DNA of 64,000 nucleotides from Enterococcus hirae ATCC 9790 (GTDB lineage Bacteria > Bacillota > Bacilli > Lactobacillales > Enterococcaceae), in contig NC_018081.1 of the NCBI RefSeq assembly GCF_000271405.2, positions 2,227,678 through 2,291,677 of the forward strand. Reading direction: 5' to 3'. Shown here one piece after another: positions 1 through 64,000 of this stretch. The translations under genes and the position numbers were made by a program. Position 1 is the stretch's first letter, and each line of letters opens with the position of its first letter. The notes beneath the pieces were generated by a model. It saw only the letters and a list, made by a program, of their open reading frames with translations. It ran no database searches and was not told where the DNA came from.

Positions 1-48
1 GGGCAATAATCAGATTTTTTTCTGACTATTGTCCCACTCTCTTTTTTT
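1..48 (+). terminator. Rho-independent terminator of an upstream gene
   Basis: The arms at 1-14 and 21-35 form a hairpin with one bulge and one mismatch, followed by a T-run at 41-48. It probably ends a plus-strand gene lying left of the window. Confidence 0.6.
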
Positions 49-149
49 ATCTACTTTAAAAAAATTCGGTCCAGTTAGTAAAGTTTATTCGTGTAAGCTG
101 TTTAGAATAAAAATATCATTGTTATTGTGAAGTTTTACTCAAAATCCTC

Positions 150-180
150 TTGACTTAGAGTTGACTCCAAGTATTACAAT
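150..180 (+). promoter_or_regulatory. MerR-type promoter with dyad operator in a 19-bp spacer
   Basis: The -35 TTGACT (150-155) and -10 TACAAT (175-180) are 19 bp apart, longer than the usual 17. An imperfect palindrome fills the spacer, ACTTAGAGTT/GACTCCAAGT at 153-172 (8 of 10 positions symmetric). A long spacer with a central dyad is the hallmark of MerR-family activators, and the sequence resembles AdhR-type boxes. No merR gene lies in the window. The downstream gene is the DXS-like enzyme at 258. Confidence 0.6.
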
Positions 181-257
181 ATCTTTTGTGGTAACAATTA
201 CTAAGGCCGAAATGAGTTATTCTTTTCGGACATGTTATTGCAAAAGGAGAGAGAATA

Positions 258-2018
258 GTGAGTATAAAGACAAACATCTTAGACCAAATCAATGGTCCAA
301 CAGAGGTAAAAAAACTAACGATAGACGAAATGTCTGAATTAGCTACAGAAATGAGAGAAAAGATTTTACAAAAAAATAGTGCGATCGGAGGACATGTCGG
401 CCCAAATTTGGGTGTCGTGGAATTAACAATTGCTTTCCACCATGTGTTTGACTCGCCCAAGGATAAAATTGTTTGGGACGTTTCCCATCAATCTTATGGA
501 CATAAGTTACTAACTGGTCGTAAAAATGGATTTGAGGAGGGAAGTTACCACGAAATTAGTGGCTATTCCAATCAACATGAAAGTGAACATGATTATTTTA
601 CTGTGGGGCATACTTCAACTTCGATCAGTTTAGCGGTCGGTCTTGCAAAAGCCCGTGATTTGAAACAGGAGAAAGGAAATATCATTGCTTTTATCGGGGA
701 TGGTTCCTTAAGTGGAGGCTTAGCTTTTGAAGGTTTGAATAATGGTGGAACAATCAATTCTAATTTGATCGTTTTGGTTAATAACAATGAAATGTCCATT
801 GATGAGAATCAGGGAAGTTTATATCGTCATTTAGCAGAGCTTCGTGAAAGCAATGGGACAAGTAATGATAATTTATTTAAAGCGATGGGGTATGATTATC
901 GCTACATTGCGGATGGTAATGATTTAGAAACAGTAATTGAGGTTTTCAGAGAAATTAAAGACATTGACCATCCAATCGTTTTACATGTTCACACCGAAAA
1001 AGGTCATGGCTATGAGCCAGCCGTCGAAAACAAAATGAAATATCATTGGCATGTACCGTTTGATTTAGAAACAGGCGAAGCGAAAAATGCTCCTACTAGT
1101 GAAAGTTTTAATCAAATAATTATGAACTATCTTGATGAAAAAACGAAAACAAGTGCAACGCCTATCGTGGCTGTGAATGCTGCGATTCCAGGAATGTTTG
1201 GCTTAAAGGAATTTCAAAAAAAACATCCAGAACACTACTTTGATGTGGGGATTGCAGAACAACATTCGATCACATTTGCTTCTGCTTTAGCATCTCAAGG
1301 GATTCGACCTGTGGTATTCCATTCAAGTGTGTTTTTACAACGAGCATATGATCAATTATCTCATGATTTAGCGATCAACGAAAATCCAGTAGTCATTCTA
1401 ATTGGAGGAGCAAGCATTTCAGGAAGTGATCGTACCCACCAAGGGACTTTTGATATTCCTTATCTTTCAAGTATTCCTAATATTAAATATTTAGCGCCAG
1501 CTACGAAGGAAGACTTACTTTCGATGTTGGATTGGAGTTTATCACAAACCGATACACCGGTTGCTATTAGAATCCCTGCTCATGGTGTGACATCTGGTGA
1601 AGCAATCGCAAAAGACTACGCTATTCCAAGTTACCAACGCTTGGTTGCTGGAGATAAAGTTGCAATCTTAGCACTAGGTGGCTTCCTTGAATTAGGTAAA
1701 CAAGCTTTAGAAGAATTTGCGAATCAGGGGATTTCAGGCACTTTGATTAACCCTGGAACGATCACCGAACTTGATCATGAAACTTTAGAAGAATTAAAAG
1801 AAAATCACCAATTGATTATCACTTTAGAAGATGGTAGTCTTTCGGGCGGATTTGGTGAAAAAATCAGTCGTTATTATGGAGATTCAGCAATCCAAGTTCT
1901 AAACTTTGGTTCTCAAAAAGAGTTTACTGATAGTGTACCTGTTCAAACATTGTATGAACGTTATCATTTGACACCAAAACAAATCGTAGCAGATAGTCTT
2001 AGCAGTTTAAATCAATAG
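258..2018 (+). CDS. 1-deoxy-D-xylulose-5-phosphate synthase-like thiamine-diphosphate enzyme
   Basis: This 586-residue protein of the DXS/transketolase family would condense pyruvate with an aldehyde such as glyceraldehyde 3-phosphate. The N-terminal half has WDVSHQSYGHK, matching the DXS catalytic-His motif, and the ThDP-binding GDGSLSGG...NNNEMSID. The second half has GIAEQHS (Glu334, which activates the cofactor) and THQGTFD (His394), both DXS-specific, followed by a transketolase C domain. DXS is usually about 620-640 residues, so this is slightly short. It starts at GTG 258 behind AAGGAGAG. Enterococci make isoprenoids by the mevalonate route, and no MEP-pathway gene is seen here, so its product may feed thiamine or pyridoxal synthesis or another aldehyde reaction; that is inference. 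The MerR-type promoter upstream suggests induction by a small molecule or stress. Confidence 0.8.
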   Translation: MSIKTNILDQINGPTEVKKLTIDEMSELATEMREKILQKNSAIGGHVGPNLGVVELTIAFHHVFDSPKDKIVWDVSHQSYGHKLLTGRKNGFEEGSYHEISGYSNQHESEHDYFTVGHTSTSISLAVGLAKARDLKQEKGNIIAFIGDGSLSGGLAFEGLNNGGTINSNLIVLVNNNEMSIDENQGSLYRHLAELRESNGTSNDNLFKAMGYDYRYIADGNDLETVIEVFREIKDIDHPIVLHVHTEKGHGYEPAVENKMKYHWHVPFDLETGEAKNAPTSESFNQIIMNYLDEKTKTSATPIVAVNAAIPGMFGLKEFQKKHPEHYFDVGIAEQHSITFASALASQGIRPVVFHSSVFLQRAYDQLSHDLAINENPVVILIGGASISGSDRTHQGTFDIPYLSSIPNIKYLAPATKEDLLSMLDWSLSQTDTPVAIRIPAHGVTSGEAIAKDYAIPSYQRLVAGDKVAILALGGFLELGKQALEEFANQGISGTLINPGTITELDHETLEELKENHQLIITLEDGSLSGGFGEKISRYYGDSAIQVLNFGSQKEFTDSVPVQTLYERYHLTPKQIVADSLSSLNQ

Positions 2019-2019
2019 A

Positions 2020-2068
2020 AAAAAACAGAGTAAATTCGTGATATCAAACGAATTTACTCTGTTTTTTT
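2020..2068 (+). terminator. Rho-independent terminator after the DXS-like gene
   Basis: A near-perfect stem pairs AACAGAGTAAATTCG with CGAATTTACTCTGTT around a short loop and ends in T7. It starts two bases after the stop codon. Confidence 0.9.
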
Positions 2069-2220
2069 AAGAAATCCGACTTAAATAAACTATATTTATA
2101 TTATGTAAACAAAGCTAGGGATAAACCGAACGATTAATGAAATAAACATTGCTTTTATCGATAAGAATCCCATAGAATAGAAAAGTAAAGAAATAATCTA
2201 TTGTTAAGGAGGTTTTTTAT

Positions 2221-2694
2221 TTGATTGATTTGCAAGAAATATTTACACAAAACCAGATTGCGTTTGAACTTTATCGCCATCGCCCAATTTTTACCAATGA
2301 GGATGCGTTAGTTGTAAAAGAGGAACAAGGGTTTAGTGGTACTGAGACGAAGAGCTTGTATCTAAAAGATAAACAAAACAATCGCTATATTTTTTTAACC
2401 TTCACGACTAAAAGAAGCGACTTTAAAAAATTAAGCAAACTGATTGGTAAAAGAGTGTCAGTTGTTTCGGCTGAAGAAATGGAAGCGGAAACGGGACAAA
2501 AGCCAGGTGCTGTTTCACCATTTGGTTATGAATCATCTGTTCCTATCATTATTGATGAAGAAATATTCGCTCAGGAAAAATTAGTATTTGCACCTGGTAG
2601 ACCTGATCAAACCATGGTAGTCAAAGTAGCTGATTTAGATAAGATCATTCAAATATTAGAAATAAAAACGTATGTATTACCAGCAGGGGTGTGA
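2221..2694 (+). CDS. YbaK/ProX-type aminoacyl-tRNA deacylase
   Basis: This 157-residue protein belongs to the YbaK/EbsC/PrdX family, freestanding editing domains that hydrolyse mischarged prolyl-tRNAs. Visible family features are TKSLYLKDK at about residues 43-51, with the conserved lysine, and PGAVSPFGYE at about 98-107, the substrate-pocket glycine-proline loop. The length is typical. The TTG start at 2221 is chosen because TAAGGAGG sits just upstream. It stands alone, with no obvious terminator. Members of this family occur in clostridial proline reductase clusters as PrdX; here the prd genes are 38 kb away, so that link is only suggestive. Confidence 0.8.
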   Translation: MIDLQEIFTQNQIAFELYRHRPIFTNEDALVVKEEQGFSGTETKSLYLKDKQNNRYIFLTFTTKRSDFKKLSKLIGKRVSVVSAEEMEAETGQKPGAVSPFGYESSVPIIIDEEIFAQEKLVFAPGRPDQTMVVKVADLDKIIQILEIKTYVLPAGV

Positions 2695-2978
2695 CCTGTA
2701 ACCATAATGAAACAGGTTCATCTTAAGTAAAATCTTTTGTTTAACGTAAAGTTTCGTGATAGAAAAAACTACACATGAGTAAAGTGGCAGACGTGACGTT
2801 CCATACCAAAAAGCTTAGCTGATCAGAAAGTAAATCGAACATGGTTCAGACAAAAACGATGAGACGATCGTGAAAGTAAAACAAAAAAGCAAATGTCTAA
2901 ACTATAAACAAAAGTGTCATTTTGTTATAAAACATCGATCATCAGCTTTTTTATTTGGAAATTATTTTGTTCCTGTAA

Positions 2979-3749
2979 TCAAGTTAATTGAGATAATAGT
3001 TGATCATATCCTAATTCTCTGGCATAATCTTCGGCAGTTTTCCCTTGGTTATCACGCAATTCTTTATTTGCACCATGAGCCAATAATTCTCGGACGATGT
3101 CTTGGTAGATCTTTGAGCCATCTCGCAAAGCCACAGCTTCAATTAACGCAGTATAGCCATAATGATTTTGATGGTCAATATCAACACGACCATCAGTTAG
3201 CAAAAGTTTGACGTTGGCTAAATGTCCTTTTTCGGCAGCTGGTATCAATGCATTACCACCAAAACGGTTAACGATCGACTGATCAGGTTCACTATTTTCA
3301 AGCATATAAGCAAGAATCTCAGTTTTTCCTTGTGCGCCAGCATATAAGTAAGGGCTATCTTGAATATGATCTTGTAAGTTGATGTTCGCACCGTGATCAA
3401 CGAGGATTTTTGCAATATCGATCATATTATGGTGGACAGCAATCAATAATGGGGATTCTCCTTTTTCATTTTGTTCATCAATCATCGCAGTTGACTGGTC
3501 TAACAACGTTTGAACTAGATTTAAATCCTCGGCACTAACAGCTTGTAACAAGCGACCTGGAGCAATTGACATTGGTGTTTCCTCCTTTGATGGATGGTTG
3601 GGATTAGTTGGTAAAGGCACAGAAGCTGTAGAATCCAAAACAATCGAATTCGTGCTAGTATTAGTACCATTTGACTGAGAGGAATGATCGGCACATCCTG
3701 CAAATACCAATAACGTAGGGAATAACCATAGGATTGAATAAGGTTTCAT
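2979..3749 (-). CDS. Ankyrin-repeat lipoprotein
   Basis: This 256-residue protein begins with a lipoprotein signal peptide (hydrophobic run ending in the lipobox VFAGC, Cys at residue 18). A Ser/Thr/Asn-rich linker to about residue 65 is followed by ankyrin repeats, seen as recurring blocks such as GESPLLIAVHHNMIDIAKIL, GGNALIPAAEKGHLANVKLL and GYTALIEAVALRDG. It is probably anchored on the outer face of the membrane and binds another protein; the partner is unknown. It is transcribed divergently from the flavin reductase gene at 3975. The 284 bases downstream (2695-2978) show no gene or clear terminator. Confidence 0.82.
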   Translation of the reverse strand: MKPYSILWLFPTLLVFAGCADHSSQSNGTNTSTNSIVLDSTASVPLPTNPNHPSKEETPMSIAPGRLLQAVSAEDLNLVQTLLDQSTAMIDEQNEKGESPLLIAVHHNMIDIAKILVDHGANINLQDHIQDSPYLYAGAQGKTEILAYMLENSEPDQSIVNRFGGNALIPAAEKGHLANVKLLLTDGRVDIDHQNHYGYTALIEAVALRDGSKIYQDIVRELLAHGANKELRDNQGKTAEDYARELGYDQLLSQLT

Positions 3750-3974
3750 GAAAACGCCTCCTCCATATTATTTTAGTTGAAATAGCCATAAACAGCAAAG
3801 TAAATACTTGCTAAACAATGCACAGCTCTTTAATAGAGGAAAAACGTAATTAGCAACACTTCCAATACGGATTCTTGACAAAAAAGAACAATGATAGATA
3901 GTAAAAAATAGTGTCTGACTAAATCTAGACAGGAGAACAGTTTTTGATTCTGTCAAATGAAAGCAGGGGAGTAG

Positions 3975-4589
3975 ATGTTTACACGTTTGTCATCTCAATT
4001 AACAGAAAGAGAAAATTATAAATTACTGATTGGTTCAATTATTCCCAGACCAGTAGCTGTTGTTTCAACATTAACTGAGAAAGGGAACTTAAACATTGCG
4101 CCATTCAGCTATTTTAATATCGTTAGTTCAAATCCACCCATCGTTTCGTTAGCTGTCCAAAGAAAGAATGAGCAGATGAAAGATACTGCTAAAAATATCT
4201 TAATAAGGAAAGCAGCAATTATCCAAGTTTTAGATGAGCAAAATGTGGTGGAGGTCAATAAAACAGCAGCAACTCTTCCGCAAGAAGAAAGTGAACTAAC
4301 CTTGACTAACTTGACTACGAAAATAAATAGGAATGGTTCAATTCCACCAATCAATGAGGCAAAAATTGTTTTTGAAACGGATTTATATGACCATCTCGAA
4401 ATTAAAAATGAGCAAGAAGTTACTGCCGATCTTTTCTTATTAAAAATCCATACGTATCAATTAAATGAAGAGGTATATGATCCAGTATCTGGGAAGATCG
4501 ATCCCAAGAAACTACAACCAGTTAGTCGATTAGCAGGGAATGATTATGCAACCTTAGGGAAAATCTTTACCATCCCTAGGCCAAAGTGA
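3975..4589 (+). CDS. Flavin reductase-like FMN-binding split-barrel protein
   Basis: This 204-residue protein belongs to the flavin reductase-like (DIM6/NTAB) family. The N-terminal IGSIIPRPVAVVSTLTEKG and NIAPFSYFNIVSSNPPIVSL are the typical FMN-phosphate and isoalloxazine-contact segments. Members reduce FMN with NAD(P)H or bind FMN for an oxidoreductase partner; the substrate here is unknown. ATG 3975 follows AGGGGAG. It appears monocistronic: no gene lies nearby on this strand until ftsW at 5300. Confidence 0.78.
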   Translation: MFTRLSSQLTERENYKLLIGSIIPRPVAVVSTLTEKGNLNIAPFSYFNIVSSNPPIVSLAVQRKNEQMKDTAKNILIRKAAIIQVLDEQNVVEVNKTAATLPQEESELTLTNLTTKINRNGSIPPINEAKIVFETDLYDHLEIKNEQEVTADLFLLKIHTYQLNEEVYDPVSGKIDPKKLQPVSRLAGNDYATLGKIFTIPRPK

Positions 4590-4967
4590 ACTACATGACG
4601 ATAAATATGTTATTTTTAGAGGATGTATAATCCTAAGAATATTATTATAATATTGGCGTAAGAAATAAAATTTAGCTAAAACATTTTTTAGTTATAAAAA
4701 ACAATAAAGTTTTTTAGGTAAACCGAATGATTTAAAGTTTTATTTGAAATATACAAGTAAAAAGGCAGATATGAGGATTTCTGGTGCATGGATAAACTGG
4801 TATGTAAATGTTAAGATAACTTGATAATTTATTCCGAAAAGTGAAAACGAGAAAATCAAAACAGAAAAATCAATCAAGTCAGCAAAGGATTTTCATATTA
4901 AACGACTTCCTAAAAAGGGGAAATATATTAAAGATTGATTAATTTTGTTTTTTTATCAAATAAATGA
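4590..4967. other. AT-rich gene-free stretch
   Basis: There is no credible coding region, repeat or strong hairpin here. It separates the flavin reductase gene from the promoter of the riboswitch-led ftsW-psr-pbp5 unit. Confidence 0.6.
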
Positions 4968-4996
4968 TTGCTAAAATAGTTAAAGAAGCTTACTAT
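4968..4996 (+). promoter_or_regulatory. Sigma-A promoter for the M-box leader
   Basis: TTGCTA (4968-4973) and TACTAT (4991-4996) are separated by 17 bp. Transcription would begin near 5003, about 20 bases before the riboswitch core. Confidence 0.55.
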
Positions 4997-5017
4997 TAAC
5001 TCTGTAAAAAATAAAAA

Positions 5018-5180
5018 TAGTAATAACCTTGTTAGGTGAGGCTCCTATACAAACATATGCTATTGCTCAGAAACGTCGAAAGACGCCAATGAGTCAAACA
5101 GGAATTGTCGGATTAAGGCTTTTTCAAATAGCTAAGAGTGTTTCTTTACGTTGTATAGTGCTAAAACTCGGACGATGAGA
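5018..5180 (+). promoter_or_regulatory. M-box (ykoK-type) magnesium riboswitch aptamer
   Basis: The conserved M-box blocks appear in order: GTTAGGTGAGGCTCCTATAC at 5031-5050, the CGAAAGACGCCAATGAGTCA segment near 5077-5096, ACAGGAAT at about 5098-5105, and GTCGGATTAAGGC at 5107-5119. This is the signature of the ykoK leader, which folds on binding Mg2+ and usually controls Mg2+ transporters. Here the next gene is an FtsW-family protein and no transporter gene follows. The terminator at 5188-5229 provides the expression platform. Boundaries are approximate. Confidence 0.85.
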
Positions 5181-5187
5181 TGATGCT

Positions 5188-5229
5188 AGGTCAGAATTCT
5201 TGTTCGAAAAGGTTTCTGACCTTTTCTTA
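5188..5229 (+). terminator. Regulatory terminator of the M-box leader
   Basis: AGGTCAGAA (5188-5196) pairs with TTTCTGACC (5213-5221), followed by TTTTCTT. It lies between the M-box and the ftsW start codon, so Mg2+ binding would be expected to cause early termination, as in other M-box leaders. Confidence 0.75.
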
Positions 5230-5299
5230 TATTCTATAACTGATTCTATATTTAACTGCTCGTGTTCGCCTAACTTGTGTAAGAGGAGGGGGATATGCG

Positions 5300-6493
5300 A
5301 TGTGGAAAAACAGAAAGATCGACTGGTTGATTTTAGGCCCTTATTTGGCTTTGTCAATTGTCGGTCTTTTAGAGATATATAGTGCTAGTTCCTATCGTTT
5401 ATTGGTAGCAGGAAGTGATCCTAAAAGCTTATTTATTCGGCAATTTTTGTTTATTATCCTTAGTTGGGGCGTAATTGTATTGACCTATTCCATCAGATTA
5501 CAAGTTCTACTGAAACCAAGAATAATAAAAGCTGGATTGATTGTATCGGGCTTATTATTAGCGATGATGAAACTCGGGATTTTTGCTGTAACAGTTAATG
5601 GTGCCCAGCGGTGGGTTTCAATCGCTGGAATCCAGTTTCAACCATCAGAAATCGCAACCATTTTTTTGATTTTATATTTAAGTCGTTTTTTTAGAAATGA
5701 CCGCAGTGTTCCTGAGAAACTTCATATACCAGTATTGATCGTGGGCGGAATCGCCGTGCTTGTTTTGTTTCAACCTAAAATTGCGGGAGCACTGATGATT
5801 TTAGCTATTGCTGGAGCTATCTTTTGGGCTGCAGCTATTCCCATTAAAAAAGGGCTGATAATTATCGGAGCAGCGATTGCTAGCTTGATCTTAGTAGCTG
5901 GCTTAGTTTTACTACTTGAAAAGCATCATTTGTTACCTTCATTTTTTGAACACGCTTATGACCGAATCGCAATGGTTCATAATCCTTTTTTAGATGAACA
6001 TGGTGCAGGATACCAGATGAGTAACTCTTACTATGCACTATACAACGGTGGCCTATTTGGTCGAGGAATGGGGAATAGTATTACTAAAAAAGGTTATCTC
6101 CCTGAATCCGAAACAGATTTTATTTTCTCAGTCATTGCTGAGGAGTTTGGGTTGATAGGCGCATTACTTGTTTTGTTTTTGCTTTTCTTATTATGTATGC
6201 GAATCTTCCAAAAGAGTACGAAACAAAAGAACCAACAGGCAAATTTGATCTTAATTGGTGTAGGGACATGGATACTCGTTCAGACAAGTATCAATATTGG
6301 AAGCATCCTTGGTTTAATTCCAATGACAGGTGTACCATTGCCATTTGTTAGCTACGGAGGAACAAGCTATTTAATCTTGTCTTTTGCTATTGGATTAGCT
6401 TTGAATATCTCGTCTCGACAAGTGAAAGAGAAAAATAAGCAGGTTGAGAGGTTACAACTCAAGAAACCTAAACTGTTAAACAAGAACAATTAA
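5300..6493 (+). CDS. ftsW: FtsW/RodA-family SEDS peptidoglycan glycosyltransferase
   Basis: This 397-residue polytopic membrane protein polymerises lipid II into glycan strands, normally together with a class B PBP. Family marks are VNGAQRWVSIAGIQFQPSEI (SEDS core, about residues 93-112), the PKIAGALMILA segment, and FVSYGGTSYLI near residue 350, the signature before the last helix. About ten hydrophobic segments are visible. ATG 5300 follows GGAGGGGG. It heads the classical enterococcal ftsW-psr-pbp5 arrangement, which makes partnership with the PBP at 7576 likely. The M-box leader suggests that free Mg2+ lowers its transcription. Confidence 0.88.
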   Translation: MWKNRKIDWLILGPYLALSIVGLLEIYSASSYRLLVAGSDPKSLFIRQFLFIILSWGVIVLTYSIRLQVLLKPRIIKAGLIVSGLLLAMMKLGIFAVTVNGAQRWVSIAGIQFQPSEIATIFLILYLSRFFRNDRSVPEKLHIPVLIVGGIAVLVLFQPKIAGALMILAIAGAIFWAAAIPIKKGLIIIGAAIASLILVAGLVLLLEKHHLLPSFFEHAYDRIAMVHNPFLDEHGAGYQMSNSYYALYNGGLFGRGMGNSITKKGYLPESETDFIFSVIAEEFGLIGALLVLFLLFLLCMRIFQKSTKQKNQQANLILIGVGTWILVQTSINIGSILGLIPMTGVPLPFVSYGGTSYLILSFAIGLALNISSRQVKEKNKQVERLQLKKPKLLNKNN

Positions 6494-6572
6494 GAATCTC
6501 TCAATTGGACTATCATAATAAAAAAATGGCTATATTTCAAGTAAGAGGTTCGGTTAGAAAGAGGAATCGAAA

Positions 6573-7454
6573 ATGAAAACATTTCAAAAAGTGATTTTAG
6601 GTCTATTGACGGCAGTCGTCATTGTCATCGGCTATTTTTCTTTTGAGTTTGTTCATGGTTATTCTTCAACGAGTCGAGCAGACGATGTACCAAAAGTAGA
6701 AGCCAAAAGTGTTCCTAAGATTATCAATGTGGCATTGATTGGCTCTGATGCCCGGTCGAAAGAAGAAAATGGACGTTCAGATTCTTTGATGATTGCTCAG
6801 TATAATCAAAAAACTAAAAAAGCAAAATTGGTTTCGATTATGCGTGATTCTTATGTAGATATACCTGGGCATGGTCAAGATAAGATCAACGCAGCTTATT
6901 CATATGGAGGGATTGATCTTTTGAACCAAACATTGAAAGAAAATTTCAAATTTGAAACACCTTATTATGCAAGTATCACCTTCCAAGATTTCATTGATTG
7001 TGTCAATGAGCTATTCCCTAACGGTGTAGATATCAATGCTGAGAAAGATTTAGACTTGGATGGTGTATACATCAAAAAAGGTGAACAAACGATGGATGGG
7101 AATACCTTATTGCAATATGCGCGTTTTAGAGAAGATGCTGAAGGAGATTTTGGACGGATCAGAAGACAACAACAAGTGATCAAAGCAATTTCTAAGCAAT
7201 TAAAAGATGTGACCTCCATCCTTAAATTACCAAAAGCAATCGGTCAACTCTTGGGAAGTATTAAAACCAATTTACCTGAAAGTGTATTAATTGATTGTGG
7301 CATTGATTTCTTAAAAGATGACAAACCAATTGATACGTTATCTGTACCAGTTGAAGGTAGTTGGAATTTTAATGATTACACACCTTCTGGTAGTGTACTA
7401 GAACTTGATTTAGAAAAAAATCAATTAGCAATCAATCAGTTTTTAGACCAATAG
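6573..7454 (+). CDS. psr: LCP-family cell wall polymer ligase (Psr)
   Basis: This 293-residue LytR-CpsA-Psr protein has one N-terminal membrane anchor (residues about 5-28) and an extracytoplasmic LCP domain. Family residues include NVALIGSDAR, GRSDSLMIAQ and SIMRDSYVDIPGHGQDKINAAYSYGG in the first half, and the pyrophosphate-binding arginines in LLQYARFREDAEGDFGRIRRQQ. LCP enzymes transfer wall polymers such as teichoic acid or rhamnopolysaccharide from lipid carriers to peptidoglycan. It sits between ftsW and pbp5, as in E. faecium and E. hirae, where psr was first described as a supposed PBP synthesis regulator. ATG 6573 is 80 bases after ftsW. Confidence 0.88.
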   Translation: MKTFQKVILGLLTAVVIVIGYFSFEFVHGYSSTSRADDVPKVEAKSVPKIINVALIGSDARSKEENGRSDSLMIAQYNQKTKKAKLVSIMRDSYVDIPGHGQDKINAAYSYGGIDLLNQTLKENFKFETPYYASITFQDFIDCVNELFPNGVDINAEKDLDLDGVYIKKGEQTMDGNTLLQYARFREDAEGDFGRIRRQQQVIKAISKQLKDVTSILKLPKAIGQLLGSIKTNLPESVLIDCGIDFLKDDKPIDTLSVPVEGSWNFNDYTPSGSVLELDLEKNQLAINQFLDQ

Positions 7455-7476
7455 ATTTACATTTTATTTAAAGTGT

Positions 7477-7524
7477 AAGAAGTTAGAAACAAGCGATTGT
7501 CGTTGTGTTCTAGCTTCTTTTCTT
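7477..7524 (+). terminator. Terminator between psr and pbp5
   Basis: AAGAAGTTAGAA (7477-7488) pairs with TTCTAGCTTCTT (7508-7519) with one G-U pair, followed by TTCTT. It probably limits read-through from the riboswitch-controlled transcript into pbp5, which has its own -10 element at 7529. Confidence 0.7.
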
Positions 7525-7525
7525 A

Positions 7526-7534
7526 TGGTAAAAT
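7526..7534 (+). promoter_or_regulatory. Extended -10 promoter element of pbp5
   Basis: TGG plus TAAAAT (7526-7534) forms a TGn-extended -10 located 42 bases before the pbp5 start codon. No clear -35 hexamer is seen, which is common for extended -10 promoters. Confidence 0.45.
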
Positions 7535-7575
7535 GGATAGAAGTTAAGATAAGAAAATGTGAGCGGAGGGACAAA

Positions 7576-9612
7576 ATGAAACGAAGTGACAATCATCGTA
7601 GGAACAAGACTGGTGTTTATCTAACAAGCGCCCTTGTTTTGGTTCTTGCGGCTGGTGGCGGGTATTTTTACTATCAAAAAACGCAAGAAGAGCAAGTGGT
7701 TTCAGCAGGAGAAAAAAAGATCCAACAGTTTGCGGAACGTTTGAGTACTGGTGATTATAAAAAGGCGATGTCATACACGCAAATTGATTCACAGACTAAG
7801 AAGACAATTTCTGAAAAAGAAGCTCTTGAAAAATACCAAAATATTTACGGAGCTGTGGCCATAAAAGGCTTGGAAATCTCTAATTTAAAAGTGACGAAAA
7901 AAGATAGTGAAACCTATTCTTTTTCTTATAAAGCTAAAATGAATACAAGCTTAGGCGAATTAAAAGACCTATCATATAAAGGGACTTTGACAAATAAAAA
8001 TGATCAGATCAAAATCAACTGGCAGCCGAACTTGATTTTTCCTCAAATGGAAGATACAGACAAAGTAAGTCTGACTAGTGAGGAAGCTAAAAGAGGCGAT
8101 ATCCTTGATCGAAATGGAAAGAAATTAGCAACGACGGGCAAATTGAAACAGTTAGGGATCGTTCCTAGAAAGCTGGGAGAAAAAGAAGAGAAAACAGCAA
8201 ACATCAAATCAATTGCTGCAGCTTTTGATCTTTCAGAAGATGAAATCAATCAAGCTATCTCTCAAAGTTGGGTACAACCGGACTACTTTGTTCCTCTAAA
8301 AATCATTGATGGACAAACCCCCGAATTGCCAAGCGGAGCAGCGATCCAAGAAGTTGATGGTCGCACCTATCCGTTAGGCGAAGCAGCAGCGCAATTGATT
8401 GGTTATGTTGGTGATATCTCAGCAGAAGATATCAAAAAGAATGCTGAATTAAGTAGTAATGGTAAAATTGGTCGTTCTGGTCTGGAAATGACTTATGACA
8501 AAGAACTACGTGGCACCAATGGAGGGAAATTGAGTATTACGGATGCTGATGGGACAGAAAAAGAAGTATTGATTGATCAAGAAGTGAAAAATGGTCAGGA
8601 TATCAAATTAACTCTTGATGCCGATGCTCAAAAAATCGCATTTGATAGTTTAGGTGGAAAAGCGGGTTCAACAGTAGCGACTTCGCCAAAAACGGGTGAG
8701 TTGTTAGTATTAGCGAGCTCTCCAAGTTATGATCCAAACAAAATGACAAATGGAATCTCTCAAGAAGATTATCAAGCCTATACGGAAAATAAAGATCAAC
8801 CATTTATTAGTCGTTTTGCTACCGGTTACGCTCCCGGATCTACATTTAAAATGATTACTGCCGCAATCGGATTAGATAATCAAACGCTGAATCCAGACGA
8901 AGTATTGACGATCAATGGATTGAAATGGCAAAAAGACCAATCATGGGGATCGTATCAAGTTACTCGTGTCAGCGATGTGCCTCAAGTCAATCTGAGAAAC
9001 GCAATGATTTATTCAGATAATATCTATATGGCTCAAGAAACCTTGAAAATGGGTGAGAAGAAATTCCGCGAAGGATTAAATAAATTCATTTTTGGGGAAG
9101 ACTTAGATTTGCCGATCAGCATGAATCCCGCACAAATCTCAAATAAGGATAGTTTCAAGTCAGAAATCTTATTAGCAGATACTGGTTATGGGCAGGGAGA
9201 ACTATTGATCAATCCGATCCAACAAGCAACGATGTATTCTGTTTTTGCTAATAATGGAAATCTCGTTTATCCAAAATTAGAGATGGATAAAGAAACGAAA
9301 GTTAAACAAAATGTCATTGCTTCAACAGCTGTACAGACGATTCTGCCAGATTTGAAAGATGTTGTTCAAGATACGAATGGTACCGCTCATTCTTTAGCTA
9401 CTTTAGGCATACCAATAGCAGCAAAAACTGGTACAGCGGAAATCAAAGAAAAACAAGATGAAAAAGGACAAGAAAATAGCTTCCTATTTGCTGTGAATCC
9501 TGATACAAATGGTTATCTCATGATCAGCATGTTAGAAGATAAAGCAGAAGGTGATTCTGCAACGAAACGTGCACCTGAGTTGCTCCAATACTTGAATCAA
9601 AACTATCAATAG
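7576..9612 (+). CDS. pbp5: Low-affinity class B penicillin-binding protein PBP5
   Basis: This is a 678-residue transpeptidase that cross-links peptidoglycan and has low affinity for beta-lactams, the basis of intrinsic cephalosporin tolerance in enterococci. Order: short cytoplasmic tail, membrane anchor (about residues 13-33), MecA-type N domain, dimerisation domain with the LDRNGKKLA motif, and a transpeptidase domain. Active-site motifs are STFK (Ser422), SDN (480-482) and KTG (617-619), the same numbering as E. faecium PBP5. Residue 485 is Met, the state found in ampicillin-susceptible PBP5 alleles, and no serine insertion is seen near 466. ATG 7576 is preferred over an upstream in-frame start because GGAGGG precedes it and the length then matches the family. 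Confidence 0.93.
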   Translation: MKRSDNHRRNKTGVYLTSALVLVLAAGGGYFYYQKTQEEQVVSAGEKKIQQFAERLSTGDYKKAMSYTQIDSQTKKTISEKEALEKYQNIYGAVAIKGLEISNLKVTKKDSETYSFSYKAKMNTSLGELKDLSYKGTLTNKNDQIKINWQPNLIFPQMEDTDKVSLTSEEAKRGDILDRNGKKLATTGKLKQLGIVPRKLGEKEEKTANIKSIAAAFDLSEDEINQAISQSWVQPDYFVPLKIIDGQTPELPSGAAIQEVDGRTYPLGEAAAQLIGYVGDISAEDIKKNAELSSNGKIGRSGLEMTYDKELRGTNGGKLSITDADGTEKEVLIDQEVKNGQDIKLTLDADAQKIAFDSLGGKAGSTVATSPKTGELLVLASSPSYDPNKMTNGISQEDYQAYTENKDQPFISRFATGYAPGSTFKMITAAIGLDNQTLNPDEVLTINGLKWQKDQSWGSYQVTRVSDVPQVNLRNAMIYSDNIYMAQETLKMGEKKFREGLNKFIFGEDLDLPISMNPAQISNKDSFKSEILLADTGYGQGELLINPIQQATMYSVFANNGNLVYPKLEMDKETKVKQNVIASTAVQTILPDLKDVVQDTNGTAHSLATLGIPIAAKTGTAEIKEKQDEKGQENSFLFAVNPDTNGYLMISMLEDKAEGDSATKRAPELLQYLNQNYQ

Positions 9613-9624
9613 ACGAATGAATAA

Positions 9625-9714
9625 AACTAATCAATGACTGTAGTCACTACTTACATTTGGGCTAGGAAACCTAAATTATTTAGAATACTACAGTCACTCG
9701 ATTAGTTTTTTTAT
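9625..9714. terminator. Long terminator hairpin between pbp5 and the MFS gene
   Basis: The arms AAACTAATC...ATGACTGTAGT and ACTACAGTCACTCGATTAGTTT enclose a loop of about 40 bases and end in T7 on the plus strand. It lies between convergent genes and may serve both. Confidence 0.75.
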
Positions 9715-9725
9715 ATAGGGATGCT

Positions 9726-10928
9726 TTAGAATGATCTTTTTACCTTTGGTTTAACGATAAAAGTAGCTAAACCTAATAAAATGAATCCAATAATGAATGG
9801 CATCGTATGATGGAAATTAGCATATAGTTGACCACCGATCATCGGACCGATCACTCTAGCTAATGCTTGGATGCTTTGTGAAGCCCCTTGGATTTTCCCT
9901 TGGTCCTCTTTGCTAGCATACGTTGAAATCAAACCATTATAGGAAGGACTAAAAATCGCATCACCTAGCCCGAAAAAGACCATGCCGATGATAAAGCAGG
10001 GGATCGAGCCATAAAAAGCGGAAAGGATGATGACAGAATAACCAATCATTTCACTGGTAATACCCATAGTAATGATCTGGTTTTCTCGCCAAAATTTTAA
10101 TAAAATCGGCATAATCAACAGTTGAGCAAAAATGTCCATAATGCCAATTAACGAGAAAGTAAAACCGATGATAATTGGCGATAGATGGAAAGTATCAATT
10201 GAAAATTGAGCAAAAATCGCTTGGAATGAACCGTTGGGTAGCCAAATCAAAAAACCTGTGATCAATAACCATTTGACTGATCGAAAAGTGAAAACCAATT
10301 GGAGTTGCTTGAAGGGATTGATTTGCTGAAGAGAAAGATTTCTTGTACGTTCACGTTTAGTCAAACTTTCAGGCATGAAAAAATAACCGTAAACCGCATT
10401 ACTCAAAGACAAAAAGGAGGCAACGTATAAGGGAATTGCTGGTCCGTACTGTGCCAAGAACCCACCAATCAAAGGACCTGCTGCAGTTCCAATCCCAACC
10501 GTCGCGCTAATCCATCCAAAATATTTTGTTCGACTTTCAATTGGCGTCAAATCAGCAAAATAGGCAAGAATAGCTGAGATTTCGCCGCCGGTCAGCCCCT
10601 CAATTATTCTACCAAGAAAAAGTATCCATAAAGCTCCACCAAAGCCAAATAAATAGTACCCAATCGCAGAGCCAAACAAACTACTGATCAAAATAATTTT
10701 CCGACCAAACCGATCACTGAGTGCGCCTAACATAGGGGCGGCTAAAAACATGGAAAAAGCATAGATCGCACTGAGTAGTGTCACCGTGGTTGCTTGTTGC
10801 TGTGTGTTTTTTGTGTATTGCTCTACCATAAATGGGATGACCGGATTAACGATTGTTAACCCTAATCCAATCAAAAAGACCGAAGTGAAACCAAAAACGA
10901 GTGCATGTTTGTTGATTGTTGTATTCAT
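9726..10928 (-). CDS. MFS drug/metabolite exporter
   Basis: This 400-residue major facilitator has about twelve hydrophobic segments. The loop 2-3 motif GALSDRFGRKIILIS (about residues 61-75) and the helix-4 LGRIIEGLTGGEISAI place it in the DHA1 proton-antiport drug exporter branch that includes TetA-like pumps. Its substrate cannot be read from the sequence. It is transcribed after a MarR gene on the same strand but separated from it by a strong terminator, and has its own promoter flanked by two palindromes (10945-11010), implying induction through a repressor, perhaps the MarR protein at 11104. Confidence 0.82.
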   Translation of the reverse strand: MNTTINKHALVFGFTSVFLIGLGLTIVNPVIPFMVEQYTKNTQQQATTVTLLSAIYAFSMFLAAPMLGALSDRFGRKIILISSLFGSAIGYYLFGFGGALWILFLGRIIEGLTGGEISAILAYFADLTPIESRTKYFGWISATVGIGTAAGPLIGGFLAQYGPAIPLYVASFLSLSNAVYGYFFMPESLTKRERTRNLSLQQINPFKQLQLVFTFRSVKWLLITGFLIWLPNGSFQAIFAQFSIDTFHLSPIIIGFTFSLIGIMDIFAQLLIMPILLKFWRENQIITMGITSEMIGYSVIILSAFYGSIPCFIIGMVFFGLGDAIFSPSYNGLISTYASKEDQGKIQGASQSIQALARVIGPMIGGQLYANFHHTMPFIIGFILLGLATFIVKPKVKRSF

Positions 10929-10944
10929 ATCAAAACTCCTTAGC

Positions 10945-11010
10945 TATAAAATGTTTCCTAGGAAACATTTTATATAGTATCTGTTTATTGTTTCCTTGTC
11001 AACAATAAAC
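10945..11010 (-). promoter_or_regulatory. MFS gene promoter with two palindromic operators
   Basis: On the minus strand TTGACA (10997-11002) and TACTAT (10974-10979) are 17 bp apart, a good sigma-A promoter. A perfect 30-bp palindrome (10945-10974, core GTTTCCTAGGAAAC) covers the start-site region. A second inverted repeat with 10-bp arms GTTTATTGTT/AACAATAAAC (10983-10992 and 11001-11010) overlaps the -35. The two differ in sequence, so two dimers of one regulator or two different regulators are both possible. Confidence 0.75.
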
Positions 11011-11060
11011 GGAGAGATACTAAGATAGAAGAATGAAATCTAACGAAGAAGAGAGCAAAA

Positions 11061-11092
11061 AATCAACCGTGATCTTAAGATCACGGTTGATT
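11061..11092 (-). terminator. Terminator of the marR gene
   Basis: A perfect 32-base palindrome has 14-bp arms AATCAACCGTGATC/GATCACGGTTGATT around TTAA. On the minus strand it is followed by a T-run, and it sits 12 bases after the MarR stop codon. Confidence 0.85.
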
Positions 11093-11103
11093 ACACATGC
11101 ACT

Positions 11104-11556
11104 TTATTTTTCTAGTTTTATTCTTTTTAAATTTTCTCTAAAGCGACCGATAAAACGAAAAACAGTATCAAACTCTTCCTTAGTCATTTGTTGAAAAACG
11201 ACCTCATTTTCTTTAAGAAATTCTTCATGGAGCTTTTGATGCATTTTGTTAATACGCTGACCTTCAGCTGTCAGGAGAAAGTAACGCTCTTTTTTATTTT
11301 CAGGTTTCTGATAGCTTTCAAGTAAGCCGTTAGTGATCATTTTTTTAGTTAGCTTACTAATCGCTCCACGAGTCATGTAACTAGCATTTGCTAATTTGGT
11401 TACATTTGGATTTGGAATTGATGCTACTTTTTCGATTAAGTCGATCTCATTTAAAGAATAGCCTTCGAGTACTTGTTCTAATTTTGGTTTATTACGCCAA
11501 GTGATCTCGTTAGTCAGATCGACCATCTCACTAATCAATTTAAGTCTTGAGTCCAT
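11104..11556 (-). CDS. MarR-family transcriptional regulator
   Basis: This 150-residue winged-helix protein has the MarR recognition region at about residues 50-85 (KLANASYMTRGAISKLTKKMITNG) followed by the wing with ENKKERYFLLTAEGQ. MarR dimers repress genes for efflux or stress until a ligand binds. It lies between an antiporter and an MFS exporter, all on the minus strand; the palindromes at the MFS promoter are plausible targets, although its own upstream region lacks the same palindrome. No redox cysteine of the OhrR type is seen. Confidence 0.82.
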   Translation of the reverse strand: MDSRLKLISEMVDLTNEITWRNKPKLEQVLEGYSLNEIDLIEKVASIPNPNVTKLANASYMTRGAISKLTKKMITNGLLESYQKPENKKERYFLLTAEGQRINKMHQKLHEEFLKENEVVFQQMTKEEFDTVFRFIGRFRENLKRIKLEK

Positions 11557-11627
11557 TTTTCACCGTCCTTTTTCTCTAGTATAACGAATGGACATTATCA
11601 TCACAACATTCATTGATAGATAGTAAG

Positions 11628-12779
11628 TTAATTGGCGTATACTTTTTTAGTGAAATATTTAAGAATCAGAGGTGAGATCAGAGTACTTAACAAAACAACG
11701 ATCACTAAAGGAGAGTAGTAGTGATTTTCAATCAAGTTGCTTTGTTGTCCGATCTGTAAAATGATCAGTGCCATTTCACCACGAGAAATCATACCAGCTC
11801 CTACCATAAGTGCACTGTTGGAAGAAAAACTAGAGAATTTTGCTCCAATATATCCGCCAATAAGTTTAGTCAGAATCGCTACGAGTGTCAAAATCAAAAT
11901 AAATAGTATCTGTTCACTAAATTTAGAAAAATCTACTTCTAAACCAACACTCACAAAAAAGACGGGGATGAATACTGCATATCCCAAAGCTTCAACATTA
12001 TTGTAAACTTCATGTTTTACTTTTGTTTGACTCACTGCAATCCCAGCAAAAAATGCCCCAATTACTGAACTTAACCCAATCAGGTCTGCTAAATAAGACA
12101 TTCCTAGGCAAATGACTAATGACATAATGATAATGGCTGAATTCGCATAGATTTTTTCTGCTAGAGACATTAAAAATGGAGCGATCCATTTCACTAATAA
12201 AAAGATAAATAAGAAATAGAATAGTTGTTCCAACAAGAGTAAAGGAAGGGGTAGGTTGCTCGTAGACTTACCTGTTAAAAAAGATAAACTGAAGCTTAGC
12301 ACTAGAACAACCAGAATATCATCAACAACAGAGGCACCTAGAATCGTTGATCCTTCCTTCGTATTCACAACATTTAATTCTTTTAATACTTCGACAGAGA
12401 TACTAACAGAAGTCGCAGCTAAAATAATCCCAAAAAAGATTGCTTCATTGTTTGCTACTTGAAACGCCTCGCCAGTAAGCCAACCGAAAAAGACAGGGAA
12501 GAGGATTCCTAAAAGTGCTACAAACATTCCTGGTTTAAAATATTTTTTCAATAAGGATAAATCACTTTCCAAACCTGCTAAGAACATCAGCAAAATGACA
12601 CCAATTTCAGAAAAATCATGAACTAAAATATTTGGATGAACCCAGCCAAGTCCTGCTTGTCCTAGTAATACACCAACTAACAATTGCCCAATAACAGCCG
12701 GAATCCCAAATCTTCTTGAAATATGCGAACCAATTGTAGTTGCAACAAGGATTAGACACAAGATACCAATAAACTCCAT
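11628..12779 (-). CDS. CPA2-family cation:proton antiporter
   Basis: This 383-residue membrane protein is of the KefB/NapA-type monovalent cation:proton antiporter family, with about twelve hydrophobic segments. FGIPAVIGQLLVGVLLGQAGLGW near the N terminus and LGASVVDDILVVLVLSFSLSF (the conserved acidic pair in the transport core) are typical. No C-terminal TrkA-N domain follows, so it resembles NapA more than KefB. The start is placed at ATG 12779 (MEFIGIL) rather than the longer 12863 reading because the extra residues are charged and not family-like, and AAAGAAAGG precedes ATG 12779. It probably works in sodium or pH homeostasis. Confidence 0.8.
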   Translation of the reverse strand: MEFIGILCLILVATTIGSHISRRFGIPAVIGQLLVGVLLGQAGLGWVHPNILVHDFSEIGVILLMFLAGLESDLSLLKKYFKPGMFVALLGILFPVFFGWLTGEAFQVANNEAIFFGIILAATSVSISVEVLKELNVVNTKEGSTILGASVVDDILVVLVLSFSLSFLTGKSTSNLPLPLLLLEQLFYFLFIFLLVKWIAPFLMSLAEKIYANSAIIIMSLVICLGMSYLADLIGLSSVIGAFFAGIAVSQTKVKHEVYNNVEALGYAVFIPVFFVSVGLEVDFSKFSEQILFILILTLVAILTKLIGGYIGAKFSSFSSNSALMVGAGMISRGEMALIILQIGQQSNLIENHYYSPLVIVVLLSTLISPLILKYFTKKVYAN

Positions 12780-12933
12780 AAGATAGTCAAACCTTTCTTT
12801 ATTCAATAGTCTCAAATATATAATAACATTAATTATTTTATTTGTGGTAAAAAGAGATTGCATAAGAAATCAGCAATCAGAGACTCGGAAAATGAAAAAT
12901 TTTAAAGCAAATAAAAAGAGGGAGCAAACAGAA

Positions 12934-12996
12934 AGTTTACCCCTAGAAACGAAAGATATTTGGAAAAAGCAACTTCTTCCATCTTCTAGGTAAACT
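12934..12996. repeat. Intergenic long hairpin
   Basis: AGTTTACC(C)CTAGAA (12934-12948) and TTCTAGGTAAACT (12984-12996) are inverted repeats enclosing a partly pairing 35-base interior. There is no clean T-run next to the stem on either strand; a CTCTTTTTA stretch lies about 15 bases further on the minus strand. It could be the terminator of the gene ending at 13022 or a leader of the antiporter gene. Confidence 0.5.
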
Positions 12997-13021
12997 AATA
13001 GTCATGCAACCTCTTATTTAC

Positions 13022-13546
13022 TTACGAATATCTCTTGTTCACTTTAAAATAGCTAATGATTTCTGAGATACCCATGAAAATTAATAGCCCACCAAATAAT
13101 TGGAAGAGTATCATAACGCTTTTGAATGGATTGAATAATAAAATCAAACCACCAATCAATAAGAGAATACTATAAGCACTCCAACCTTTCGAACGGGTGT
13201 TAAGTCCAACGAATAATTGAAAGAGACTTTTTAGGATAATAACTAAACCTAAGATAACTGGTAAGAGCGAGACGATTGCTGCTGCAAAGACCCACACGAT
13301 TAGTGCGAGAATAAAAAAGGCAATCCCGCTAATTAAACCAAATCCCCATGCACCCGTTTGTTTTCGGTTTTTATTTGCTTCTAAAAGATTCAAAACTCCT
13401 AATAAAACAAAATACGCTGTAATGAGGTAGCCAATAAAATGGAATACAGCTGTCGGATTGATCACAATTGCAAGTCCGGCAATGATGTAAATGGCTGACC
13501 TTAGCAATGCGTAACGCTGAAAATTCGTTCGTATCATTTCAAACAT
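13022..13546 (-). CDS. DUF308/HdeD-like membrane protein
   Basis: This 174-residue protein is almost entirely made of about six hydrophobic helices in two similar halves, as in the DUF308 (HdeD) family. Examples are IYIIAGLAIVINPTAVF near the N terminus and LIGGLILLFNPFKSVM later on, the recurrent glycine-rich helix followed by NP. HdeD is linked to acid resistance in enteric bacteria, but in Firmicutes the role is not established. ATG 13546 has AGGAGG upstream. Confidence 0.72.
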   Translation of the reverse strand: MFEMIRTNFQRYALLRSAIYIIAGLAIVINPTAVFHFIGYLITAYFVLLGVLNLLEANKNRKQTGAWGFGLISGIAFFILALIVWVFAAAIVSLLPVILGLVIILKSLFQLFVGLNTRSKGWSAYSILLLIGGLILLFNPFKSVMILFQLFGGLLIFMGISEIISYFKVNKRYS

Positions 13547-13615
13547 AACATAACCTCCTTTTCATCTATTGTAACGGTAAACAGTTATTCTACCAAATAA
13601 AAACCTGCTTTTTAT

Positions 13616-13963
13616 TTAGCTTCTTAATATTTTATCCATTTTCTTGCCTTTTGCAAGTTCATCAATTAGCTTATCTAAATAACGTATTTCCTGCATCAGT
13701 GGGTCTTTGATCGTTTCCACTCGCACACCACAAATCACCCCAGTTATCAACTGTCTGTTTGGATTCAGTTTGGGTGCTTGTTCAAAGAAGACTTGGAACG
13801 TTACTTCATTTTTCAGTTGTTTTTGTAATTCTTCTTCGGTATAACCAGTCAACCAGCGGATGATTTCATCCACTTCTGACCGAGAGTGTCCTTTTTTCTC
13901 AGCTTTTTTTACATAGAGAGGGTAGACACTTGAGAAACTCATGGTGAAAATTCGTTGATTCAT
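13616..13963 (-). CDS. DUF2200 family protein
   Basis: This 115-residue soluble protein matches the DUF2200 family by its N-terminal [21 protein letters not shown], the [14 protein letters not shown] segment and [16 protein letters not shown]. Its function is unknown. It has a good ribosome site (GGAGG before ATG 13963) and looks monocistronic. No membrane segment or metal-binding cluster is apparent. Confidence 0.75.
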
Positions 13964-14052
13964 GATAGCACCTCCTGCGATAAGTTTTCTTTTATTATAT
14001 TCGTTTGTTCAATAAATGTGTACTTATCGCAATTGTAAAAAAAGAATAAATA

Positions 14053-14096
14053 AAAGGCTAAGGCAAGTTGATGAATAAACTTGTCTTAACCTTTTG
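14053..14096 (-). terminator. Terminator of the ahpCF operon
   Basis: AAAAGGCTAAGGCAAGTT pairs with AAACTTGTCTTAACCTTTT around a seven-base loop, 16 bases after the ahpF stop on the minus strand. The T-run on that strand is provided by the stem end and ATTTATTC. Confidence 0.8.
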
Positions 14097-14111
14097 AGAT
14101 TTGTAGCAAAG

Positions 14112-15650
14112 TTATTCTTTTCTCATCAAATAGTCAAATGCACCAAGGGCTGCTGTAGCTCCTGATCCCATAGCAATAATGATCTGTTTATAAGCACTAT
14201 CTGTGCAATCACCAGCAGCGTAAAGTCCTGCTTCACTGGTAGCACCATGGGCATCAGTGATGATTTCTCCTCGATCATTTAACTCAAGTGTTCCAACTAA
14301 CCAATCCGTATTAGGAACCAAACCGATCAGAATAAACACACCTGAAACAGCTATTGTGTGTTCTTCCTGGGTGGAACGGTCGATATAACTCAACGAATCA
14401 ACCTTTGTCTGACCACTGATTTCTTTCGTCTGGGCATTTAGAATGACAGTGACATTTGTTAAAGTAGCTAGTTTATCTTGTAATACTTGGTCTGCTTTAA
14501 GTGTCGGAAGAAACTCTAAAATATATACATGTTTCGCCAACCCAGCTAAATCAATGGCAGCTTCAATCCCTGAATTTCCGCCACCAATCACTGCGATTTC
14601 TTTTCCGGCAAAGAGGGGACCATCGCAATGAGGACAATAGGCAATTCCTTTGTTTTTAAATTCTTTTTCACCAGGAACATTGATGGAACGCCAATGAGCT
14701 CCTGTTGCAACAATCGTTGTTTTTGATTTCAGTTGATTGCCGCTTTTTAAATTGATTTCAAAGAGATCTGCTCCTTTGTTTAGTGACACAACTTGTTGAT
14801 TTGTCATAACATCAACAGGATAAGACCGTAAATGTTCTTCGACTTGTTTCATCAATCGTGGACCTTCTGTGTAAGGTGTACCGATTAGATTTTCGATGCC
14901 TAACGTTTCTACGACTTGACCGCCAAGTGTATCAGTTACGAGTCCAGTACGGAGGCCTTTTCTAACTGCGTAAATCGCTGCGCTGCTTGCTGCTGGACCG
15001 CCACCGATAACTAGAACGTCAAATAATTCTTTTGTATTGATTTCCTTTTGTTCCATTAGATTCGGGCCAGCTATTTTTCCTAAAATTTGTTCAATCGTCA
15101 TTCGTCCACTAGCAAATTCTTTTTCGTTTAAAAAGACGGTTGGCACGGCCATGATTTGTTTTTCAGTGATTTCATGCTGATACATCCCACCTTCGATCAT
15201 CGTATGGGTGATCAACGGATTCAAAACCGCTAAAATGTTTAACGCTTGAACAACATCAGGGCAGTTGTGACAGGTTAAACTGACATAGCTCTCAAAATGT
15301 AGAGGCTGATTAATTTCTAAAATGGATTGAATCAAAGTATCAGCTATTTTAGGTGGTCGTCCACTTACTTGTAATAAAGCAAGGAGGAAAGATGCAAACT
15401 CGTGGCCTAAAGGAATACCTGCGAAAGTGATCCCGCTAGTCTTTTGTAAAGAATTGATTTCAAAGCTAGGGGTACGTGGCAACGTCTTTTGTTCAACCGT
15501 AATTTTATCAGTCATATCTGCCACTTCGTTCACAAACTCGAATAGTTGTTGGGAATTGGCTGTGTCATCTGTACTAACCGAAAAAACAACTGGTGCTTCC
15601 ATTAAATCAAGATATTGAGCTAAATTTTGTTTCGTTTCCTTATCTAACAT
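14112..15650 (-). CDS. ahpF: Alkyl hydroperoxide reductase subunit F
   Basis: This 512-residue flavoenzyme transfers electrons from NADH to AhpC. The N-terminal tandem thioredoxin-like domain carries CHNC (about residues 128-131). The FAD site GGGPAASSAAIYAVRKG lies near residue 216, the redox pair CPHC near 338, and the NADH site GGGNSGIEAA near 354. The C-terminal GLYAAGDCTD contacts FAD. Length and domain order match the family. It follows ahpC by 11 bases on the same strand and shares its PerR-type promoter. Confidence 0.95.
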   Translation of the reverse strand: MLDKETKQNLAQYLDLMEAPVVFSVSTDDTANSQQLFEFVNEVADMTDKITVEQKTLPRTPSFEINSLQKTSGITFAGIPLGHEFASFLLALLQVSGRPPKIADTLIQSILEINQPLHFESYVSLTCHNCPDVVQALNILAVLNPLITHTMIEGGMYQHEITEKQIMAVPTVFLNEKEFASGRMTIEQILGKIAGPNLMEQKEINTKELFDVLVIGGGPAASSAAIYAVRKGLRTGLVTDTLGGQVVETLGIENLIGTPYTEGPRLMKQVEEHLRSYPVDVMTNQQVVSLNKGADLFEINLKSGNQLKSKTTIVATGAHWRSINVPGEKEFKNKGIAYCPHCDGPLFAGKEIAVIGGGNSGIEAAIDLAGLAKHVYILEFLPTLKADQVLQDKLATLTNVTVILNAQTKEISGQTKVDSLSYIDRSTQEEHTIAVSGVFILIGLVPNTDWLVGTLELNDRGEIITDAHGATSEAGLYAAGDCTDSAYKQIIIAMGSGATAALGAFDYLMRKE

Positions 15651-15661
15651 CGGCTCATCCT

Positions 15662-16225
15662 CTAAATCTTTCCAACAAGATCGAAACTAGGTTTTAGTGT
15701 TTCGCCACTTTCTTTCCATTTCGCTGGACAAACTTCACCAGGATGCGTACGTACGTATTGTGCGGCTTTGATTTTGTCAATCAAGGCACTTGCGTCACGT
15801 CCAATACCATCAGCATTGATTTCCATTGCTTGTACGATACCATCTGGATCTATGATAAAAGTTCCTCTTTGTGCAAGTCCACTTTCTTCATTCAATACAT
15901 CAAATAAACGAGAAATGTGGTGAGAAGGGTCGCCAATCATGGCATATTCTATTTTTCCGATAGCTTCAGATGAGTCATGCCATGCTTTATGTGTAAAGTG
16001 GGTATCCGTTGAACAAGAAAATACTTGGACGCCTAGTGATTTTAATTCATCGTATTGTTCCTGTAAATCCTCTAATTCTGTTGGACATACGAAAGTGAAA
16101 TCTGCTGGATAAAAGCAAATAATACTCCAATTACCAGTAAGATTAGCATCGCTGATATCGATAAATTCTCCGTTTTTATAAGCTTGTGCGGTAAATTCTC
16201 CAACTTTTTTTCCAATCAATGACAT
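15662..16225 (-). CDS. ahpC: Alkyl hydroperoxide reductase subunit C (peroxiredoxin)
   Basis: This 187-residue typical 2-Cys peroxiredoxin reduces hydrogen peroxide and organic peroxides. The peroxidatic cysteine is in [14 protein letters not shown] (Cys about residue 47) and the resolving cysteine in GEVCPAKW near residue 166. It is the first gene of ahpCF, preceded by GGAGG and by a promoter overlapped by a PerR-like box. Together with ohr it gives the peroxide defence of this segment. Confidence 0.95.
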
Positions 16226-16254
16226 ATGAAAACCTCCAATTTATTTTGCTTTAT

Positions 16255-16292
16255 TTATAATTAATATAATTTAATAACGGTTGCAAAGTCAA
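16255..16292 (-). promoter_or_regulatory. ahpC promoter with PerR box
   Basis: On the minus strand TTGACT (16287-16292) and TTATAT (16264-16269) are 17 bp apart. TTATATTAATTATAA (16255-16269) differs at two positions from the PerR consensus TTATAATNATTATAA and overlaps the -10. PerR repression relieved by peroxide is expected. Confidence 0.75.
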
Positions 16293-16355
16293 AGGTTTTT
16301 TGGTTATTTTAAGAATGTCTCGTAAAAATAGGAGGTTATTTATAGGTAGAATAGA

Positions 16356-16429
16356 AAAAGCCGTACATGGGAATAGTGGCTGCTTCCTTTGTTTAGTAGG
16401 ATTCATCGACTATTTTTCCATGAACGGCT
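16356..16429 (-). terminator. Terminator of the Mga-like gene
   Basis: AGCCGT-CATGG-AATAGT and ACTATT-CCATG-ACGGCT form an interrupted long stem. On the minus strand the outer arm runs directly into TTTTTCTATT, just past the stop of the Mga-like gene. Confidence 0.75.
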
Positions 16430-16437
16430 GCATTGGA

Positions 16438-17984
16438 TCATTTATTAGAAAATGGTGTGCAAGATGTATAATCATTTTCTTGCTTTAATTCAAAGATATA
16501 TCCAGCAATTTGAGTAATTACTTTTTTCCATTCTTGCGGTGTCACATAATTGTCCAATAAATAGATTTTTTTGATATGTGGCGGCAGATGCTCTAAGGGA
16601 CAGTCACTGACGATGATATCACATTCTTCCATATAATTTTTTTGGATGATGATCGACTCGGAAGAAAAGATCTGCTCGATTTTGACCATCAAATCTTTAC
16701 TCACATAAAAATCCTTGGTGTAATTGATACCTATGACGATCGAGTGTTGAGGTTTAAAGCGATCATACAAATGAAGTAAGTCTTCAACGATCCATTGCAT
16801 ATTTTCTTTGATCAATAGATCTGGCAGCTCTTTACTGATTTTTTGTCTAAAAGTGACGTAGAATTGTTTGATCTCATTTTGTAAGTTTTCAAAATTTTCT
16901 TTTCCTTCATATAAAGTATAGGTAGGTAAAGGAGTATTGGGGTGATCAGGATTCAAAAAAGTACTGAAAAGTTTATTTCGAGCAAAGTTCAAGGCATAAA
17001 GTTTTTGTTGGTTGACTGGTACTTTTAAATGAAAGTGTCGGCTAAAAGACTCCACTAGCTTTTTAGAGTAAACGATGTAAGGAACATTAGCTTCTAGTAA
17101 CATTTGGTAATGTTGAAAGCTAAGCTCGTCACTTTCTAGTTTTGAGATCGCTAATCTTGCTAACAGGTTGATTAAAACCCGCTGCTCATGACAGATAGAT
17201 AAATGATCGTTAAGTAAATCAAATTCTGGAGTAACCAAGTATTCAATATAGTCATATTCTTTAAACTCTCTTTGGACATTCTTCAACGATGTAACTGGAA
17301 AGTTCTCTACACAGATTTTTAATAGTAAAAATAATTTCTCTTTCATACCTCCACTTAGGGCATCAAGTAATTCTTGTTTAAAATAAGTTGTTAGTTCATA
17401 CGTAATAGATTGTGGGGTTTCCATGCCGTAGGGGACAGAAGTATTTGAAAAAATATTCCAATAAACATCTAAAAAACAATACTGGATCTGTACTTCCGTT
17501 CCTGCTACGATTTTTTTCCTTTAGCTGTAAATTTAAATGCAATCCCATACAATTTAAGGAACTGATTGACAGCTTTCATTTTGGAATAAAGATAAGAGGA
17601 GCTGTAATTTGTTGTTTGACTAATGCTAACAATTGAATGACCAGTTGGTTCTAACAGGGCTGTTAAAATTTTAAAATTTGTCGATTCTAAACAGTATTTA
17701 CCAAATAATTCATAATAACATTTTGCACTATCTGTATTCTTTAAATCTAACTGGACAAATTTCTTTTGCCTGATCAAAGAAACATCTTCTAAATCAAGTG
17801 TCATAAAATCCTGTTCTAATTCTTGGAGATAAAGCAAAAAATTAGAATCAGACATCTCAAAATAATCAGCGAGGTAGTGAGTGGTAATGAAGAATGGGTG
17901 TTCTGCAAGAAAAAGAAAAATATTGAGCTTGGTAACACTTTTTTTATTTAAAAGATACTTTTTGATTGCTTCTTGTGTTTGCAT
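16438..17984 (-). pseudogene. Mga-family regulator, frameshifted
   Basis: Two minus-strand frames, 17984-17505 (159 residues) and 17424-16438 (328 residues), read as one Mga-like protein of about 515 residues if a single A is added to the A7 run at 17511-17517. The joined reading passes through GKKIVAGTEVQIQYC and on into METPQSITYE with no stop. The N-terminal part has winged helix-turn-helix regions (FFITTHYLADYFEMSDSNFL; SIVSISQTTNYSSSYLYSKM). The C-terminal part ends in an EIIB-like domain (SIVIGINYTKDFYVSKD). Mga/AtxA-type proteins activate surface and virulence genes, and this one is divergent from an LPXTG protein gene. As written, only the DNA-binding half would be made. Confidence 0.72.
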
Positions 17985-18127
17985 GTTATTCCTCCATTTG
18001 ATTTTCCATCCAGCATTTTACTAAAAAATTAGCTATTTTGAACAAAAAAACAGTAATAATATTTTAGCCGTTTGTATTATCTTATGTATTGCAAGCCAAA
18101 AGTGTTTGAAACGGGGGAGATGTAAAA

Positions 18128-19157
18128 ATGAATCACTTAAAACTTATAATGGCTACTGTTGCTTTGACAGGCCTATCGGTAACTGCCGAAGCAACGCAAC
18201 AAGTAAAGATTGAAGAGCACCACCCAATCGTTACTAAAACGAAAGAGCCTGGGTGGGCAAACGTGAATTGTATCACACTACAGGATGAATTTTCCACAAC
18301 AAATTCAGGAATCATGAAATTTCCGGTGGGAAAAACGGTACCAGTCAAAGCCAGTGTCAGCTATTCAGGCGATAGACAACCAATCTCACAATCCAATGTA
18401 GTATTTGAGAAAGTTGATCCAGCATTGACGATTGGGTACGATCCAACTACGCTTCAGATTAATGGACATAAGGCTAGTTTTACCTTTACTGTAACATTAA
18501 ATCAACATTTAACAAAGCCAGCATTATTTACGATCAAAGTAGCTGATGGCAGTCCGACAGATAATCAGCATCTTACGCCTTATAGTCAACGTCAGACAGT
18601 TGAAGAAATGCTTAATGTTGATGAGGATAATTTTACCGAATTACCAGAAATTGAACCGACTGATCCAACACCGGAAGAAAAGCCAGATCCAGTTGAACCG
18701 ACTGATCCAACGCCGGAAGAAAGCCAGATCCAGTTGAACCGACTGATCCAACGCCAGAAGAAAGCCAGATCCAGTCGAACCGACTGATCCAACACCAGAT
18801 GAAATGAAAAAACCTCAAGTGGAAATCGAGATACCTAAGAAAGAAGAATTTCCAACTGTGGGGGAATCTTTAATTGACGTTAATACGAAAAATCAAGTAA
18901 TTTTGCCAGATATGATCAAAGAAAAATCGCATCAGATGTCTTTATCAGGTAGTTTTACGCCTAAAAATGAAAACAATTATGAAATAAACAATGATAATTT
19001 CTCAGATAATGAAAAATCTCTTGGTAATGGTATAAGTGGTCAATTACCAAAAACAGCAGATAAAGCAACACCAAGTTTTATGTATCTTGGGTTTACACTT
19101 ATCATTTTCTCTATTTTCGGAGTGAGAAAGTTACGAAATAGTGAAAAACAAAGTTAA
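18128..19157 (+). pseudogene. LPXTG-anchored surface protein, frameshifted in its repeat
   Basis: The first frame, 18128-18787, gives a signal peptide (residues 1-22), a globular N domain of about 150 residues and a Pro-Glu-Asp repeat of unit EPTDPTPEEKPDPV. The second frame, from 18804, holds the C-terminal part with LPKTA, a hydrophobic anchor and a basic tail, so sortase would attach it to the wall. The first repeat unit is 42 nt; the next two are 41 nt, each one A short in GAAGAAAAGCC. Adding one A to each restores a single frame to the stop at 19157 (about 344 residues). As written, the product would be cut off before the anchor. ATG 18128 follows GGGGGAG. The ligand is unknown. Confidence 0.78.
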
Positions 19158-19181
19158 AGCAAACAAATAACATTATTATTA

Positions 19182-19220
19182 AAAGAAGAGAATGAGGAGC
19201 ACATCCTCATTCTCTTCTTT
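19182..19220 (+). terminator. Terminator of the LPXTG gene
   Basis: AAAGAAGAGAATGAGGA pairs perfectly with TCCTCATTCTCTTCTTT around a five-base loop. Confidence 0.85.
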
Positions 19221-19242
19221 ATAAAATAGAAAATTACTAGAA

Positions 19243-19280
19243 AAATAAGTGATGAACCATAAGTATTAAATCACTTATTT
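19243..19280 (-). terminator. Terminator of the bile salt hydrolase gene
   Basis: AAATAAGTGA and TCACTTATTT are inverted repeats around an 18-base loop, immediately after the minus-strand stop codon at 19282 and followed on that strand by TTTTTCT. Confidence 0.75.
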
Positions 19281-19281
19281 T

Positions 19282-20259
19282 TTATTTGTTTAAATAATGT
19301 ATTTGTTCTTGATCAACCACTGGATAAGTAATCAATTCAGTGCCTTCGAGATTTTCTTTATGCATTTCAACTGCGGTGATTTGGTGATTGTTGTAAGTAG
19401 TATAGTAATAGATCCCTTTGTCCATGTTACAACAAGACGAATAGATCGTATATTCAAACTTCCCATTTCCTACATCACACAATCCTTTTTGTTGTTCCAC
19501 GGATGTTAATATATGGAAAAATTGGTTCACGCTCTCCATCTCTGAATCTCCTGAGACTGATTGCCATTTTGTAAAGGCAGCTTTTACGAAACGAGAAGCA
19601 GATGATAAATCGCCTGGTAAGCCTAATCCACCCATTCCACGACTATACACATCCAACTCTAGATTTTTCGCAAAATGATTGGAAGATACAGTAGGAGAAA
19701 CATGACGGTAGTTATTTAAATTAAACAATTGATAATCAAAAGGTGGATTATTTGTTAATACACCGACTGGATTATTGTAAATTTTCAAACCATCAATGGT
19801 TGATTCGATCACGAGAGCTTCATTTTGGTCAGCAAGCATCCAGTGAAGAGGAGAAAGTGGAAGTTCTTCACTAAAATTGATATTTACTAAGTTGATCTCA
19901 GCAAGTAATTTTTTTGCCTCATCGATTGTTGCGCATTTTCCTAATAACCAAGGGATAAATTCGAATGGTGAGATATTGGTTTTACCAGAGTCTTTTTCAA
20001 AGTAATGAGCATTTTCAGGGAAATTCAAACCTGCCATGCTAAGTCCTTTTTCATTTGTTGCTTCAAAATATAACGGATAATTATCAACAACTGCAGCCAT
20101 ACCAATTAACGCATAGTGAGAGGGTAGAGGATCCGTTCGACGAAATTTAAAAGGATAGTTTCTAGGCGTAATTGTCACTACTTGTCCATAAGAAAGCTCT
20201 AAATCTAAGTTTCGTCCAAAATAATGATCTTTAGTTGCATAAACAATGGATGTACACAT
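19282..20259 (-). CDS. bsh: Choloylglycine (bile salt) hydrolase
   Basis: This 325-residue Ntn-hydrolase deconjugates glycine- or taurine-conjugated bile salts. The start is placed at ATG 20259, directly behind AGGAGGAG, so that Cys2 (MCTSIVYA) becomes the N-terminal nucleophile after Met removal; the longer reading from 20304 would bury it. Other family marks are YFGRNLDLELSYG near the N terminus (with the catalytic Arg and Asp), NEKGLSMAGLNFPENAHY, the GVLTNNPPFDYQ asparagine and GLGLPGDLSSASRFVKAAF with its arginine. Penicillin V acylases share the fold, but the motifs favour BSH. It indicates an intestinal habitat. Confidence 0.9.
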   Translation of the reverse strand: MCTSIVYATKDHYFGRNLDLELSYGQVVTITPRNYPFKFRRTDPLPSHYALIGMAAVVDNYPLYFEATNEKGLSMAGLNFPENAHYFEKDSGKTNISPFEFIPWLLGKCATIDEAKKLLAEINLVNINFSEELPLSPLHWMLADQNEALVIESTIDGLKIYNNPVGVLTNNPPFDYQLFNLNNYRHVSPTVSSNHFAKNLELDVYSRGMGGLGLPGDLSSASRFVKAAFTKWQSVSGDSEMESVNQFFHILTSVEQQKGLCDVGNGKFEYTIYSSCCNMDKGIYYYTTYNNHQITAVEMHKENLEGTELITYPVVDQEQIHYLNK

Positions 20260-20438
20260 GATACATCTCCTCCTTTTATTAATATAAATTAATGATAATA
20301 CCAATTTTAATTTTTTACCAGAAAAACTGATTTTTGATTAAAAAAACTCCTATTATAAAAAAAGATCTTTTCTAAGATGGATTTACTTTGTAAGGATTAA
20401 CAAGACAAGTGTGCGGTGTTCTAGAAAATTTTAGCGGA

Positions 20439-20485
20439 AAATAAGCCGAAGAATGCCCTAACTAGAAGGGATTCTTCGACTTATT
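20439..20485. terminator. Terminator-like hairpin
   Basis: AATAAGCCGAAGAATGCCCT and AAGGGATTCTTCGACTTATT form a near-perfect stem downstream of the minus-strand gene ending at 20564. No long T-run follows on either strand; on the minus strand the outer stem end reads CTTATTTTCC. Confidence 0.6.
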
Positions 20486-20563
20486 TCTCAGAGCTAGAGA
20501 CGTCACAAAATTTTTATGACAATTAAACTGAAGTAAATCTTACAGGTTCTGATTCAAAGAAAG

Positions 20564-21589
20564 TCACTCTTTGAGGGGATGGTTGGGAATTTCTTTCACT
20601 TTTAATATATCTAATAAGAATGTAAAAATTGGAATACCAACAATCAAACCCCATACTCCTAAAAAGCGTTCGCTGATCAATAATACAATAAAGGTATAGA
20701 AAATCGGTAATTCTGTTTTACTAGACATCAATTTTGGATTCAAAACATAAGATTCAAGTAAATGGACGATTAAAATCGTTAATAAGATGTAAACCACATC
20801 TTTTATGCCACCTTGAGAATACGCAATAAAGGATAAGGGCACACAAGAGATAATGACACCAGCAACTGGGATCAAACTTAAAATAAAGATCATAATTGCT
20901 AAACTAAGCAACTGATGGAAACCAAAAGCAGCTAAAGCAATCGTTGTGAGGATCGTGTTTAATAAAGCAATAATGAACTGTGCCTCTAATACTAATCCAA
21001 AGGTATTGACAAATTTATCAGCAAAGTAATAAATGTCTTGGAAGAACCAAGAAAATTCGCCTTTTAAGAATAAGCGGGAAAATAGGATTGTTTTTTTCTT
21101 TTCGATCATAAAAAAGAAACTTAAGATAAAAGACATAGTAAAGGCGACAGCCATCTTACCAAAGTCTTGCAAATAGCCTAAAGCAATTGATGCACCATTT
21201 TGTAATTGTTCAAAGAAATCATTTCTTTCAATGTAATTATGGATATAAAGTAAAACCGGATCAGCGTCTTTGGGTTGATGTTCATAGAAATTGATGACTG
21301 ATTTGACCATGTCAAATGTTTGGTGTACCAAGACGGGGATATAAATTGTAAATGCTAAATAGATTAGGTAAACCACAAGAGCATAAACAATAATGGTTAA
21401 TACTCCGGTTGGAACCTTAATGAATCGTTGGATAATTTGCACTAAGTGAATCATTAAATACGTAAAAATAAAAGTTAGTAAAATTGTTGTAATCATGCTT
21501 CTTACAAGAAAAAGGACTACAATAATGATTAATAGAACAGTCATACGACGAATTTTTTCATTCGCCAAAAAGCGTTGGTAAACAGACAA
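20564..21589 (-). CDS. AI-2E family (TqsA/YdiK-like) membrane transporter
   Basis: This 341-residue polytopic protein of the AI-2 exporter superfamily has three hydrophobic segments near the N terminus, a large loop, and a C-terminal block with SLIPVAGVIISCVPLSF and VLNPKLMSSKTELPIFYTF, both typical. Members export AI-2 or other small solutes, or act as Na+/H+ antiporters. The open frame extends to 21685, but that start falls inside the terminator of the preceding ohrR gene. TTG 21589, preceded by TTGGAGG at seven bases, gives the family-like N terminus MSVYQRFLANEKIRR. Confidence 0.8.
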   Translation of the reverse strand: MSVYQRFLANEKIRRMTVLLIIIVVLFLVRSMITTILLTFIFTYLMIHLVQIIQRFIKVPTGVLTIIVYALVVYLIYLAFTIYIPVLVHQTFDMVKSVINFYEHQPKDADPVLLYIHNYIERNDFFEQLQNGASIALGYLQDFGKMAVAFTMSFILSFFFMIEKKKTILFSRLFLKGEFSWFFQDIYYFADKFVNTFGLVLEAQFIIALLNTILTTIALAAFGFHQLLSLAIMIFILSLIPVAGVIISCVPLSFIAYSQGGIKDVVYILLTILIVHLLESYVLNPKLMSSKTELPIFYTFIVLLISERFLGVWGLIVGIPIFTFLLDILKVKEIPNHPLKE

Positions 21590-21672
21590 ATCAACAACCT
21601 CCAAGTAATTTAAGTCATAGCGTACATATTTGATTATAAAGCGGAAATAGGGAATTAGGAAGAAAAAAATAA

Positions 21673-21707
21673 AAACTGCAGACATTGATGAGCAATGTCT
21701 GCAGTTT
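21673..21707 (-). terminator. Terminator of ohrR
   Basis: AAACTGCAGACATT and AATGTCTGCAGTTT form a perfect 14-bp stem around seven bases, followed on the minus strand by TTATTTTTTT. It lies 14 bases after the ohrR stop. Confidence 0.9.
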
Positions 21708-21720
21708 GACTGTTTAGTTC

Positions 21721-22161
21721 CTAGTGTTTTTCCCGAAAATTAGTTAGCATTTTCTTGCTGAGTTTTTGCAAAAGAACAAGCTCATCCGGTTCAAGTGGAA
21801 GACTCGCTAATATTTTAGCAGGAATATCTTTTGCTTTTTCTTCTAAAGCTTTTCCATTAGAAGTCAGTGATAGAATCGTAATACGCTCGTCTTTATCTGC
21901 TCTTCTTCTTTGAAGTAGGCCTTTGTCAGCCATTTTTTTTATGACGGGCGTCAAGGTTCCAGAATCTAAACAAAGTAAGCTGCCAAGTTCTTTCATTGTG
22001 ACTTGTTGGTTTTCCCATAAAACACGCATTACCAGGTATTGCGTGTAAGTTAAATCTAAAGGCTTCAGCAAAGGGTTGTACGAGCGAATGATTTCTTTAG
22101 AGGCGGCATATAAAGGAAAGCACAACTGGTTTTCTAAATATAAATCTTCCATTTTCTCCAC
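21721..22161 (-). CDS. ohrR: OhrR-type MarR repressor, organic peroxide sensor
   Basis: This 146-residue MarR-family protein has the N-terminal reactive cysteine of OhrR in LENQLCFPLYAASKEI (Cys14), where a peroxide oxidises the sensor thiol. The winged helix is at about residues 50-95 (MKELGSLLCLDSGTLTPVIKKM, then RRRADKDERI in the wing). It sits directly behind ohr on the same strand, and an OhrR-type operator stands before ohr, so it represses the pair until organic hydroperoxide is present. A shorter start at ATG 22152 (MEDLY) is possible. Confidence 0.88.
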   Translation of the reverse strand: MEKMEDLYLENQLCFPLYAASKEIIRSYNPLLKPLDLTYTQYLVMRVLWENQQVTMKELGSLLCLDSGTLTPVIKKMADKGLLQRRRADKDERITILSLTSNGKALEEKAKDIPAKILASLPLEPDELVLLQKLSKKMLTNFREKH

Positions 22162-22210
22162 CTCGATTCTCGTAGTTCCTTGTTAGCATAGCTGATTTTG
22201 TAATAAATGT

Positions 22211-22621
22211 CTAGCTGTTAACGGCAGTCAATGTCACTTCAATATTACCTGCAGTTGCCTTAGAATAAGGGCAAACCTTATGAGCTGCTTCTAGTAATTC
22301 TTGTGTTTCCTCTAAAGAGAGACCTTCAACATGACCTTCAATTTCAACGCCTAAAACAAAACTCATTTCATTTTCAGCATACAAAGATACTTGAGCACTG
22401 ATGGTAGAAGCACCAGAGATATTTTTTTGATTTTTGATCAATTCTAACGCACTATTGAAACAAGCACTGAAACCTGCTGCAAATAATTGCTCAGGATTCG
22501 TTGCATCGGCTACACGACGTCCAGGAGCCGCAATTGTAAGTTCAAATGAATGATCTGGACTATGAACTTCACCTGAACGACCACCAGTATTGATCATTTT
22601 TGTAGAATACATTTTTTTCAT
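22211..22621 (-). CDS. ohr: Organic hydroperoxide resistance protein (Ohr, OsmC family)
   Basis: This 136-residue thiol peroxidase detoxifies organic hydroperoxides. The two catalytic cysteines are in AAGFSACFNSAL and AHKVCPYSKAT, the standard Ohr pair, and GGRSGEVHSPD and PGRRVADATNPEQLFAAG are family-typical. The start is taken at ATG 22621, behind AAAGGAGTG, rather than 22654, which lies in the operator region. ohr precedes ohrR in the same transcript. Confidence 0.93.
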   Translation of the reverse strand: MKKMYSTKMINTGGRSGEVHSPDHSFELTIAAPGRRVADATNPEQLFAAGFSACFNSALELIKNQKNISGASTISAQVSLYAENEMSFVLGVEIEGHVEGLSLEETQELLEAAHKVCPYSKATAGNIEVTLTAVNS

Positions 22622-22649
22622 AAAAAACACTCCTTTAAATTTGATTTTG

Positions 22650-22678
22650 TACAATTAAATTGTATACAACTTAATTGA
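22650..22678 (-). promoter_or_regulatory. OhrR operator
   Basis: TACAATTAAATTGTA (22650-22664) is a perfect palindrome, followed by the half-similar TACAACTTAATTG (22664-22676). This doubled arrangement closely matches the known OhrR site of Bacillus. It lies about 30 bases before the ohr start codon. Confidence 0.85.
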
Positions 22679-22714
22679 GAAAGGCAACTAATTCGTTTCA
22701 GCATGGGCATAAAA

Positions 22715-22751
22715 AAAACGAGCGACTACACGTTATGGCATCACTCGTTTT
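22715..22751 (-). terminator. Terminator of the yitT-like gene
   Basis: AAAACGAGCGA and TCACTCGTTTT pair with one mismatch around a 15-base loop, and on the minus strand T8 follows. The gene upstream on that strand ends at 22831. Confidence 0.75.
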
Positions 22752-22830
22752 AGATAAATTATTTAAGCAGAATCAATTTTTAGAAGAAATACAAAAATAG
22801 AAGAGGAAGTATTTATGAATAAGCTTCTTA

Positions 22831-23697
22831 TTACTCAATTGGATGGTAAGTAAAGCCACTACCAGTTACTTCAGCTACACTGCTGACAATCACAAAAGCA
22901 GTAGGGTCGATTTCTTCGATCAATGATTTGACTCTTGAAAACTCCTGGTCTGTTACGACGATCAATAAAACTTCTTTAGATTTGCGGTTGTAGCCACCTT
23001 TTGCTTCTAATAAAGTTAAGCCACGACCAATTTCCGCACTTAAACGTTGGCGGATTTCTTCGATAGAAGTTTCGCTCATCACCATTATCGATTTTTTACG
23101 ATTCATTCCTGTTTCAATATATGACATTACAATCGAGGTAATGACGATCGAAAGAATGGCGTATAAAAATTCTTCAAACCCAAAAATAAATAAATTAAGT
23201 GATACAACAAACGCATCTGTTACCAATAAACCAATCGAAGTATTCAAATGAAAGTACTTTTTGAAGATCAGTGGTGGAATAGTTGTTCCGCCACTTGAAG
23301 AATTATTTTTGTATAAAATAGCGACACCCAGAGCAAAGATCGCACTACCAAAGATCACTGAAAGTAAACGATCCGACGTAACCATCATTTCAGGGACGAC
23401 CGCAATAATCAGCGGAAAGACAAGACTTCCAAAAAGCACTTTGAAAAAAGGTTTTTTTCCAAGAAATACAAGAGCTAATACCAACATGATGATATTTAAT
23501 ACTAAAATGACCATTGCACGATCAAAACCTAAAGCCGATTCTAAGAGAATACCTAAACCACTCACACCGCCTGCTGCGATATGGTGGGGGCCTAAAAACA
23601 TATTGATACCTACGCCTAAAATGGTTAAGGCAAACATTATTTTTATGTATGTCCAAATCATCGTTTTCATTTGCTTCATCCATTCACATCCATTCAT
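22831..23697 (-). CDS. YitT family membrane protein (DUF161 and DUF2179)
   Basis: This protein of up to 288 residues has five or six N-terminal helices. The DUF161 mark is FLGPHHIAAGGVSGLGILLE near the N terminus and again NNSSSGGTTIPPLIFKKYFH in the middle. A C-terminal cytosolic DUF2179 domain holds KGGYNRKSKEVLLIVVTDQE. The family is widespread in Firmicutes but of unestablished function. Three in-frame ATG codons lie close together (23697, 23679, 23670); none has a strong ribosome site, so the exact start is open. Confidence 0.8.
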   Translation of the reverse strand: MNGCEWMKQMKTMIWTYIKIMFALTILGVGINMFLGPHHIAAGGVSGLGILLESALGFDRAMVILVLNIIMLVLALVFLGKKPFFKVLFGSLVFPLIIAVVPEMMVTSDRLLSVIFGSAIFALGVAILYKNNSSSGGTTIPPLIFKKYFHLNTSIGLLVTDAFVVSLNLFIFGFEEFLYAILSIVITSIVMSYIETGMNRKKSIMVMSETSIEEIRQRLSAEIGRGLTLLEAKGGYNRKSKEVLLIVVTDQEFSRVKSLIEEIDPTAFVIVSSVAEVTGSGFTYHPIE

Positions 23698-23771
23698 TAT
23701 TGTATTTTAATTTTTTAGTGCTTTTTTCATTATAACGTAATATTCACCTAAAGTTAACTACTATTTTAAAA

Positions 23772-23795
23772 AAATGTTAGGTTAGTCTAACATTT
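23772..23795. promoter_or_regulatory. Palindrome upstream of the yitT-like gene
   Basis: AAATGTTAG and CTAACATTT are perfect 9-bp arms around six bases, 75 bases before the yitT start on the minus strand. It may be an operator or a weak hairpin. The rest of 23796-23968 shows nothing clear. Confidence 0.4.
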
Positions 23796-23968
23796 CAGGT
23801 TGAGAAATAGATGAGCTATGAGTTCACTATGTTGCTATAGATAGTGAATAATCATATTTTTTATCGATTGAAATAAAAATGAAAGATGTCTTTTACTTTT
23901 ACTTATTTCGATAAAGAGCAAATAAAGATGGAAATTTAATGAATGAAAGGTTGGACATAAATGCAACG

Positions 23969-24358
23969 TCATGTCGATTCGTTACGAACAGTTAGTGTGC
24001 AAGAACCATTGGCAATAAGATGAGCAGGAGTTGGTTCGTTTTCTTTTTCTAAATAAATTTCAGCTGCCCAAAATTGGATAGAACGTCCAATTTTAGTTGG
24101 ACGTGCGATCACTCGTAATTGTCCATTTTGAGCGCTGTTAAGGTGGTTGACGTGTAAATCTACACTTACCGCATATTGTGGCGAGCTTAAATGTTGGTTA
24201 GCACCAATACTACAAGCGGTTTCAATCAAGATACCGTTGATTCCACCATGAAGGAAGCCAAAAGGTTGGAGATGGATGTCAGAAATCGGTAGTAACAATT
24301 CAACCTGTTCTTTTGAGATAGACATTGTCTCAATCTGTAAATATTCGATTAAATTCAT
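23969..24358 (-). CDS. PaaI-type hotdog thioesterase, probably DHNA-CoA hydrolase
   Basis: This 129-residue hotdog-fold thioesterase has the family segment PFGFLHGGINGILIETACSIGA, where a Glu in the long helix (ETACS) is catalytic, and a typical C-terminal half. It is divergent from menB and opens the demethylmenaquinone locus. A 1,4-dihydroxy-2-naphthoyl-CoA hydrolase (MenI) is needed between MenB and MenA and no other candidate is here, so that role is likely by context; the sequence alone supports only an acyl-CoA thioesterase. Confidence 0.75.
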   Translation of the reverse strand: MNLIEYLQIETMSISKEQVELLLPISDIHLQPFGFLHGGINGILIETACSIGANQHLSSPQYAVSVDLHVNHLNSAQNGQLRVIARPTKIGRSIQFWAAEIYLEKENEPTPAHLIANGSCTLTVRNEST

Positions 24359-24423
24359 TTTTAGGTTTCATTCCTTTTTTGTTTTTTGAATAGTATAACA
24401 GAAATTCTTAAAAAATATAAAAT

Positions 24424-24455
24424 TACAAACGTTTTCTTTGGCTTTTGTGTATAAT
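24424..24455 (+). promoter_or_regulatory. men operon promoter with possible cre site
   Basis: TATAAT (24450-24455) lies 30 bases before menB. The -35 region overlaps TACAAACGTTTTCT (24424-24437), which fits the CcpA cre consensus at 12 of 14 positions. Carbon-catabolite control of respiration genes would make sense, but the match is imperfect. Confidence 0.45.
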
Positions 24456-24484
24456 AAGAATGTTCAACTTAGAGGAGGAATAAA

Positions 24485-25300
24485 ATGAGAGAATGGCAAA
24501 CAATTAAAGACTATGAAGAAATACTTTTTGAAAAACATGGTAAAATAGCAAAAATAACAATTAATCGACCTCAAGTACACAATGCATTCACTCCAAAGAC
24601 AGTGTTTGAAATGATTGAAGCTTTTACTATTTGTCGAGAGCGGCAAGATATTGGTGTGATTATTTTAACCGGGGCAGGAGATCAAGCATTTTGTTCTGGT
24701 GGAGATCAAAAAGTTCGAGGAAATGGCGGGTATGTAGGTGATGATCAAATCCCTCGCTTGAATGTGCTAGATCTCCAACGCTTGATTCGGGTCATTCCAA
24801 AGCCTGTGATTGCTATGGTCAAAGGTTGGTCGATCGGTGGAGGCAATGTCTTACAACTTGTTTGTGACATCACAATTGCCGCTGAAAATGCGAAATTTGG
24901 ACAAACAGGTCCGAATGTAGGAAGTTTTGACGGCGGTTATGGATCAGGCTATCTAGCTCGAGTGATCGGTCATAAAAAAGCAAAAGAAGTCTGGTTTATG
25001 ACGAAACAGTATTCCGCAACAGAAGCTTTAGCAATGAATTGGATCAACACAGTGGTACCTTTAGCCGAAATTGAAGACGTAACGATAGAGTGGGCAGAAG
25101 AAATGTTGAAGAAAAGTCCTTTAGCATTAAGAATGATCAAGGCTGCAATGAACGCAGATACAGACGGACTAGCGGGGATCCAACAATTAGCAGGGGATGC
25201 CACTTTACTTTACTACACGATGGCTGAAGCTCAAGAAGGACGAGATGCATTCAAAGAAAAGAGAGAGCCTGACTTTGACCAATTTCCTAAATTTCCCTAA
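24485..25300 (+). CDS. menB: 1,4-dihydroxy-2-naphthoyl-CoA synthase
   Basis: This 271-residue crotonase-fold enzyme closes the second ring in menaquinone synthesis by converting o-succinylbenzoyl-CoA. Diagnostic segments are [17 protein letters not shown] (MenB-specific oxyanion loop), [15 protein letters not shown] and [23 protein letters not shown] stands before ATG 24485. It leads menB-E-F-D-H-C, whose genes overlap or touch, indicating one transcript. Enterococci make demethylmenaquinone, used for extracellular electron transfer and heme-supported respiration. Confidence 0.94.
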
Positions 25301-26771
25301 ACAAAAACCAAATAGTTGGTTGCAACGACAAGCATTAGAACAGCCAGATCAGCCAGCCTTTTATACGAAAGATGTTTGTCTAACGTTTAGTGAATTGAAT
25401 CACTATGTACAGCAACTTGCTTATTATTTCAAACGTTTTATAAGCAATCAACAAAAAACTATTAAAAGAGTAGCCATTTTGAGCGACAATCAGACAATGA
25501 TGTATCAGTCGATCTTAGCTCTATGGGAACTAGGAATGGAGATCCAATTTCTAAATACAAGGTTAACCAGTGAAGAACTAGCTTATCAGTTAAAAGATGC
25601 CAATACACGACTATTGATCACTGAACATCCTGAACATTTTTCCTTTGAAAATGTAACCATCATTTCTTTCCCGGAAAAAAAGGAACTAATCGGGAGAATT
25701 AATGAACCACCAATTGATTTCGGCTATCAATTGGAGCAAATAGCCTCGATCATGTATACATCTGGGACTACTGGAAAGCCAAAAGGAGTACCTCAAACTT
25801 TTTCAAACCATCAAGCAAGTAGCCTAGCTACACAAAAAAGTATGGCTATCGAGTCTGGCGAGAATTGGCTTTGTTGCGTCCCGTTGTACCATATCAGTGG
25901 TTTATCGATTCTTTTACGTTCCCTTGTTTTAGGAATTAGCGTTCATTTATGTGAGAAATTTCACCCATCAGAAGTCAACCAACTGATTTTAAGCGAAAAA
26001 ACCGCTTATTTGTCGTTAGTCACGAAAATGTTAAAAGATCTGTTGCCGTTTGTACCAGAAGACGGTTATCCTTCTTCTTTGAAGCAAGTTTTATTAGGTG
26101 GCGGTCCGATTGAATCTACCTTACTTGAAGACTGTTGCCAGTTGAAGCTACCCGTTATGTTGTCTTATGGCATGACAGAAACATGTTCCCAAGTTGTCGC
26201 AGGTAAAATCAATTTGCATTCAAAGTTTAAAGACACGGTTGGTCGTCCGCTAATGGGTGTGCAAATTAAAATCGATGGGACAGATCAAGCGAATGAATCT
26301 GGAGAAATTCTTTTGAAAGGTCCGTCGATCGTTAAAGGATATCTCAACGGACGAGATCGACATTCGTGGACGAAAGAGGGCTGGTTTTGTACTGGTGATT
26401 GGGGCTATTTAACAGATACTGGTGAACTAAAAATTCTTAGTCGAATGAGTGAGCGAATCATCTCTGGCGGAGAAAATATTTACCCTGCTGAGATTGAAGC
26501 AATTTTTTTAAAAAGTCAGAAAATTGCAGAGGCTATTGTTATTGGTAGAGCCGATCCTAACTGGGGGCAACGCCCAGTAGCTTATTTGAAATTAATAGAT
26601 AAGGTCAGCGTTAATGAAATTTGCAATCTCATGGAGCAACTTGCTTCCTACAAACATCCTGACGAAATTTTTGTCATCCATGATCTACCAAAAACAGCCT
26701 CAGGAAAACCATTAAAACGACTTTTTTTAACAGAAGAAAGAGTGAACTATATTGACTACCAACTTATTTAA
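25245..26771 (+). CDS. menE: o-Succinylbenzoate-CoA ligase
   Basis: This acyl-adenylate ligase of about 508 residues activates o-succinylbenzoate with ATP and CoA. The P-loop-like [17 protein letters not shown] is at about residue 170, the adenylate motif LSYGMTE in the middle, and [11 protein letters not shown] with [15 protein letters not shown] in the hinge region. The gene overlaps the end of menB. ATG 25245 has AGAAGGA four bases upstream; TTG 25275 is an alternative start and ATG-less upstream frame is not convincing. Substrate assignment rests on the operon. Confidence 0.88.
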
Positions 26772-28113
26772 TCTAAATCTACAGGAAGTACCTGAAGCTG
26801 ACTATGTATGTTATAGCTTTAAGATTCCTTATGAACCGTTAGCAAATCTCTTTGCAAAAGCGAGTGACTTTAAAGGCACACGTTTCTTTTGGCAAACGCC
26901 AGACAAAAATGTCGGTTTCTTGGGGTTTGGGCGTAATCTTTTAAAGAAGCGTGGAAACTGGTCCACCGAAGACCTGATAAATGCTAAACAAGAGTTTTTT
27001 AAAAAACTTTCGTTTCTGGTTCCTGAAAAAGAGACTCCGATTCTTTTTGGAGGATTACCTTTTGATGCTGAAAACAAAAATCAAGCGCCTATTTGGGGAG
27101 AATTGGCAGAGGGCTGTTTTATTCTACCCGAACTATTAATCAAGCAAAATCATCAGCAACTAACCGTTGTAATAACCGCAAGTAATCATTTTAAAACTTT
27201 AAAAGAACTCGATGAGTTTATTAAAGAAAAAATGAGACTCATTAATGAAATGAAAGAGCGATGTGTCCCAGATTTTTCGCCAAGTCAAATATTAAAAGAA
27301 ACTGAAGTAGCTGTTCCTCATTTCTTAAAAGCTGTTGAAGAGACGATCGAAGTCACAGCAAATAAAAAATCAGCACTTAAAAAAGTGGTTTTAGCAAGAC
27401 AGATGCAATTAGTTGGCAAAGAATTTTCTGTTGAAAAAATCTTACTTCATCTGATTAGTCAACAACCAAACACCTATCTCTTTGTTTTAGAAGCAAAAGG
27501 TCAAGCGTTTATTGGCGCAACACCTGAACGTTTGCTTCAGGCGACTGATACCCATTTCTTGACCGCTAGCATTGCTGGCTCTATCGCTAGAAGTTCAAAC
27601 GAAAGAGAAGACGTTACATCGGGAGAAAAACTTTTAAAAGACTCTAAAAATATTGGAGAACACCAATTAGTCGTCGAACGTTTAACAGAACAGATGCACT
27701 CATTTATTAAGGGGAAACTAACAGTATCAGAAAAAAGTCTTTTAAAAAACCGAGACATTCAACATCTTTGTTTGACGTTGAAAGGGAGCCGTCAGGATGG
27801 TTTCTCATTTTTAGAAGTCATACGACAACTACATCCTTCACCAGCTTTAGGCGGTGTTCCTAAACAGGCAGCCATTGATTGGATAGCGGAAAAAGAACCT
27901 ATTGGGCGAGGGTTATACGGTGGTCCAATTGGCTGGTGTAGTTTAACTGAGGATGTTGGTGAATTTGCAGTTGGTATTCGTTCTGGAGTAGTGAGTGATA
28001 CTGAGGTCCAGTTGTATGCTGGCTGTGGAATTGTGCCAGATTCAACGCCTGAAGCGGAATACTTAGAAACTGCTCTAAAATTTCAACCGATGATTCGAGG
28101 TGTAAAAGAATGA
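26752..28113 (+). CDS. menF: Isochorismate synthase
   Basis: This 453-residue chorismate-binding enzyme of the MenF/EntC type converts chorismate to isochorismate, the first step of the pathway. The C-terminal catalytic domain contains FIGATPERLL, IAGSIARS, HQLVVERL and FLEVIRQLHPSPALGGVPK, ending with LYAGCGIVPDSTPEAE. TTG 26752 overlaps the menE stop by 20 bases; it gives a normal length for the family. Confidence 0.9.
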   Translation: MTTNLFNLNLQEVPEADYVCYSFKIPYEPLANLFAKASDFKGTRFFWQTPDKNVGFLGFGRNLLKKRGNWSTEDLINAKQEFFKKLSFLVPEKETPILFGGLPFDAENKNQAPIWGELAEGCFILPELLIKQNHQQLTVVITASNHFKTLKELDEFIKEKMRLINEMKERCVPDFSPSQILKETEVAVPHFLKAVEETIEVTANKKSALKKVVLARQMQLVGKEFSVEKILLHLISQQPNTYLFVLEAKGQAFIGATPERLLQATDTHFLTASIAGSIARSSNEREDVTSGEKLLKDSKNIGEHQLVVERLTEQMHSFIKGKLTVSEKSLLKNRDIQHLCLTLKGSRQDGFSFLEVIRQLHPSPALGGVPKQAAIDWIAEKEPIGRGLYGGPIGWCSLTEDVGEFAVGIRSGVVSDTEVQLYAGCGIVPDSTPEAEYLETALKFQPMIRGVKE

Positions 28114-29858
28114 CGAACACAAAAGAGCTGACTGCTTATTTATTAGCATTTATCCATGGATTGAAAGAAAGTGGATTAAAAGAAATGGTCATTAGCCCAG
28201 GATCACGCTCGACACCACTGGCCTTATTGGCTTATCGTGACCCGGAAATCAATTGCTATATCAATGTGGACGAGCGTTCGGCTGCTTTTTTTGCGCTTGG
28301 TTTAGCAAAAGCACAAAAGGAACCTGTTGGTCTGATTTGCACATCAGGAACTGCTGCAGCAAATTATTATCCAGCCATTTGTGAAGCTGAGGCGTCAAAT
28401 GTTCCACTCGTTGTGTTGACCGCTGACCGTCCACCAGAGGCGCAAGGCGTAGGAGCACCACAAACGATAGATCAGCAACATTTGTATGGAAGCCATGTCA
28501 AAAAGTATATCGGAATGGCTTTGCCTGAAGAAGGAGAATCTTTTGAAAGATATGCGTTTTTTCAGGGTTGGGAGAGTGCGGCTGCTGCAATAAAAATTCC
28601 TAAAGGACCTGTACATGTGAATCTACCTTTTCGAGAACCTTTATTACCAGATTTGTCCCAATCATTTACACGTCATTATTCAAGAAAAGGGGAAACGATC
28701 AATAAAGTAACTTCCTTTTCGTTACCAGAACTTGATTCTTGGTTGACCAAAAAAGGGTTGATTATTGTTGGAAGAGAATTGACCACACAACAGGCAACGA
28801 AAATGATTGAACTAGCTGAAATCGTAGGATGGCCTATTCTTGGTGATCCACTTACAAATTTAGGAAATTGCGGGAAAGAAAGCGACAATTATATTTCTCA
28901 TGTTGATTTGATCTTTGCCGATCAACGCTTAGAAACACCCGAAATCGTTTGGCAGTTTGGTAACTTGCCATTGGCCAAAAACCTCATGCTTTATTTAAAT
29001 CAGTCAAAAGACCTGACTTATGTCATCATTGATGAAAGCGAATCTTGGAAAGACTGGTTACATCAAAGTAATTATGTTTTACCAATTGATCCACTGACGT
29101 TTTGTAGCATGGTTAAGAACATGAGCGATGAAGAATTTCATACTCATGCAGATAGAAACTGGTTATCCTATTGGCAAGAAAGAGCAAAGCTTGCCAGACA
29201 AACGATAGAAACAACCTTACCCTTAGATGCCTATAACGAAAGCAATGCTAGTAAGCGTCTTTTTCAATTGTTAAAGTTTGACGAAACACTCTTCTTGTCC
29301 AATAGTAATGCTATTCGTTTTATTGATCGCTACGCTGGTTTTTCAAAACAACGATTTTCAGTCTATGGGAATCGGGGAGTAAATGGTATTGACGGGATTG
29401 TTTCAACAGCTGCAGGTATTTGTGCGGCTAAGAAACAGCAGATGTTTTTGTTGATTGGTGACTTAGCTTTGTTTCATGATATGAATGGGTTACAAATAAT
29501 CAAAGAACTTGAGCTGCCGGTGACTGTGATCGTTTTGAATAATAACGGGGGAGGTATCTTTTCTTTCCTTCCTCAAAGGGAATTAGATAACTCCTTTTTT
29601 GATCCTTTGTTTTCAACACCCTTACATCTAGACTTGGAGAAAGTGGCAGATCTCTACTGCGGCGCTTATAAAAAGCCCAAATCGCTGACTGAATTTGAAC
29701 AAATAGTTTGTGAAAGTCGAGAAAGAATAGACAGTAAAGACAATAGAGAAGAGAAAGAAAATTCAACTTGGACGTTGATTGAAGTCGTTGGCGAACAAAA
29801 AGCACCAGCAGAGCTTTGGCAACACATGATTGAGGGATACGGTAATCGAAATGAGTGA
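28110..29858 (+). CDS. menD: SEPHCHC synthase
   Basis: This 582-residue thiamine-diphosphate enzyme adds the succinyl semialdehyde from 2-oxoglutarate to isochorismate. The N-terminal MVISPGSRSTPLALLA and DERSAAFFALGLAKA (with the ThDP-activating Glu) are MenD signatures; ThDP is bound in the C-terminal part at GDLALFHDMNGL...NNNGGGIFSFLPQ. ATG 28110 overlaps the menF stop by four bases. Confidence 0.94.
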   Translation: MTNTKELTAYLLAFIHGLKESGLKEMVISPGSRSTPLALLAYRDPEINCYINVDERSAAFFALGLAKAQKEPVGLICTSGTAAANYYPAICEAEASNVPLVVLTADRPPEAQGVGAPQTIDQQHLYGSHVKKYIGMALPEEGESFERYAFFQGWESAAAAIKIPKGPVHVNLPFREPLLPDLSQSFTRHYSRKGETINKVTSFSLPELDSWLTKKGLIIVGRELTTQQATKMIELAEIVGWPILGDPLTNLGNCGKESDNYISHVDLIFADQRLETPEIVWQFGNLPLAKNLMLYLNQSKDLTYVIIDESESWKDWLHQSNYVLPIDPLTFCSMVKNMSDEEFHTHADRNWLSYWQERAKLARQTIETTLPLDAYNESNASKRLFQLLKFDETLFLSNSNAIRFIDRYAGFSKQRFSVYGNRGVNGIDGIVSTAAGICAAKKQQMFLLIGDLALFHDMNGLQIIKELELPVTVIVLNNNGGGIFSFLPQRELDNSFFDPLFSTPLHLDLEKVADLYCGAYKKPKSLTEFEQIVCESRERIDSKDNREEKENSTWTLIEVVGEQKAPAELWQHMIEGYGNRNE

Positions 29859-30677
29859 GGGAAAAATAAAAATCAATGGTGTTAATTATGCTTATCGTTG
29901 GTTACAGCGAACATCTCCAATGAGACCTACTATCATTTGTTTACACGGATTTACCGGAACTTCCATGAGCTTTTCTTTGCCTTTTCAAGATTTAAATGTT
30001 TTAGCAATCGATTTGATCGGGCATGGTAAGACGGATGTTTATGTTCATCCTTATCGCTATAAGCTTCCATTACTTGTTCAAGATTTAGCACAATTGGTTT
30101 TGCAATTAAAGATCGATGCTTTTTATTTGTTGGGGTATTCCATGGGGGCCCGTACCGCGTTAACTTGGCTGATTGAACAACCAAAAGGAATTTTAGGCAT
30201 CATTATGGAAAGTGGTACACCAGGCATCAGTTCGCTTAGCGAAAGACTCATACGTCAAAAAAAGATCTTTTATTAGCGCAAAAGATCATGACTGAACCAT
30301 TGTCTGGTTTTGTGGATTATTGGGAATCGATTCCATTATTTGAAAGTCAAAAAGAACTACCTGATTCGACAAGAAGAAAGATTCGCCAAGGAAGACTTAT
30401 GCAACAATCAATTGGTTTGGCGCTTAGTTTGATGTACATGGGAACTGGGCAACAGACGAATTACTGGCCATCGCTTAGAAATATCCAAAGACCGATCCTT
30501 TATATAGCAGGAGAATATGATACTAAGTTTCAAAAAATCGGAAAAAAATTGGTTGAAGAAAATAGTCTGTTTTCCATGGCGTTGGTTCCCAAAAGTGGAC
30601 ACTGTATTCATCTAGAACAGCCAACGAAATTTGTTTCCCTAGTAAATCAATGGATAATGGAGAAAGAAAAAAAGTGA
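29851..30677 (+). pseudogene. menH: SHCHC synthase (alpha/beta hydrolase), frameshifted
   Basis: MenH eliminates pyruvate to give 2-succinyl-6-hydroxy-cyclohexadiene carboxylate. The first frame, from ATG 29851, holds ICLHGFTGTSMSF and the nucleophile elbow LLGYSMGART (catalytic Ser in GYSMG), then stops at 30276. The second, ending at 30677, carries TEPLSGFVDYWESIPLF and the catalytic His in SGHCIHLEQP. One A missing from the A7 run at 30257-30263 explains the break: with A8 the reading RQKKDLLLAQKIMTEP is continuous, giving about 275 residues, normal for MenH. All neighbours are intact, so a base-call error is a serious possibility. Confidence 0.8.
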
Positions 30678-31786
30678 TACAAATTAGAAAAATCGAGCAA
30701 TTACAACTTAAATTACCTTTGACTTCCCCTTTTGAAACGAGTTATGGAATTCTAACTGAAAAAGCGTTTGATTTATTGATAATCGAGGATGAATTAGGCA
30801 ATCAAGGAGTAGGAGAGTTGGTTTCTTTCCAACAAGCGGACTATATTGAAGAAACGATCGACATGAGTCGCTTGATCATCAAAAATGAATTGATTCCTTT
30901 ACTTACTATGTCTCCAATCAAAGAGCCTTTCGAAGTTCAGCGACGATTGACGAAAGTGCAAGGGAATTTTATGGCAAAAGCAGCCTTGGAAACAGCTATT
31001 TGGGATTTATATGCCAGACGAAAGAATGTCAGTTTCCGAGAAATTTTCAAAAGTACGAAAACAGAATTAGCAGTTGGGATTAGTTTAGGTATCCACACAG
31101 ATTCTGCAAAATTGTTAAAACAAGCTCGAATGTATGTTTCTCAAGGCTATACGCGGTTGAAGTTAAAAATCAAACCAGATTACGATATCGAACCATTAAC
31201 CTTATTACGAAAGGAATTTCCTCACTTGCTTTTGATGGCAGATGCCAATTCTGCTTATACATTAAAGGATCTACCGGTATTGTTAAAATTGGATCGATTA
31301 AACCTAGCGATGATTGAACAGCCTTTTAATCAACGGGATTTTATCGAGCATGCGTATTTACAGAAACAATTAAAAACACCAATTTGTTTAGATGAGAATA
31401 TTCGTACACTAAATGATGTTAAAACCGCTCATACCTTGGGAAGTTGTCGTGGGATTAATCTAAAAATCCCCAGAGTGGGTGGGATCGCTGAGGCATTATC
31501 CATCGTAACATTTTGTCGTGAACATAACTTGACGGTGTGGCTAGGTGGAATGTTTGAATCAGGAGTAGGACGTTGCTTAAATATACAATTTGCCAGCCAA
31601 AATGACTTTACTTTCCCTGGCGATATATCGGCATCAGATCGCTATTACTACGATGATATCATCAAAAATAAAGCTTGCCTCACTGATGGGAAACTTGCAG
31701 TTCCCTTAGGAAAAGGCAATGGGGCAGTCCTTGATCAAGAAAAAATCGAACGTTATTGCTACAAAAAGGAACTCCTTTTTTCTTAA
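30674..31786 (+). CDS. menC: o-Succinylbenzoate synthase
   Basis: This enolase-superfamily enzyme of about 370 residues dehydrates SHCHC to o-succinylbenzoate. The conserved lysine of the KxK motif is in YTRLKLKIKPD, metal ligands are in LLMADANSAY, MIEQPF and ICLDENI, and the second lysine in GINLKIPRVGG. GTG 30674 overlaps the menH stop (GTGA) and gives the family-like N terminus; an ATG at 30650 in the same frame is less likely. It is the last gene of the operon. Confidence 0.9.
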   Translation: MIQIRKIEQLQLKLPLTSPFETSYGILTEKAFDLLIIEDELGNQGVGELVSFQQADYIEETIDMSRLIIKNELIPLLTMSPIKEPFEVQRRLTKVQGNFMAKAALETAIWDLYARRKNVSFREIFKSTKTELAVGISLGIHTDSAKLLKQARMYVSQGYTRLKLKIKPDYDIEPLTLLRKEFPHLLLMADANSAYTLKDLPVLLKLDRLNLAMIEQPFNQRDFIEHAYLQKQLKTPICLDENIRTLNDVKTAHTLGSCRGINLKIPRVGGIAEALSIVTFCREHNLTVWLGGMFESGVGRCLNIQFASQNDFTFPGDISASDRYYYDDIIKNKACLTDGKLAVPLGKGNGAVLDQEKIERYCYKKELLFS

Positions 31787-31848
31787 TAATAAACGTTTGA
31801 CAAATAATATGATCACTGTGGTCGTTGTAGAGATACACCAAGTAATCA

Positions 31849-31895
31849 GAAAGAATCCAAAAGCAGCTCTTTCTCTTTTGGATTCTTTCTTTTTG
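31849..31895 (+). terminator. Terminator of the men operon
   Basis: AGAAAGAATCCAAAAG pairs perfectly with CTTTTGGATTCTTTCT (31875-31890) around ten bases, followed by TTTTT. Confidence 0.92.
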
Positions 31896-32026
31896 TTGAA
31901 CTTTTTTTATATGAATCAGCAAGTAGCGAGTATAAAATTACACTTTCTACAATACCGATAATTCAGCTAATGTCGCCATTGACCTAACTTCTCCTTTTGA
32001 TGAGATAATCATGGGAAACAGAATTC

Positions 32027-32086
32027 TGTTACCGATAACATAAATGAAAGCGTTGTCTTTTGTTGTTCACTCTTTTATAGTGAACA
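32027..32086 (+). promoter_or_regulatory. MalR-type operator, cre and inverted repeat before the amylase gene
   Basis: TGTTACCGATAACA (32027-32040) differs by one base from the palindrome found before the binding-protein gene, so both are probably bound by a LacI-type MalR. TGAAAGCGTTGTCT (32045-32058) matches the CcpA cre consensus at 13 of 14 positions. TGTTCACT and AGTGAACA (32064-32086) form a further inverted repeat. The rest of the 330-base gap holds the men terminator and nothing else clear. Confidence 0.7.
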
Positions 32087-32115
32087 CGTAATCTTAAATA
32101 TGAAGGAGGAAATAC

Positions 32116-33885
32116 ATGAACACCGCAGCAATTTATCATCGACCGGAAAGTGAATATGCTTTTTTATATACAGCTGATACTTTCAGAATTCGTTTACGTA
32201 CCTGTAAAGACGATGTAAAAAAAGTTTATCTTATTAGTGGCGATCCTTATACGATTGATTCACAAAAATGGTATCTGGAAGAAATACCAATGAAAAAAAG
32301 TCTGAGTACTTTAGTTCATGATTACTGGGAAGTGGAACAAACAAGCTCGACTAGAAGGTTACAATATGGGTTTCATATCGTAGGGATTGATGGCACAGAA
32401 TGTTTTTACGGGGATCAAGGGATTTTTGCGTATGAACCAGCAAACTTAGCAGAAGCAAATTACTATTTCCGGATACCCTATTTTCATGAAATTGATCGTT
32501 TCAAAGTGCCGCAATGGGCAAAAGAAACGATTTGGTACCAAATATTTCCTGAACGATTTGCGAATGGCGACTCAACTAACGATCCAGCTCATACGCTACC
32601 ATGGGGAAGTAAAGCACCTGACCGAGATGATTTCTTTGGTGGTGATTTACAGGGTGTGATTGATCACCTCGATTACTTAGTCGATTTGGGAATCAATGGT
32701 ATTTATTTTTGCCCGATTTTCCAAGCTATGTCTAATCATAAATACGATACGATCGACTATTTGAAGGTTGATCCAGCCTTTGGTGACGAACGTCTGTTAA
32801 AAGAATTAATCGAAAAAGCGCATAAAAAGGGTATCCGCATTATGTTAGATGCTGTTTTCAATCATATTGGTAGTGACTCGCCCCAATGGCAAGATGTGAT
32901 CAAAAATGGCGAAAAATCAATTTATAAAGATTGGTTCCATATTCATTCTTTTCCTGTGGATGCCTATCAAATGACGAATTTACCCGAAACAGCAGCAAAT
33001 TTATCTTATGATACGTTTGCTTTTACCCCTTTCATGCCTAAACTCAACACAGCAAATCCTGAGGTTCAATCGTATTTACTAGATATTGCTGCTTATTGGG
33101 TGAAAGAATTTGATATTGATGGGTGGCGTTTAGATGTCGCTAATGAAGTCGATCATCATTTCTGGAAATTGTTCCATGAAAAAGTCACTGCAATCAAACC
33201 AGATATTTATATTTTAGGCGAAATCTGGCATTCATCCCAAGCTTGGTTACAAGGAGATGAGTTCCATGCTGTAATGAACTATGCATTTACAGACTCAATC
33301 AAAGACTATTTTGTTAAACGAAAAATCACTGCTTCACAAATGGCAAGTGGCATGAACCATCAGCAGATGCTGTACCAAGATCAAGTAAACGAAGGAACAT
33401 TTAATTTATTAGATTCCCACGATACTGCGAGAATCCTAACCTTGTGTAATGGAAATAAAGAGTTGATGAAAGCTGTACTTACTTTCATGTTTTTACAAAA
33501 AGGCGCACCTTGTATTTATTACGGAACGGAAATCGGATTGACTGGAGAAGATGATCCTGATTGTCGTAAATGTATGATCTGGGAGAAAGAGCAACAAGAT
33601 ACGGAATTATACGGTTTTATTAAAGAATTGATTTATCTTCGGAAACGATTATCTGAAATTTTAATCACAGGTACGATTTGCTGGGAGCTAATTGATGATA
33701 GTCAAGACGTGATTCATTTTTCTCGTGAATTGAACGGCCAAAAGATCCATGCTATTTTTAATCAATCTTCCACAAGTTATTTGGTTGATCAGAAAAATGA
33801 AATTATCTTAAGCCAAAATAGTGAATTATTAAATGATGGGAAAGCTGAAATTCAACAATTCGGATTCATTTTGATGTGTGAATAA
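32116..33885 (+). CDS. GH13 maltodextrin-degrading enzyme (neopullulanase/cyclomaltodextrinase type)
   Basis: This 589-residue protein has an N-terminal beta domain (about residues 1-125, as in CBM34-bearing enzymes) and a GH13 TIM barrel. Barrel motifs are MLDAVFNHIG (region I), GWRLDVANE with the nucleophile Asp (II), ILGEIWH with the acid/base Glu (III) and LLDSHDTARIL (IV). No signal peptide is present, so it acts in the cytoplasm on imported maltodextrins or cyclodextrins. It precedes the maltodextrin ABC transporter genes and shares the palindromic operator and cre type. Confidence 0.88.
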   Translation: MNTAAIYHRPESEYAFLYTADTFRIRLRTCKDDVKKVYLISGDPYTIDSQKWYLEEIPMKKSLSTLVHDYWEVEQTSSTRRLQYGFHIVGIDGTECFYGDQGIFAYEPANLAEANYYFRIPYFHEIDRFKVPQWAKETIWYQIFPERFANGDSTNDPAHTLPWGSKAPDRDDFFGGDLQGVIDHLDYLVDLGINGIYFCPIFQAMSNHKYDTIDYLKVDPAFGDERLLKELIEKAHKKGIRIMLDAVFNHIGSDSPQWQDVIKNGEKSIYKDWFHIHSFPVDAYQMTNLPETAANLSYDTFAFTPFMPKLNTANPEVQSYLLDIAAYWVKEFDIDGWRLDVANEVDHHFWKLFHEKVTAIKPDIYILGEIWHSSQAWLQGDEFHAVMNYAFTDSIKDYFVKRKITASQMASGMNHQQMLYQDQVNEGTFNLLDSHDTARILTLCNGNKELMKAVLTFMFLQKGAPCIYYGTEIGLTGEDDPDCRKCMIWEKEQQDTELYGFIKELIYLRKRLSEILITGTICWELIDDSQDVIHFSRELNGQKIHAIFNQSSTSYLVDQKNEIILSQNSELLNDGKAEIQQFGFILMCE

Positions 33886-33887
33886 CT

Positions 33888-33918
33888 TGTTACCGGTAAC
33901 ATGCAGAAAGCGTTTGCA
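33888..33918 (+). promoter_or_regulatory. MalR-type palindrome and cre before the binding-protein gene
   Basis: TGTTACCGGTAACA (33888-33901) is a perfect 14-bp palindrome. AGAAAGCGTTTGCA (33905-33918) fits the CcpA cre consensus except for its first base. Control by maltose and by catabolite repression is therefore likely. Confidence 0.75.
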
Positions 33919-33983
33919 AGTTGTCGTTTTATAACAGTATACTCTTTATACAAACAACATTTATGGAAGTGGAGGAACAAAAA

Positions 33984-35243
33984 GTGAAGAAAAACTATGT
34001 TAAAAAATTAGGGTTGGGTTTATTGTCACTTGGTATTTTAGGTGGATTAGCAGCTTGTGGTAATGGAAAAGCTGATACAGCTAGCGGTGGAAATGATGAA
34101 AAAACATTAACTGTATCGGTAGATTCTGGTTATAAAGATTACATCAATGAGATCAAGGGTGATTTTGAAAAAGAGAATGATGTCAAAATCAAGCTAGTTG
34201 AAAAAGATATGTTCGATCAATTAGAAGCGCTTTCTTTAGATGGACCTGCCGGTAAAGGACCAGATGTGATGATGGCAGCCTATGATCGAATTGGTGCGTT
34301 AGGACAACAAGGCCATTTAGCGGAAGTCAAATTAGGAAATGAAGCCGACTATGATGAAACAGATAAAGCACAAGTGACCTATGACGGAAAAATTTACGGC
34401 GAACCAGCAGTGATCGAAACATTAGTCTTGTACTACAACAAGGATCTAGTAGATGCAGCACCAACCACTTTCAAAGAATTAGAAAATCTAGCCAAAGACA
34501 AACGCTTTGCCTTTGAATCAGAAGCAGGAAAAAATACTGGATTCTTAGCAAAATGGACTGATTTCTATTATTCTTATGGTTTACTAGCAGGCTATGGCGG
34601 GTATGTTTTTGGTGACAACGGAACTAATCCATCAGATATTGGTCTAAATAATGCAGGATCAATCGAAGGAATCACTTATGCTACAAACTGGTTCCAAAAT
34701 GTTTGGCCAAAAGGGATGCAAGATATCAAGAGTGCAGGCGATTTCGTTAGCCAACAATTCATGTCTAACAAAGCAGCCGCAATCATTGATGGCCCTTGGC
34801 AAGCACAAACTTATAAAGACAACAAAATCAATTATGGGGTAGCAAAAATTCCAACATTGAACAACGGCGAATCTTATCAACCGTTTGGTGGAGGAAAAGG
34901 TTGGGTAGCAAGTAACTATTCTAAAAACAAAGAATTATCACAAAAATGGTTAGACTATGTGACAAACACAAAAAATCAAGAAAAATTCTTTGAAATGGTC
35001 AATGAGATTCCAGCCAATCAAGCAGCACGTGAAACAGCTAAATCAAAAAATGATGAATTGACAACTGCGGTGATTGATCAGTATGAAACTGCGCAAGCAA
35101 TGCCAAATATTCCAGAAATGGCTGAAGTTTGGACTGGTGCTGAAAACTTAATGTTTGATGCAGCTTCAGGTTCTAAATCGCCAAAAGAATCTGCTAACCA
35201 AGCAGTGAAAACCATAAAAGAAGCGATTGAGCAAAAGTATTAA
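33984..35243 (+). CDS. malX: Maltodextrin-binding lipoprotein of an ABC importer
   Basis: This 419-residue solute-binding protein has a lipoprotein signal with lipobox LAAC (Cys about residue 26) and the family 1 binding-protein fold, seen in GPDVMMAAYDRIGALGQQG, KIYGEPAVIETLVLYYNKD, AAIIDGPWQ and FGGGKGWVAS. It delivers maltodextrins to the two permeases at 35638 and 36940. The start is GTG 33984 behind GTGGAGGA; the upstream extension would spoil the signal peptide. No ATPase gene is here, so a shared MsmK/MalK-type ATPase elsewhere must energise the system. Confidence 0.88.
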   Translation: MKKNYVKKLGLGLLSLGILGGLAACGNGKADTASGGNDEKTLTVSVDSGYKDYINEIKGDFEKENDVKIKLVEKDMFDQLEALSLDGPAGKGPDVMMAAYDRIGALGQQGHLAEVKLGNEADYDETDKAQVTYDGKIYGEPAVIETLVLYYNKDLVDAAPTTFKELENLAKDKRFAFESEAGKNTGFLAKWTDFYYSYGLLAGYGGYVFGDNGTNPSDIGLNNAGSIEGITYATNWFQNVWPKGMQDIKSAGDFVSQQFMSNKAAAIIDGPWQAQTYKDNKINYGVAKIPTLNNGESYQPFGGGKGWVASNYSKNKELSQKWLDYVTNTKNQEKFFEMVNEIPANQAARETAKSKNDELTTAVIDQYETAQAMPNIPEMAEVWTGAENLMFDAASGSKSPKESANQAVKTIKEAIEQKY

Positions 35244-35352
35244 AAGTAACAAAGTGATCTCTATTCACGATCAAATGGATATTTTTACTAGATGTGGTGA
35301 TAGTAGACCACTAAATCTCATTTGGTCAACCAAATCATAAAACAAGTCATGG

Positions 35353-35406
35353 ATCAATAGGTGAAACAGTTGAACGGTGTATTTTCTTTAACTGTTTCAC
35401 ATTGAT
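35353..35406 (+). repeat. Intercistronic hairpin after malX
   Basis: ATCAAT plus GTGAAACAGTT and AACTGTTTCAC plus ATTGAT form a long stem (35353-35371 with 35390-35406). No T-run follows. In comparable operons such a hairpin stabilises the abundant binding-protein mRNA and lowers expression of the permease genes; that role is inferred here. Confidence 0.6.
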
Positions 35407-35486
35407 TCGTGTGAATAACATCCACGAGCAGAGTTTTTTTATAGCAACTGAGTGAGGACTACAAATGAATGGAAAATGGTTTTTGA

Positions 35487-35590
35487 TAGCAATTATTGAT
35501 GACTGTCATGGATAGCTACTATTTATAGTTACTATGTATAACTGCTATGAATAGTTACTTATAGATGGCTATTGTGGATAGCCGACTGAT
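35487..35590 (+). repeat. Degenerate 13-bp tandem repeat between malX and malF
   Basis: Eight consecutive units of 13 bases (one of 14) can be aligned from 35487: TAGCAATTATTGA, TGACTGTCATGGA, TAGCTACTATTTA, TAGTTACTATGTA, TAACTGCTATGAA, TAGTTACTTATAGA, TGGCTATTGTGGA, TAGCCGACTGAT. They end about 45 bases before the permease start codon. There is no coding capacity. Confidence 0.65.
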
Positions 35591-35637
35591 TCATTTCCTT
35601 GCGCAAAGAATAAAATAGTAGTACTGGGGGTATCGTT

Positions 35638-36936
35638 ATGCAAGACGAACAAAATAATATCAATGTAAGAAAAATTACACTTATGTCTCTCATACCTGGC
35701 TTAGGGCAATTTGCTAATGGTCAAGCGTTCAAAGGAATCGTATTTCTAGGTATTTTCGTAGCATTTATTCTACAACTGATAGTTGGTGGCTTCCACTCTT
35801 TGATTGGCTTAGTCACACTGGGAACAGTTCCGATGGTGGATCACTCCTTATTTATTTTGATTCAAGGAACGCTGCAACTAATCATTACGGTTATTTTTTT
35901 TATTTTCTATGGACTGAATCTGTTAGATGCCAAACGTGTCGCAGTTTTACGCAAAGAAGGTAAGAAAATCAACCGAACGATGAAGGAAGTTATACATAAT
36001 ATTGGTGATGAGGGTTTTCCTTATTTGCTTACACTTCCAGCCTATCTTTTGATGATTTTTACGATTATTTTTCCAGTTCTAGTCACATTATTTACAGCAT
36101 TTACCAACTATGATTTCAAACATATCCCACCTGCTAGTTTGATTGATTGGATCGGAGTAAAAAACTTTTTTAGTATCTTCTTCTTAAGTTCTTACCGTAA
36201 TACCTTTTTCTCTGTGTTTTCTTGGACTGTTATTTGGACACTATGTGCAACGACACTTCAAATCACATTAGGTATTTTTACAGCCGTTATTGCTCACCAA
36301 AAATTTATTAAATTTAGACGTTTTTTTGGTATTATTTTCCTTTTACCATGGGCGGTACCAGCATTTATAACAATTATGAGTTTCTCTAATATCTTCAATG
36401 ATAGTGTGGGGGCGATCAACACCCAAGTGATTCCTTTTATCAATCATCTGCCATTCGTAGACATTAGCGCGATTTCATGGAAAACAGATCCATTTTGGAC
36501 GAAAGTTGCGATCATTATGGTTCAAGGGTGGTTAGGATTCCCTTATATCTATGTCATGGTAACAGGTATTTTACAATCCATTTCTGAAGATTTATATGAA
36601 GCAGCAAAAATCGATGGTGCAAATGCTTGGAAACGTTTCTCTAATATCACGTTACCGGCTATTTTTCTAGTAGCAGCGCCAACGTTTATTACTCAGTATA
36701 CTGGTAATTTCAACAATTTCTCGATGATTTATTTATTTAACAACGGTGGTCCTGGAAGTGTAGGAGGGGGCGCAGGTTCAACAGACATCTTGATTTCTTG
36801 GATCTATAAACTAACGACGGGAACCTCGCCACAATACTCCATGGCTTCAGCCATTACACTAATTATTTCTGCAATTGTCATTTGTGTTTCTTTACTTGTG
36901 TTTAAAAAGACTAATGCATTTAATATGGAGGACTAA
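35638..36936 (+). CDS. malF: Maltodextrin ABC transporter permease (MalF/MalC type)
   Basis: This 432-residue inner-membrane permease has eight or so hydrophobic segments and the EAA loop EDLYEAAKIDGANAWKRFSNITLP, which docks on the ATPase. The N-terminal extension (about residues 1-110) with SLIPGLGQFANGQAFKG is typical of MalF/MalC proteins. GGGGG precedes ATG 35638 at nine bases. It pairs with the permease at 36940. Confidence 0.88.
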   Translation: MQDEQNNINVRKITLMSLIPGLGQFANGQAFKGIVFLGIFVAFILQLIVGGFHSLIGLVTLGTVPMVDHSLFILIQGTLQLIITVIFFIFYGLNLLDAKRVAVLRKEGKKINRTMKEVIHNIGDEGFPYLLTLPAYLLMIFTIIFPVLVTLFTAFTNYDFKHIPPASLIDWIGVKNFFSIFFLSSYRNTFFSVFSWTVIWTLCATTLQITLGIFTAVIAHQKFIKFRRFFGIIFLLPWAVPAFITIMSFSNIFNDSVGAINTQVIPFINHLPFVDISAISWKTDPFWTKVAIIMVQGWLGFPYIYVMVTGILQSISEDLYEAAKIDGANAWKRFSNITLPAIFLVAAPTFITQYTGNFNNFSMIYLFNNGGPGSVGGGAGSTDILISWIYKLTTGTSPQYSMASAITLIISAIVICVSLLVFKKTNAFNMED

Positions 36937-36939
36937 GCG

Positions 36940-37791
36940 ATGAAACAATTTAATTCAAGTGCTAAATTCCAACGAAGATTGTCACAATTCTTGACCTATG
37001 TTTTTTTGATTCTTTTGTCGATCATCATTATCTATCCATTGTTGATTACAGCCAGTACAGCATTTAAATCAGGTAATATCGCTGCTTTTAGTCTGGATTT
37101 ATCCAGTGACTGGACACTAGAAAATTTTAGACGGCTATTCTCAGAAACGTTATATGGTACTTGGTATAAAAATACCTTGATTATTTCCATTTTAACAATG
37201 GTTATCCAAGTGACTGTTGTAACTTTGGCTGGTTACACTTATAGTCGTTACCGTTTCATTGGACGCAAATCAAGCTTGATGTTTTTCCTGGTGATTCAAA
37301 TGGTTCCAACGATGGCTGCATTGACCGCTTTTTACGTCATGGCTTTTCTACTTAACGCCTTAGATCGATACTGGTTCTTAACAATGATCTATATTGGTGG
37401 GGGAATTCCGATGAATACTTGGCTAATGAAAGGTTATTTTGATACTGTTCCACTTGATTTAGATGAATCTGCTAAATTAGATGGAGCTGGTCATTTCCGG
37501 ATTTTTCTACAAATCGTTTTACCGTTAGTTAAACCAATGATTGCCGTTCAAGCATTATGGGCCTTTATGGGACCGTTCGGAGACTTCATGCTCGCTAAAT
37601 TTTTACTACGCACACCAGAAAATCAAACAGTGGCAGTTGGTTTGCAAACATTCATTTCTGATGTGACAAATCAACGGGTTTCATTATTTGCCGCAGGAGC
37701 GATCCTCATTGCATTACCGATTTGTTTATTGTTCTTCTTTTTACAAAAAAACTTTGTCACTGGTTTGACTTCTGGTGGCACAAAAGGTTAG
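36940..37791 (+). CDS. malG: Maltodextrin ABC transporter permease (MalG/MalD type)
   Basis: This 283-residue permease has six hydrophobic segments and the EAA loop [24 protein letters not shown]. The C-terminal SGGTKG matches MalG, whose tail reaches into the ATPase. The gene starts three bases after the malF stop. Confidence 0.9.
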
Positions 37792-37803
37792 GAGCAGGTG
37801 TTG

Positions 37804-38618
37804 ATGCAAACATTTCCTTTGAATTACTTTTCTCATTTAAATAGTCCTAGACGTCTTTTTGCTGGTAGAAGACAGTTGTCATGGCCTAAATTGAGTCTGA
37901 TCTTTCTTTTCTTGGTCGCGTTGATGGTTATGCCGATTACCATGTATTATACCAATCAGGTAAAAGCAATCCCTATGGAGCAATTTTTGACAGTTCACCA
38001 ACTAATTGATCAAGATGGAGTAAATAAATTTTTAGAATTACCCATGGAGAATGGGCAAATAAATCACTCACCAATAACGATTTATCAGAATAACGAAATA
38101 CTGATTGGGTCAGGATTGACGAAAGAACAAAAAACGAAAAAAACGCCTTTATTGATTTCGCAAAAAATCATTGGACAATCCAGCAAAAAGAACAGGGGCG
38201 TATAAGAACCTATCAAATGAATTACCAAGCGTCTTTCAATCCCGAATCAGTCCGAACGCCACAAGAGTTTCAAGCATTTTTAGAACAGGAATTTTACGCC
38301 AGTAATCGTCCAATGATTATTTTATCTTATAGTATGAGTTTAGGAATCATCTTATTTATAATGACTAGCTTCATTTTATTTGGTGCTTCTTTCTTTTTAT
38401 GGCTAACTAGAAAGAGTCGTTTTTCTTCCATCCAAACATTCAAAGAAAGTGCCAATTTAATGTTGAATGTGATTGGAGTTGGCTCCATTATTGCCACGAT
38501 TGTTGGATTCTTTTATTTTGATTTTGTTTTGATGTTAGGTATTCAATCAACTGTTTCAGTTCTTTTATTGCTATGGATTTTTGCTAAAACTGGATTTAAA
38601 GATGAAGTCAAGGCCTAA
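37804..38618 (+). pseudogene. malA: MalA-like DUF1189 membrane protein, frameshifted
   Basis: Two frames, 37798-38205 and 38217-38618, fit one DUF1189 protein of about 270 residues, the MalA-type protein often last in Firmicute maltodextrin operons. One A missing from the A6 run at 38162-38167 explains the break: with A7 the frame reads ISQKNHWTIQQKEQGRIRTY and then joins MNYQASFNPES. One hydrophobic segment (about residues 33-50) lies in the first part and two or three in the second. Function is not established. As written, only a truncated product would be made. Confidence 0.75.
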
Positions 38619-38767
38619 GATCATCAACTAATTATGAGAAAATAAATGTGAAAATAATGAAAATTTGATAGGTAACAAAGATTTTTTTCTGAAAAATACC
38701 CTTCTGAGTTGATTCTTTTAATTTTTAGTATTAACGTTAAATAGTAGCAATTCTAAGGAGGAAAATC

Positions 38768-39934
38768 ATGTTAGAAAAAACAGTATATAATCAATTATTT
38801 TCACGTTCTTTCTCCCTTCCAGTCGAAGTTACTTACTGGGATGGTACGACAAAACGCTATGGAGATACTGACAATCCTCCCCAAATCAAAATTAAGATCC
38901 ATGAAGAAATACCAATGAAAGAAATCACAAATAACGCCTCTCTAGCTCTAGGTGAAGCTTACATGGATCATCGTATTGAGATTGAGGGAAGTATTCAAGC
39001 GTTGATCAACGATGCTTACCAACAAGCAAACAGCTTTTTAAGAGGGAGCGACTATTTAAAATGGCTTCCTAAAAAGCAAAAACACACAAAAAAACAAAAT
39101 CAAGCAGATATTCATGCACATTATGATCTAGGAAATGATTTTTATGAAATGTGGCTAGATCCAACATTAACCTATTCTTGTGCTTATTTTGAGACACCTG
39201 AAGATACATTGGAACAAGCCCAAATCAATAAAGTCCACCACATCTTAGATAAACTTTTTATCAAGGATAATGATACGTTATTAGATATCGGTTGTGGTTG
39301 GGGAACCTTGATGTTTACAGCTATCAAAGAATACAATGTAAAAGCAACTGGTATTACCTTGAGTGAAGAACAATATAACCATATTACTAATCGGATCAAA
39401 GAAGAACATCTGGAAGATAAATGTCGGGTCTTATTAATGGATTATCGTGATCTAAAAGATGAAACGTTTGATCATATTACAAGTGTCGGGATGTTTGAAC
39501 ATGTGGGAGCAGACAACTTAAAAGAGTATTTTGGTGTCATCCAAAAATTACTAGCTCCTAAAGGAACAGCGTTGATTCACGGTATTACTCGTCAGCAAGG
39601 TGGGGCAGTTAATGCTTGGATCAACAAATATATTTTCCCGGGTGGATACATTCCAGGATTAGCAGAAATCGTAACAGATATTACGGATAATGATTTACAG
39701 TTAATTGATTTAGAAAGTTTGCGTCGGGACTATCAGCTTACTTTAGAACATTGGACAAATAATTTCCATAAAGTACAAGACAAGGTAACAGAAACTATGG
39801 GCGATTCCTTTTATCGAATGTGGGATCTTTACCTTCAAGCTTGTGCAGCATCTTTTGAATCAAGTAACATTGATGTTATCCAATACTTACTTGTTCAACC
39901 AAGTAATAATGATCTTCCAATGCATCGTGCATAA
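38768..39934 (+). CDS. cfa: Cyclopropane-fatty-acyl-phospholipid synthase
   Basis: This 388-residue SAM-dependent enzyme adds a methylene bridge across double bonds of membrane phospholipid acyl chains, an acid and membrane-stress adaptation. [28 protein letters not shown] is the Cfa signature, [13 protein letters not shown] binds SAM, and GMFEHVG with HGITRQ follow. CTAAGGAGG precedes ATG 38768, and an AACGTT-centred 10-bp palindrome (38731-38740) lies just upstream. It appears monocistronic. Confidence 0.92.
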
Positions 39935-39984
39935 GGGGAAAACCTAATAAAAAATATTAATTAAGATTCGCATGAAAAGAGGCT

Positions 39985-40155
39985 TTGAAAGAAGCGTTTA
40001 GCTCCTCCCTTATTATTGAGGAGTTGCTTCTTGAACGCCGTGAATCAGAGGTCGTAAAAACATCGGGTAGCTCTGATGACAATAAGAAAGAATTTTTTGA
40101 AACAGCTTCTCATGTTTTGAAAAATTCAGGCTTATTTCAAGTAGCTGATGTTTGA
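39985..40155 (+). other. Unassigned small ORF in a hairpin-rich intergenic region
   Basis: From TTG 39985 a 56-codon frame runs to TGA at 40153, with a protein-like composition in its second half (VVKTSGSSDDNKKEFFETAS). No good ribosome site precedes it, and the family is not recognised. The same DNA holds several inverted repeats: GAAGC...CTCCTC with GAGGAG...GCTTC, ATCAGAG with CTCTGAT, and GAATTTTT...AAACA with TGTTT...AAAAATTC. It may be a gene remnant, a small protein or a structured RNA ending at the terminator at 40190. Confidence 0.3.
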
Positions 40156-40189
40156 ACACCGTTTATTCGTTTTTAGAGATACTAGAAGA

Positions 40190-40222
40190 GACTGAGACAA
40201 CTTTTGTCCCAGTCCCTTTTTT
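40190..40222 (+). terminator. Rho-independent terminator
   Basis: GACTGAGAC and GTCCCAGTC pair with one mismatch around seven bases, followed by CCTTTTTT. It ends any transcript from cfa or from the structured region before it. Confidence 0.75.
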
Positions 40223-40672
40223 ATTGTGAAAATGTCTAATGCTGGCCAACCTATTTTTTTGATTTTTTATTAGCTAAAAAGGAGATGATTATCGAGCTGA
40301 TTTTGCCAATAGAATAGAACAGATATTGAAAGAGCAACCGTGCTAAACTGTATTTTTTGATGAATGAAAATGAAAAAATTATGATAATCAAAATTGCATA
40401 GACTATATGTGTCGTTCAATAAAGTGAAAAAAGATTTTCCATCAGTTCTCACTCTATGTATATAATCATTAAGTGCATGTTGTTATTTTTTATCTATATT
40501 TAAATAAAAAACAATACATATATTTTCGTTGTTATAAAAGTATTTATAGAACTATAAATAACAATTGTTTATAAATAAATCGTTCATCAAACCTCCATGT
40601 TGTGATATTATAAACATGAGCTGTGGGTGGCTAGTTTACTCAAGTTCAAGTAAAACAAGGGAGGTGAAAAGA
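40223..40672. other. Gene-free AT-rich region before prdC
   Basis: This should hold the proline reductase promoter. TATTTATAG and CTATAAATA (40541-40560) are perfect arms around AA, and AACAATTGTT (40560-40569) is a 10-bp palindrome right beside it, so an operator is plausible. No sigma-54 (-24/-12) element of the kind used by clostridial prd genes was seen, and no PrdR gene is present. The exact promoter could not be fixed. Confidence 0.5.
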
Positions 40673-41965
40673 GTGGAAAAAATTCTTATACCATTAAAAC
40701 AACATGTAGGCGCTTCATCAAAGAGTATGGTAAAAATAGGCGAATATGTGCAACGTGGACAAAAAATTGCTAAACCAGATGGATTAGGAGCAAACATTCA
40801 TTCTAGCTTTTCAGGTGTTGTATCAGAAGTAACCAACGATCAGATTGTGCTAAAGATTGATGAAAAGCAAAATTTTTCAAGTTATCTTCCTATTCCAGAA
40901 ACATCCTCTTATATTCAAGCAATCAAAGAAGCCGGAATTGTCGGAGCTGGTGGAGCTGGGTTTCCGACAGATATAAAATTATCTTGTGAAATACCAGAAG
41001 GCATCTTTATCGCAAATGGTGCAGAATGTGAAGCTTTATTACTTCACAATGTAAAGCAAATGAAAAGTCAAATCAAACAATTGATTCGTGGAATAAAGTA
41101 TTGCATGAGCATTACGAAAGCACCCAAAGGAATCATTGCCGTTAAAGGAAAATATCGAGAGTTAGTCATACAATTGTTAAAGTTTACCAACAATGAACCG
41201 ACAATAGATGTTTACCAATTACCTGACATCTATCCTGCAGGCGATGAACGTGTAGTGATTCGTGAAGTGTTGAACATCACTTTAGACCCTGGTCAACTAC
41301 CAATCGAAATCGGAGCAGTAGTGGATAATGTTGAAACAATTAAACGCATTGTCGAAGCGATTGAACAGCGAAAGCCATTTATTGATAAAGATCTTACGGT
41401 ATCTGGTCGTGTAAAACAAAAGAAAACAGTCTTTAAAGATGTCCCAATTGGAACACCTGTCAAGCAATTAATTGATCAAGTTGGAGGTTTTATTGAGCCC
41501 CATGGAGAAATTGTGATCGGTGGACCAATGACTGGTCATAGCGGCACGGAAGAAACCCCCATTACGAAAACCAGCGGAGGGGTATTGGTTGCTATGCCAT
41601 TTCCTCAAGAACACCGAAAAATAGGACTATTACTTTGTGAATGCGGCGGTTCAGAAGAAAGAATGACTGAAATAGCTGAAAACATGGGTGCTGAAGTTGT
41701 TGCTACACAACGCTGTAAGCGAATGGTAAAAGTGAATGGAAGATATAGATGTACCTTGCCAGGTATATGTCCAGGACAAGCACAAACAGTCTTTGCTTTG
41801 AAAAAAGCAGGTGCTGAAGTTGTGATGACTGGAACTTGTTCTGATTGAACGAACACCGTTATTGGTGTAGCTCCTAGGTTAGGAGTTCCGGTTTATCATC
41901 ATACAGATCATGTACTTCGGGCAGATGGGCACAGACTATATCGTAAATTACCTACAACGAAATAA
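40673..41965 (+). CDS. prdC: PrdC, RnfC-like electron-transfer selenoprotein of proline reductase
   Basis: This protein of 430 residues, counting UGA (41846-41848, residue 392) as selenocysteine, passes electrons to proline reductase. The N terminus has the RnfC barrel-sandwich segment (KQHVGASSKSMVKIGEYVQR) and GIVGAGGAGFPTDIKL of the NADH/FMN-binding part. The C-terminal part has LCECGG, TQRCKRM, CTLPGICPGQ and finally TCSDU, a CxxU redox pair. After the UGA the frame stays open for 38 codons to TAA 41963. ACACC/GGTGT and CTCCT/AGGAG hairpins right behind the UGA could serve as a SECIS. GTG 40673 follows GGGAGGTG; an upstream in-frame ATG is not credible. It heads the prd operon. Confidence 0.88.
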
Positions 41966-41991
41966 ATTTAAATTTTAGGAGGATTTAACGA

Positions 41992-43887
41992 ATGTCTATT
42001 ACGGCTGAAACTGCCCAAGAACATGCAAAAGATCTAGCTGTACTCTGTTGTCGTGCGGAAGCAGGCACAGTGATTACGCCAGAAAATCTAGAGGACCCCG
42101 CAATTTTTCTTGATCTGGAAGAATCAGGGTTACTTGAATTTTCTGAAGATGTGTTAACAATTGAACAAGTACTTGGTACAACATTAAAAGAAACAACGGA
42201 TGCGTTGATTCCATTGACAAAAGAATTACTGGAAGGTGTATCTGAAGGAATGAAAGAAGTTCATTTAAATGAAAAAAAAGAAGTTGAGACTTCTGAAACA
42301 ATTGCGACGCCAACTCAAGCTGCTTCATCTTTTGTAACAAGTGGTCAGACTATTAAAATTCATATTGCTGAAGGAAAAGGAATTGATTTAGAGCTTCCTT
42401 TAATGATGGCTGCTCAGTTAACCGAAACGGTAAATCCTGCACCGGAATCAATAATTCCTGAGCAAGTAACGCCAATAATACCAGCACCGGTTTTGGGAAA
42501 CTCAAATCAGGTGAAAGAAAAAGTGATTCGTTCTGTACGACATGATCATCTAAAAATTGATCAGGTGATTTTTGGGGAAGAAACAAAAATCGAAGGAACA
42601 ACTTTAATTTTACGAAAAATGACAGAAATTTGTGCTGAAGCAGTTGAACTGGAACAGCTCGTTGAAGATATGACTTTAGAAATCATTACACCAGATAAAT
42701 ACACTGAATATAGTGAAACGATTATGGACGTTCAGCCAATTGCCGCAAAAGTTGAAGGCGATCTTGGGCATGGAATTACCCGAGTACTGGATGGTGTCGT
42801 CATGGTTGTTACAGGGACGGATGCTAATGGAGTTCAAATCGGTGAATTTGGTTCTTCTGAAGGAGAATTAGATCGTAACATTATGTGGGGACGTCCTGGA
42901 GCACCAGATAAAGGAGAAATCTTTATTAAAACCCAAGTGACAATCAAAGAACACGCGAATATGGAACGTCCGGGTCCGCTAGCCGCTCACAAAGCTTCTG
43001 ATTACATCACTCAAGAAATTCGTGAAGCCCTCAAAAAAGCGGATGAATCATTGGTGATACATTCAGAAGAAATTATACAGAAACGTCGAATTGGCAATAA
43101 GAAAGTTTTGATCATCAAAGAAATAATGGGGCAAGGTGCGATGCATGATAATTTGATTATGCCCATCGAGCCAGTTGGAACATTTGGCGCAAAACCAAAT
43201 GTTGACCTTGGCAATTTGCCAATCCTATTGGCACCAACAGAAGTATTAGATGGAGGAATCCATGCGTTAACTTGTATTGGACCGGCTTCGAAAGAAACTT
43301 CACGCCATTATTGGCGGGAACCGCTTGTTAAAGAAGCAATGGCAGATGAAGAAATTGATTTAGTCGGTGTTATGTTCGTCGGCTCTCCACAAGCGAATAC
43401 TGAAAAATATTATGTTTCAAAACGTTTAGGAATGACTGTCGAAGCCATGGACATTGATGGTGCCATTGTAACCACTGAAGGTTTCGGAAATAATCATATT
43501 GATTTCGCTTCTCACATGGAAGAAATTGGAAAACGTGGAATCAAAGTGGTTGGCGACTCTTATAGTGCTGTTCAAGGAGCCTTAGTTGTTGGTAATTCTG
43601 AAATGGGCGCAATGGTTGATAATAATAAATCAAAACAAGGGATTGAAAATGAAATTTTATCAAATAATACCTTGTGTAGAGAAGACGCCATTCGTGATTT
43701 AGCTATGTTAAAAACGTTAATGGGTGGAGGAACAATTAAACCAGCTGAACGTAAATGGAATCCGAATGTCAAACAAAACAACATTGAGATTATCGAAAAA
43801 ACAACAGGAAGAAAAATAGACCTGGAAGAAAATGAGCAATCTTTGCTGAAAAGTAAAAAACGTCAAGAAATTTATGAAAAAGAATAA
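41992..43887 (+). CDS. prdA: D-proline reductase proprotein PrdA
   Basis: This 631-residue proprotein is cleaved into two subunits of D-proline reductase, which reductively opens D-proline to 5-aminovalerate. In the family the cysteine after the cleavage point becomes the pyruvoyl group; here this is HALTCIGPASKETSRHY with Cys428. The N-terminal 170 residues are acidic and Thr/Pro-rich in part. GHGITRVLDGVVMVVTGTDA and IGEFGSSEGELDRNIMWGRP are conserved. AGGAGG precedes ATG 41992. It works with the selenoprotein PrdB. Confidence 0.92.
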   Translation: MSITAETAQEHAKDLAVLCCRAEAGTVITPENLEDPAIFLDLEESGLLEFSEDVLTIEQVLGTTLKETTDALIPLTKELLEGVSEGMKEVHLNEKKEVETSETIATPTQAASSFVTSGQTIKIHIAEGKGIDLELPLMMAAQLTETVNPAPESIIPEQVTPIIPAPVLGNSNQVKEKVIRSVRHDHLKIDQVIFGEETKIEGTTLILRKMTEICAEAVELEQLVEDMTLEIITPDKYTEYSETIMDVQPIAAKVEGDLGHGITRVLDGVVMVVTGTDANGVQIGEFGSSEGELDRNIMWGRPGAPDKGEIFIKTQVTIKEHANMERPGPLAAHKASDYITQEIREALKKADESLVIHSEEIIQKRRIGNKKVLIIKEIMGQGAMHDNLIMPIEPVGTFGAKPNVDLGNLPILLAPTEVLDGGIHALTCIGPASKETSRHYWREPLVKEAMADEEIDLVGVMFVGSPQANTEKYYVSKRLGMTVEAMDIDGAIVTTEGFGNNHIDFASHMEEIGKRGIKVVGDSYSAVQGALVVGNSEMGAMVDNNKSKQGIENEILSNNTLCREDAIRDLAMLKTLMGGGTIKPAERKWNPNVKQNNIEIIEKTTGRKIDLEENEQSLLKSKKRQEIYEKE

Positions 43888-43900
43888 AATAAGGTGCAAA

Positions 43901-44209
43901 ATGGATAGAATCGAAAAATTAAAGTATGTCTCTACTGAACAAATGTTTGAAGGGATACTTGTTGAAGTTCGAGATGCGAGCGTAACTATTGATATCAAAG
44001 GACGACTAGGTCAATTAAAAATTCCGCGGCGCATGATTATTTCAGAGTACGATTTAAAAATAGGACAAGAAGTTGGATTTTTGATGAGTTATCCAGAGGT
44101 TTTGGAAGAAGCAGCCAATACTCATTACGTTGAAGCAATCACAGAACATGAACGTCGACGTTTAAAAAATCAACAGAAGAAAATAAAAATGAGAGAGGAA
44201 AATGAGTAG
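43901..44209 (+). CDS. Small conserved protein of proline reductase clusters
   Basis: This 102-residue protein starts at ATG 43901 (AAGGTG upstream), though the open frame begins a little earlier inside the prdA end. Its YVSTEQMFEGILVEVRDASVTIDIKGRLGQLKIPRRMIIS looks like a small beta-barrel domain, followed by a basic tail. I recall similar short proteins beside prdA and prdB in clostridia (CBO2463/CBO2479-type naming), but no function is known to me. It ends one base before prdB. Confidence 0.65.
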   Translation: MDRIEKLKYVSTEQMFEGILVEVRDASVTIDIKGRLGQLKIPRRMIISEYDLKIGQEVGFLMSYPEVLEEAANTHYVEAITEHERRRLKNQQKKIKMREENE

Positions 44210-44932
44210 ATGAGTTTAACAGTATTCGAAGGATTACAGTCAGAAATTTTTGTACCAATCACACCCAAATCCGTCTTTACGCCCGTTAAAAAAGAGCTGA
44301 AAGAAATGCGGATTGCTTTGGCAACGGCAGCTGGTGTCCACTTAAAAAGTGATACACGCTTTAATTTGGCAGGAGACACAACGTATCGTGAGATTCCAGA
44401 TGGAGTACCAAGTGAAGATTTAATGGTCTCACATGGTGGATATGACAACGCAGACGTTAATCGGGATGTCAATGCAATGTTTCCGATTGACCGATTACAT
44501 GAATTAGTAAAAGACGGCTTTATTAAAGAAGCTGCCCCTGTACATTATGGCTTTATGGGAGGCGGCGGTGACCAAGATGCCTTTAATGAACAGACGGGAC
44601 CAGAAATCGCACAAAAACTCGTAGAAGAAGTTGACGCAGTTGTTTTAACTGCTGGTTGAGGGACCTGTCACAGAACTGCCGTGATCGTGCAGAGAGCAAT
44701 TGAGGAAGCAGGGATTCCTACTATTTTAATCGCCGCATTACCACCAGTAGTACGGCAAAATGGTTCACCTAGAGCTGTAGCACCACGTGTACCGATGGGC
44801 GCTAATGCCGGAGAACCACATAATATTGACATGCAAACGGGTATTTTAAAAGATACTTTAGAAAGCCTAGTTTCAATTGAAACACCAGGGAAAATTGTGC
44901 CATTACCTTATGAATATATCGCTCATGTGTAA
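44210..44932 (+). CDS. prdB: D-proline reductase selenoprotein subunit PrdB
   Basis: This subunit has 240 residues counting UGA (44657-44659, residue 150) as selenocysteine. The sequence LTAG-U-GTCHRTAVIVQRA has the UxxC motif and matches clostridial PrdB, where the selenol attacks the C-N bond of the pyruvoyl-bound proline. The frame is open after UGA to TAA 44930, and GFMGGGGDQDAFNEQTGPEIA is family-typical before it. The bases after UGA include a CAC/GTG-based hairpin that may be a SECIS. Ordinary stop-codon reading would split this gene in two; the conserved context argues for recoding. Confidence 0.93.
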
Positions 44933-44944
44933 AGAGGGATCAGC

Positions 44945-45682
44945 ATGCAAGGAGAAACATTAAAGATGAAAGTTTTCCATATGGAAAAAGTTTCCATAGG
45001 AAATCAATTTAAGCTTGATCACAATCAACTACAGATAAAAACTGAATTTGATTGTCTGTGTGAGGATGTCAAATCCTTGACGATCCGATTGTTAGAGCCA
45101 GATCAGTTAGACCTAAAAACAAATACTATCATGGATATTTTACCAATTTCTGCTAAAGTATTAGGCGTTTTGGGGACGGGTATCACCCATACATTAACGG
45201 GAGTGTCGGTCATAATGACCGGCACAATCGATGAGGGTGAACAGCTCCATGAGTTTGGTTCTTCTGATGGTGTATTGCGTGATCATTTATTTTTAAATCG
45301 ACCGGGCACACCTAACGCAGAGGATTACATTATTTTGATTGACTTACTTGTCAAGAAAGGAACACCTTTCGATCGTGAGTTATGTTTAAAATTGTTTCGG
45401 ATAGTTGACAATTATCTGCAGGAAATCCGAGAACAATTAAAGTTGCTAGATGGTAAGGAAGCAACGGAAACACATATCTATGAAGAAAAAAGAAATCCGG
45501 GAAAGCCAAAAGTGACGTTGGTCAAGCAGGTAGCTGGCCAAGGTGCGATGTACGATATGTTATTATTTCCAGATGAACCTAGTGGGTTTAAGGGTGGTCA
45601 TTCGATTATCGATATGAATAATATGCCCATCTTTTTATCTGCCAATGAGTATCGTGATGGTGCCATTCGTTCAATGGTCTAA
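44945..45682 (+). CDS. prdD: PrdD, paralogue of the N-terminal part of PrdA
   Basis: This 245-residue protein aligns with residues about 190-425 of PrdA: AKVLGVLGTGITHTLTGVSVIMTG, LHEFGSSDGVLRDHLFLNRPGTP and VKQVAGQGAMYDMLLFPDEP. It ends in DGAIRSMV, exactly where PrdA reads DGGIHALT just before its cleavage cysteine. PrdD is known in clostridial clusters; it may help mature or organise the reductase. It lies 12 bases after prdB. Confidence 0.85.
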   Translation: MQGETLKMKVFHMEKVSIGNQFKLDHNQLQIKTEFDCLCEDVKSLTIRLLEPDQLDLKTNTIMDILPISAKVLGVLGTGITHTLTGVSVIMTGTIDEGEQLHEFGSSDGVLRDHLFLNRPGTPNAEDYIILIDLLVKKGTPFDRELCLKLFRIVDNYLQEIREQLKLLDGKEATETHIYEEKRNPGKPKVTLVKQVAGQGAMYDMLLFPDEPSGFKGGHSIIDMNNMPIFLSANEYRDGAIRSMV

Positions 45683-45703
45683 TTGTTAGAAAAGGGGATT
45701 TTT

Positions 45704-46184
45704 ATGGGAATAGGACCATCAACTAAAGAAACTTCGATGCACCTTTTTAAAGATCCTTTACTGGATGTTTTAAGCAAAGATCCTGACATTGATTTCCAAG
45801 GTGTTATTATTATTGGCACACCTCAAAGCAATGAAATGAAGCATCTAGTCGGACAACGAACAGCTACTTGGCTAGAAGCGATGGCTACAGATGGCGTTGT
45901 TTTATCAACAGATGGTTGGGGAAATTCAGACATCGATTTTGCCAATACCCCTAGAAGAAATAGGTTGTCGTGGCCTCAGTGTTATTGGGCTCAAATTTAT
46001 TGGGAAACAAGCCAAGTTTGTCGTAGAAAATGATTATACAAAATATGTGCTGGATTTTAATAAATCACAAGCAGGGATTGAAACGGAAGTGGTTGGAGAA
46101 AATACGATCACTTTCTATGATGCAGTTAAAGCGCTCGCTTTTATAAAACTAAAGATGCGTAAAGATAATCAAAAATTGAAGTAA
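45704..46184 (+). pseudogene. prdE: PrdE, paralogue of the C-terminal part of PrdA, frameshifted
   Basis: From ATG 45704 (GGGGA upstream) the frame reads MGIGPSTKETSMHLF, aligning to PrdA just after its cleavage point, then through DGWGNSDIDFANT. An extra C in the C4 run at 45948-45951 throws it out of frame. With C3 it continues as LEEIGCRGLSVIGLKF, exactly like PrdA HMEEIGKRGIKVVG, to TAA at 46182 (about 160 residues, the clostridial PrdE size). As written, translation stops at 46031. No classical programmed frameshift signal is evident, so it is a mutation or a sequencing error. Confidence 0.8.
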
Positions 46185-46212
46185 CGTGGAGGTTAGTATG
46201 AAAGTATAAAAA

Positions 46213-47214
46213 ATGATATCAGTAGTAGATACCCATACAGCTGGTGAAGCCGCTCGGTTAATTGTAGGAGGCATTCCTAAATTTCATGGAAAAACGATGG
46301 CGGATAAAAAAATATACCTGGAAACACAAGCAGATGATTTACGTAAAATGCTAATGCATGAACCACGAGGGCATAAAAATATGTTCGGGGCTTTTATTTG
46401 TGAACCGGTTCATGATGAGGCAGACTACGGGATTATTTTCATGGATTCTGGTGGCTATTTAAATATGTGCGGTCACAACACCATTGCGGCAATGACAGCA
46501 GCTGTAGAATTGGGCTGGGTAGATGTAGGAGAAGGCACCCGTGTGGTTAAAGTAACGCAAGATACACCTGCGGGGATTGTTTGCGGAGAGGTTCGTCTGG
46601 ATGAAGATTACTCTGCGGAATCAGTCTCTTTTGAAAACGTGGAATCCTTTCTATATAAAGAAAATGTGGCAGTGAATGTGCCCGATATTGGGACAGTTCA
46701 TGTGGATATTTCTTTTGGCGGAAGTTTTTTTGCCATATTAAAAGCCGAAGAAGTAGGTTTAACCATTGAACCGAAGAATGCGTCAAAATTTACTGAAGTG
46801 GGGCTAAAAATTCGCGAAGCGATTAATCAAACGATTGAGATCCAACATCCTCGGTTAAAACATATTAACACCGTTGATTTAGTCGAATTTTATGGTCCTG
46901 CTAAAAGTCCTGAAGCTACTTATCAAAATGTCGTGGTATTCGGGGATGGACAAGTTGATCGTTCACCTTGCGGAACGGGAACGAGTGCTAAATTAGCAAC
47001 TTTGTATGCAAAAAATGAGTTGAAAATTGGTGAAAGTTTTGTTTATGAAAGTATTTTAGGAACGATGTTTAAGGGAGAAATTACAAAGGAAACACGTGTA
47101 GGAAACTATCAAGCGATTATTCCCAAAGTGACGGGATCTGCTTATATTACAGGATTTAATCAATTCCTTGTCGATCCTAAAGACTCATTAAAAAATGGAT
47201 TTTTACTTGATTAA
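46213..47214 (+). CDS. prdF: Proline racemase
   Basis: This 333-residue enzyme interconverts L- and D-proline, feeding the reductase. The first catalytic cysteine is in SGGYLNMCGHNTIAAMTAA and the second in DRSPCGTGTSAKLA, the racemase pair; VDTHTAGEAARLIVGG and LMHEPRGHKNMFGAF are family-typical. ATG 46213 is the only start giving the full frame, but GGAGG (46189-46193) is spaced for the ATG at 46198, which stops after three codons (ATG AAA GTA TAA). That TAA may be a point mutation in the original fourth codon. Confidence 0.9.
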   Translation: MISVVDTHTAGEAARLIVGGIPKFHGKTMADKKIYLETQADDLRKMLMHEPRGHKNMFGAFICEPVHDEADYGIIFMDSGGYLNMCGHNTIAAMTAAVELGWVDVGEGTRVVKVTQDTPAGIVCGEVRLDEDYSAESVSFENVESFLYKENVAVNVPDIGTVHVDISFGGSFFAILKAEEVGLTIEPKNASKFTEVGLKIREAINQTIEIQHPRLKHINTVDLVEFYGPAKSPEATYQNVVVFGDGQVDRSPCGTGTSAKLATLYAKNELKIGESFVYESILGTMFKGEITKETRVGNYQAIIPKVTGSAYITGFNQFLVDPKDSLKNGFLLD

Positions 47215-47330
47215 AATACACGGTATAACCATCCAAAGTGTGAATTGAATTCTCTAGTCCTAGCCATTAACAGATGGTTACATAAAAAATGATGGGTTAG
47301 TAAAACTCTGCTTACTATTAAGGAGGTATC

Positions 47331-48203
47331 ATGGTACAACTACTGTTGGGTTTATTAAGCGTTTTATTACTCTATTTCTTATTCTTTTTTGTTCTCGACT
47401 TACTTGCAAATAAAGGAAATTGGGGTGGAGGAAATTATCTTATTTCTGGAACAATTGGGTTAATTACCGATTTTTTAGATACATTAGGGATTGGTAGTTT
47501 TGCGCCAACAACCATGTTACTAGAATTTACCAAGCAATTAGATAACGATCGACAATTACCAGGAACGCTCAATGTGGCACACTCTATTCCGGTAATCATT
47601 GAAGCTTTTATTTTCATTACTGTTGTTAAAGTATCACCTATTACTCTGTTTTCATTAGTTGCAGCAGCAATTGTGGGTTCGTTTGTGGGTTCGAAAACAG
47701 TCAGTAAGCTACCTGAAAAAAAGGTGCAGTTTTTTATGGGACTTGCTCTGATTGTGACAGCAATTTTAATGGGGCTAAAACAAGCTGGAATGCTGGATCT
47801 CTTAGGCTCTGGAAATGAAGCGACTGCTTTAACAGGTCTTAAGCTAATCATCGGCGTCATCGGTAATTTCCTCTTAGGTGCATTAATGACGATTGGCGTA
47901 GGTTTATATGCACCATGTATGGCATTAGTATACATGTTGGGGTTAAGTCCGCTTGTTGCTTTTCCTATTATGATGGCTTCTTGCGCAGGATTGATGCCCG
48001 TTGCTTCAGGTAACTTTATTAAATCTGGTGATTATGCGCGTAAAGTTAGTTTGGCAATTACGATTGGTGGAGTGATTGGGGTAATTATTGCTGTTAAATT
48101 TGTCACAAGCTTAGATTTGAATATGCTGACTTGGGTAATCATTGCTGTAATTATTTACTCAGGAATTACATATATGCGAAAAGGAATGTTTTCTAAAAAA
48201 TAG
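47331..48203 (+). CDS. TauE/SafE family membrane permease
   Basis: This 290-residue polytopic protein of the sulfite exporter TauE/SafE (DUF81) family has about eight helices and internal repeat symmetry, with GSFVGSKTVSKLPEKKVQFFMG as the family marker after the first half. Relatives move sulfite, sulfonates or other small anions. It lies between prdF and the sel genes with AAGGAGG before ATG 47331. Export of 5-aminovalerate or import of a selenium or sulfur oxyanion are possible roles; sequence does not decide. Confidence 0.8.
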   Translation: MVQLLLGLLSVLLLYFLFFFVLDLLANKGNWGGGNYLISGTIGLITDFLDTLGIGSFAPTTMLLEFTKQLDNDRQLPGTLNVAHSIPVIIEAFIFITVVKVSPITLFSLVAAAIVGSFVGSKTVSKLPEKKVQFFMGLALIVTAILMGLKQAGMLDLLGSGNEATALTGLKLIIGVIGNFLLGALMTIGVGLYAPCMALVYMLGLSPLVAFPIMMASCAGLMPVASGNFIKSGDYARKVSLAITIGGVIGVIIAVKFVTSLDLNMLTWVIIAVIIYSGITYMRKGMFSKK

Positions 48204-48229
48204 AAAAGCTTAATCTAGTAGCAAAATGT

Positions 48230-48269
48230 GAAGGAGTGGAAAGAACTGTACAGCCACTTCTTCATTTTT
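48230..48269 (+). terminator. Terminator of the prd operon
   Basis: GAAGGAGTGG and CCACTTCTTC pair with one G-U around 14 bases and are followed by ATTTTTA. It separates prd-tauE from the sel genes. Confidence 0.8.
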
Positions 48270-48408
48270 AGTACACCAAACTAGCATAGTTATTTTAATG
48301 ATTTGCCCGCTATTTTCTGATTGTTGGTGTAACTATAGAAAATGGAACAGTAAGCGGCAGAGGAAAAGTCATCAATTATTACACTATATGAAAAGGAAGT
48401 GGATGCCA

Positions 48409-49452
48409 ATGAAAAAAGAAATCGAACAATTAATTATTTGTGGTGGATGTAACGCTAAGATTGGTCCTGGAAATCTAGGGAATATTCTAGCAGACCTCCC
48501 TAAATCCCAAGATGAAAAATTGTTAGTGGGCTTTGATGCAACAGATGACGCAGCCGTTATTAAATTGACCGATGAATTAGCAGTTATTCAAACGTTAGAC
48601 TTTTTTCCTACTATGGTGACAGATCCTTATTTATTTGGCAAAATTGCTGCTGCCAATGCGATGAGTGATGTTTATGCGATGGGAGGGGATGTATTATCTG
48701 CCTTAAATATTGTTGCTTTTCCTGAAGAAAAAGAACTACAGGTTTTAAAAGAGATTTTAAGAGGTGGGGCTGAAAAAGTTCAAGAAGCAGGTGGAATCTT
48801 ATCAGGTGGGCACTCAATCCATGACCGTTCAGTCAAATATGGACTTTCTGTAACTGGCACAATTCATCCAAACAATATTTACAAAAATAATACTTGTCAA
48901 GAAGGAGATCACTTAATCTTAACAAAACCTCTAGGTGTAAGCATTATCACCATTGGTTATAGCGCCGGGGCAATAACCAAAGAAGGGTTTGCCAAAGCAA
49001 CAAAAAGTATGGAAACCTTAAATAAATATGCGATGGCTATCATCAGAAAATATCCAATCACTAGTTGTACCGACGTAACAGGATTTGGGTTAGCAGGACA
49101 TCTTCATGAAATGTTACATGACAATTTTTCAGCTGAAATCTATTCAGAAAAACTGCCATTTTTTGAAGAAGCTTATGAAGGAGCAAAAGCCTTTCTTTTT
49201 ACTGCTGGAGGACAACGAAACCGAAATTTTATGGAAAAAAAGATGGCCTTTTATGTCGATGACTTAGGGATCGAAGAGTTGCTATATGATCCACAGACAT
49301 CTGGAGGATTATTGGTAAGTATCCCAGCTAAAGAAGCAAAAAAATTAGAAGAAGAGCTGAAATCAGCCAATATCTTAGCCAAAGATTTTGGCGTTGTTAC
49401 GAAAAAAAGACAGCAGAAATCATGGTTTATTAAGAAAAAATTGTTCGATTAG
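48409..49452 (+). CDS. selD: Selenide, water dikinase (selenophosphate synthetase)
   Basis: This 347-residue enzyme makes selenophosphate from selenide and ATP for SelA. The N-terminal CGGCNAKIG carries the catalytic Cys14 and Lys17 (Cys instead of Sec). ATP and Mg sites are [43 protein letters not shown] and [11 protein letters not shown]; the C-terminal [16 protein letters not shown] is a SelD signature. ATG 48409 gives the family N terminus, with ATG 48403 as an alternative; the longer upstream frame is not credible. It opens the sel operon. Confidence 0.93.
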
Positions 49453-49501
49453 TCTAACAAACTGATCCCATGATTAACTACACATGGAAAGGAGAATCAA
49501 A

Positions 49502-50101
49502 ATGGTTAAAATTAACGCATTGGGAAAAGTATGTCCCCTTCCAGTGATTGAAACAAAGAAAGCTTTGGAAGAAAACGATACAGTAGAAACAACTGTCGAT
49601 AATGAGATTGCTGCACAAAATCTAAAAAAAATGGCGGGACAACTAGGTTATGATTATCAAGTAGAGCAAAATGATGCACAATCGTTTACTGTACGTATCT
49701 CCAAGAAAAAAGGAGAGGTAGCTTCTATTTATGAACAAGAACTTACAAGAGAAAATGATATTGAAGACAATTATATAGTTATTGTCGACACGAATACGAT
49801 GGGGCAAGGGTCGAAAGAATTAGGGAAACAATTATTAAAAATGTTTATTTATTCTTTAACCGAACAACCTGATTTGCCCGAAAAAATCATTTTCTACAAT
49901 GGTGGGGTCCATTTAGTAAGCGACAACTCGGATTCCTTGGAGGATTTACAGATTCTTGCGGAAAATGGGATAGAAATTTATGCTTGTGGAGCCTGTCTTA
50001 ACTATTATAATCTCAGTGAAAAATGTAAAGTCGGTGAAGTGACCAATATGTATCATATTATTGAAATGATGCGAAAATCTAAAAAAATCATCAAACCTTA
50101 A
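49502..50101 (+). CDS. yedF: YedF-type selenium metabolism protein (TusA plus DsrE-like)
   Basis: This 199-residue protein has an N-terminal TusA/SirA domain with the reactive cysteine in LGKVCPLPVIETKKAL (Cys about 9) and a C-terminal DsrE-like domain with TMGQGSKELGKQLLKMFIYSL and ACGACLNYYNLSEKCKVGEV. Such proteins are regularly linked to selD and are thought to carry selenium as a perselenide. GGAAAGGAG precedes ATG 49502. The role is inferred from family and neighbours. Confidence 0.85.
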   Translation: MVKINALGKVCPLPVIETKKALEENDTVETTVDNEIAAQNLKKMAGQLGYDYQVEQNDAQSFTVRISKKKGEVASIYEQELTRENDIEDNYIVIVDTNTMGQGSKELGKQLLKMFIYSLTEQPDLPEKIIFYNGGVHLVSDNSDSLEDLQILAENGIEIYACGACLNYYNLSEKCKVGEVTNMYHIIEMMRKSKKIIKP

Positions 50102-50111
50102 GGAGTAAACA

Positions 50112-50369
50112 ATGAAGTCATATGGAGTGGTATTATTTCATTCGACACGTGAAGCAATGAGAGCTGAGCTGATGTGCCAATCAGCTAAACTATCTGTAAG
50201 AATCATTCCTACACCCGAAAAAATATATCTTAGCTGTGGTTTTTCTTTAAAATTTCCGCTAGAAGCTGAAAATCAGATACGTCATATTTTAGCTAAAAAT
50301 AATGTGTCATCAGAAGGTTTTTATAAAGCGCTTCAAGTTGGATTGGATGTAACGTATTACTTATTATAA
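50112..50369 (+). CDS. DUF3343 protein, putative Se/S carrier
   Basis: This 85-residue protein of the DUF3343 family shows YGVVLFHSTREAMRAELMC at the N terminus and the IYLSCGFSLKFPL segment with a conserved cysteine. The family is described as a putative selenium or sulfur carrier and is usually found beside selD, yedF and a cysteine desulfurase, as here. It lies 10 bases after yedF and 12 before selB. Confidence 0.78.
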   Translation: MKSYGVVLFHSTREAMRAELMCQSAKLSVRIIPTPEKIYLSCGFSLKFPLEAENQIRHILAKNNVSSEGFYKALQVGLDVTYYLL

Positions 50370-50381
50370 GGGGTAAAAGAA

Positions 50382-52277
50382 ATGGCAAATATTGTAATTG
50401 GAACAGCTGGGCATATTGATCATGGAAAAACAACATTGATCAAAGCGCTGACTGGAATAGATACTGACACAACAAAAGAAGAAAAAAAAAGGGGCATGTC
50501 GATTAATCTAGGATTTGCTTACTTAAATTTACCAAATCAACAACGTGTGGGTTTCGTAGATGTTCCTGGCCATGAAAAATTTATTAAAAATATGGTTGCT
50601 GGACTACCTGGTCTTAATCTTATTTTATTAGTCATTGATGCTAGTGAAGGAATCATGCCTCAAACAAAAGAGCATATTGATATTTTGAATTTATTAGGAA
50701 TCCACCATTTTTTAATTGTATTAACTAAAATTGATACGATTGATGCTGAATTGAAAGAACTAGTCATCGAAGATATACGTGATCAATTACTTCACACGCC
50801 TTTAGAAAAAGCGGAAATAATTGAAACCGATGCCATTAGCGGAAAAGGGATCAAACAATTACTAAAAAAAATCGAAGCCTACACGGAGCAAACATCAGAG
50901 CAAGTAAGTAGTGGAACACCAAGGTTAAATATCGATCGGGTTTTCAGTGTAAAAGGCTTCGGTACAGTAGTTACAGGCACTTTGTTGGAAGGGGAACTAA
51001 CCGTTGGAGAAAACTGCTATCTCTACCCAAATAAGCGAAAAGTTCGGATAAGAAATCTGCAGGTACATGAAAATAACGTTCAAAAAGCATATGCTGGACA
51101 ACGAACTGCTATCAATTTAGCAAACATTACCCGTGAAGAAGTCACGCGCGGGGATGTTCTATCAACCGCGGATTCTTTAGAGGAAAGCTGGATGTTGGAT
51201 GTTAAGGTAACTTGCTTGGCAGGGACGGATGGGGGAATTAATCTATGGGATCGGGTTAGAGTGTTGATCGGAACAAAAGAAATAATGGCTCGTACTGTTC
51301 CATTAGGATTAGATTGGATTGGGCCAAACGAAGAAGGCTTTTTGCAGTTAAGATTAGAAGAAAAAGTTTCTGTAAAAGAAAAAGATCGTTTTATTCTACG
51401 CTCTTATTCACCCATGCATACGATTGCTGGAGGCGAAGTCTTAAACGCCGTTCCAAAAAAACATCGCCGATTCAAGCAGGCGATTTTAGAAAGCTTAAAA
51501 GCAAAAGAAAATGGCAATCTAAACAGTATGATAATTGATTTTATGTTAAATAAGAAACAGCCATTTACAGTAGAAAAAGAATTGTTGGCCTATCTGGGTG
51601 TCCCTCTTGATCAACTAAGCCATTCATTAGAAGAACTACAGGGAAAAAATCAAATCTTCTTTACCTCTTGTGGGTTTTTACTTTATGAAAGATATCAACA
51701 ATTAGCAGGAAAAGCACAAAAGATCTTAGAAGAGTATCACAAAAAATATCGTCTACGGGATGGTATGCCTTTAGAAGAATTTCGTTCTAAAATACGAAAT
51801 GGCTTGACCGAAAAAGAAGTTTTCGTCTTGATTCAATTATTAAAAAAATTCAACGTAATCAAAGAACAACAGAAACGATTATCTGTTTATGATTTTCAAG
51901 TACAATTTAATAGCTATCAGCAAGTCGCCAAACAAAAAATTGAACGTTACCTAAAAAACAGTGGTTATATGCCGATAAAAAAAGAAGAGTTAGCCCTTTT
52001 AGACAAAAATGCTGAAGAAGTATTGGAAGCTTTAGATGCCACCAGCGCTGTTTTTTTAACCCACGAATATGTTCTATCAGGAAAGATTTACCAGCAAGCT
52101 ATTCAACAAATCCAGACTTATATCAAGAAAAACAAGAAAATGACACTGGCTGATTTTCGTGATATGACAAACTCGAGCCGAAAAGCTTCCATGCTTATTC
52201 TAGAATCAATCGATAAACTTGGCATCACGAAACGAGTAGAAAATTATCGGATTTTAGGGAAACAAGAAGGAGACTAG
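50382..52277 (+). CDS. selB: Selenocysteine-specific elongation factor
   Basis: This 631-residue GTPase brings Sec-tRNA-Sec to the ribosome at UGA codons that carry a SECIS. The GTP site reads GTAGHIDHGKTTL (P loop), DVPGHEKFI (G3) and LTKID (G4). Domains II and III resemble EF-Tu, with VFSVKGFGTVVTGTLLEG, and the C-terminal third holds winged helices that bind the SECIS hairpin. Length is typical. It is the decoding factor for prdB and prdC. Confidence 0.94.
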   Translation: MANIVIGTAGHIDHGKTTLIKALTGIDTDTTKEEKKRGMSINLGFAYLNLPNQQRVGFVDVPGHEKFIKNMVAGLPGLNLILLVIDASEGIMPQTKEHIDILNLLGIHHFLIVLTKIDTIDAELKELVIEDIRDQLLHTPLEKAEIIETDAISGKGIKQLLKKIEAYTEQTSEQVSSGTPRLNIDRVFSVKGFGTVVTGTLLEGELTVGENCYLYPNKRKVRIRNLQVHENNVQKAYAGQRTAINLANITREEVTRGDVLSTADSLEESWMLDVKVTCLAGTDGGINLWDRVRVLIGTKEIMARTVPLGLDWIGPNEEGFLQLRLEEKVSVKEKDRFILRSYSPMHTIAGGEVLNAVPKKHRRFKQAILESLKAKENGNLNSMIIDFMLNKKQPFTVEKELLAYLGVPLDQLSHSLEELQGKNQIFFTSCGFLLYERYQQLAGKAQKILEEYHKKYRLRDGMPLEEFRSKIRNGLTEKEVFVLIQLLKKFNVIKEQQKRLSVYDFQVQFNSYQQVAKQKIERYLKNSGYMPIKKEELALLDKNAEEVLEALDATSAVFLTHEYVLSGKIYQQAIQQIQTYIKKNKKMTLADFRDMTNSSRKASMLILESIDKLGITKRVENYRILGKQEGD

Positions 52278-52278
52278 T

Positions 52279-53403
52279 ATGACTATTTATTTAGATAATG
52301 CAGCTACGACAGTCCAAAAGCCGGTTTGTATGAAACAAACAATCCTAGATGTGCTTGAAAGTGAGAGGTATGGCAACCCAGCTCGTGGCGCTCATAGCTA
52401 TTCCATTCGTGCTTATCAATTAATAGAAATGGCAAGAGATACATTAAAAAATTTTTTTCATACCGGGGATTTATATGAAATTATTTTTTCTGGAAGCGTG
52501 ACTATTGCTCTTAATGCAGTATTAAAAGGGTTCATTCAAGCTGGTGATCATGTATTGACCACAAGTTGGGAACACAATTCCGTGCTGCGACCACTCTATC
52601 AATTAGAAAAACTAGGCGTTTCCTACGACATTATCAGTAGTCATCCGATCACTGGACAGTTGAATTATGAAGAATTTACTGAAAAATTAAACGCAAAAAC
52701 CAAAGTAGTGGTCTGCAATCATGCAAGTAATGTGACAGGGAATCTTTTAGATATTGAATGGATAAAACGTTTTTGCCACAAACATCAGCTGTATTTAATC
52801 TTAGATATTTCTCAAACAGCTGGACATCTACCAATTGACTTAAGTGATGGGAAGGTCGCAGCGGCTTGTTTCACTGGACACAAAGCGTTACATGGACCAC
52901 AAGGAACTGGGGGCATTTGTATTCACAAAAAACTGAAACTTACACCGATAATAACTGGTGGTGATGGTATGAAGTCCTTCTCTAAGGAGCAGCCGGATGA
53001 ATTGCCAGCAATGTTGGAGGCTGGGACAGCAAATGTGCCAGGAATTGCTGGATTAGCAGCCAGTGTAGGTTGGCTAATGTCCCAAGAGACACCATCATTG
53101 GGAAACTACTTCTACCAAGAAGCGACGAAGATTTCAGAATTAACGTTTTATGGTGATTTCACGAAAGAGCATATAGACGTTTTTTCGTTGAATATCAGAT
53201 CTGCAGAATCAGCTTTAATCAGTGACATTCTGTGGGAAGAGTTTGGCATTGCCACACGTTCAGGCTACCATTGTTCACCGCTAATACATCAAGATTTAGG
53301 AACTAAAAATACTGGAACTGTTCGAGTATCCTTATCCCGTTTTACAACAGAAGAAGAAATAGAAAAAACCATAAAGGCGTTGAGAATAATTGCAAAACGA
53401 TAG
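52279..53403 (+). CDS. Class V aminotransferase: cysteine desulfurase / selenocysteine lyase
   Basis: This 374-residue PLP enzyme has YLDNAATTVQKP at the N terminus, the PLP lysine in FTGHKALHGPQGTGG and the catalytic cysteine loop TRSGYHCSPLIHQ. It would release sulfur or selenium from cysteine or selenocysteine, supplying SelD via the YedF/DUF3343 carriers. It begins one base after selB. Whether it prefers selenocysteine cannot be read from sequence. Confidence 0.86.
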   Translation: MTIYLDNAATTVQKPVCMKQTILDVLESERYGNPARGAHSYSIRAYQLIEMARDTLKNFFHTGDLYEIIFSGSVTIALNAVLKGFIQAGDHVLTTSWEHNSVLRPLYQLEKLGVSYDIISSHPITGQLNYEEFTEKLNAKTKVVVCNHASNVTGNLLDIEWIKRFCHKHQLYLILDISQTAGHLPIDLSDGKVAAACFTGHKALHGPQGTGGICIHKKLKLTPIITGGDGMKSFSKEQPDELPAMLEAGTANVPGIAGLAASVGWLMSQETPSLGNYFYQEATKISELTFYGDFTKEHIDVFSLNIRSAESALISDILWEEFGIATRSGYHCSPLIHQDLGTKNTGTVRVSLSRFTTEEEIEKTIKALRIIAKR

Positions 53404-53417
53404 AAAGCAGGTAAACG

Positions 53418-54817
53418 ATGGCTAGAGAAATACAACGACGATTAGCAGATTTGCCTTCAGTGGATCGTTTATTAAAAACTCCTGAATTGCAAATATTAGA
53501 AAAGAAGTATTCTTACGGAGTAGTCAAACAACAGGTACAAAGTGTTTTAGAGCAAACTAGAAAAACTGTTTTAAAAGAAGAATTGTTACCTCCAGCGATT
53601 GAAGAACTCTGTATTCAAGTGATTGAAAAAGTGAAACAACGAACATATTCATTACAAAAAGTAATTAATGGGACAGGTACAATTCTGCATACAAATTTAG
53701 GACGTTCCTTACTTAGTAAGAAAATTGAGGAACAATTAAAGACAATAAGTTTTTCCTATTCAAATTTAGAAATGGATTTAACTAGTGGCAAGAGAGGTAC
53801 TAGATACAATCATTTAACGCATATTCTAAAAAAACTTACTGGAGCAGAAGACGTCTTAGTGGTGAATAATAACGCAGCAGCTATTATGTTAATTCTTGAT
53901 ACTTTGGCTACTGATAAAGAAGTATTGGTTTCTCGAGGGGAACTTGTTGAAATAGGAGGGTCCTTTCGTATCCCAGAGGTAATTACCGAAACAGGTGGGA
54001 AAATTAGAGAAGTAGGGACAACCAATAAAACGCATATTAGAGATTACCAACAGGCTTTGACTTCTGAAACTGGAGCGATTTTAAAAGTCCATACCAGTAA
54101 TTATCGAATCATTGGATTTACAGAAACTCCTTACTTATCAGAGTTAGCTCTCTTAGCACAAAAACATCAAGTCCCGTTAATCAATGATCTGGGTAGCGGT
54201 CTACTCATTGACATGCGACGCTTTGGCTTACCGTATGAACCGACTGTTCGAGAAGTAATCGAGCAAGGGTGTGATGTGGTCTCCTTTAGTGGAGATAAAT
54301 TATTAGGCGGACCACAAGCCGGAATTATCGTAGGTAAAAAAACGTATATTCAGAGGATGAAAGAAAATCAACTACTGCGTGCATTAAGAGTCGATAAAAT
54401 GACTCTAAGTGCATTAGAAGCAACTTTAGAACTTTATCTTGATGAATAAGAAGCCATTCGATCCTTGCCTACTTTGCAAATGCTATCGGATAAGATCGAA
54501 AATTGTTTGAATCGAGCCCAAATATTAGCTGAAAAGTTAAAAAAATCGAGCAACTCGAAGTCTCTATCGAAAAAGATTATAGTACGGTTGGTGGTGGAAC
54601 GTATCCAGAAAGCTTATTACCTACCTATGCAGTAACAGTAAAAAGTAAGCAATGCCATGCGGAAGAACTGCAACGAAGACTAAGAAAAGGAATTGTTCCA
54701 GTGATTAGTCGGGTAAAAAATGAGCGAAACTATTTAGATATGCGCACGATTTTTGAAGAAGAACTTCATCAGGTGTTCGTCAGTTTAGAAAAGATTTTTT
54801 GTGAGGAAATAACATGA
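53418..54817 (+). pseudogene. selA: L-seryl-tRNA(Sec) selenium transferase, disrupted
   Basis: SelA converts Ser-tRNA-Sec to Sec-tRNA-Sec. The first frame (343 residues) shows VINGTGTILHTNLGRSLL, LEMDLTSGKRGTRYNHL, VNNNAAAIMLIL and the PLP lysine in SFSGDKLLGGPQAGI, then meets TAA at 54447. Beyond it the frame continues recognisably (EAIRSLPTLQMLSDKIENCL) until the A7 run at 54539-54545, where one A is missing. With A8 it goes on through IEQLEVSIEKDYSTVGGGTY to TGA 54815, overlapping the next start by ATGA, for about 466 residues in total. So there are two lesions: a stop codon (probably GAA to TAA) and a one-base deletion. The truncated product lacks the C-terminal domain and is probably inactive. 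Confidence 0.85.
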
Positions 54818-55302
54818 AATTAAAGAAAGAATTTGTGGTTGTTTCACACTGCATCTTGAATCAACATGCGGTGATACCTGGATGGGAGCGGGCTCGTGGT
54901 GCTTTTCCTTTGGCCATTTCTTTATTAAATCAAGGCGTTGCGTTGCTACAATTGCCTTGTCCTGAATTTTTGACCTTAGGAAAAGAGAGACCACCAATGA
55001 CTTATCAAGAATATGTTGCTATACCAGGCTATCGTCAAAAATGTCAAAGTATGTTGCAACCAGTCATTCAACAAATCAAAGAGTACCAAGCGAATGATTA
55101 TCGCTATTTGGGAATCATCGGGATCAATGAAAGTCCTAATTGTTCCATCTCAGCACAGCGAGGCGTACTAATGGAAGAGTATTTTGAATTATGTAAGAAT
55201 CATGGGATTGTTAATCCTTATTTTGAAGTTCCAACTTGGTATACAGAAGAATCACAAGGCGATTTATATCAGAAATTAAAACTATTTTTAGAAGGAAAGT
55301 AA
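54814..55302 (+). CDS. TudS-related putative desulfidase (CD3072-type)
   Basis: This 162-residue protein has SHCILNQHAVIPGWERA at the N terminus, LLQLPCPEFLTLGKERPP in the middle and GINESPNCSIS near residue 111. Three cysteines in this layout recall the DUF523/TudS family, in which they bind an iron-sulfur cluster that removes sulfur from thiouracil. Similar genes, as I recall, lie near selenium genes in Clostridioides. The start overlaps the end of selA, so it belongs to the sel operon. Substrate is unknown; a seleno- or thio-compound is plausible. Confidence 0.72.
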   Translation: MKLKKEFVVVSHCILNQHAVIPGWERARGAFPLAISLLNQGVALLQLPCPEFLTLGKERPPMTYQEYVAIPGYRQKCQSMLQPVIQQIKEYQANDYRYLGIIGINESPNCSISAQRGVLMEEYFELCKNHGIVNPYFEVPTWYTEESQGDLYQKLKLFLEGK

Positions 55303-55305
55303 ACG

Positions 55306-55848
55306 ATGAATAATAAAATGAAAATATTGACTTTATGTGCAATGGCCGTTGTTTTAAATGTTGTTTTAGGTGAGGCTGTTTCACTAATGAAAATCCCCTT
55401 ATTATTTTTAGATACGATGGGAACGATTTATATTTCAACCAATTTTGGTATGAGTTATGGGGTAATGACTGGGATTGCCACTAATTTATTAATGGGGATC
55501 ATCAGTGGGCCGTTGGCTGTTCCTTTTGTATTCGTAAATATTGTTGTAGCAATTATCTGTTCTTTACTAGCGAAGAATGGATTTTCTTACAAAAAAGCGC
55601 TAATAGCAGGGGGACTATTAGCCGTTGTTTGTCCAATGATCGGTGCGCCGATCCGTTTAGCTTTATTTGGTGGTTTTACCGGTTCAGGAACGGACATCCT
55701 CATTTTTGCTTTCAAGGCTTCCGGTAAAGAAATGATCACTGCAACTTATTGGGCAACTGTTGCAGGAAATATTGTGGATAAGATGCTTTCTTGTTTACTC
55801 GTTGCTTGGTTTATGAAACGTTTACCGCAGCGTATCCTAGTAAAATAA
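55306..55848 (+). CDS. ECF transporter S component (CD3073-type)
   Basis: This 180-residue membrane protein has about six helices. Its FGMSYGVMTGIATNLLMGIISGP and LGEAVSLMKIPLLFLDTMGT fit the substrate-binding (S) subunits of energy-coupling factor importers, which pair with shared EcfAAT elsewhere. It lies three bases after the TudS-like gene and closes the sel operon. Its substrate is likely to be related to selenium or sulfur metabolism, but this is inference from context. Confidence 0.75.
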   Translation: MNNKMKILTLCAMAVVLNVVLGEAVSLMKIPLLFLDTMGTIYISTNFGMSYGVMTGIATNLLMGIISGPLAVPFVFVNIVVAIICSLLAKNGFSYKKALIAGGLLAVVCPMIGAPIRLALFGGFTGSGTDILIFAFKASGKEMITATYWATVAGNIVDKMLSCLLVAWFMKRLPQRILVK

Positions 55849-55898
55849 AAAGAGAACGACTAACAGATATTAAAGCTAGTCTAGTCTTTTATAACTAC

Positions 55899-55956
55899 AA
55901 ACATTCTAGCATTTGATATTGATTGAACAAACGAAAAATGTTAGAATGTTTTTATT
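55899..55956 (+). terminator. Terminator of the sel operon, just before selC
   Basis: AACATTCTAGCATTT and AAATGTTAGAATGTT (55899-55913 and 55936-55950) pair with one mismatch around 22 bases and are followed by TTTATT. It ends three bases before the tRNA. Confidence 0.75.
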
Positions 55957-55958
55957 AG

Positions 55959-56055
55959 GGGAGTGGATGGGTTCTGGTGTTCCCTCTGGTCTTCAAAACC
56001 AGTATGAGGAGTTAAGAGCTTCTTGGGTAGGTTCGATTCCTACACATTCCCGCCA
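55959..56055 (+). tRNA. selC: tRNA-Sec (UCA anticodon)
   Basis: This 97-nt tRNA has the selenocysteine layout. The 5' GGGAGUGG faces ACAUUCCC in a long acceptor stem (the innermost pair is a mismatch). The anticodon stem CUGGU/ACCAG holds loop CUUCAAA, so the anticodon is UCA. The long variable arm GAGGAG/CUUCUU and T arm GUAGG-UUCGAUU-CCUAC follow, with G73 and encoded CCA. It reads UGA as selenocysteine in prdB and prdC. An independent promoter was not identified with confidence. Confidence 0.92.
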
Positions 56056-56068
56056 ATTGAATACATAC

Positions 56069-56127
56069 AAAGCTAAAAACATTGATACAGAGCCGTTCTG
56101 TTGATGTTTTTAGCTTTATTTTTTTGT
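56069..56127 (+). terminator. Terminator of selC
   Basis: AAAGCTAAAAACAT pairs perfectly with ATGTTTTTAGCTTT, with further pairing inside (ACAGA/TCTGT), then A and T8. Confidence 0.88.
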
Positions 56128-56129
56128 CG

Positions 56130-56273
56130 CCACTGCATTTCCACTGCATTTGATTATTTTTCGAGGTAGTTCATTGCTTGATCACTGTTTTCATCAAGTG
56201 TAAGAAAGGAACATTCTGCTTCTCGCTTTTTATCAATGCCCATGTGATTGAAATCACATTTTAGTCTCGACAT
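56130..56273 (-). other. Possible 3' remnant of an integrase next to selC
   Basis: On the minus strand a 39-codon frame runs from ATG 56273 to TAA 56154 (KKREAECSFLTLDENSDQAM in its middle). Behind its stop, two copies of AAATGCAGTGG stand in tandem (56130-56152). I recall such tandem ATGCAGTGG copies just behind integrases of Firmicute elements, and tRNA 3' ends are usual attachment sites, so a deleted element is plausible. The peptide itself has no clear integrase motif. Confidence 0.3.
56242..56259. promoter_or_regulatory. CRP/FNR-like palindrome
   Basis: ATGTGATT and AATCACAT are perfect 8-bp arms around GA. The core TGTGATTGAAATCACA fits the CRP/FNR-family consensus TGTGA-N6-TCACA exactly. 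It lies about 180 bases before metN. Confidence 0.5.
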
Positions 56274-56321
56274 GGCTATTTTTCCATGCTATATTTAATT
56301 CGAAAAGAAGAAATTAAAATA

Positions 56322-56337
56322 TAGATGTGCGCATCTA
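56322..56337 (+). promoter_or_regulatory. Inverted repeat before metNIQ
   Basis: TAGATG and CATCTA are perfect arms around TGCG, about 100 bases before metN. No S-box or Met T-box leader is present, so control by a DNA-binding regulator is the simplest guess. Confidence 0.35.
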
Positions 56338-56437
56338 CTACATAAAAAGACTTAATTATTAAGGATTTTTATCGTCTTTCTATTAATTCCCACATAGTTA
56401 AAGTTTTTATATGAATGCGCCGGAAAGGAATGAGAGC

Positions 56438-57358
56438 TTGATTTCATTTGAACACGTTTCAAAGTCTTTTGGAGGTACCATGATCCTAAATGATCTCAAT
56501 TTATTTATACCAAAAGGTAAAATCTTTGGTATCATTGGACGAAGTGGTGCAGGAAAAAGTACAATGATTCGTTTAATAAACGGATTAGATCAACCAACAA
56601 AAGGTAATATATCTCTATCACAAGATGTGAAAAGCAGCACAATATTTCAACATTATGCCTTATTGCAGTCAAAAACTGTTGCTGATAACATTCGACTTGC
56701 TCTGAGATTTAGCAAAGTCAATAAGCAGGAATACGACAAAAGAATTGAAAACGTTTTACATTATGTATCAATGATAGAGAAAAAAAATACATATCCCTCC
56801 CATTTATCTGGTGGGCAGAAACAACGAGTGGGGATTGCTAGAGCGTTAGTAACGGAGCCTTCGCTTTTATTATGCGACGAAATTACTAGCGCTCTTGATC
56901 CAACCGCTAAAAAAAGTATTTTAAATTTGTTAAAAAAAGTGAATGAGGAACTAGGAACCACCATCATTTTGGTCACCCATGAAATGGAGGCGATAAAAGA
57001 AATTTGTGATGAAGTGGCTGTCATTGATTCAGGAAAAGTTATTGAACAGGCAACAACCAAAAAAATGTTTTTAAGCCCTCAAAGCAATTTAGTTCGTGAA
57101 TTTTTAGCAGATATGATTTATCCTAAGTATCCAAAAAAAGAATCGATTTCCTTTAATTATGTCCTTTACTTCCTGATGAATGCCACAAATTATGCTCGTT
57201 TTCAAGAAAGTAAAATGGAGGGGACGGTCTATGATATCAAAACCATACATATTAGCGGAGAACGTTTTTTTGCGATGTATTTTCTAACAAATAAAATTCC
57301 TGATAATGAATTTATTGACCAACTAATTAGTTATGAGAAGGTGACCGTTGATGTTTGA
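56438..57358 (+). CDS. metN: Methionine ABC importer ATP-binding protein (MetN type)
   Basis: This 306-residue ATPase shows Walker A GRSGAGKST, signature LSGGQKQRVGIARAL, Walker B LLLCDEITSALD and the switch His in LVTHEME, followed by a C-terminal ACT-like (NIL) domain as in MetN. TTG 56438 is preferred because GGAAAGGA sits just ahead and MISFEHVSKSFG is the usual N terminus; ATG 56411 would add nine residues. It overlaps metI. Substrate by family is methionine; beside selC, selenomethionine is conceivable. Confidence 0.85.
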   Translation: MISFEHVSKSFGGTMILNDLNLFIPKGKIFGIIGRSGAGKSTMIRLINGLDQPTKGNISLSQDVKSSTIFQHYALLQSKTVADNIRLALRFSKVNKQEYDKRIENVLHYVSMIEKKNTYPSHLSGGQKQRVGIARALVTEPSLLLCDEITSALDPTAKKSILNLLKKVNEELGTTIILVTHEMEAIKEICDEVAVIDSGKVIEQATTKKMFLSPQSNLVREFLADMIYPKYPKKESISFNYVLYFLMNATNYARFQESKMEGTVYDIKTIHISGERFFAMYFLTNKIPDNEFIDQLISYEKVTVDV

Positions 57359-58004
57359 AATACTTTCATCAGAGATCATTCTCAAAGCAACTTATGAATC
57401 GATTTATATGGTCAGTATTTCTTTGGTGTTCGCTATCGGCTTAGGAGTTCCTTTAGGCATACTATTAGCAGAGACCAGAAAACAAGGTGTTTTAGCTAAT
57501 TCTCTTATGTACACGGTGTTACAGACGCTTATCAACATCTTGCGTTCAGTGCCATTTATCATTTTATTGGTGGCTATTTTGCCTTTTACTCGCTTAGTTG
57601 TTGGAACTTCCATTGGAACAACTGCTGCTATTGTCCCTTTAACGTTATATATTGTTCCCTTTATGGGCCGTTTAATCGAGCAAGCCATTCTAGAAATCCC
57701 TCCTACAATTATCGAATGTGCCAAAACTTTAGGGGCAAACCGATTGGAAATCATTCTTTACTTTATTCTACCTGAAGCTCGACCGGCGATTATTTTAGCC
57801 ATTACTAATTCAATGATTGGACTAATTAATGCCTCTTCTATGGCGGGAACTGTTGGTGGAGGAGGAATCGGGGATTTAGCTATTTCCCAAGGCTATCAAC
57901 GATTTAATAGTGGGATGATTGTTGTAACGGTAGTTATCTTAATTGTTTTAATAAACAGTATCCAATTTCTGGGAAATTATCTTTATCATAAAATTAAATA
58001 TTAA
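57351..58004 (+). CDS. metI: Methionine ABC importer permease (MetI type)
   Basis: This 217-residue permease has five or six helices and the EAA loop EIPPTIIECAKTLGANRLEIILYFILPEA. LINILRSVPFIILLVAILPFTRLVVGTSIG and SSMAGTVGGGGIGDLAI are typical MetI segments. ATG 57351 overlaps the end of metN; the TTG three bases earlier is less likely. Confidence 0.9.
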   Translation: MFEILSSEIILKATYESIYMVSISLVFAIGLGVPLGILLAETRKQGVLANSLMYTVLQTLINILRSVPFIILLVAILPFTRLVVGTSIGTTAAIVPLTLYIVPFMGRLIEQAILEIPPTIIECAKTLGANRLEIILYFILPEARPAIILAITNSMIGLINASSMAGTVGGGGIGDLAISQGYQRFNSGMIVVTVVILIVLINSIQFLGNYLYHKIKY

Positions 58005-58016
58005 GGAGTAAACTTC

Positions 58017-58865
58017 ATGAAAAAAATAATGACTATAGTCTGTCTGTTCGTATTGGTTCTCATTGGGGGTGGTTGTCATTCAAAAGATCAATCATCACAC
58101 GCTCAGAAAAAACATGAAATTGTCATGGGGGTAACTGGAGGACCGTATAACGATTTATTTGATGATGCGATTGCACCTATATTAGAATCGGAAGGATATA
58201 CGATTAAACGAATTGAATTTTCTCAATTTATCCAATCAAATACTGCCTTAGGTGAAGGAAAGATTGATGTAAATGTTGCTCAACACTCCGCTTATATGAA
58301 TGTTTTCAATAAGGAGAATGGGACTGATTTAGTTCCTTTAGTTGCTACACCCTCTGTTCCGTGTAATTTGTACTCTTCCAAATATACAAGTAAAGAAGAG
58401 GTGAAAAAAGGAATGATGATTGGGATTCCCCAAGATCCGAGTAATGCAGCACGAGCCTATGCAGTTCTTGCTAAAGCTGGTTTTATTCAAGTGGATAAAC
58501 AAGTGAAAAGTACCGACTTGACTGCAAAAGCAATCACAAATAACCCCTATCAGTTAAATATCAAAGAGATGGACACGAACACTTTACCACACGTGTTGGA
58601 TGACCTTGATTTTGAAGTCATACCTGGAAGCACAGTTGAAGATGCAGGAATTCGACAACAACTTCATTTGATCGAGCTAGAAAAAATGGTGCCTGAATTA
58701 CAAATCGTAGCTGCTGTGACAAAAGAAAATGAAAAAACGGATTGGGCAAAAGCGATTAAGAAAGCCTACCAATCAGAAAAATTTCGTACATATATCAATA
58801 GTCATAATAAAGATAATTACTGGATCATACCTGACATTTCTGAAACTGAGAATAGCAGTCAATAA
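58017..58865 (+). CDS. metQ: Methionine-binding lipoprotein (MetQ/NlpA type)
   Basis: This 282-residue binding protein has a lipobox GGGC (Cys about residue 20). NlpA-family features are VMGVTGGPYNDLFDDAIAPIL, NTALGEGKIDVNVAQHSAYMNVFN and MIGIPQDPSNAARAYAVLAKAG. It captures methionine for MetNI. It begins 12 bases after metI and ends the operon before the terminator at 58971. Confidence 0.9.
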   Translation: MKKIMTIVCLFVLVLIGGGCHSKDQSSHAQKKHEIVMGVTGGPYNDLFDDAIAPILESEGYTIKRIEFSQFIQSNTALGEGKIDVNVAQHSAYMNVFNKENGTDLVPLVATPSVPCNLYSSKYTSKEEVKKGMMIGIPQDPSNAARAYAVLAKAGFIQVDKQVKSTDLTAKAITNNPYQLNIKEMDTNTLPHVLDDLDFEVIPGSTVEDAGIRQQLHLIELEKMVPELQIVAAVTKENEKTDWAKAIKKAYQSEKFRTYINSHNKDNYWIIPDISETENSSQ

Positions 58866-58970
58866 AGATATTACATATTAGCAATTGAAAGGAAGCGTTG
58901 CGTTTTTACTTAAAACACGTTTTGCTTGTTCGTAGAAGCGGAGACAATTTTTTTCTTATTTTGATTTTTT

Positions 58971-59009
58971 AGACAAGACTGATTACTTTTTTAGTCTTGT
59001 CTTTTTTTG
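58971..59009 (+). terminator. Terminator of metNIQ
   Basis: AGACAAGACT and AGTCTTGTCT form a perfect stem around 12 bases, followed by T6. Confidence 0.9.
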
Positions 59010-59105
59010 CTATTTAATGATTGATTTGTTCAAAAATGACAGAACAACTTTACTTGTGTATACTTAAATTAAAGTGATTTTTATTCAAGAAAGGAAATAA
59101 ATTTT

Positions 59106-59738
59106 ATGAAAACTAATGTTATTTTTTGTGGGCTGTTTTCTTTACTATTGTTAGCAGGGTGTCAATCGAATCAGGCTACACCAGAATCAACGCCAGCGCC
59201 AGCGACTACGTCAACAAGTACTGGTCAACAAACAACTTCTTCAACCGAAGCATCAAATCAAACAATGAATTCTGGGACGAATGCAACAAAAGAGATCAAA
59301 GTATCTGCACAAAAAGCGATTGAGTTGTTTCAAAAAGAATATCCAAATGCAGCGATTACCAGTTTAGAATTAGATAGTAGTTGGGGAAGTTTCTTCTATA
59401 AAATCGATGGTGTTGATGATCAAAATGAATACGAAATGAAGATCAATGCAGCAAACGAAGAAATTCAAAAACAAAATCCTGAGCGTTTAGATCAAGATGA
59501 ACAAAATGGACAGAAGAAACAAGAAGATGCTTTGGACACAAGTAAACTTCTAAGTATTGAAGAAGCAGCAAAGATCGCTGAAAAACAAGCGGGTGGGGGA
59601 ACAGCCACTGACTGGGATCTTAGTAAGGAACTTGGTACCACTTACTGGGAAGTGAAAGTGAAAAACGGGAATAAGAGTACTCAAGTAAAACTCAATAGTC
59701 AAACAGGAGAAGTTTTAGCAACTGAAAATGATGATTAA
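59106..59738 (+). CDS. PepSY-domain lipoprotein
   Basis: This 210-residue protein has a lipobox LLAGC (Cys 19), a Thr/Ser-rich linker to about residue 60 and two PepSY domains: KEIKVSAQKAIELFQKEYPNAAITSLELD followed by SFFYKIDGVDDQNEYEMKI, and LLSIEEAAKIAEKQAGGG followed by TYWEVKVKNGNKSTQVKLNSQTGEVL. PepSY domains are thought to inhibit extracellular peptidases. It is monocistronic, with a start at ATG 59106 behind AAAGGAAAT. Confidence 0.85.
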   Translation: MKTNVIFCGLFSLLLLAGCQSNQATPESTPAPATTSTSTGQQTTSSTEASNQTMNSGTNATKEIKVSAQKAIELFQKEYPNAAITSLELDSSWGSFFYKIDGVDDQNEYEMKINAANEEIQKQNPERLDQDEQNGQKKQEDALDTSKLLSIEEAAKIAEKQAGGGTATDWDLSKELGTTYWEVKVKNGNKSTQVKLNSQTGEVLATENDD

Positions 59739-59813
59739 TTGTCTTGATCCTATTTGCTTTTGCTTGACTTGATGATAAACTAGAAAAAATGATTCATCAA
59801 AGGAGAGAATGAC

Positions 59814-60746
59814 TTGACCTTAGAAACGACTTTTTTTAATCATACTTTTGCTAACCCTTTTATGAATGCCTCCGGTGTTCATTGCATGACAACGACAGAA
59901 CTAGTTGAATTGGAACAATCCAATGCTGGCGCTTTTATCACAAAGAGTTGTACACTGAATGAACGTGCTGGAAATCCAGAACCTCGTTATTTCGATGTAC
60001 CTCTTGGAAGTATTAATTCCATGGGATTACCTAATCGTGGATTTGATTATTACTTAGATTATGCATTGAACTATGAAAAACAGCAGACACAACCGCTCTT
60101 TTTCTCTATTGCAGGTATGAGTGCAGCAGAAAATTTGGAAATGTTGACAATGATTGAAAAGAGTGACTTTCAAGGAATCACTGAATTGAATCTTTCTTGT
60201 CCCAATGTTCCTGGCAAACCACAGTTAGCCTATGATTTTGAGGCGACGGAAGATTTATTGCAACAAGTTTTTGCCCGTTTCACCAAACCATTAGGAATCA
60301 AATTGCCCCCATATTTTGATTTGGCGCATTTTGATCAAATGGCTGAAATTTTGAATCAATTTCCTTTAACTTATGTAAATTCTATTAATAGTATCGGCAA
60401 TGGTTTGTATATCGATACTCAAAAAGAAGCAGTCGTGATCAAACCTAAAGAGGGTTTCGGTGGACTTGGTGGAGAATATGTGAAACCAACCGCTTTAGCG
60501 AATGTCCGTGCTTTTTATACTCGCTTGAAACCAGAGATCAAAATTATTGGTACTGGAGGCATTCGAAATGGACAGGATGCTTTTGAACATTTATTATGTG
60601 GAGCAACTATGCTACAAATCGGTACCGAACTTCACAAAGAAGGACCGAAAATTTTTGATCGGATCACGAAAGAACTCGAACAGATCATGACAGAAAAAGG
60701 GTATCGAACCATCGATGAATTTAGAGGGAAACTAAAAACGATCTAA
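59814..60746 (+). CDS. pyrD: Dihydroorotate dehydrogenase, class 1A (fumarate-dependent)
   Basis: This 310-residue FMN enzyme oxidises dihydroorotate to orotate in pyrimidine synthesis, using fumarate. [17 protein letters not shown] near the N terminus, [16 protein letters not shown], the catalytic cysteine in [17 protein letters not shown] and [25 protein letters not shown] are class 1A signatures. TTG 59814 follows AAGGAGAG. No other pyr gene is nearby. Confidence 0.93.
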
Positions 60747-60790
60747 TCGTTAACGATTCTCTAAGTGATGAAATAAAAGACAACAATAAA

Positions 60791-60850
60791 AAATAAGCCA
60801 AAGAATCCAAACATAGTTTCTCTTATTTTGGAAATCTTTGGCTTATTTTT
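60791..60850 (+). terminator. Terminator of pyrD
   Basis: AAATAAGCCAAAGAATCC and the matching ATCTTTGGCTTATTT form a long stem ending in TTTTT. The remaining bases to 61071 hold a weak TATAAT (60953-60958) and no gene. Confidence 0.85.
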
Positions 60851-61071
60851 ATGCAATCCGGTGGTTTTAGAATAATAACTGGTGGTTAGCTTTTAGTCTA
60901 TTCGTTGGTTTGCCATGAATAGTACCTTAGCTATTAGGATACAATAGGTGTATATAATTACTGATAATAGCACCACCGTTTCTAACATGAAGCGTAATCA
61001 TTCTTTTTGTTTGTTGAATAGAAATATGAGAAAATGGCACAAAGGTATGACAAATAAAAGGAGGGATTTAC

Positions 61072-62520
61072 TTGAAAGATGGCATGGAGATCGTGAAGGG
61101 TCTAAAAAAGAAGCAGTTCAGTTACAAGGAATTAGTCAAAGAGGTTAGCCAAAAAGTAGCAAAATTAAATCCAGAATTAAATGCGTTCGTTACTTTTGAA
61201 ACAGATCAACCGATTAAAGATGAGGCACCAATTCTAAAGGATGAACAGCCTTTAAGCGGCTTACCGTTCCCGTTGAAAATGTTAGGACAGGAAAAGCAAG
61301 GTTGGTTAGCTACATCAGGCTCAAAGCTTTTTCAAACTCATCGCTCATCTAGAAATTCAAATTTTGTTTCGCAAGTTGAAAAAATTGGTCTTATCCCACT
61401 TGGACAAACAAATGCGCCAGAGTTTGGATTTAAAAATATCACCGACCCACAACTTTATGGTCCAGCTAAAAATCCTTGGAATCTTGCGCATTCGCCAGGT
61501 GGTTCAAGTGGTGGGGCAGCAGCCGTTGTTGCTTCTGGCATTTTACCGATCGCTGGTGCTAGTGACGGTGGAGGATCAATTCGCATACCTGCTTCCTTTT
61601 GTGGTCTGATTGGCTTAAAACCTTCACGAGGAACGATGCCAGTTGGTCCTCATGCTTGGCGAGGTTGGCAAGGAGCAGCGATTGATTTTGGTTTGACCAT
61701 TTCTATGAGAGACACCAAAGCTTTATTTGCAGGACTGCGAAGTATCCATTCAGGAGCGCCTTATCAAGTTTCGCCAGCGGAATGGCAAGAGCATCCACCA
61801 AAAAAACGGTTGAAAATCGCTGTTTGCACAGAATCACCGATCCACACAAAAATCAGCGATGAAGCACGACAAGCAGTGACCAATGCGGTGACATTTTTAG
61901 CACAAGAAGGCCATGAAATCATTGAAATCAATTACCCTCTTGATGGAAGAGCCTTGATTCAGTCTTATTATCAAATGAATGGAGCAGAAACAGCTAGTAT
62001 GATTCACTCGATTGAATCTGGATTAGGACGACCGGTTGCTCAAAATGAACTTGAACCGATTTCCTGGGTCCTGCTAGAGTATGGGAAGAAGGTTTCTGCA
62101 GCGAACTATATCCAGTCGCTTCATGTTTGGGATCATGCAGCAATCACAATGGAAGAACTATTTCAAACTGTTGATCTTTTTCTTTCGCCGACAACAGCAT
62201 TTACTGCTCCAGAAATTTCCACTGATCTTCAAAGCGATGAAATTCGGGCAAAAATGGCTGGAATCAACGAATGCAACGAACAAGAAAGTTTAGCAGTTAT
62301 TTCTGAAATGTTTGAGGAAAGTTTAAAGATCACGCCTTACACCCAACTGGCAAATTTGACGGGACAACCAGCAATCAGTTTACCCACACATATCAGTGAG
62401 GAAGGTCTGCCTTTGGGTATCCAATTCATGGCTGCCAGAGGACGAGAAGACTTGCTCTTTCAAATTGGCGAAATCTTTGAAAATCATCAAAAATTCTATT
62501 TACCGCCAAGTTATCAATAA
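61072..62520 (+). CDS. Amidase signature family protein
   Basis: This 482-residue amidase has the catalytic Lys in LPFPLKMLGQ, the cis-Ser in SPGGSSGGAAAVVASG and the nucleophile Ser in GASDGGGSIRIPASFCGLIGLKPSRG. The C-terminal region closes with QLANLTGQPAISLPTHISEEGLPLGIQF. It hydrolyses amide bonds, but the substrate is unknown; no GatB or GatC partner adjoins, so it is not the tRNA amidotransferase subunit. TTG 61072 follows AAAGGAGGG. Confidence 0.87.
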   Translation: MKDGMEIVKGLKKKQFSYKELVKEVSQKVAKLNPELNAFVTFETDQPIKDEAPILKDEQPLSGLPFPLKMLGQEKQGWLATSGSKLFQTHRSSRNSNFVSQVEKIGLIPLGQTNAPEFGFKNITDPQLYGPAKNPWNLAHSPGGSSGGAAAVVASGILPIAGASDGGGSIRIPASFCGLIGLKPSRGTMPVGPHAWRGWQGAAIDFGLTISMRDTKALFAGLRSIHSGAPYQVSPAEWQEHPPKKRLKIAVCTESPIHTKISDEARQAVTNAVTFLAQEGHEIIEINYPLDGRALIQSYYQMNGAETASMIHSIESGLGRPVAQNELEPISWVLLEYGKKVSAANYIQSLHVWDHAAITMEELFQTVDLFLSPTTAFTAPEISTDLQSDEIRAKMAGINECNEQESLAVISEMFEESLKITPYTQLANLTGQPAISLPTHISEEGLPLGIQFMAARGREDLLFQIGEIFENHQKFYLPPSYQ

Positions 62521-62537
62521 TAGTCAGTTGAAGAAAA

Positions 62538-62577
62538 GCAGTTGGGACTAAGAAAACTTTAGACTCAACTGTTTTTT
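62538..62577 (+). terminator. Terminator of the amidase gene
   Basis: CAGTTGGGACTAAG and CTTTAGACTCAACTG pair with small interruptions, followed by T6. Confidence 0.8.
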
Positions 62578-62755
62578 ATCTGGCTGTCAGCTACCTCGTG
62601 ACGATGTTTTGTCCCATTCATTTAGCCGAATCAAAGTGAATAAAAACTAATTCTAAATATTTTTAAGGAAACGATTCAAATAATAATTAACGATAGATTT
62701 TTTGTTGGATCTAAGGTAGAATGGGTAGGCGAAAATATGTTCGGAGGTGGAGGGA

Positions 62756-63445
62756 TTGAAAACTCCTTTAACGATCGAGATGGAAACTTCTCTTTATCAA
62801 TACTGTATCGAACAAGGGGGCATTGTCGTAGAAGAGGTGACCATGCCTGACGACCATGGTATCGTGGATACGTTAAGTTGTCTCACAAAGTTTGATGGTA
62901 CAAGAGAGTGGCGTTGCTATGAGTTGAAAGTATCAAAAGCGGACTTTCGTTCCACTGCAAAATTATCGTTTGTCGGGAATTACAATTATTTTGTATTACC
63001 TCAAACACTTTTTGATGAAGTCAAAGCTGAAATCCCCACTGGTATCGGTGTTTTAGTTTATCGACCTTACGGGATAGCAGAAGAGATGCCAGCTTCTGGC
63101 ACATTCATTATTGCTAAAAAAGCAATGAAGCAACCGTTAGCAGTGGCAGAAGAGGCGCTGCTCAACCGTTTTATGGCTTCATTATTTAGAGAAGTAAGAA
63201 AAGCCAAACAAATGGAACGAGGCGTCAAATATTTTCCAACTGATCAGTTGTATAAAGAATTAAAAAAACGTTCAGATTCTCAAGATCCATTTGCCAAAGA
63301 GCGTTATTATGAACGATTTATTGAGGAAACAGAAAATCAAGCGATCCAAGATTTACAAGCAGAAATCAACGCTTTACAGCAAGATTATGAGAATCTGCGA
63401 CAAAAGCAGCAAGTTAGACGCTTGCCAACAGAGCCATTGGAGTGA
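62756..63445 (+). CDS. PD-(D/E)XK nuclease-like protein (MmcB-like)
   Basis: This 229-residue protein has VTMPDDHGIVDTLSC then EWRCYELKVSKADF, which fits the D...ExK core of PD-(D/E)XK nucleases, with FVGNYNYFVLPQTLFDEVKAEIP closing the fold by about residue 115. MmcB-like repair proteins share this layout. The last 60 residues form a probable coiled coil (ETENQAIQDLQAEINALQQ). The start is TTG 62756, nine bases after GGAGG; GTG 62747 is too close to that site. It is followed six bases later by the sce7725-type gene, so the two are probably one operon. Confidence 0.62.
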   Translation: MKTPLTIEMETSLYQYCIEQGGIVVEEVTMPDDHGIVDTLSCLTKFDGTREWRCYELKVSKADFRSTAKLSFVGNYNYFVLPQTLFDEVKAEIPTGIGVLVYRPYGIAEEMPASGTFIIAKKAMKQPLAVAEEALLNRFMASLFREVRKAKQMERGVKYFPTDQLYKELKKRSDSQDPFAKERYYERFIEETENQAIQDLQAEINALQQDYENLRQKQQVRRLPTEPLE

Positions 63446-63451
63446 ATAAGT

Positions 63452-64000
63452 ATGTACTATCCTTATTTGAGAGGGAAACAGTTTGATCTTTTAGCATTAA
63501 AAGAAATGATTCAACAGAATCTATTATCTAAAAAGGTGGTTCCCATCATCGAACCAGTTCGTGATTCAGCTACCTTTAAAAACGTTGTCGAGTTATTCCA
63601 AAAAGTAAATCACCCGCTGATCATCATCGATAATCCCCAAGTGGGTCAGTTCAAACTTTTTGATGAACATTTACATTTATGGGAAGAAAAAGAAAATAGT
63701 TCCATTCAACATGCAATGATCATCACGTCCGATAATTACCAACAGATCATGGAGCAACCACCTAAATTGATCATTTTTGATGGACAACATCAGCCGCGTG
63801 ATCCAAAAATATGGAAAGAACTTTCAAAAATGGATACTCATTTTTTGTTACCAGACCATAGTCGGTTCCATATCTGGTTACCAGAAAACAAAATCATCAT
63901 AAAAGAAGCCTTTAAACCAAGAAAACACGAAGAAGATTATAGCGAAAAAATAGATGATTTTTTTAGCGACGACTATTTGTTTTTTAAAGAAGAGGGGAAT
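63452..64000 (+). CDS. sce7725 family protein, cut by the window end
   Basis: The frame from ATG 63452 is open for 183 codons to the window edge. Its start MYYPYLRGKQFDLLALKEM and VVPIIEPVRDS match what I recall of the sce7725 family, a widespread group of unknown function. GGAG stands ten bases upstream. It follows a nuclease-like gene, as such proteins often accompany another uncharacterised gene (sce7726-type). The right-hand neighbour cannot be seen. Confidence 0.65.
   Translation, partial: MYYPYLRGKQFDLLALKEMIQQNLLSKKVVPIIEPVRDSATFKNVVELFQKVNHPLIIIDNPQVGQFKLFDEHLHLWEEKENSSIQHAMIITSDNYQQIMEQPPKLIIFDGQHQPRDPKIWKELSKMDTHFLLPDHSRFHIWLPENKIIIKEAFKPRKHEEDYSEKIDDFFSDDYLFFKEEGN

Follow-up and report, generated by a model that had tools for sequence, protein, structure and literature searches.

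Gene content of the prd-sel block

A group of genes for D-proline reduction and selenocysteine (Sec) incorporation lies in the window, the 64,000-nucleotide stretch of Enterococcus hirae ATCC 9790 DNA analyzed here. Genes were named with NCBIfam models at their own bit cut-offs, with Pfam for DUF3343 and TauE and with ARAGORN and Rfam for the tRNA. By these curated models, the block consists of prdC, prdA, prdB, prdD, a prdE remnant, prdF, selD, yedF, a Se/S carrier gene, selB, a desulfurase gene, selA, CD3072/CD3073 and tRNA-Sec. Features, in window coordinates, are as follows.

39935..59105, no strand: largest extent of the insertion as compared with sister species, flanked by cfa and a PepSY lipoprotein gene
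40600..40672, +: promoter-like -10 and conserved prdC 5′ leader with a possible hairpin (alignment of Enterococcus copies)
40673..41965, +: prdC, electron transfer selenoprotein (TIGR04481, 577.8 bits, cut-off 490)
41870..41886, +: SECIS hairpin of prdC (7 pairs kept in 19/19 distinct sequences; synonymous sites constrained)
41992..43887, +: prdA, D-proline reductase proprotein (TIGR04480, 959.4 bits, cut-off 700)
43904..44209, +: CBO2463-domain small protein, its gene separating prdA from prdB here and in relatives (NF041553, 95.4 bits)
44210..44932, +: prdB, catalytic selenoprotein (TIGR04483, 399.4 bits, cut-off 300)
44676..44692, +: SECIS hairpin of prdB, containing a bulged U (the 4 outer pairs do not vary among 18 distinct sequences, and 17/18 keep the 2 inner ones; synonymous constraint)
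44945..45682, +: prdD, a homologue of the central portion of PrdA (TIGR04482, 358.1 bits, cut-off 320)
45704..46184, +: prdE, frame-shifted near 45950 (open frame to 46033; the rest is read in a different frame, up to 46184)
46213..47214, +: prdF, proline racemase family (NF010576, 519.3 bits, below the cut-off of 556)
47331..48203, +: TauE/SafE-family membrane protein, adjoining prdF in relatives (PF01925, 44.3 bits)
48403..49452, +: selD, selenophosphate synthetase (TIGR00476, 359 bits)
49502..50101, +: yedF (TIGR03527, 212.3 bits)
50112..50369, +: DUF3343, putative Se/S carrier (Pfam Se_S_carrier, PF11823, 77.8 bits)
50382..52277, +: selB, Sec-specific elongation factor (TIGR00475, 372.6 bits)
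52279..53403, +: cysteine desulfurase-like class V aminotransferase (TIGR01977, 359.2 bits, cut-off 377; SclA model, 277.3 bits, cut-off 525)
53418..54817, +: selA, broken (open frame 53418-54449, ending in a premature TAA; rest frame-shifted)
54814..55302, +: CD3072-family, TudS-related putative desulfidase (NF045597, 159.7 bits)
55306..55848, +: CD3073-family putative ECF transporter S component (NF045596, 210.5 bits)
55958..56051, +: selC, tRNA-Sec with UCA anticodon (ARAGORN; RF01852, 68.4 bits)
56411..58865, +: MetNIQ-like ABC transporter, three genes inside the insertion (MetN/MetI/MetQ models below cut-off)

An earlier, sequence-only reading had placed prd and sel genes here. Its gene calls are borne out by models scoring over cut-off (PrdC, PrdA, PrdB, PrdD, SelD, YedF, SelB, SelA, CD3072 and CD3073), by Pfam and by the tRNA-Sec. 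The genes do lie within the limits it drew (40673..56055), but the block continues beyond them with the MetNIQ-like transporter. Because PrdF scores 519.3 bits against a cut-off of 556, its assignment to the proline racemase family is safe, that to proline racemase itself only likely. Residues 187-427 of PrdA match the PrdD model and end directly before Cys428; Thr427-Cys428 is likely the position of the pyruvoyl-forming cut. A search of the PDB at E 0.001 returned no relative of PrdA by sequence.

Sec codons, SECIS hairpins and the prdC leader

The two UGA-encoded selenoproteins proposed earlier are indeed present. In prdC, the in-frame UGA is codon 392 (41846-41848), within a CSDU (CxxU) motif; in prdB it is codon 150 (44657-44659), within UGTC (UxxC). 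Both codons are conserved across Bacilli and Clostridia (39/40 aligned rows for prdB, 38/40 for prdC), with conserved hairpins closely 3′. This conservation, rather than folding energy, makes the case for both SECIS hairpins: the prdC region gave z values of -1.96 and -2.18, in favour of its hairpin, and for the prdB hairpin folding energy alone lends no support (z +1.20; +0.25 for a shorter piece).

The leader upstream of prdC is shared by 15 of 17 aligned Enterococcus copies. Its core occurs solely in prd loci among 1.42 Mb of sequence and is absent from E. alishanensis L041. The possible fold has 12 pairs, none of them broken and none showing double-sided changes, and the leader matched no Rfam family. 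A search for sigma-54 promoters gave no enrichment and none near prdC, and scans for promoters and terminators yielded signals no higher than in shuffles.

Lesions in selA and prdE

Of the 17 genes running from prdC to selC, selA and prdE are damaged; among the 16 that encode proteins (prdC to CD3073), the other 14 are open, with no visible lesion. The selA frame runs to model position 337 of 455 and is then closed by a TAA (54447-54449). Homology continues past this stop and then in another frame, to about 54790 according to the model and to 54817 when compared with the full-length protein P0122. In prdE, a frame shift near 45950 leaves an open frame of 109 aa versus an expected length of about 159 aa. 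These lesions contradict the initial description of the D-proline reductase and Sec machinery as “complete”: prdD is intact and selB, selC and selD are present, but selA and prdE are not whole. Positions 24 to 460 of full-length SelA can be aligned with a solved structure, and the window's truncated form ends at residue 343. Besides the truncated gene and its own remnant, a search of the genome for the selA family returned a single distant match, which scored below cut-off; there is hence no second selA over cut-off. Neither SelU nor YqeB is matched in this genome, so that these searches point to no other known use for SelD.

SelA function has probably been lost in this strain, and the pathway is probably switched off. 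In the chemistry described for Clostridium sticklandii (PMC3091704), the racemase would supply D-proline, cleaved PrdA would provide the pyruvoyl group and the Sec of PrdB would attack the proline ring; electrons from NADH would reach the enzyme via PrdC and 5-aminovalerate would be released. With selA broken, tRNA-Sec would stay serylated, and the UGA codons of prdB and prdC would then act as stops, yielding no proline reductase.

Both proteins exist in long and short forms in the database. SelA is found at 343 aa and 466 aa, both 99% identical to the window's protein, and PrdE at 109 aa and 159 aa, with 99% identity in both cases along the matched portion. The short forms P0121 (SelA) and P0241 (PrdE) differ from the window's proteins by 2 and 1 substitutions, respectively. 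The SelA members comprise 77 truncated and 305 full-length entries, which are sequences, not genomes; the SelA and PrdE entries bear no species label, and PrdA is 99% identical to a protein, P0001, labelled Enterococcus hirae. NtpA likewise points to this species, being identical along 579 residues to PDB chain 5zea_A (V-type sodium ATPase catalytic subunit A), an E. hirae structure. Because full-length and truncated forms with 99% identity are both present for SelA and PrdE, the prd-sel locus is probably polymorphic among E. hirae strains, with whole and broken alleles.

Two other readings of the lesions were weighed. A complete, working D-proline reductase and Sec pathway would fit the open state of most of the genes and the conserved UGA context; it is improbable in view of the double defect in selA (premature TAA and later frame shift), the frame shift in prdE, the lack of a second selA over cut-off, and a SelA that stops at residue 343 of a protein aligning to structure as far as 460. 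More doubtful still is the idea that the lesions are sequencing errors. The frame shifts do lie in or near base runs, and the assembly of this strain presumably dates from about 2012. However, selA has a nonsense codon besides its frame shift, and other records carry the same breaks, since P0121 and P0241 have the same truncated lengths with 2 and 1 substitutions.

Insertion site and distribution

In 11 of 13 other genomes of the window's genus that have cfa, the left flank gene, cfa is directly joined to the PepSY gene, followed by pyrD. Only 1 of 15 genomes of this genus has prdA. The MetNIQ-like permease has no close relative in 14 sister genomes (best, 44%). A link between this transporter and the MetNIQ of E. 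raffinosus was discarded, identity being just 27-44%. There is no integrase among the genes identified in the window and no long flanking repeat, the junction zones sharing just A/T-rich repeats of 11-13 nt; nor is base composition odd, the G+C of the block being inside the window's range.

Matches to PrdA were obtained in 19 of 20 genomes of the avium-group genus. The Prd pathway is therefore a settled trait of that genus, contrary to the rarity in lactic acid bacteria that the first reading implied. Within Enterococcaceae, all 23 genomes with SelB over cut-off also match PrdA, and the single PrdA genome without SelB over cut-off has Cys in both PrdB and PrdC.

Trees and origin of the island

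The window groups with avium-group enterococci in trees of PrdA (100/99), SelB (100/99) and five joined Prd proteins (100/100), all three branches being starred. Next to this group in the PrdA and joined trees are three Vagococcus rows out of four, with Clostridia separate; in the SelB tree, which holds one clostridial row, the order of Vagococcus and Clostridia is not resolved. PrdA is 77-82% identical to avium-group proteins and 61-68% to clostridial ones with full matches; two further matches, on clostridial plasmids, are at about 48%. The suggested comparison of PrdA and SelB with clostridial homologues thus identifies avium-group enterococci as nearest relatives, not clostridia, in a tree order that also fits vertical descent.

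Relative to Vagococcus, seven prd/sel proteins have diverged between E. hirae and the avium group at least as far as gyrB and the portions of gyrA and recF that were compared. Because this divergence is no smaller than the core-gene split, recent transfer is disfavoured. No discordance between prd/sel and core-gene distances was seen in this comparison of seven proteins with gyrB and the gyrA and recF parts. The E. hirae proteins are slightly farther from Vagococcus than the avium ones in 7/7 cases, which is not so for the core genes in 3/3. Distances that equal or exceed the core split, and a (Vagococcus, (E. hirae, avium group)) order also expected from vertical descent, count against transfer.

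Old vertical descent supposes that the island was present in an ancestor of these enterococci and disappeared from almost every species of the genus other than E. hirae. Tree order then equals the species order expected from taxonomy, and the seven protein distances scale like those of gyrB and the gyrA and recF parts. We nonetheless regard this history as unlikely. The island is in 1 of 15 genus genomes, and cfa and PepSY are directly joined in 11 of 13; several precise losses would be required because E. hirae looks nested in the genus when Cfa identity is taken as the sole measure (88% with the nearest and 74% with the farthest genus genome). Furthermore, the 7/7 versus 3/3 contrast in distance from Vagococcus leaves room for faster change, which could make a later transfer look older. 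Direct passage from a clostridium to E. hirae is the least credible of the alternatives, to be given almost no weight: the enzyme was characterized in clostridia (PMC3091704) and plasmid-borne prd-sel is known there, but PrdA is far closer to avium-group proteins (77-82%, against 61-68% and, for two, about 48%) and starred branches part the window from Clostridia in both Prd trees.

The empty site and the 1/15 occurrence are most simply explained if the block was gained whole. To this extent, the whole-pathway transfer proposed at the outset, selC included, is supported; the direct clostridial step is not, given the trees. In the explanation that we favour, with a probability of roughly 0.75, the E. 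hirae lineage acquired its chromosomal prd-sel island, most likely in one piece, from a lineage of enterococci, as yet unsampled, that is akin to the avium group; in this strain selA and prdE are broken and proline reductase would not form, and the species would be polymorphic. Inward movement is the most likely direction.

A broader proposal, to which we give even odds, sees in prd-sel a portable cassette by which Bacillota expand the genetic code. A single metabolic use of Sec and the means of decoding it would be united in one operon, which would move whole between families and then die in place. Sec decoding in Enterococcaceae would serve prd alone, and E. hirae, with live and dead selA alleles, would be giving up the expanded code. 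The components are known already; the decaying state in E. hirae is a new instance. No literature on prd in E. hirae was found among the matches listed, subscription journals lying outside the search; one paper there, on C. difficile biofilm by its title, mentions both the species and proline reductase.

If this is right, the selenoprotein pathway is dead in one much-used strain of E. hirae and may still operate in strains with whole alleles. The two kinds of strain would form a natural pair in which to study the role of proline reduction and selenium in a gut lactic acid bacterium. Those with whole alleles could be proline competitors of Clostridioides difficile, and the locus would offer a clean case of code expansion gained as a cassette and then lost. 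An annotation noting merely “selA” and “prdB” here would predict the trait wrongly.

Comparison with known systems

The synteny expected in other enterococci exists: megaplasmid pCR1A of E. gilvus has the order prdC-A-CBO-B-D-E-F-hypothetical-selD-yedF-DUF3343-selB-desulfurase-selA-CD3072-CD3073, as in E. hirae from prdC to CD3073. In E. raffinosus pCX012922, a TauE-family gene takes the position of the hypothetical protein and other genes lie between prd and sel. These two avium-group blocks have PrdA about 80% identical to that of E. hirae and share the prdC leader. They differ in being on plasmids of 0.92-1.19 Mb, whereas the E. hirae block is chromosomal; in their neighbours; in a prdE of normal length (as is E. 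gilvus selA), both genes being broken in E. hirae; and in a selC placed 7-8 kb beyond CD3073, rather than directly after it.

Clostridium (Acetoanaerobium) sticklandii has the PrdA/B/C/D/E/F set in common with E. hirae. By comparison with PMC3091704, Sec is at codon 392 of PrdC in both and at 152 versus 150 in PrdB; prd belongs there to a genome with eight selenoproteins, whereas E. hirae has its Sec genes next to prd and a broken selA. The 21-kb plasmids of Terrisporobacter (pTM1, pTP1 and pTG1) unite prd with selA, selB, selD and selC on one element, prdF being chromosomal (PMC10564238); unlike the E. hirae block they are circular, with a different gene order and Cys in PrdC. Region R1 of the Ligilactobacillus salivarius megaplasmid pMP1046A holds prd, sel and selC together, as in E. 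hirae, but with PrdA 62% and SelB 43% identical and Cys in PrdC; its prdB is described as a probable pseudogene in PMC4165912. A 97-bp match (97.9%) had raised the idea of a recent, separate selC transfer between L. salivarius and E. hirae. The tRNA-Sec genes of nine other loci match at 83.3-95.1%, and L. salivarius, measured in the same way, at 96.9%; such a transfer is unneeded, because tRNA-Sec conservation accounts for the match.

State of the prd-sel block

The D-proline reductase (prd) and selenocysteine (sel) genes of the window lie in a single block, listed here with other features of the window.

5021-5186: M-box magnesium riboswitch (153.3 bits)
40600-40672: conserved prdC 5′ leader
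40673-56051, all on one strand: prdC, prdA, CBO2463-domain gene, prdB, prdD, prdE, proline racemase family gene, TauE-family membrane protein gene, selD, yedF, Se/S carrier (DUF3343), selB, desulfurase-like enzyme gene, selA, CD3072, CD3073 and tRNA-Sec, in this order
41870-41886: prdC hairpin
44676-44692: prdB hairpin
56411-58865: MetNIQ-like ABC transporter inside the insertion; sister genomes have no close relative of its permease

PrdA, PrdB, PrdC, PrdD, SelD, YedF, SelB, SelA, CD3072 and CD3073 score above the curated NCBIfam cut-offs, with PrdF (519.3 vs 556) and the desulfurase (359.2 vs 377) just below theirs. These matches and the tRNA-Sec finding bear out the sequence-only reading that prd genes, sel genes and selC form one block. 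The closest database PrdA (99% identity) is labelled Enterococcus hirae. Over 579 residues the NtpA of the genome does not differ from PDB chain 5zea_A (V-type sodium ATPase catalytic subunit A), an E. hirae structure.

The pathway had also been described as complete, which it is not: prdE is frame-shifted, and a TAA cuts off the selA frame beyond position 337 in a model of 455 positions. Past the TAA and in a changed frame, homology can be followed as far as about 54790 (model) or 54817 (alignment with a full-length relative). Besides this remnant, the sole selA-family match in the genome is distant (57.8 bits vs a cut-off of 267.9). By alignment, a solved structure covers residues 24-460 of full-length SelA; the window SelA ends at 343. 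Databases hold short and long forms of both proteins: SelA of 343 aa (77 member sequences) and 466 aa (305), each at 99% identity, and PrdE of 109 aa (17) and 159 aa (82; 99% identity over the matched 75%), the counts being of sequences rather than genomes. The entries carry no species name; from their identity we infer that they are E. hirae. Since the short forms differ from the window at only two positions (SelA) and one (PrdE), the breaks are not an error confined to this assembly. Neither SelU nor YqeB has a match in the genome, so the search brought up no further known role for SelD.

The block is a real, partly decayed representative of a known type of system. What makes it interesting is the condition of the island and how the cassette behaves, the mechanism not being new. 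As outlined in PMC3091704, PrdF produces D-proline, which is bound by the pyruvoyl group of PrdA; the PrdB selenolate could then open the ring, the proposed role of PrdC is to deliver electrons from NADH, 5-aminovalerate is released, and PrdD and PrdE are thought to be stabilizing. In a lactic acid bacterium, an intact prd pathway would provide an electron sink freeing NAD+. In the window strain, the UGAs would be expected to end translation.

UGA codons and hairpins

That prdB and prdC encode selenoproteins is upheld by an in-frame UGA in each (codon 150, motif UGTC; codon 392, motif CSDU), by conservation of that codon and by the adjoining hairpins. Codon alignments drew on 42 sources, two per gene being left out for want of a match over 80% of the query (Terrisporobacter PrdC, with Cys, among them). 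UGA occupies the position in 39/40 rows for PrdB and 38/40 for PrdC. Cys replaces it in both proteins of one family genome, G095, and in PrdC of L. salivarius (plasmid pMP1046A), where E. hirae has UGA.

With near-copies taken out (34 prdB and 35 prdC rows remaining), synonymous variation in the codons directly 3′ of the UGA ranks among the lowest of either gene: the 14-codon value is 0.266 in prdB (gene mean 0.473; rank 7/227) and 0.180 in prdC (gene mean 0.500; rank 9/417). Hairpin pairs are almost never disrupted among 18 (prdB) and 19 (prdC) distinct sequences. Because most pairs are invariant, this evidence is conservation and not covariation; for the prdB hairpin, folding energy alone gives no support.

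Distribution and origin of the island

PrdA matches occur in one of 15 genomes of the genus, in 19 of 20 in the genus containing the avium group, and in 24 of 105 in the family (23 above cut-off); 22 of 395 genomes sampled from the order score above cut-off. Of the 105 family genomes, 23 have SelB above cut-off, and each of these also matches PrdA. The one remaining genome with a PrdA match, G095, lacks SelB above cut-off and carries a prd cluster (G095:C1:410000-425000) with Cys for Sec in PrdB and PrdC. The cfa gene is present in 13 of the 14 other genomes of the genus, and in 11 of these 13 the PepSY gene and pyrD come directly after it; the remaining two have neither within the 1.5 kb fetched.

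Trees were built from 40 rows for PrdA, from 23 (with long branches) for SelB, and from 34 for five Prd proteins joined together, after six taxa had been omitted as long branches or near-copies. Set against clostridial homologues, to which the sequence-only reading had pointed, the window groups with avium-group enterococci in all three. The PrdA and joined trees both place three rows of Vagococcus next to that group and V. allomyrinae beside Listeria farberi and E. termitis; in both, one branch (92/99 and 100/100*, respectively) separates the Clostridia from all other rows. The SelB tree does not resolve the placement of Vagococcus or Clostridia.

Mean identities, E. hirae-avium group (five species); avium group-Vagococcus (three). 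For selD and selB three avium-group species were used, and for selD two Vagococcus; V. allomyrinae was left out.
gyrB: 87.9; 80.9
gyrA (part): 88.1; 81.9
recF (part): 71.8; 59.7
prdC: 78.0; 71.1
prdA: 80.4; 75.6
prdB: 90.6; 87.4
prdD: 72.5; 63.6
prdF: 78.1; 77.5
selD: 77.6; 73.5
selB: 68.3; 59.6

Set beside the core genes, the prd-sel genes are thus no closer than the species split, which counts against recent transfer and would suit vertical descent accompanied by many losses. Two observations speak against such descent: the empty site is clean, and by Cfa identity E. hirae appears nested in the genus. Because of them we consider it more likely that the island was gained by transfer into the E. 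hirae lineage. Distance to Vagococcus is slightly larger for E. hirae than for the avium group in 7/7 prd/sel proteins and slightly smaller in 3/3 core genes, a pattern that fits either an early-branching donor or accelerated divergence of the E. hirae block; such acceleration could mask a transfer of later date.

Mobility of the cassette elsewhere

E. termitis and Listeria farberi have 14,738 bp in common at 95.8% (L057:7151-21881 and L058:7151-21880, both loci ending within selA). The common stretch runs from before tRNA-Sec through prd, selD, yedF, DUF3343, selB and the desulfurase gene into selA, and the left 7.1 kb of the two loci do not match; the high identity next to unmatched flanks marks a recent transfer between families. 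Transfer of Sec pathways in general has long been known (PMC1794560, PMC5029168).

The prd genes and tRNA-Sec are plasmid-borne in E. raffinosus, E. gilvus, L. salivarius and Terrisporobacter, the Terrisporobacter prd plasmid having been reported already (PMC10564238). One Terrisporobacter record (L106) and seven further ones are circular plasmids of about 21 kb with prdA and tRNA-Sec; L106 has selA, selB and selD as well. In the prdB of pMP1046A the UGA is in frame and the conserved hairpin sequence is present; the genome paper of 2014 describes this gene as a probable pseudogene and interprets the region in terms of L-/D-proline interconversion (PMC4165912).

Upstream of prdC

The prdC leader (core GGGYGGCTRRTTTRCTCAAGTTC) is foldable and occurs once per prd locus in E. 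hirae and most avium-group loci (including L038, L040, L042, L046, L048, L052, L070 and L074). It is absent from E. alishanensis, the E. pallens second copy and 665A, and has no Rfam match. By eye, some avium-group loci (L042 and L044) have stretches upstream of the prdC promoter that resemble the CcpA and CodY consensus sites; inspected likewise, none is evident in E. hirae. On two avium-group megaplasmids (L074 and L135), Xaa-Pro peptidases, a prolyl iminopeptidase and a peptide transporter lie directly upstream of prd, which suggests a supply of proline from peptides.
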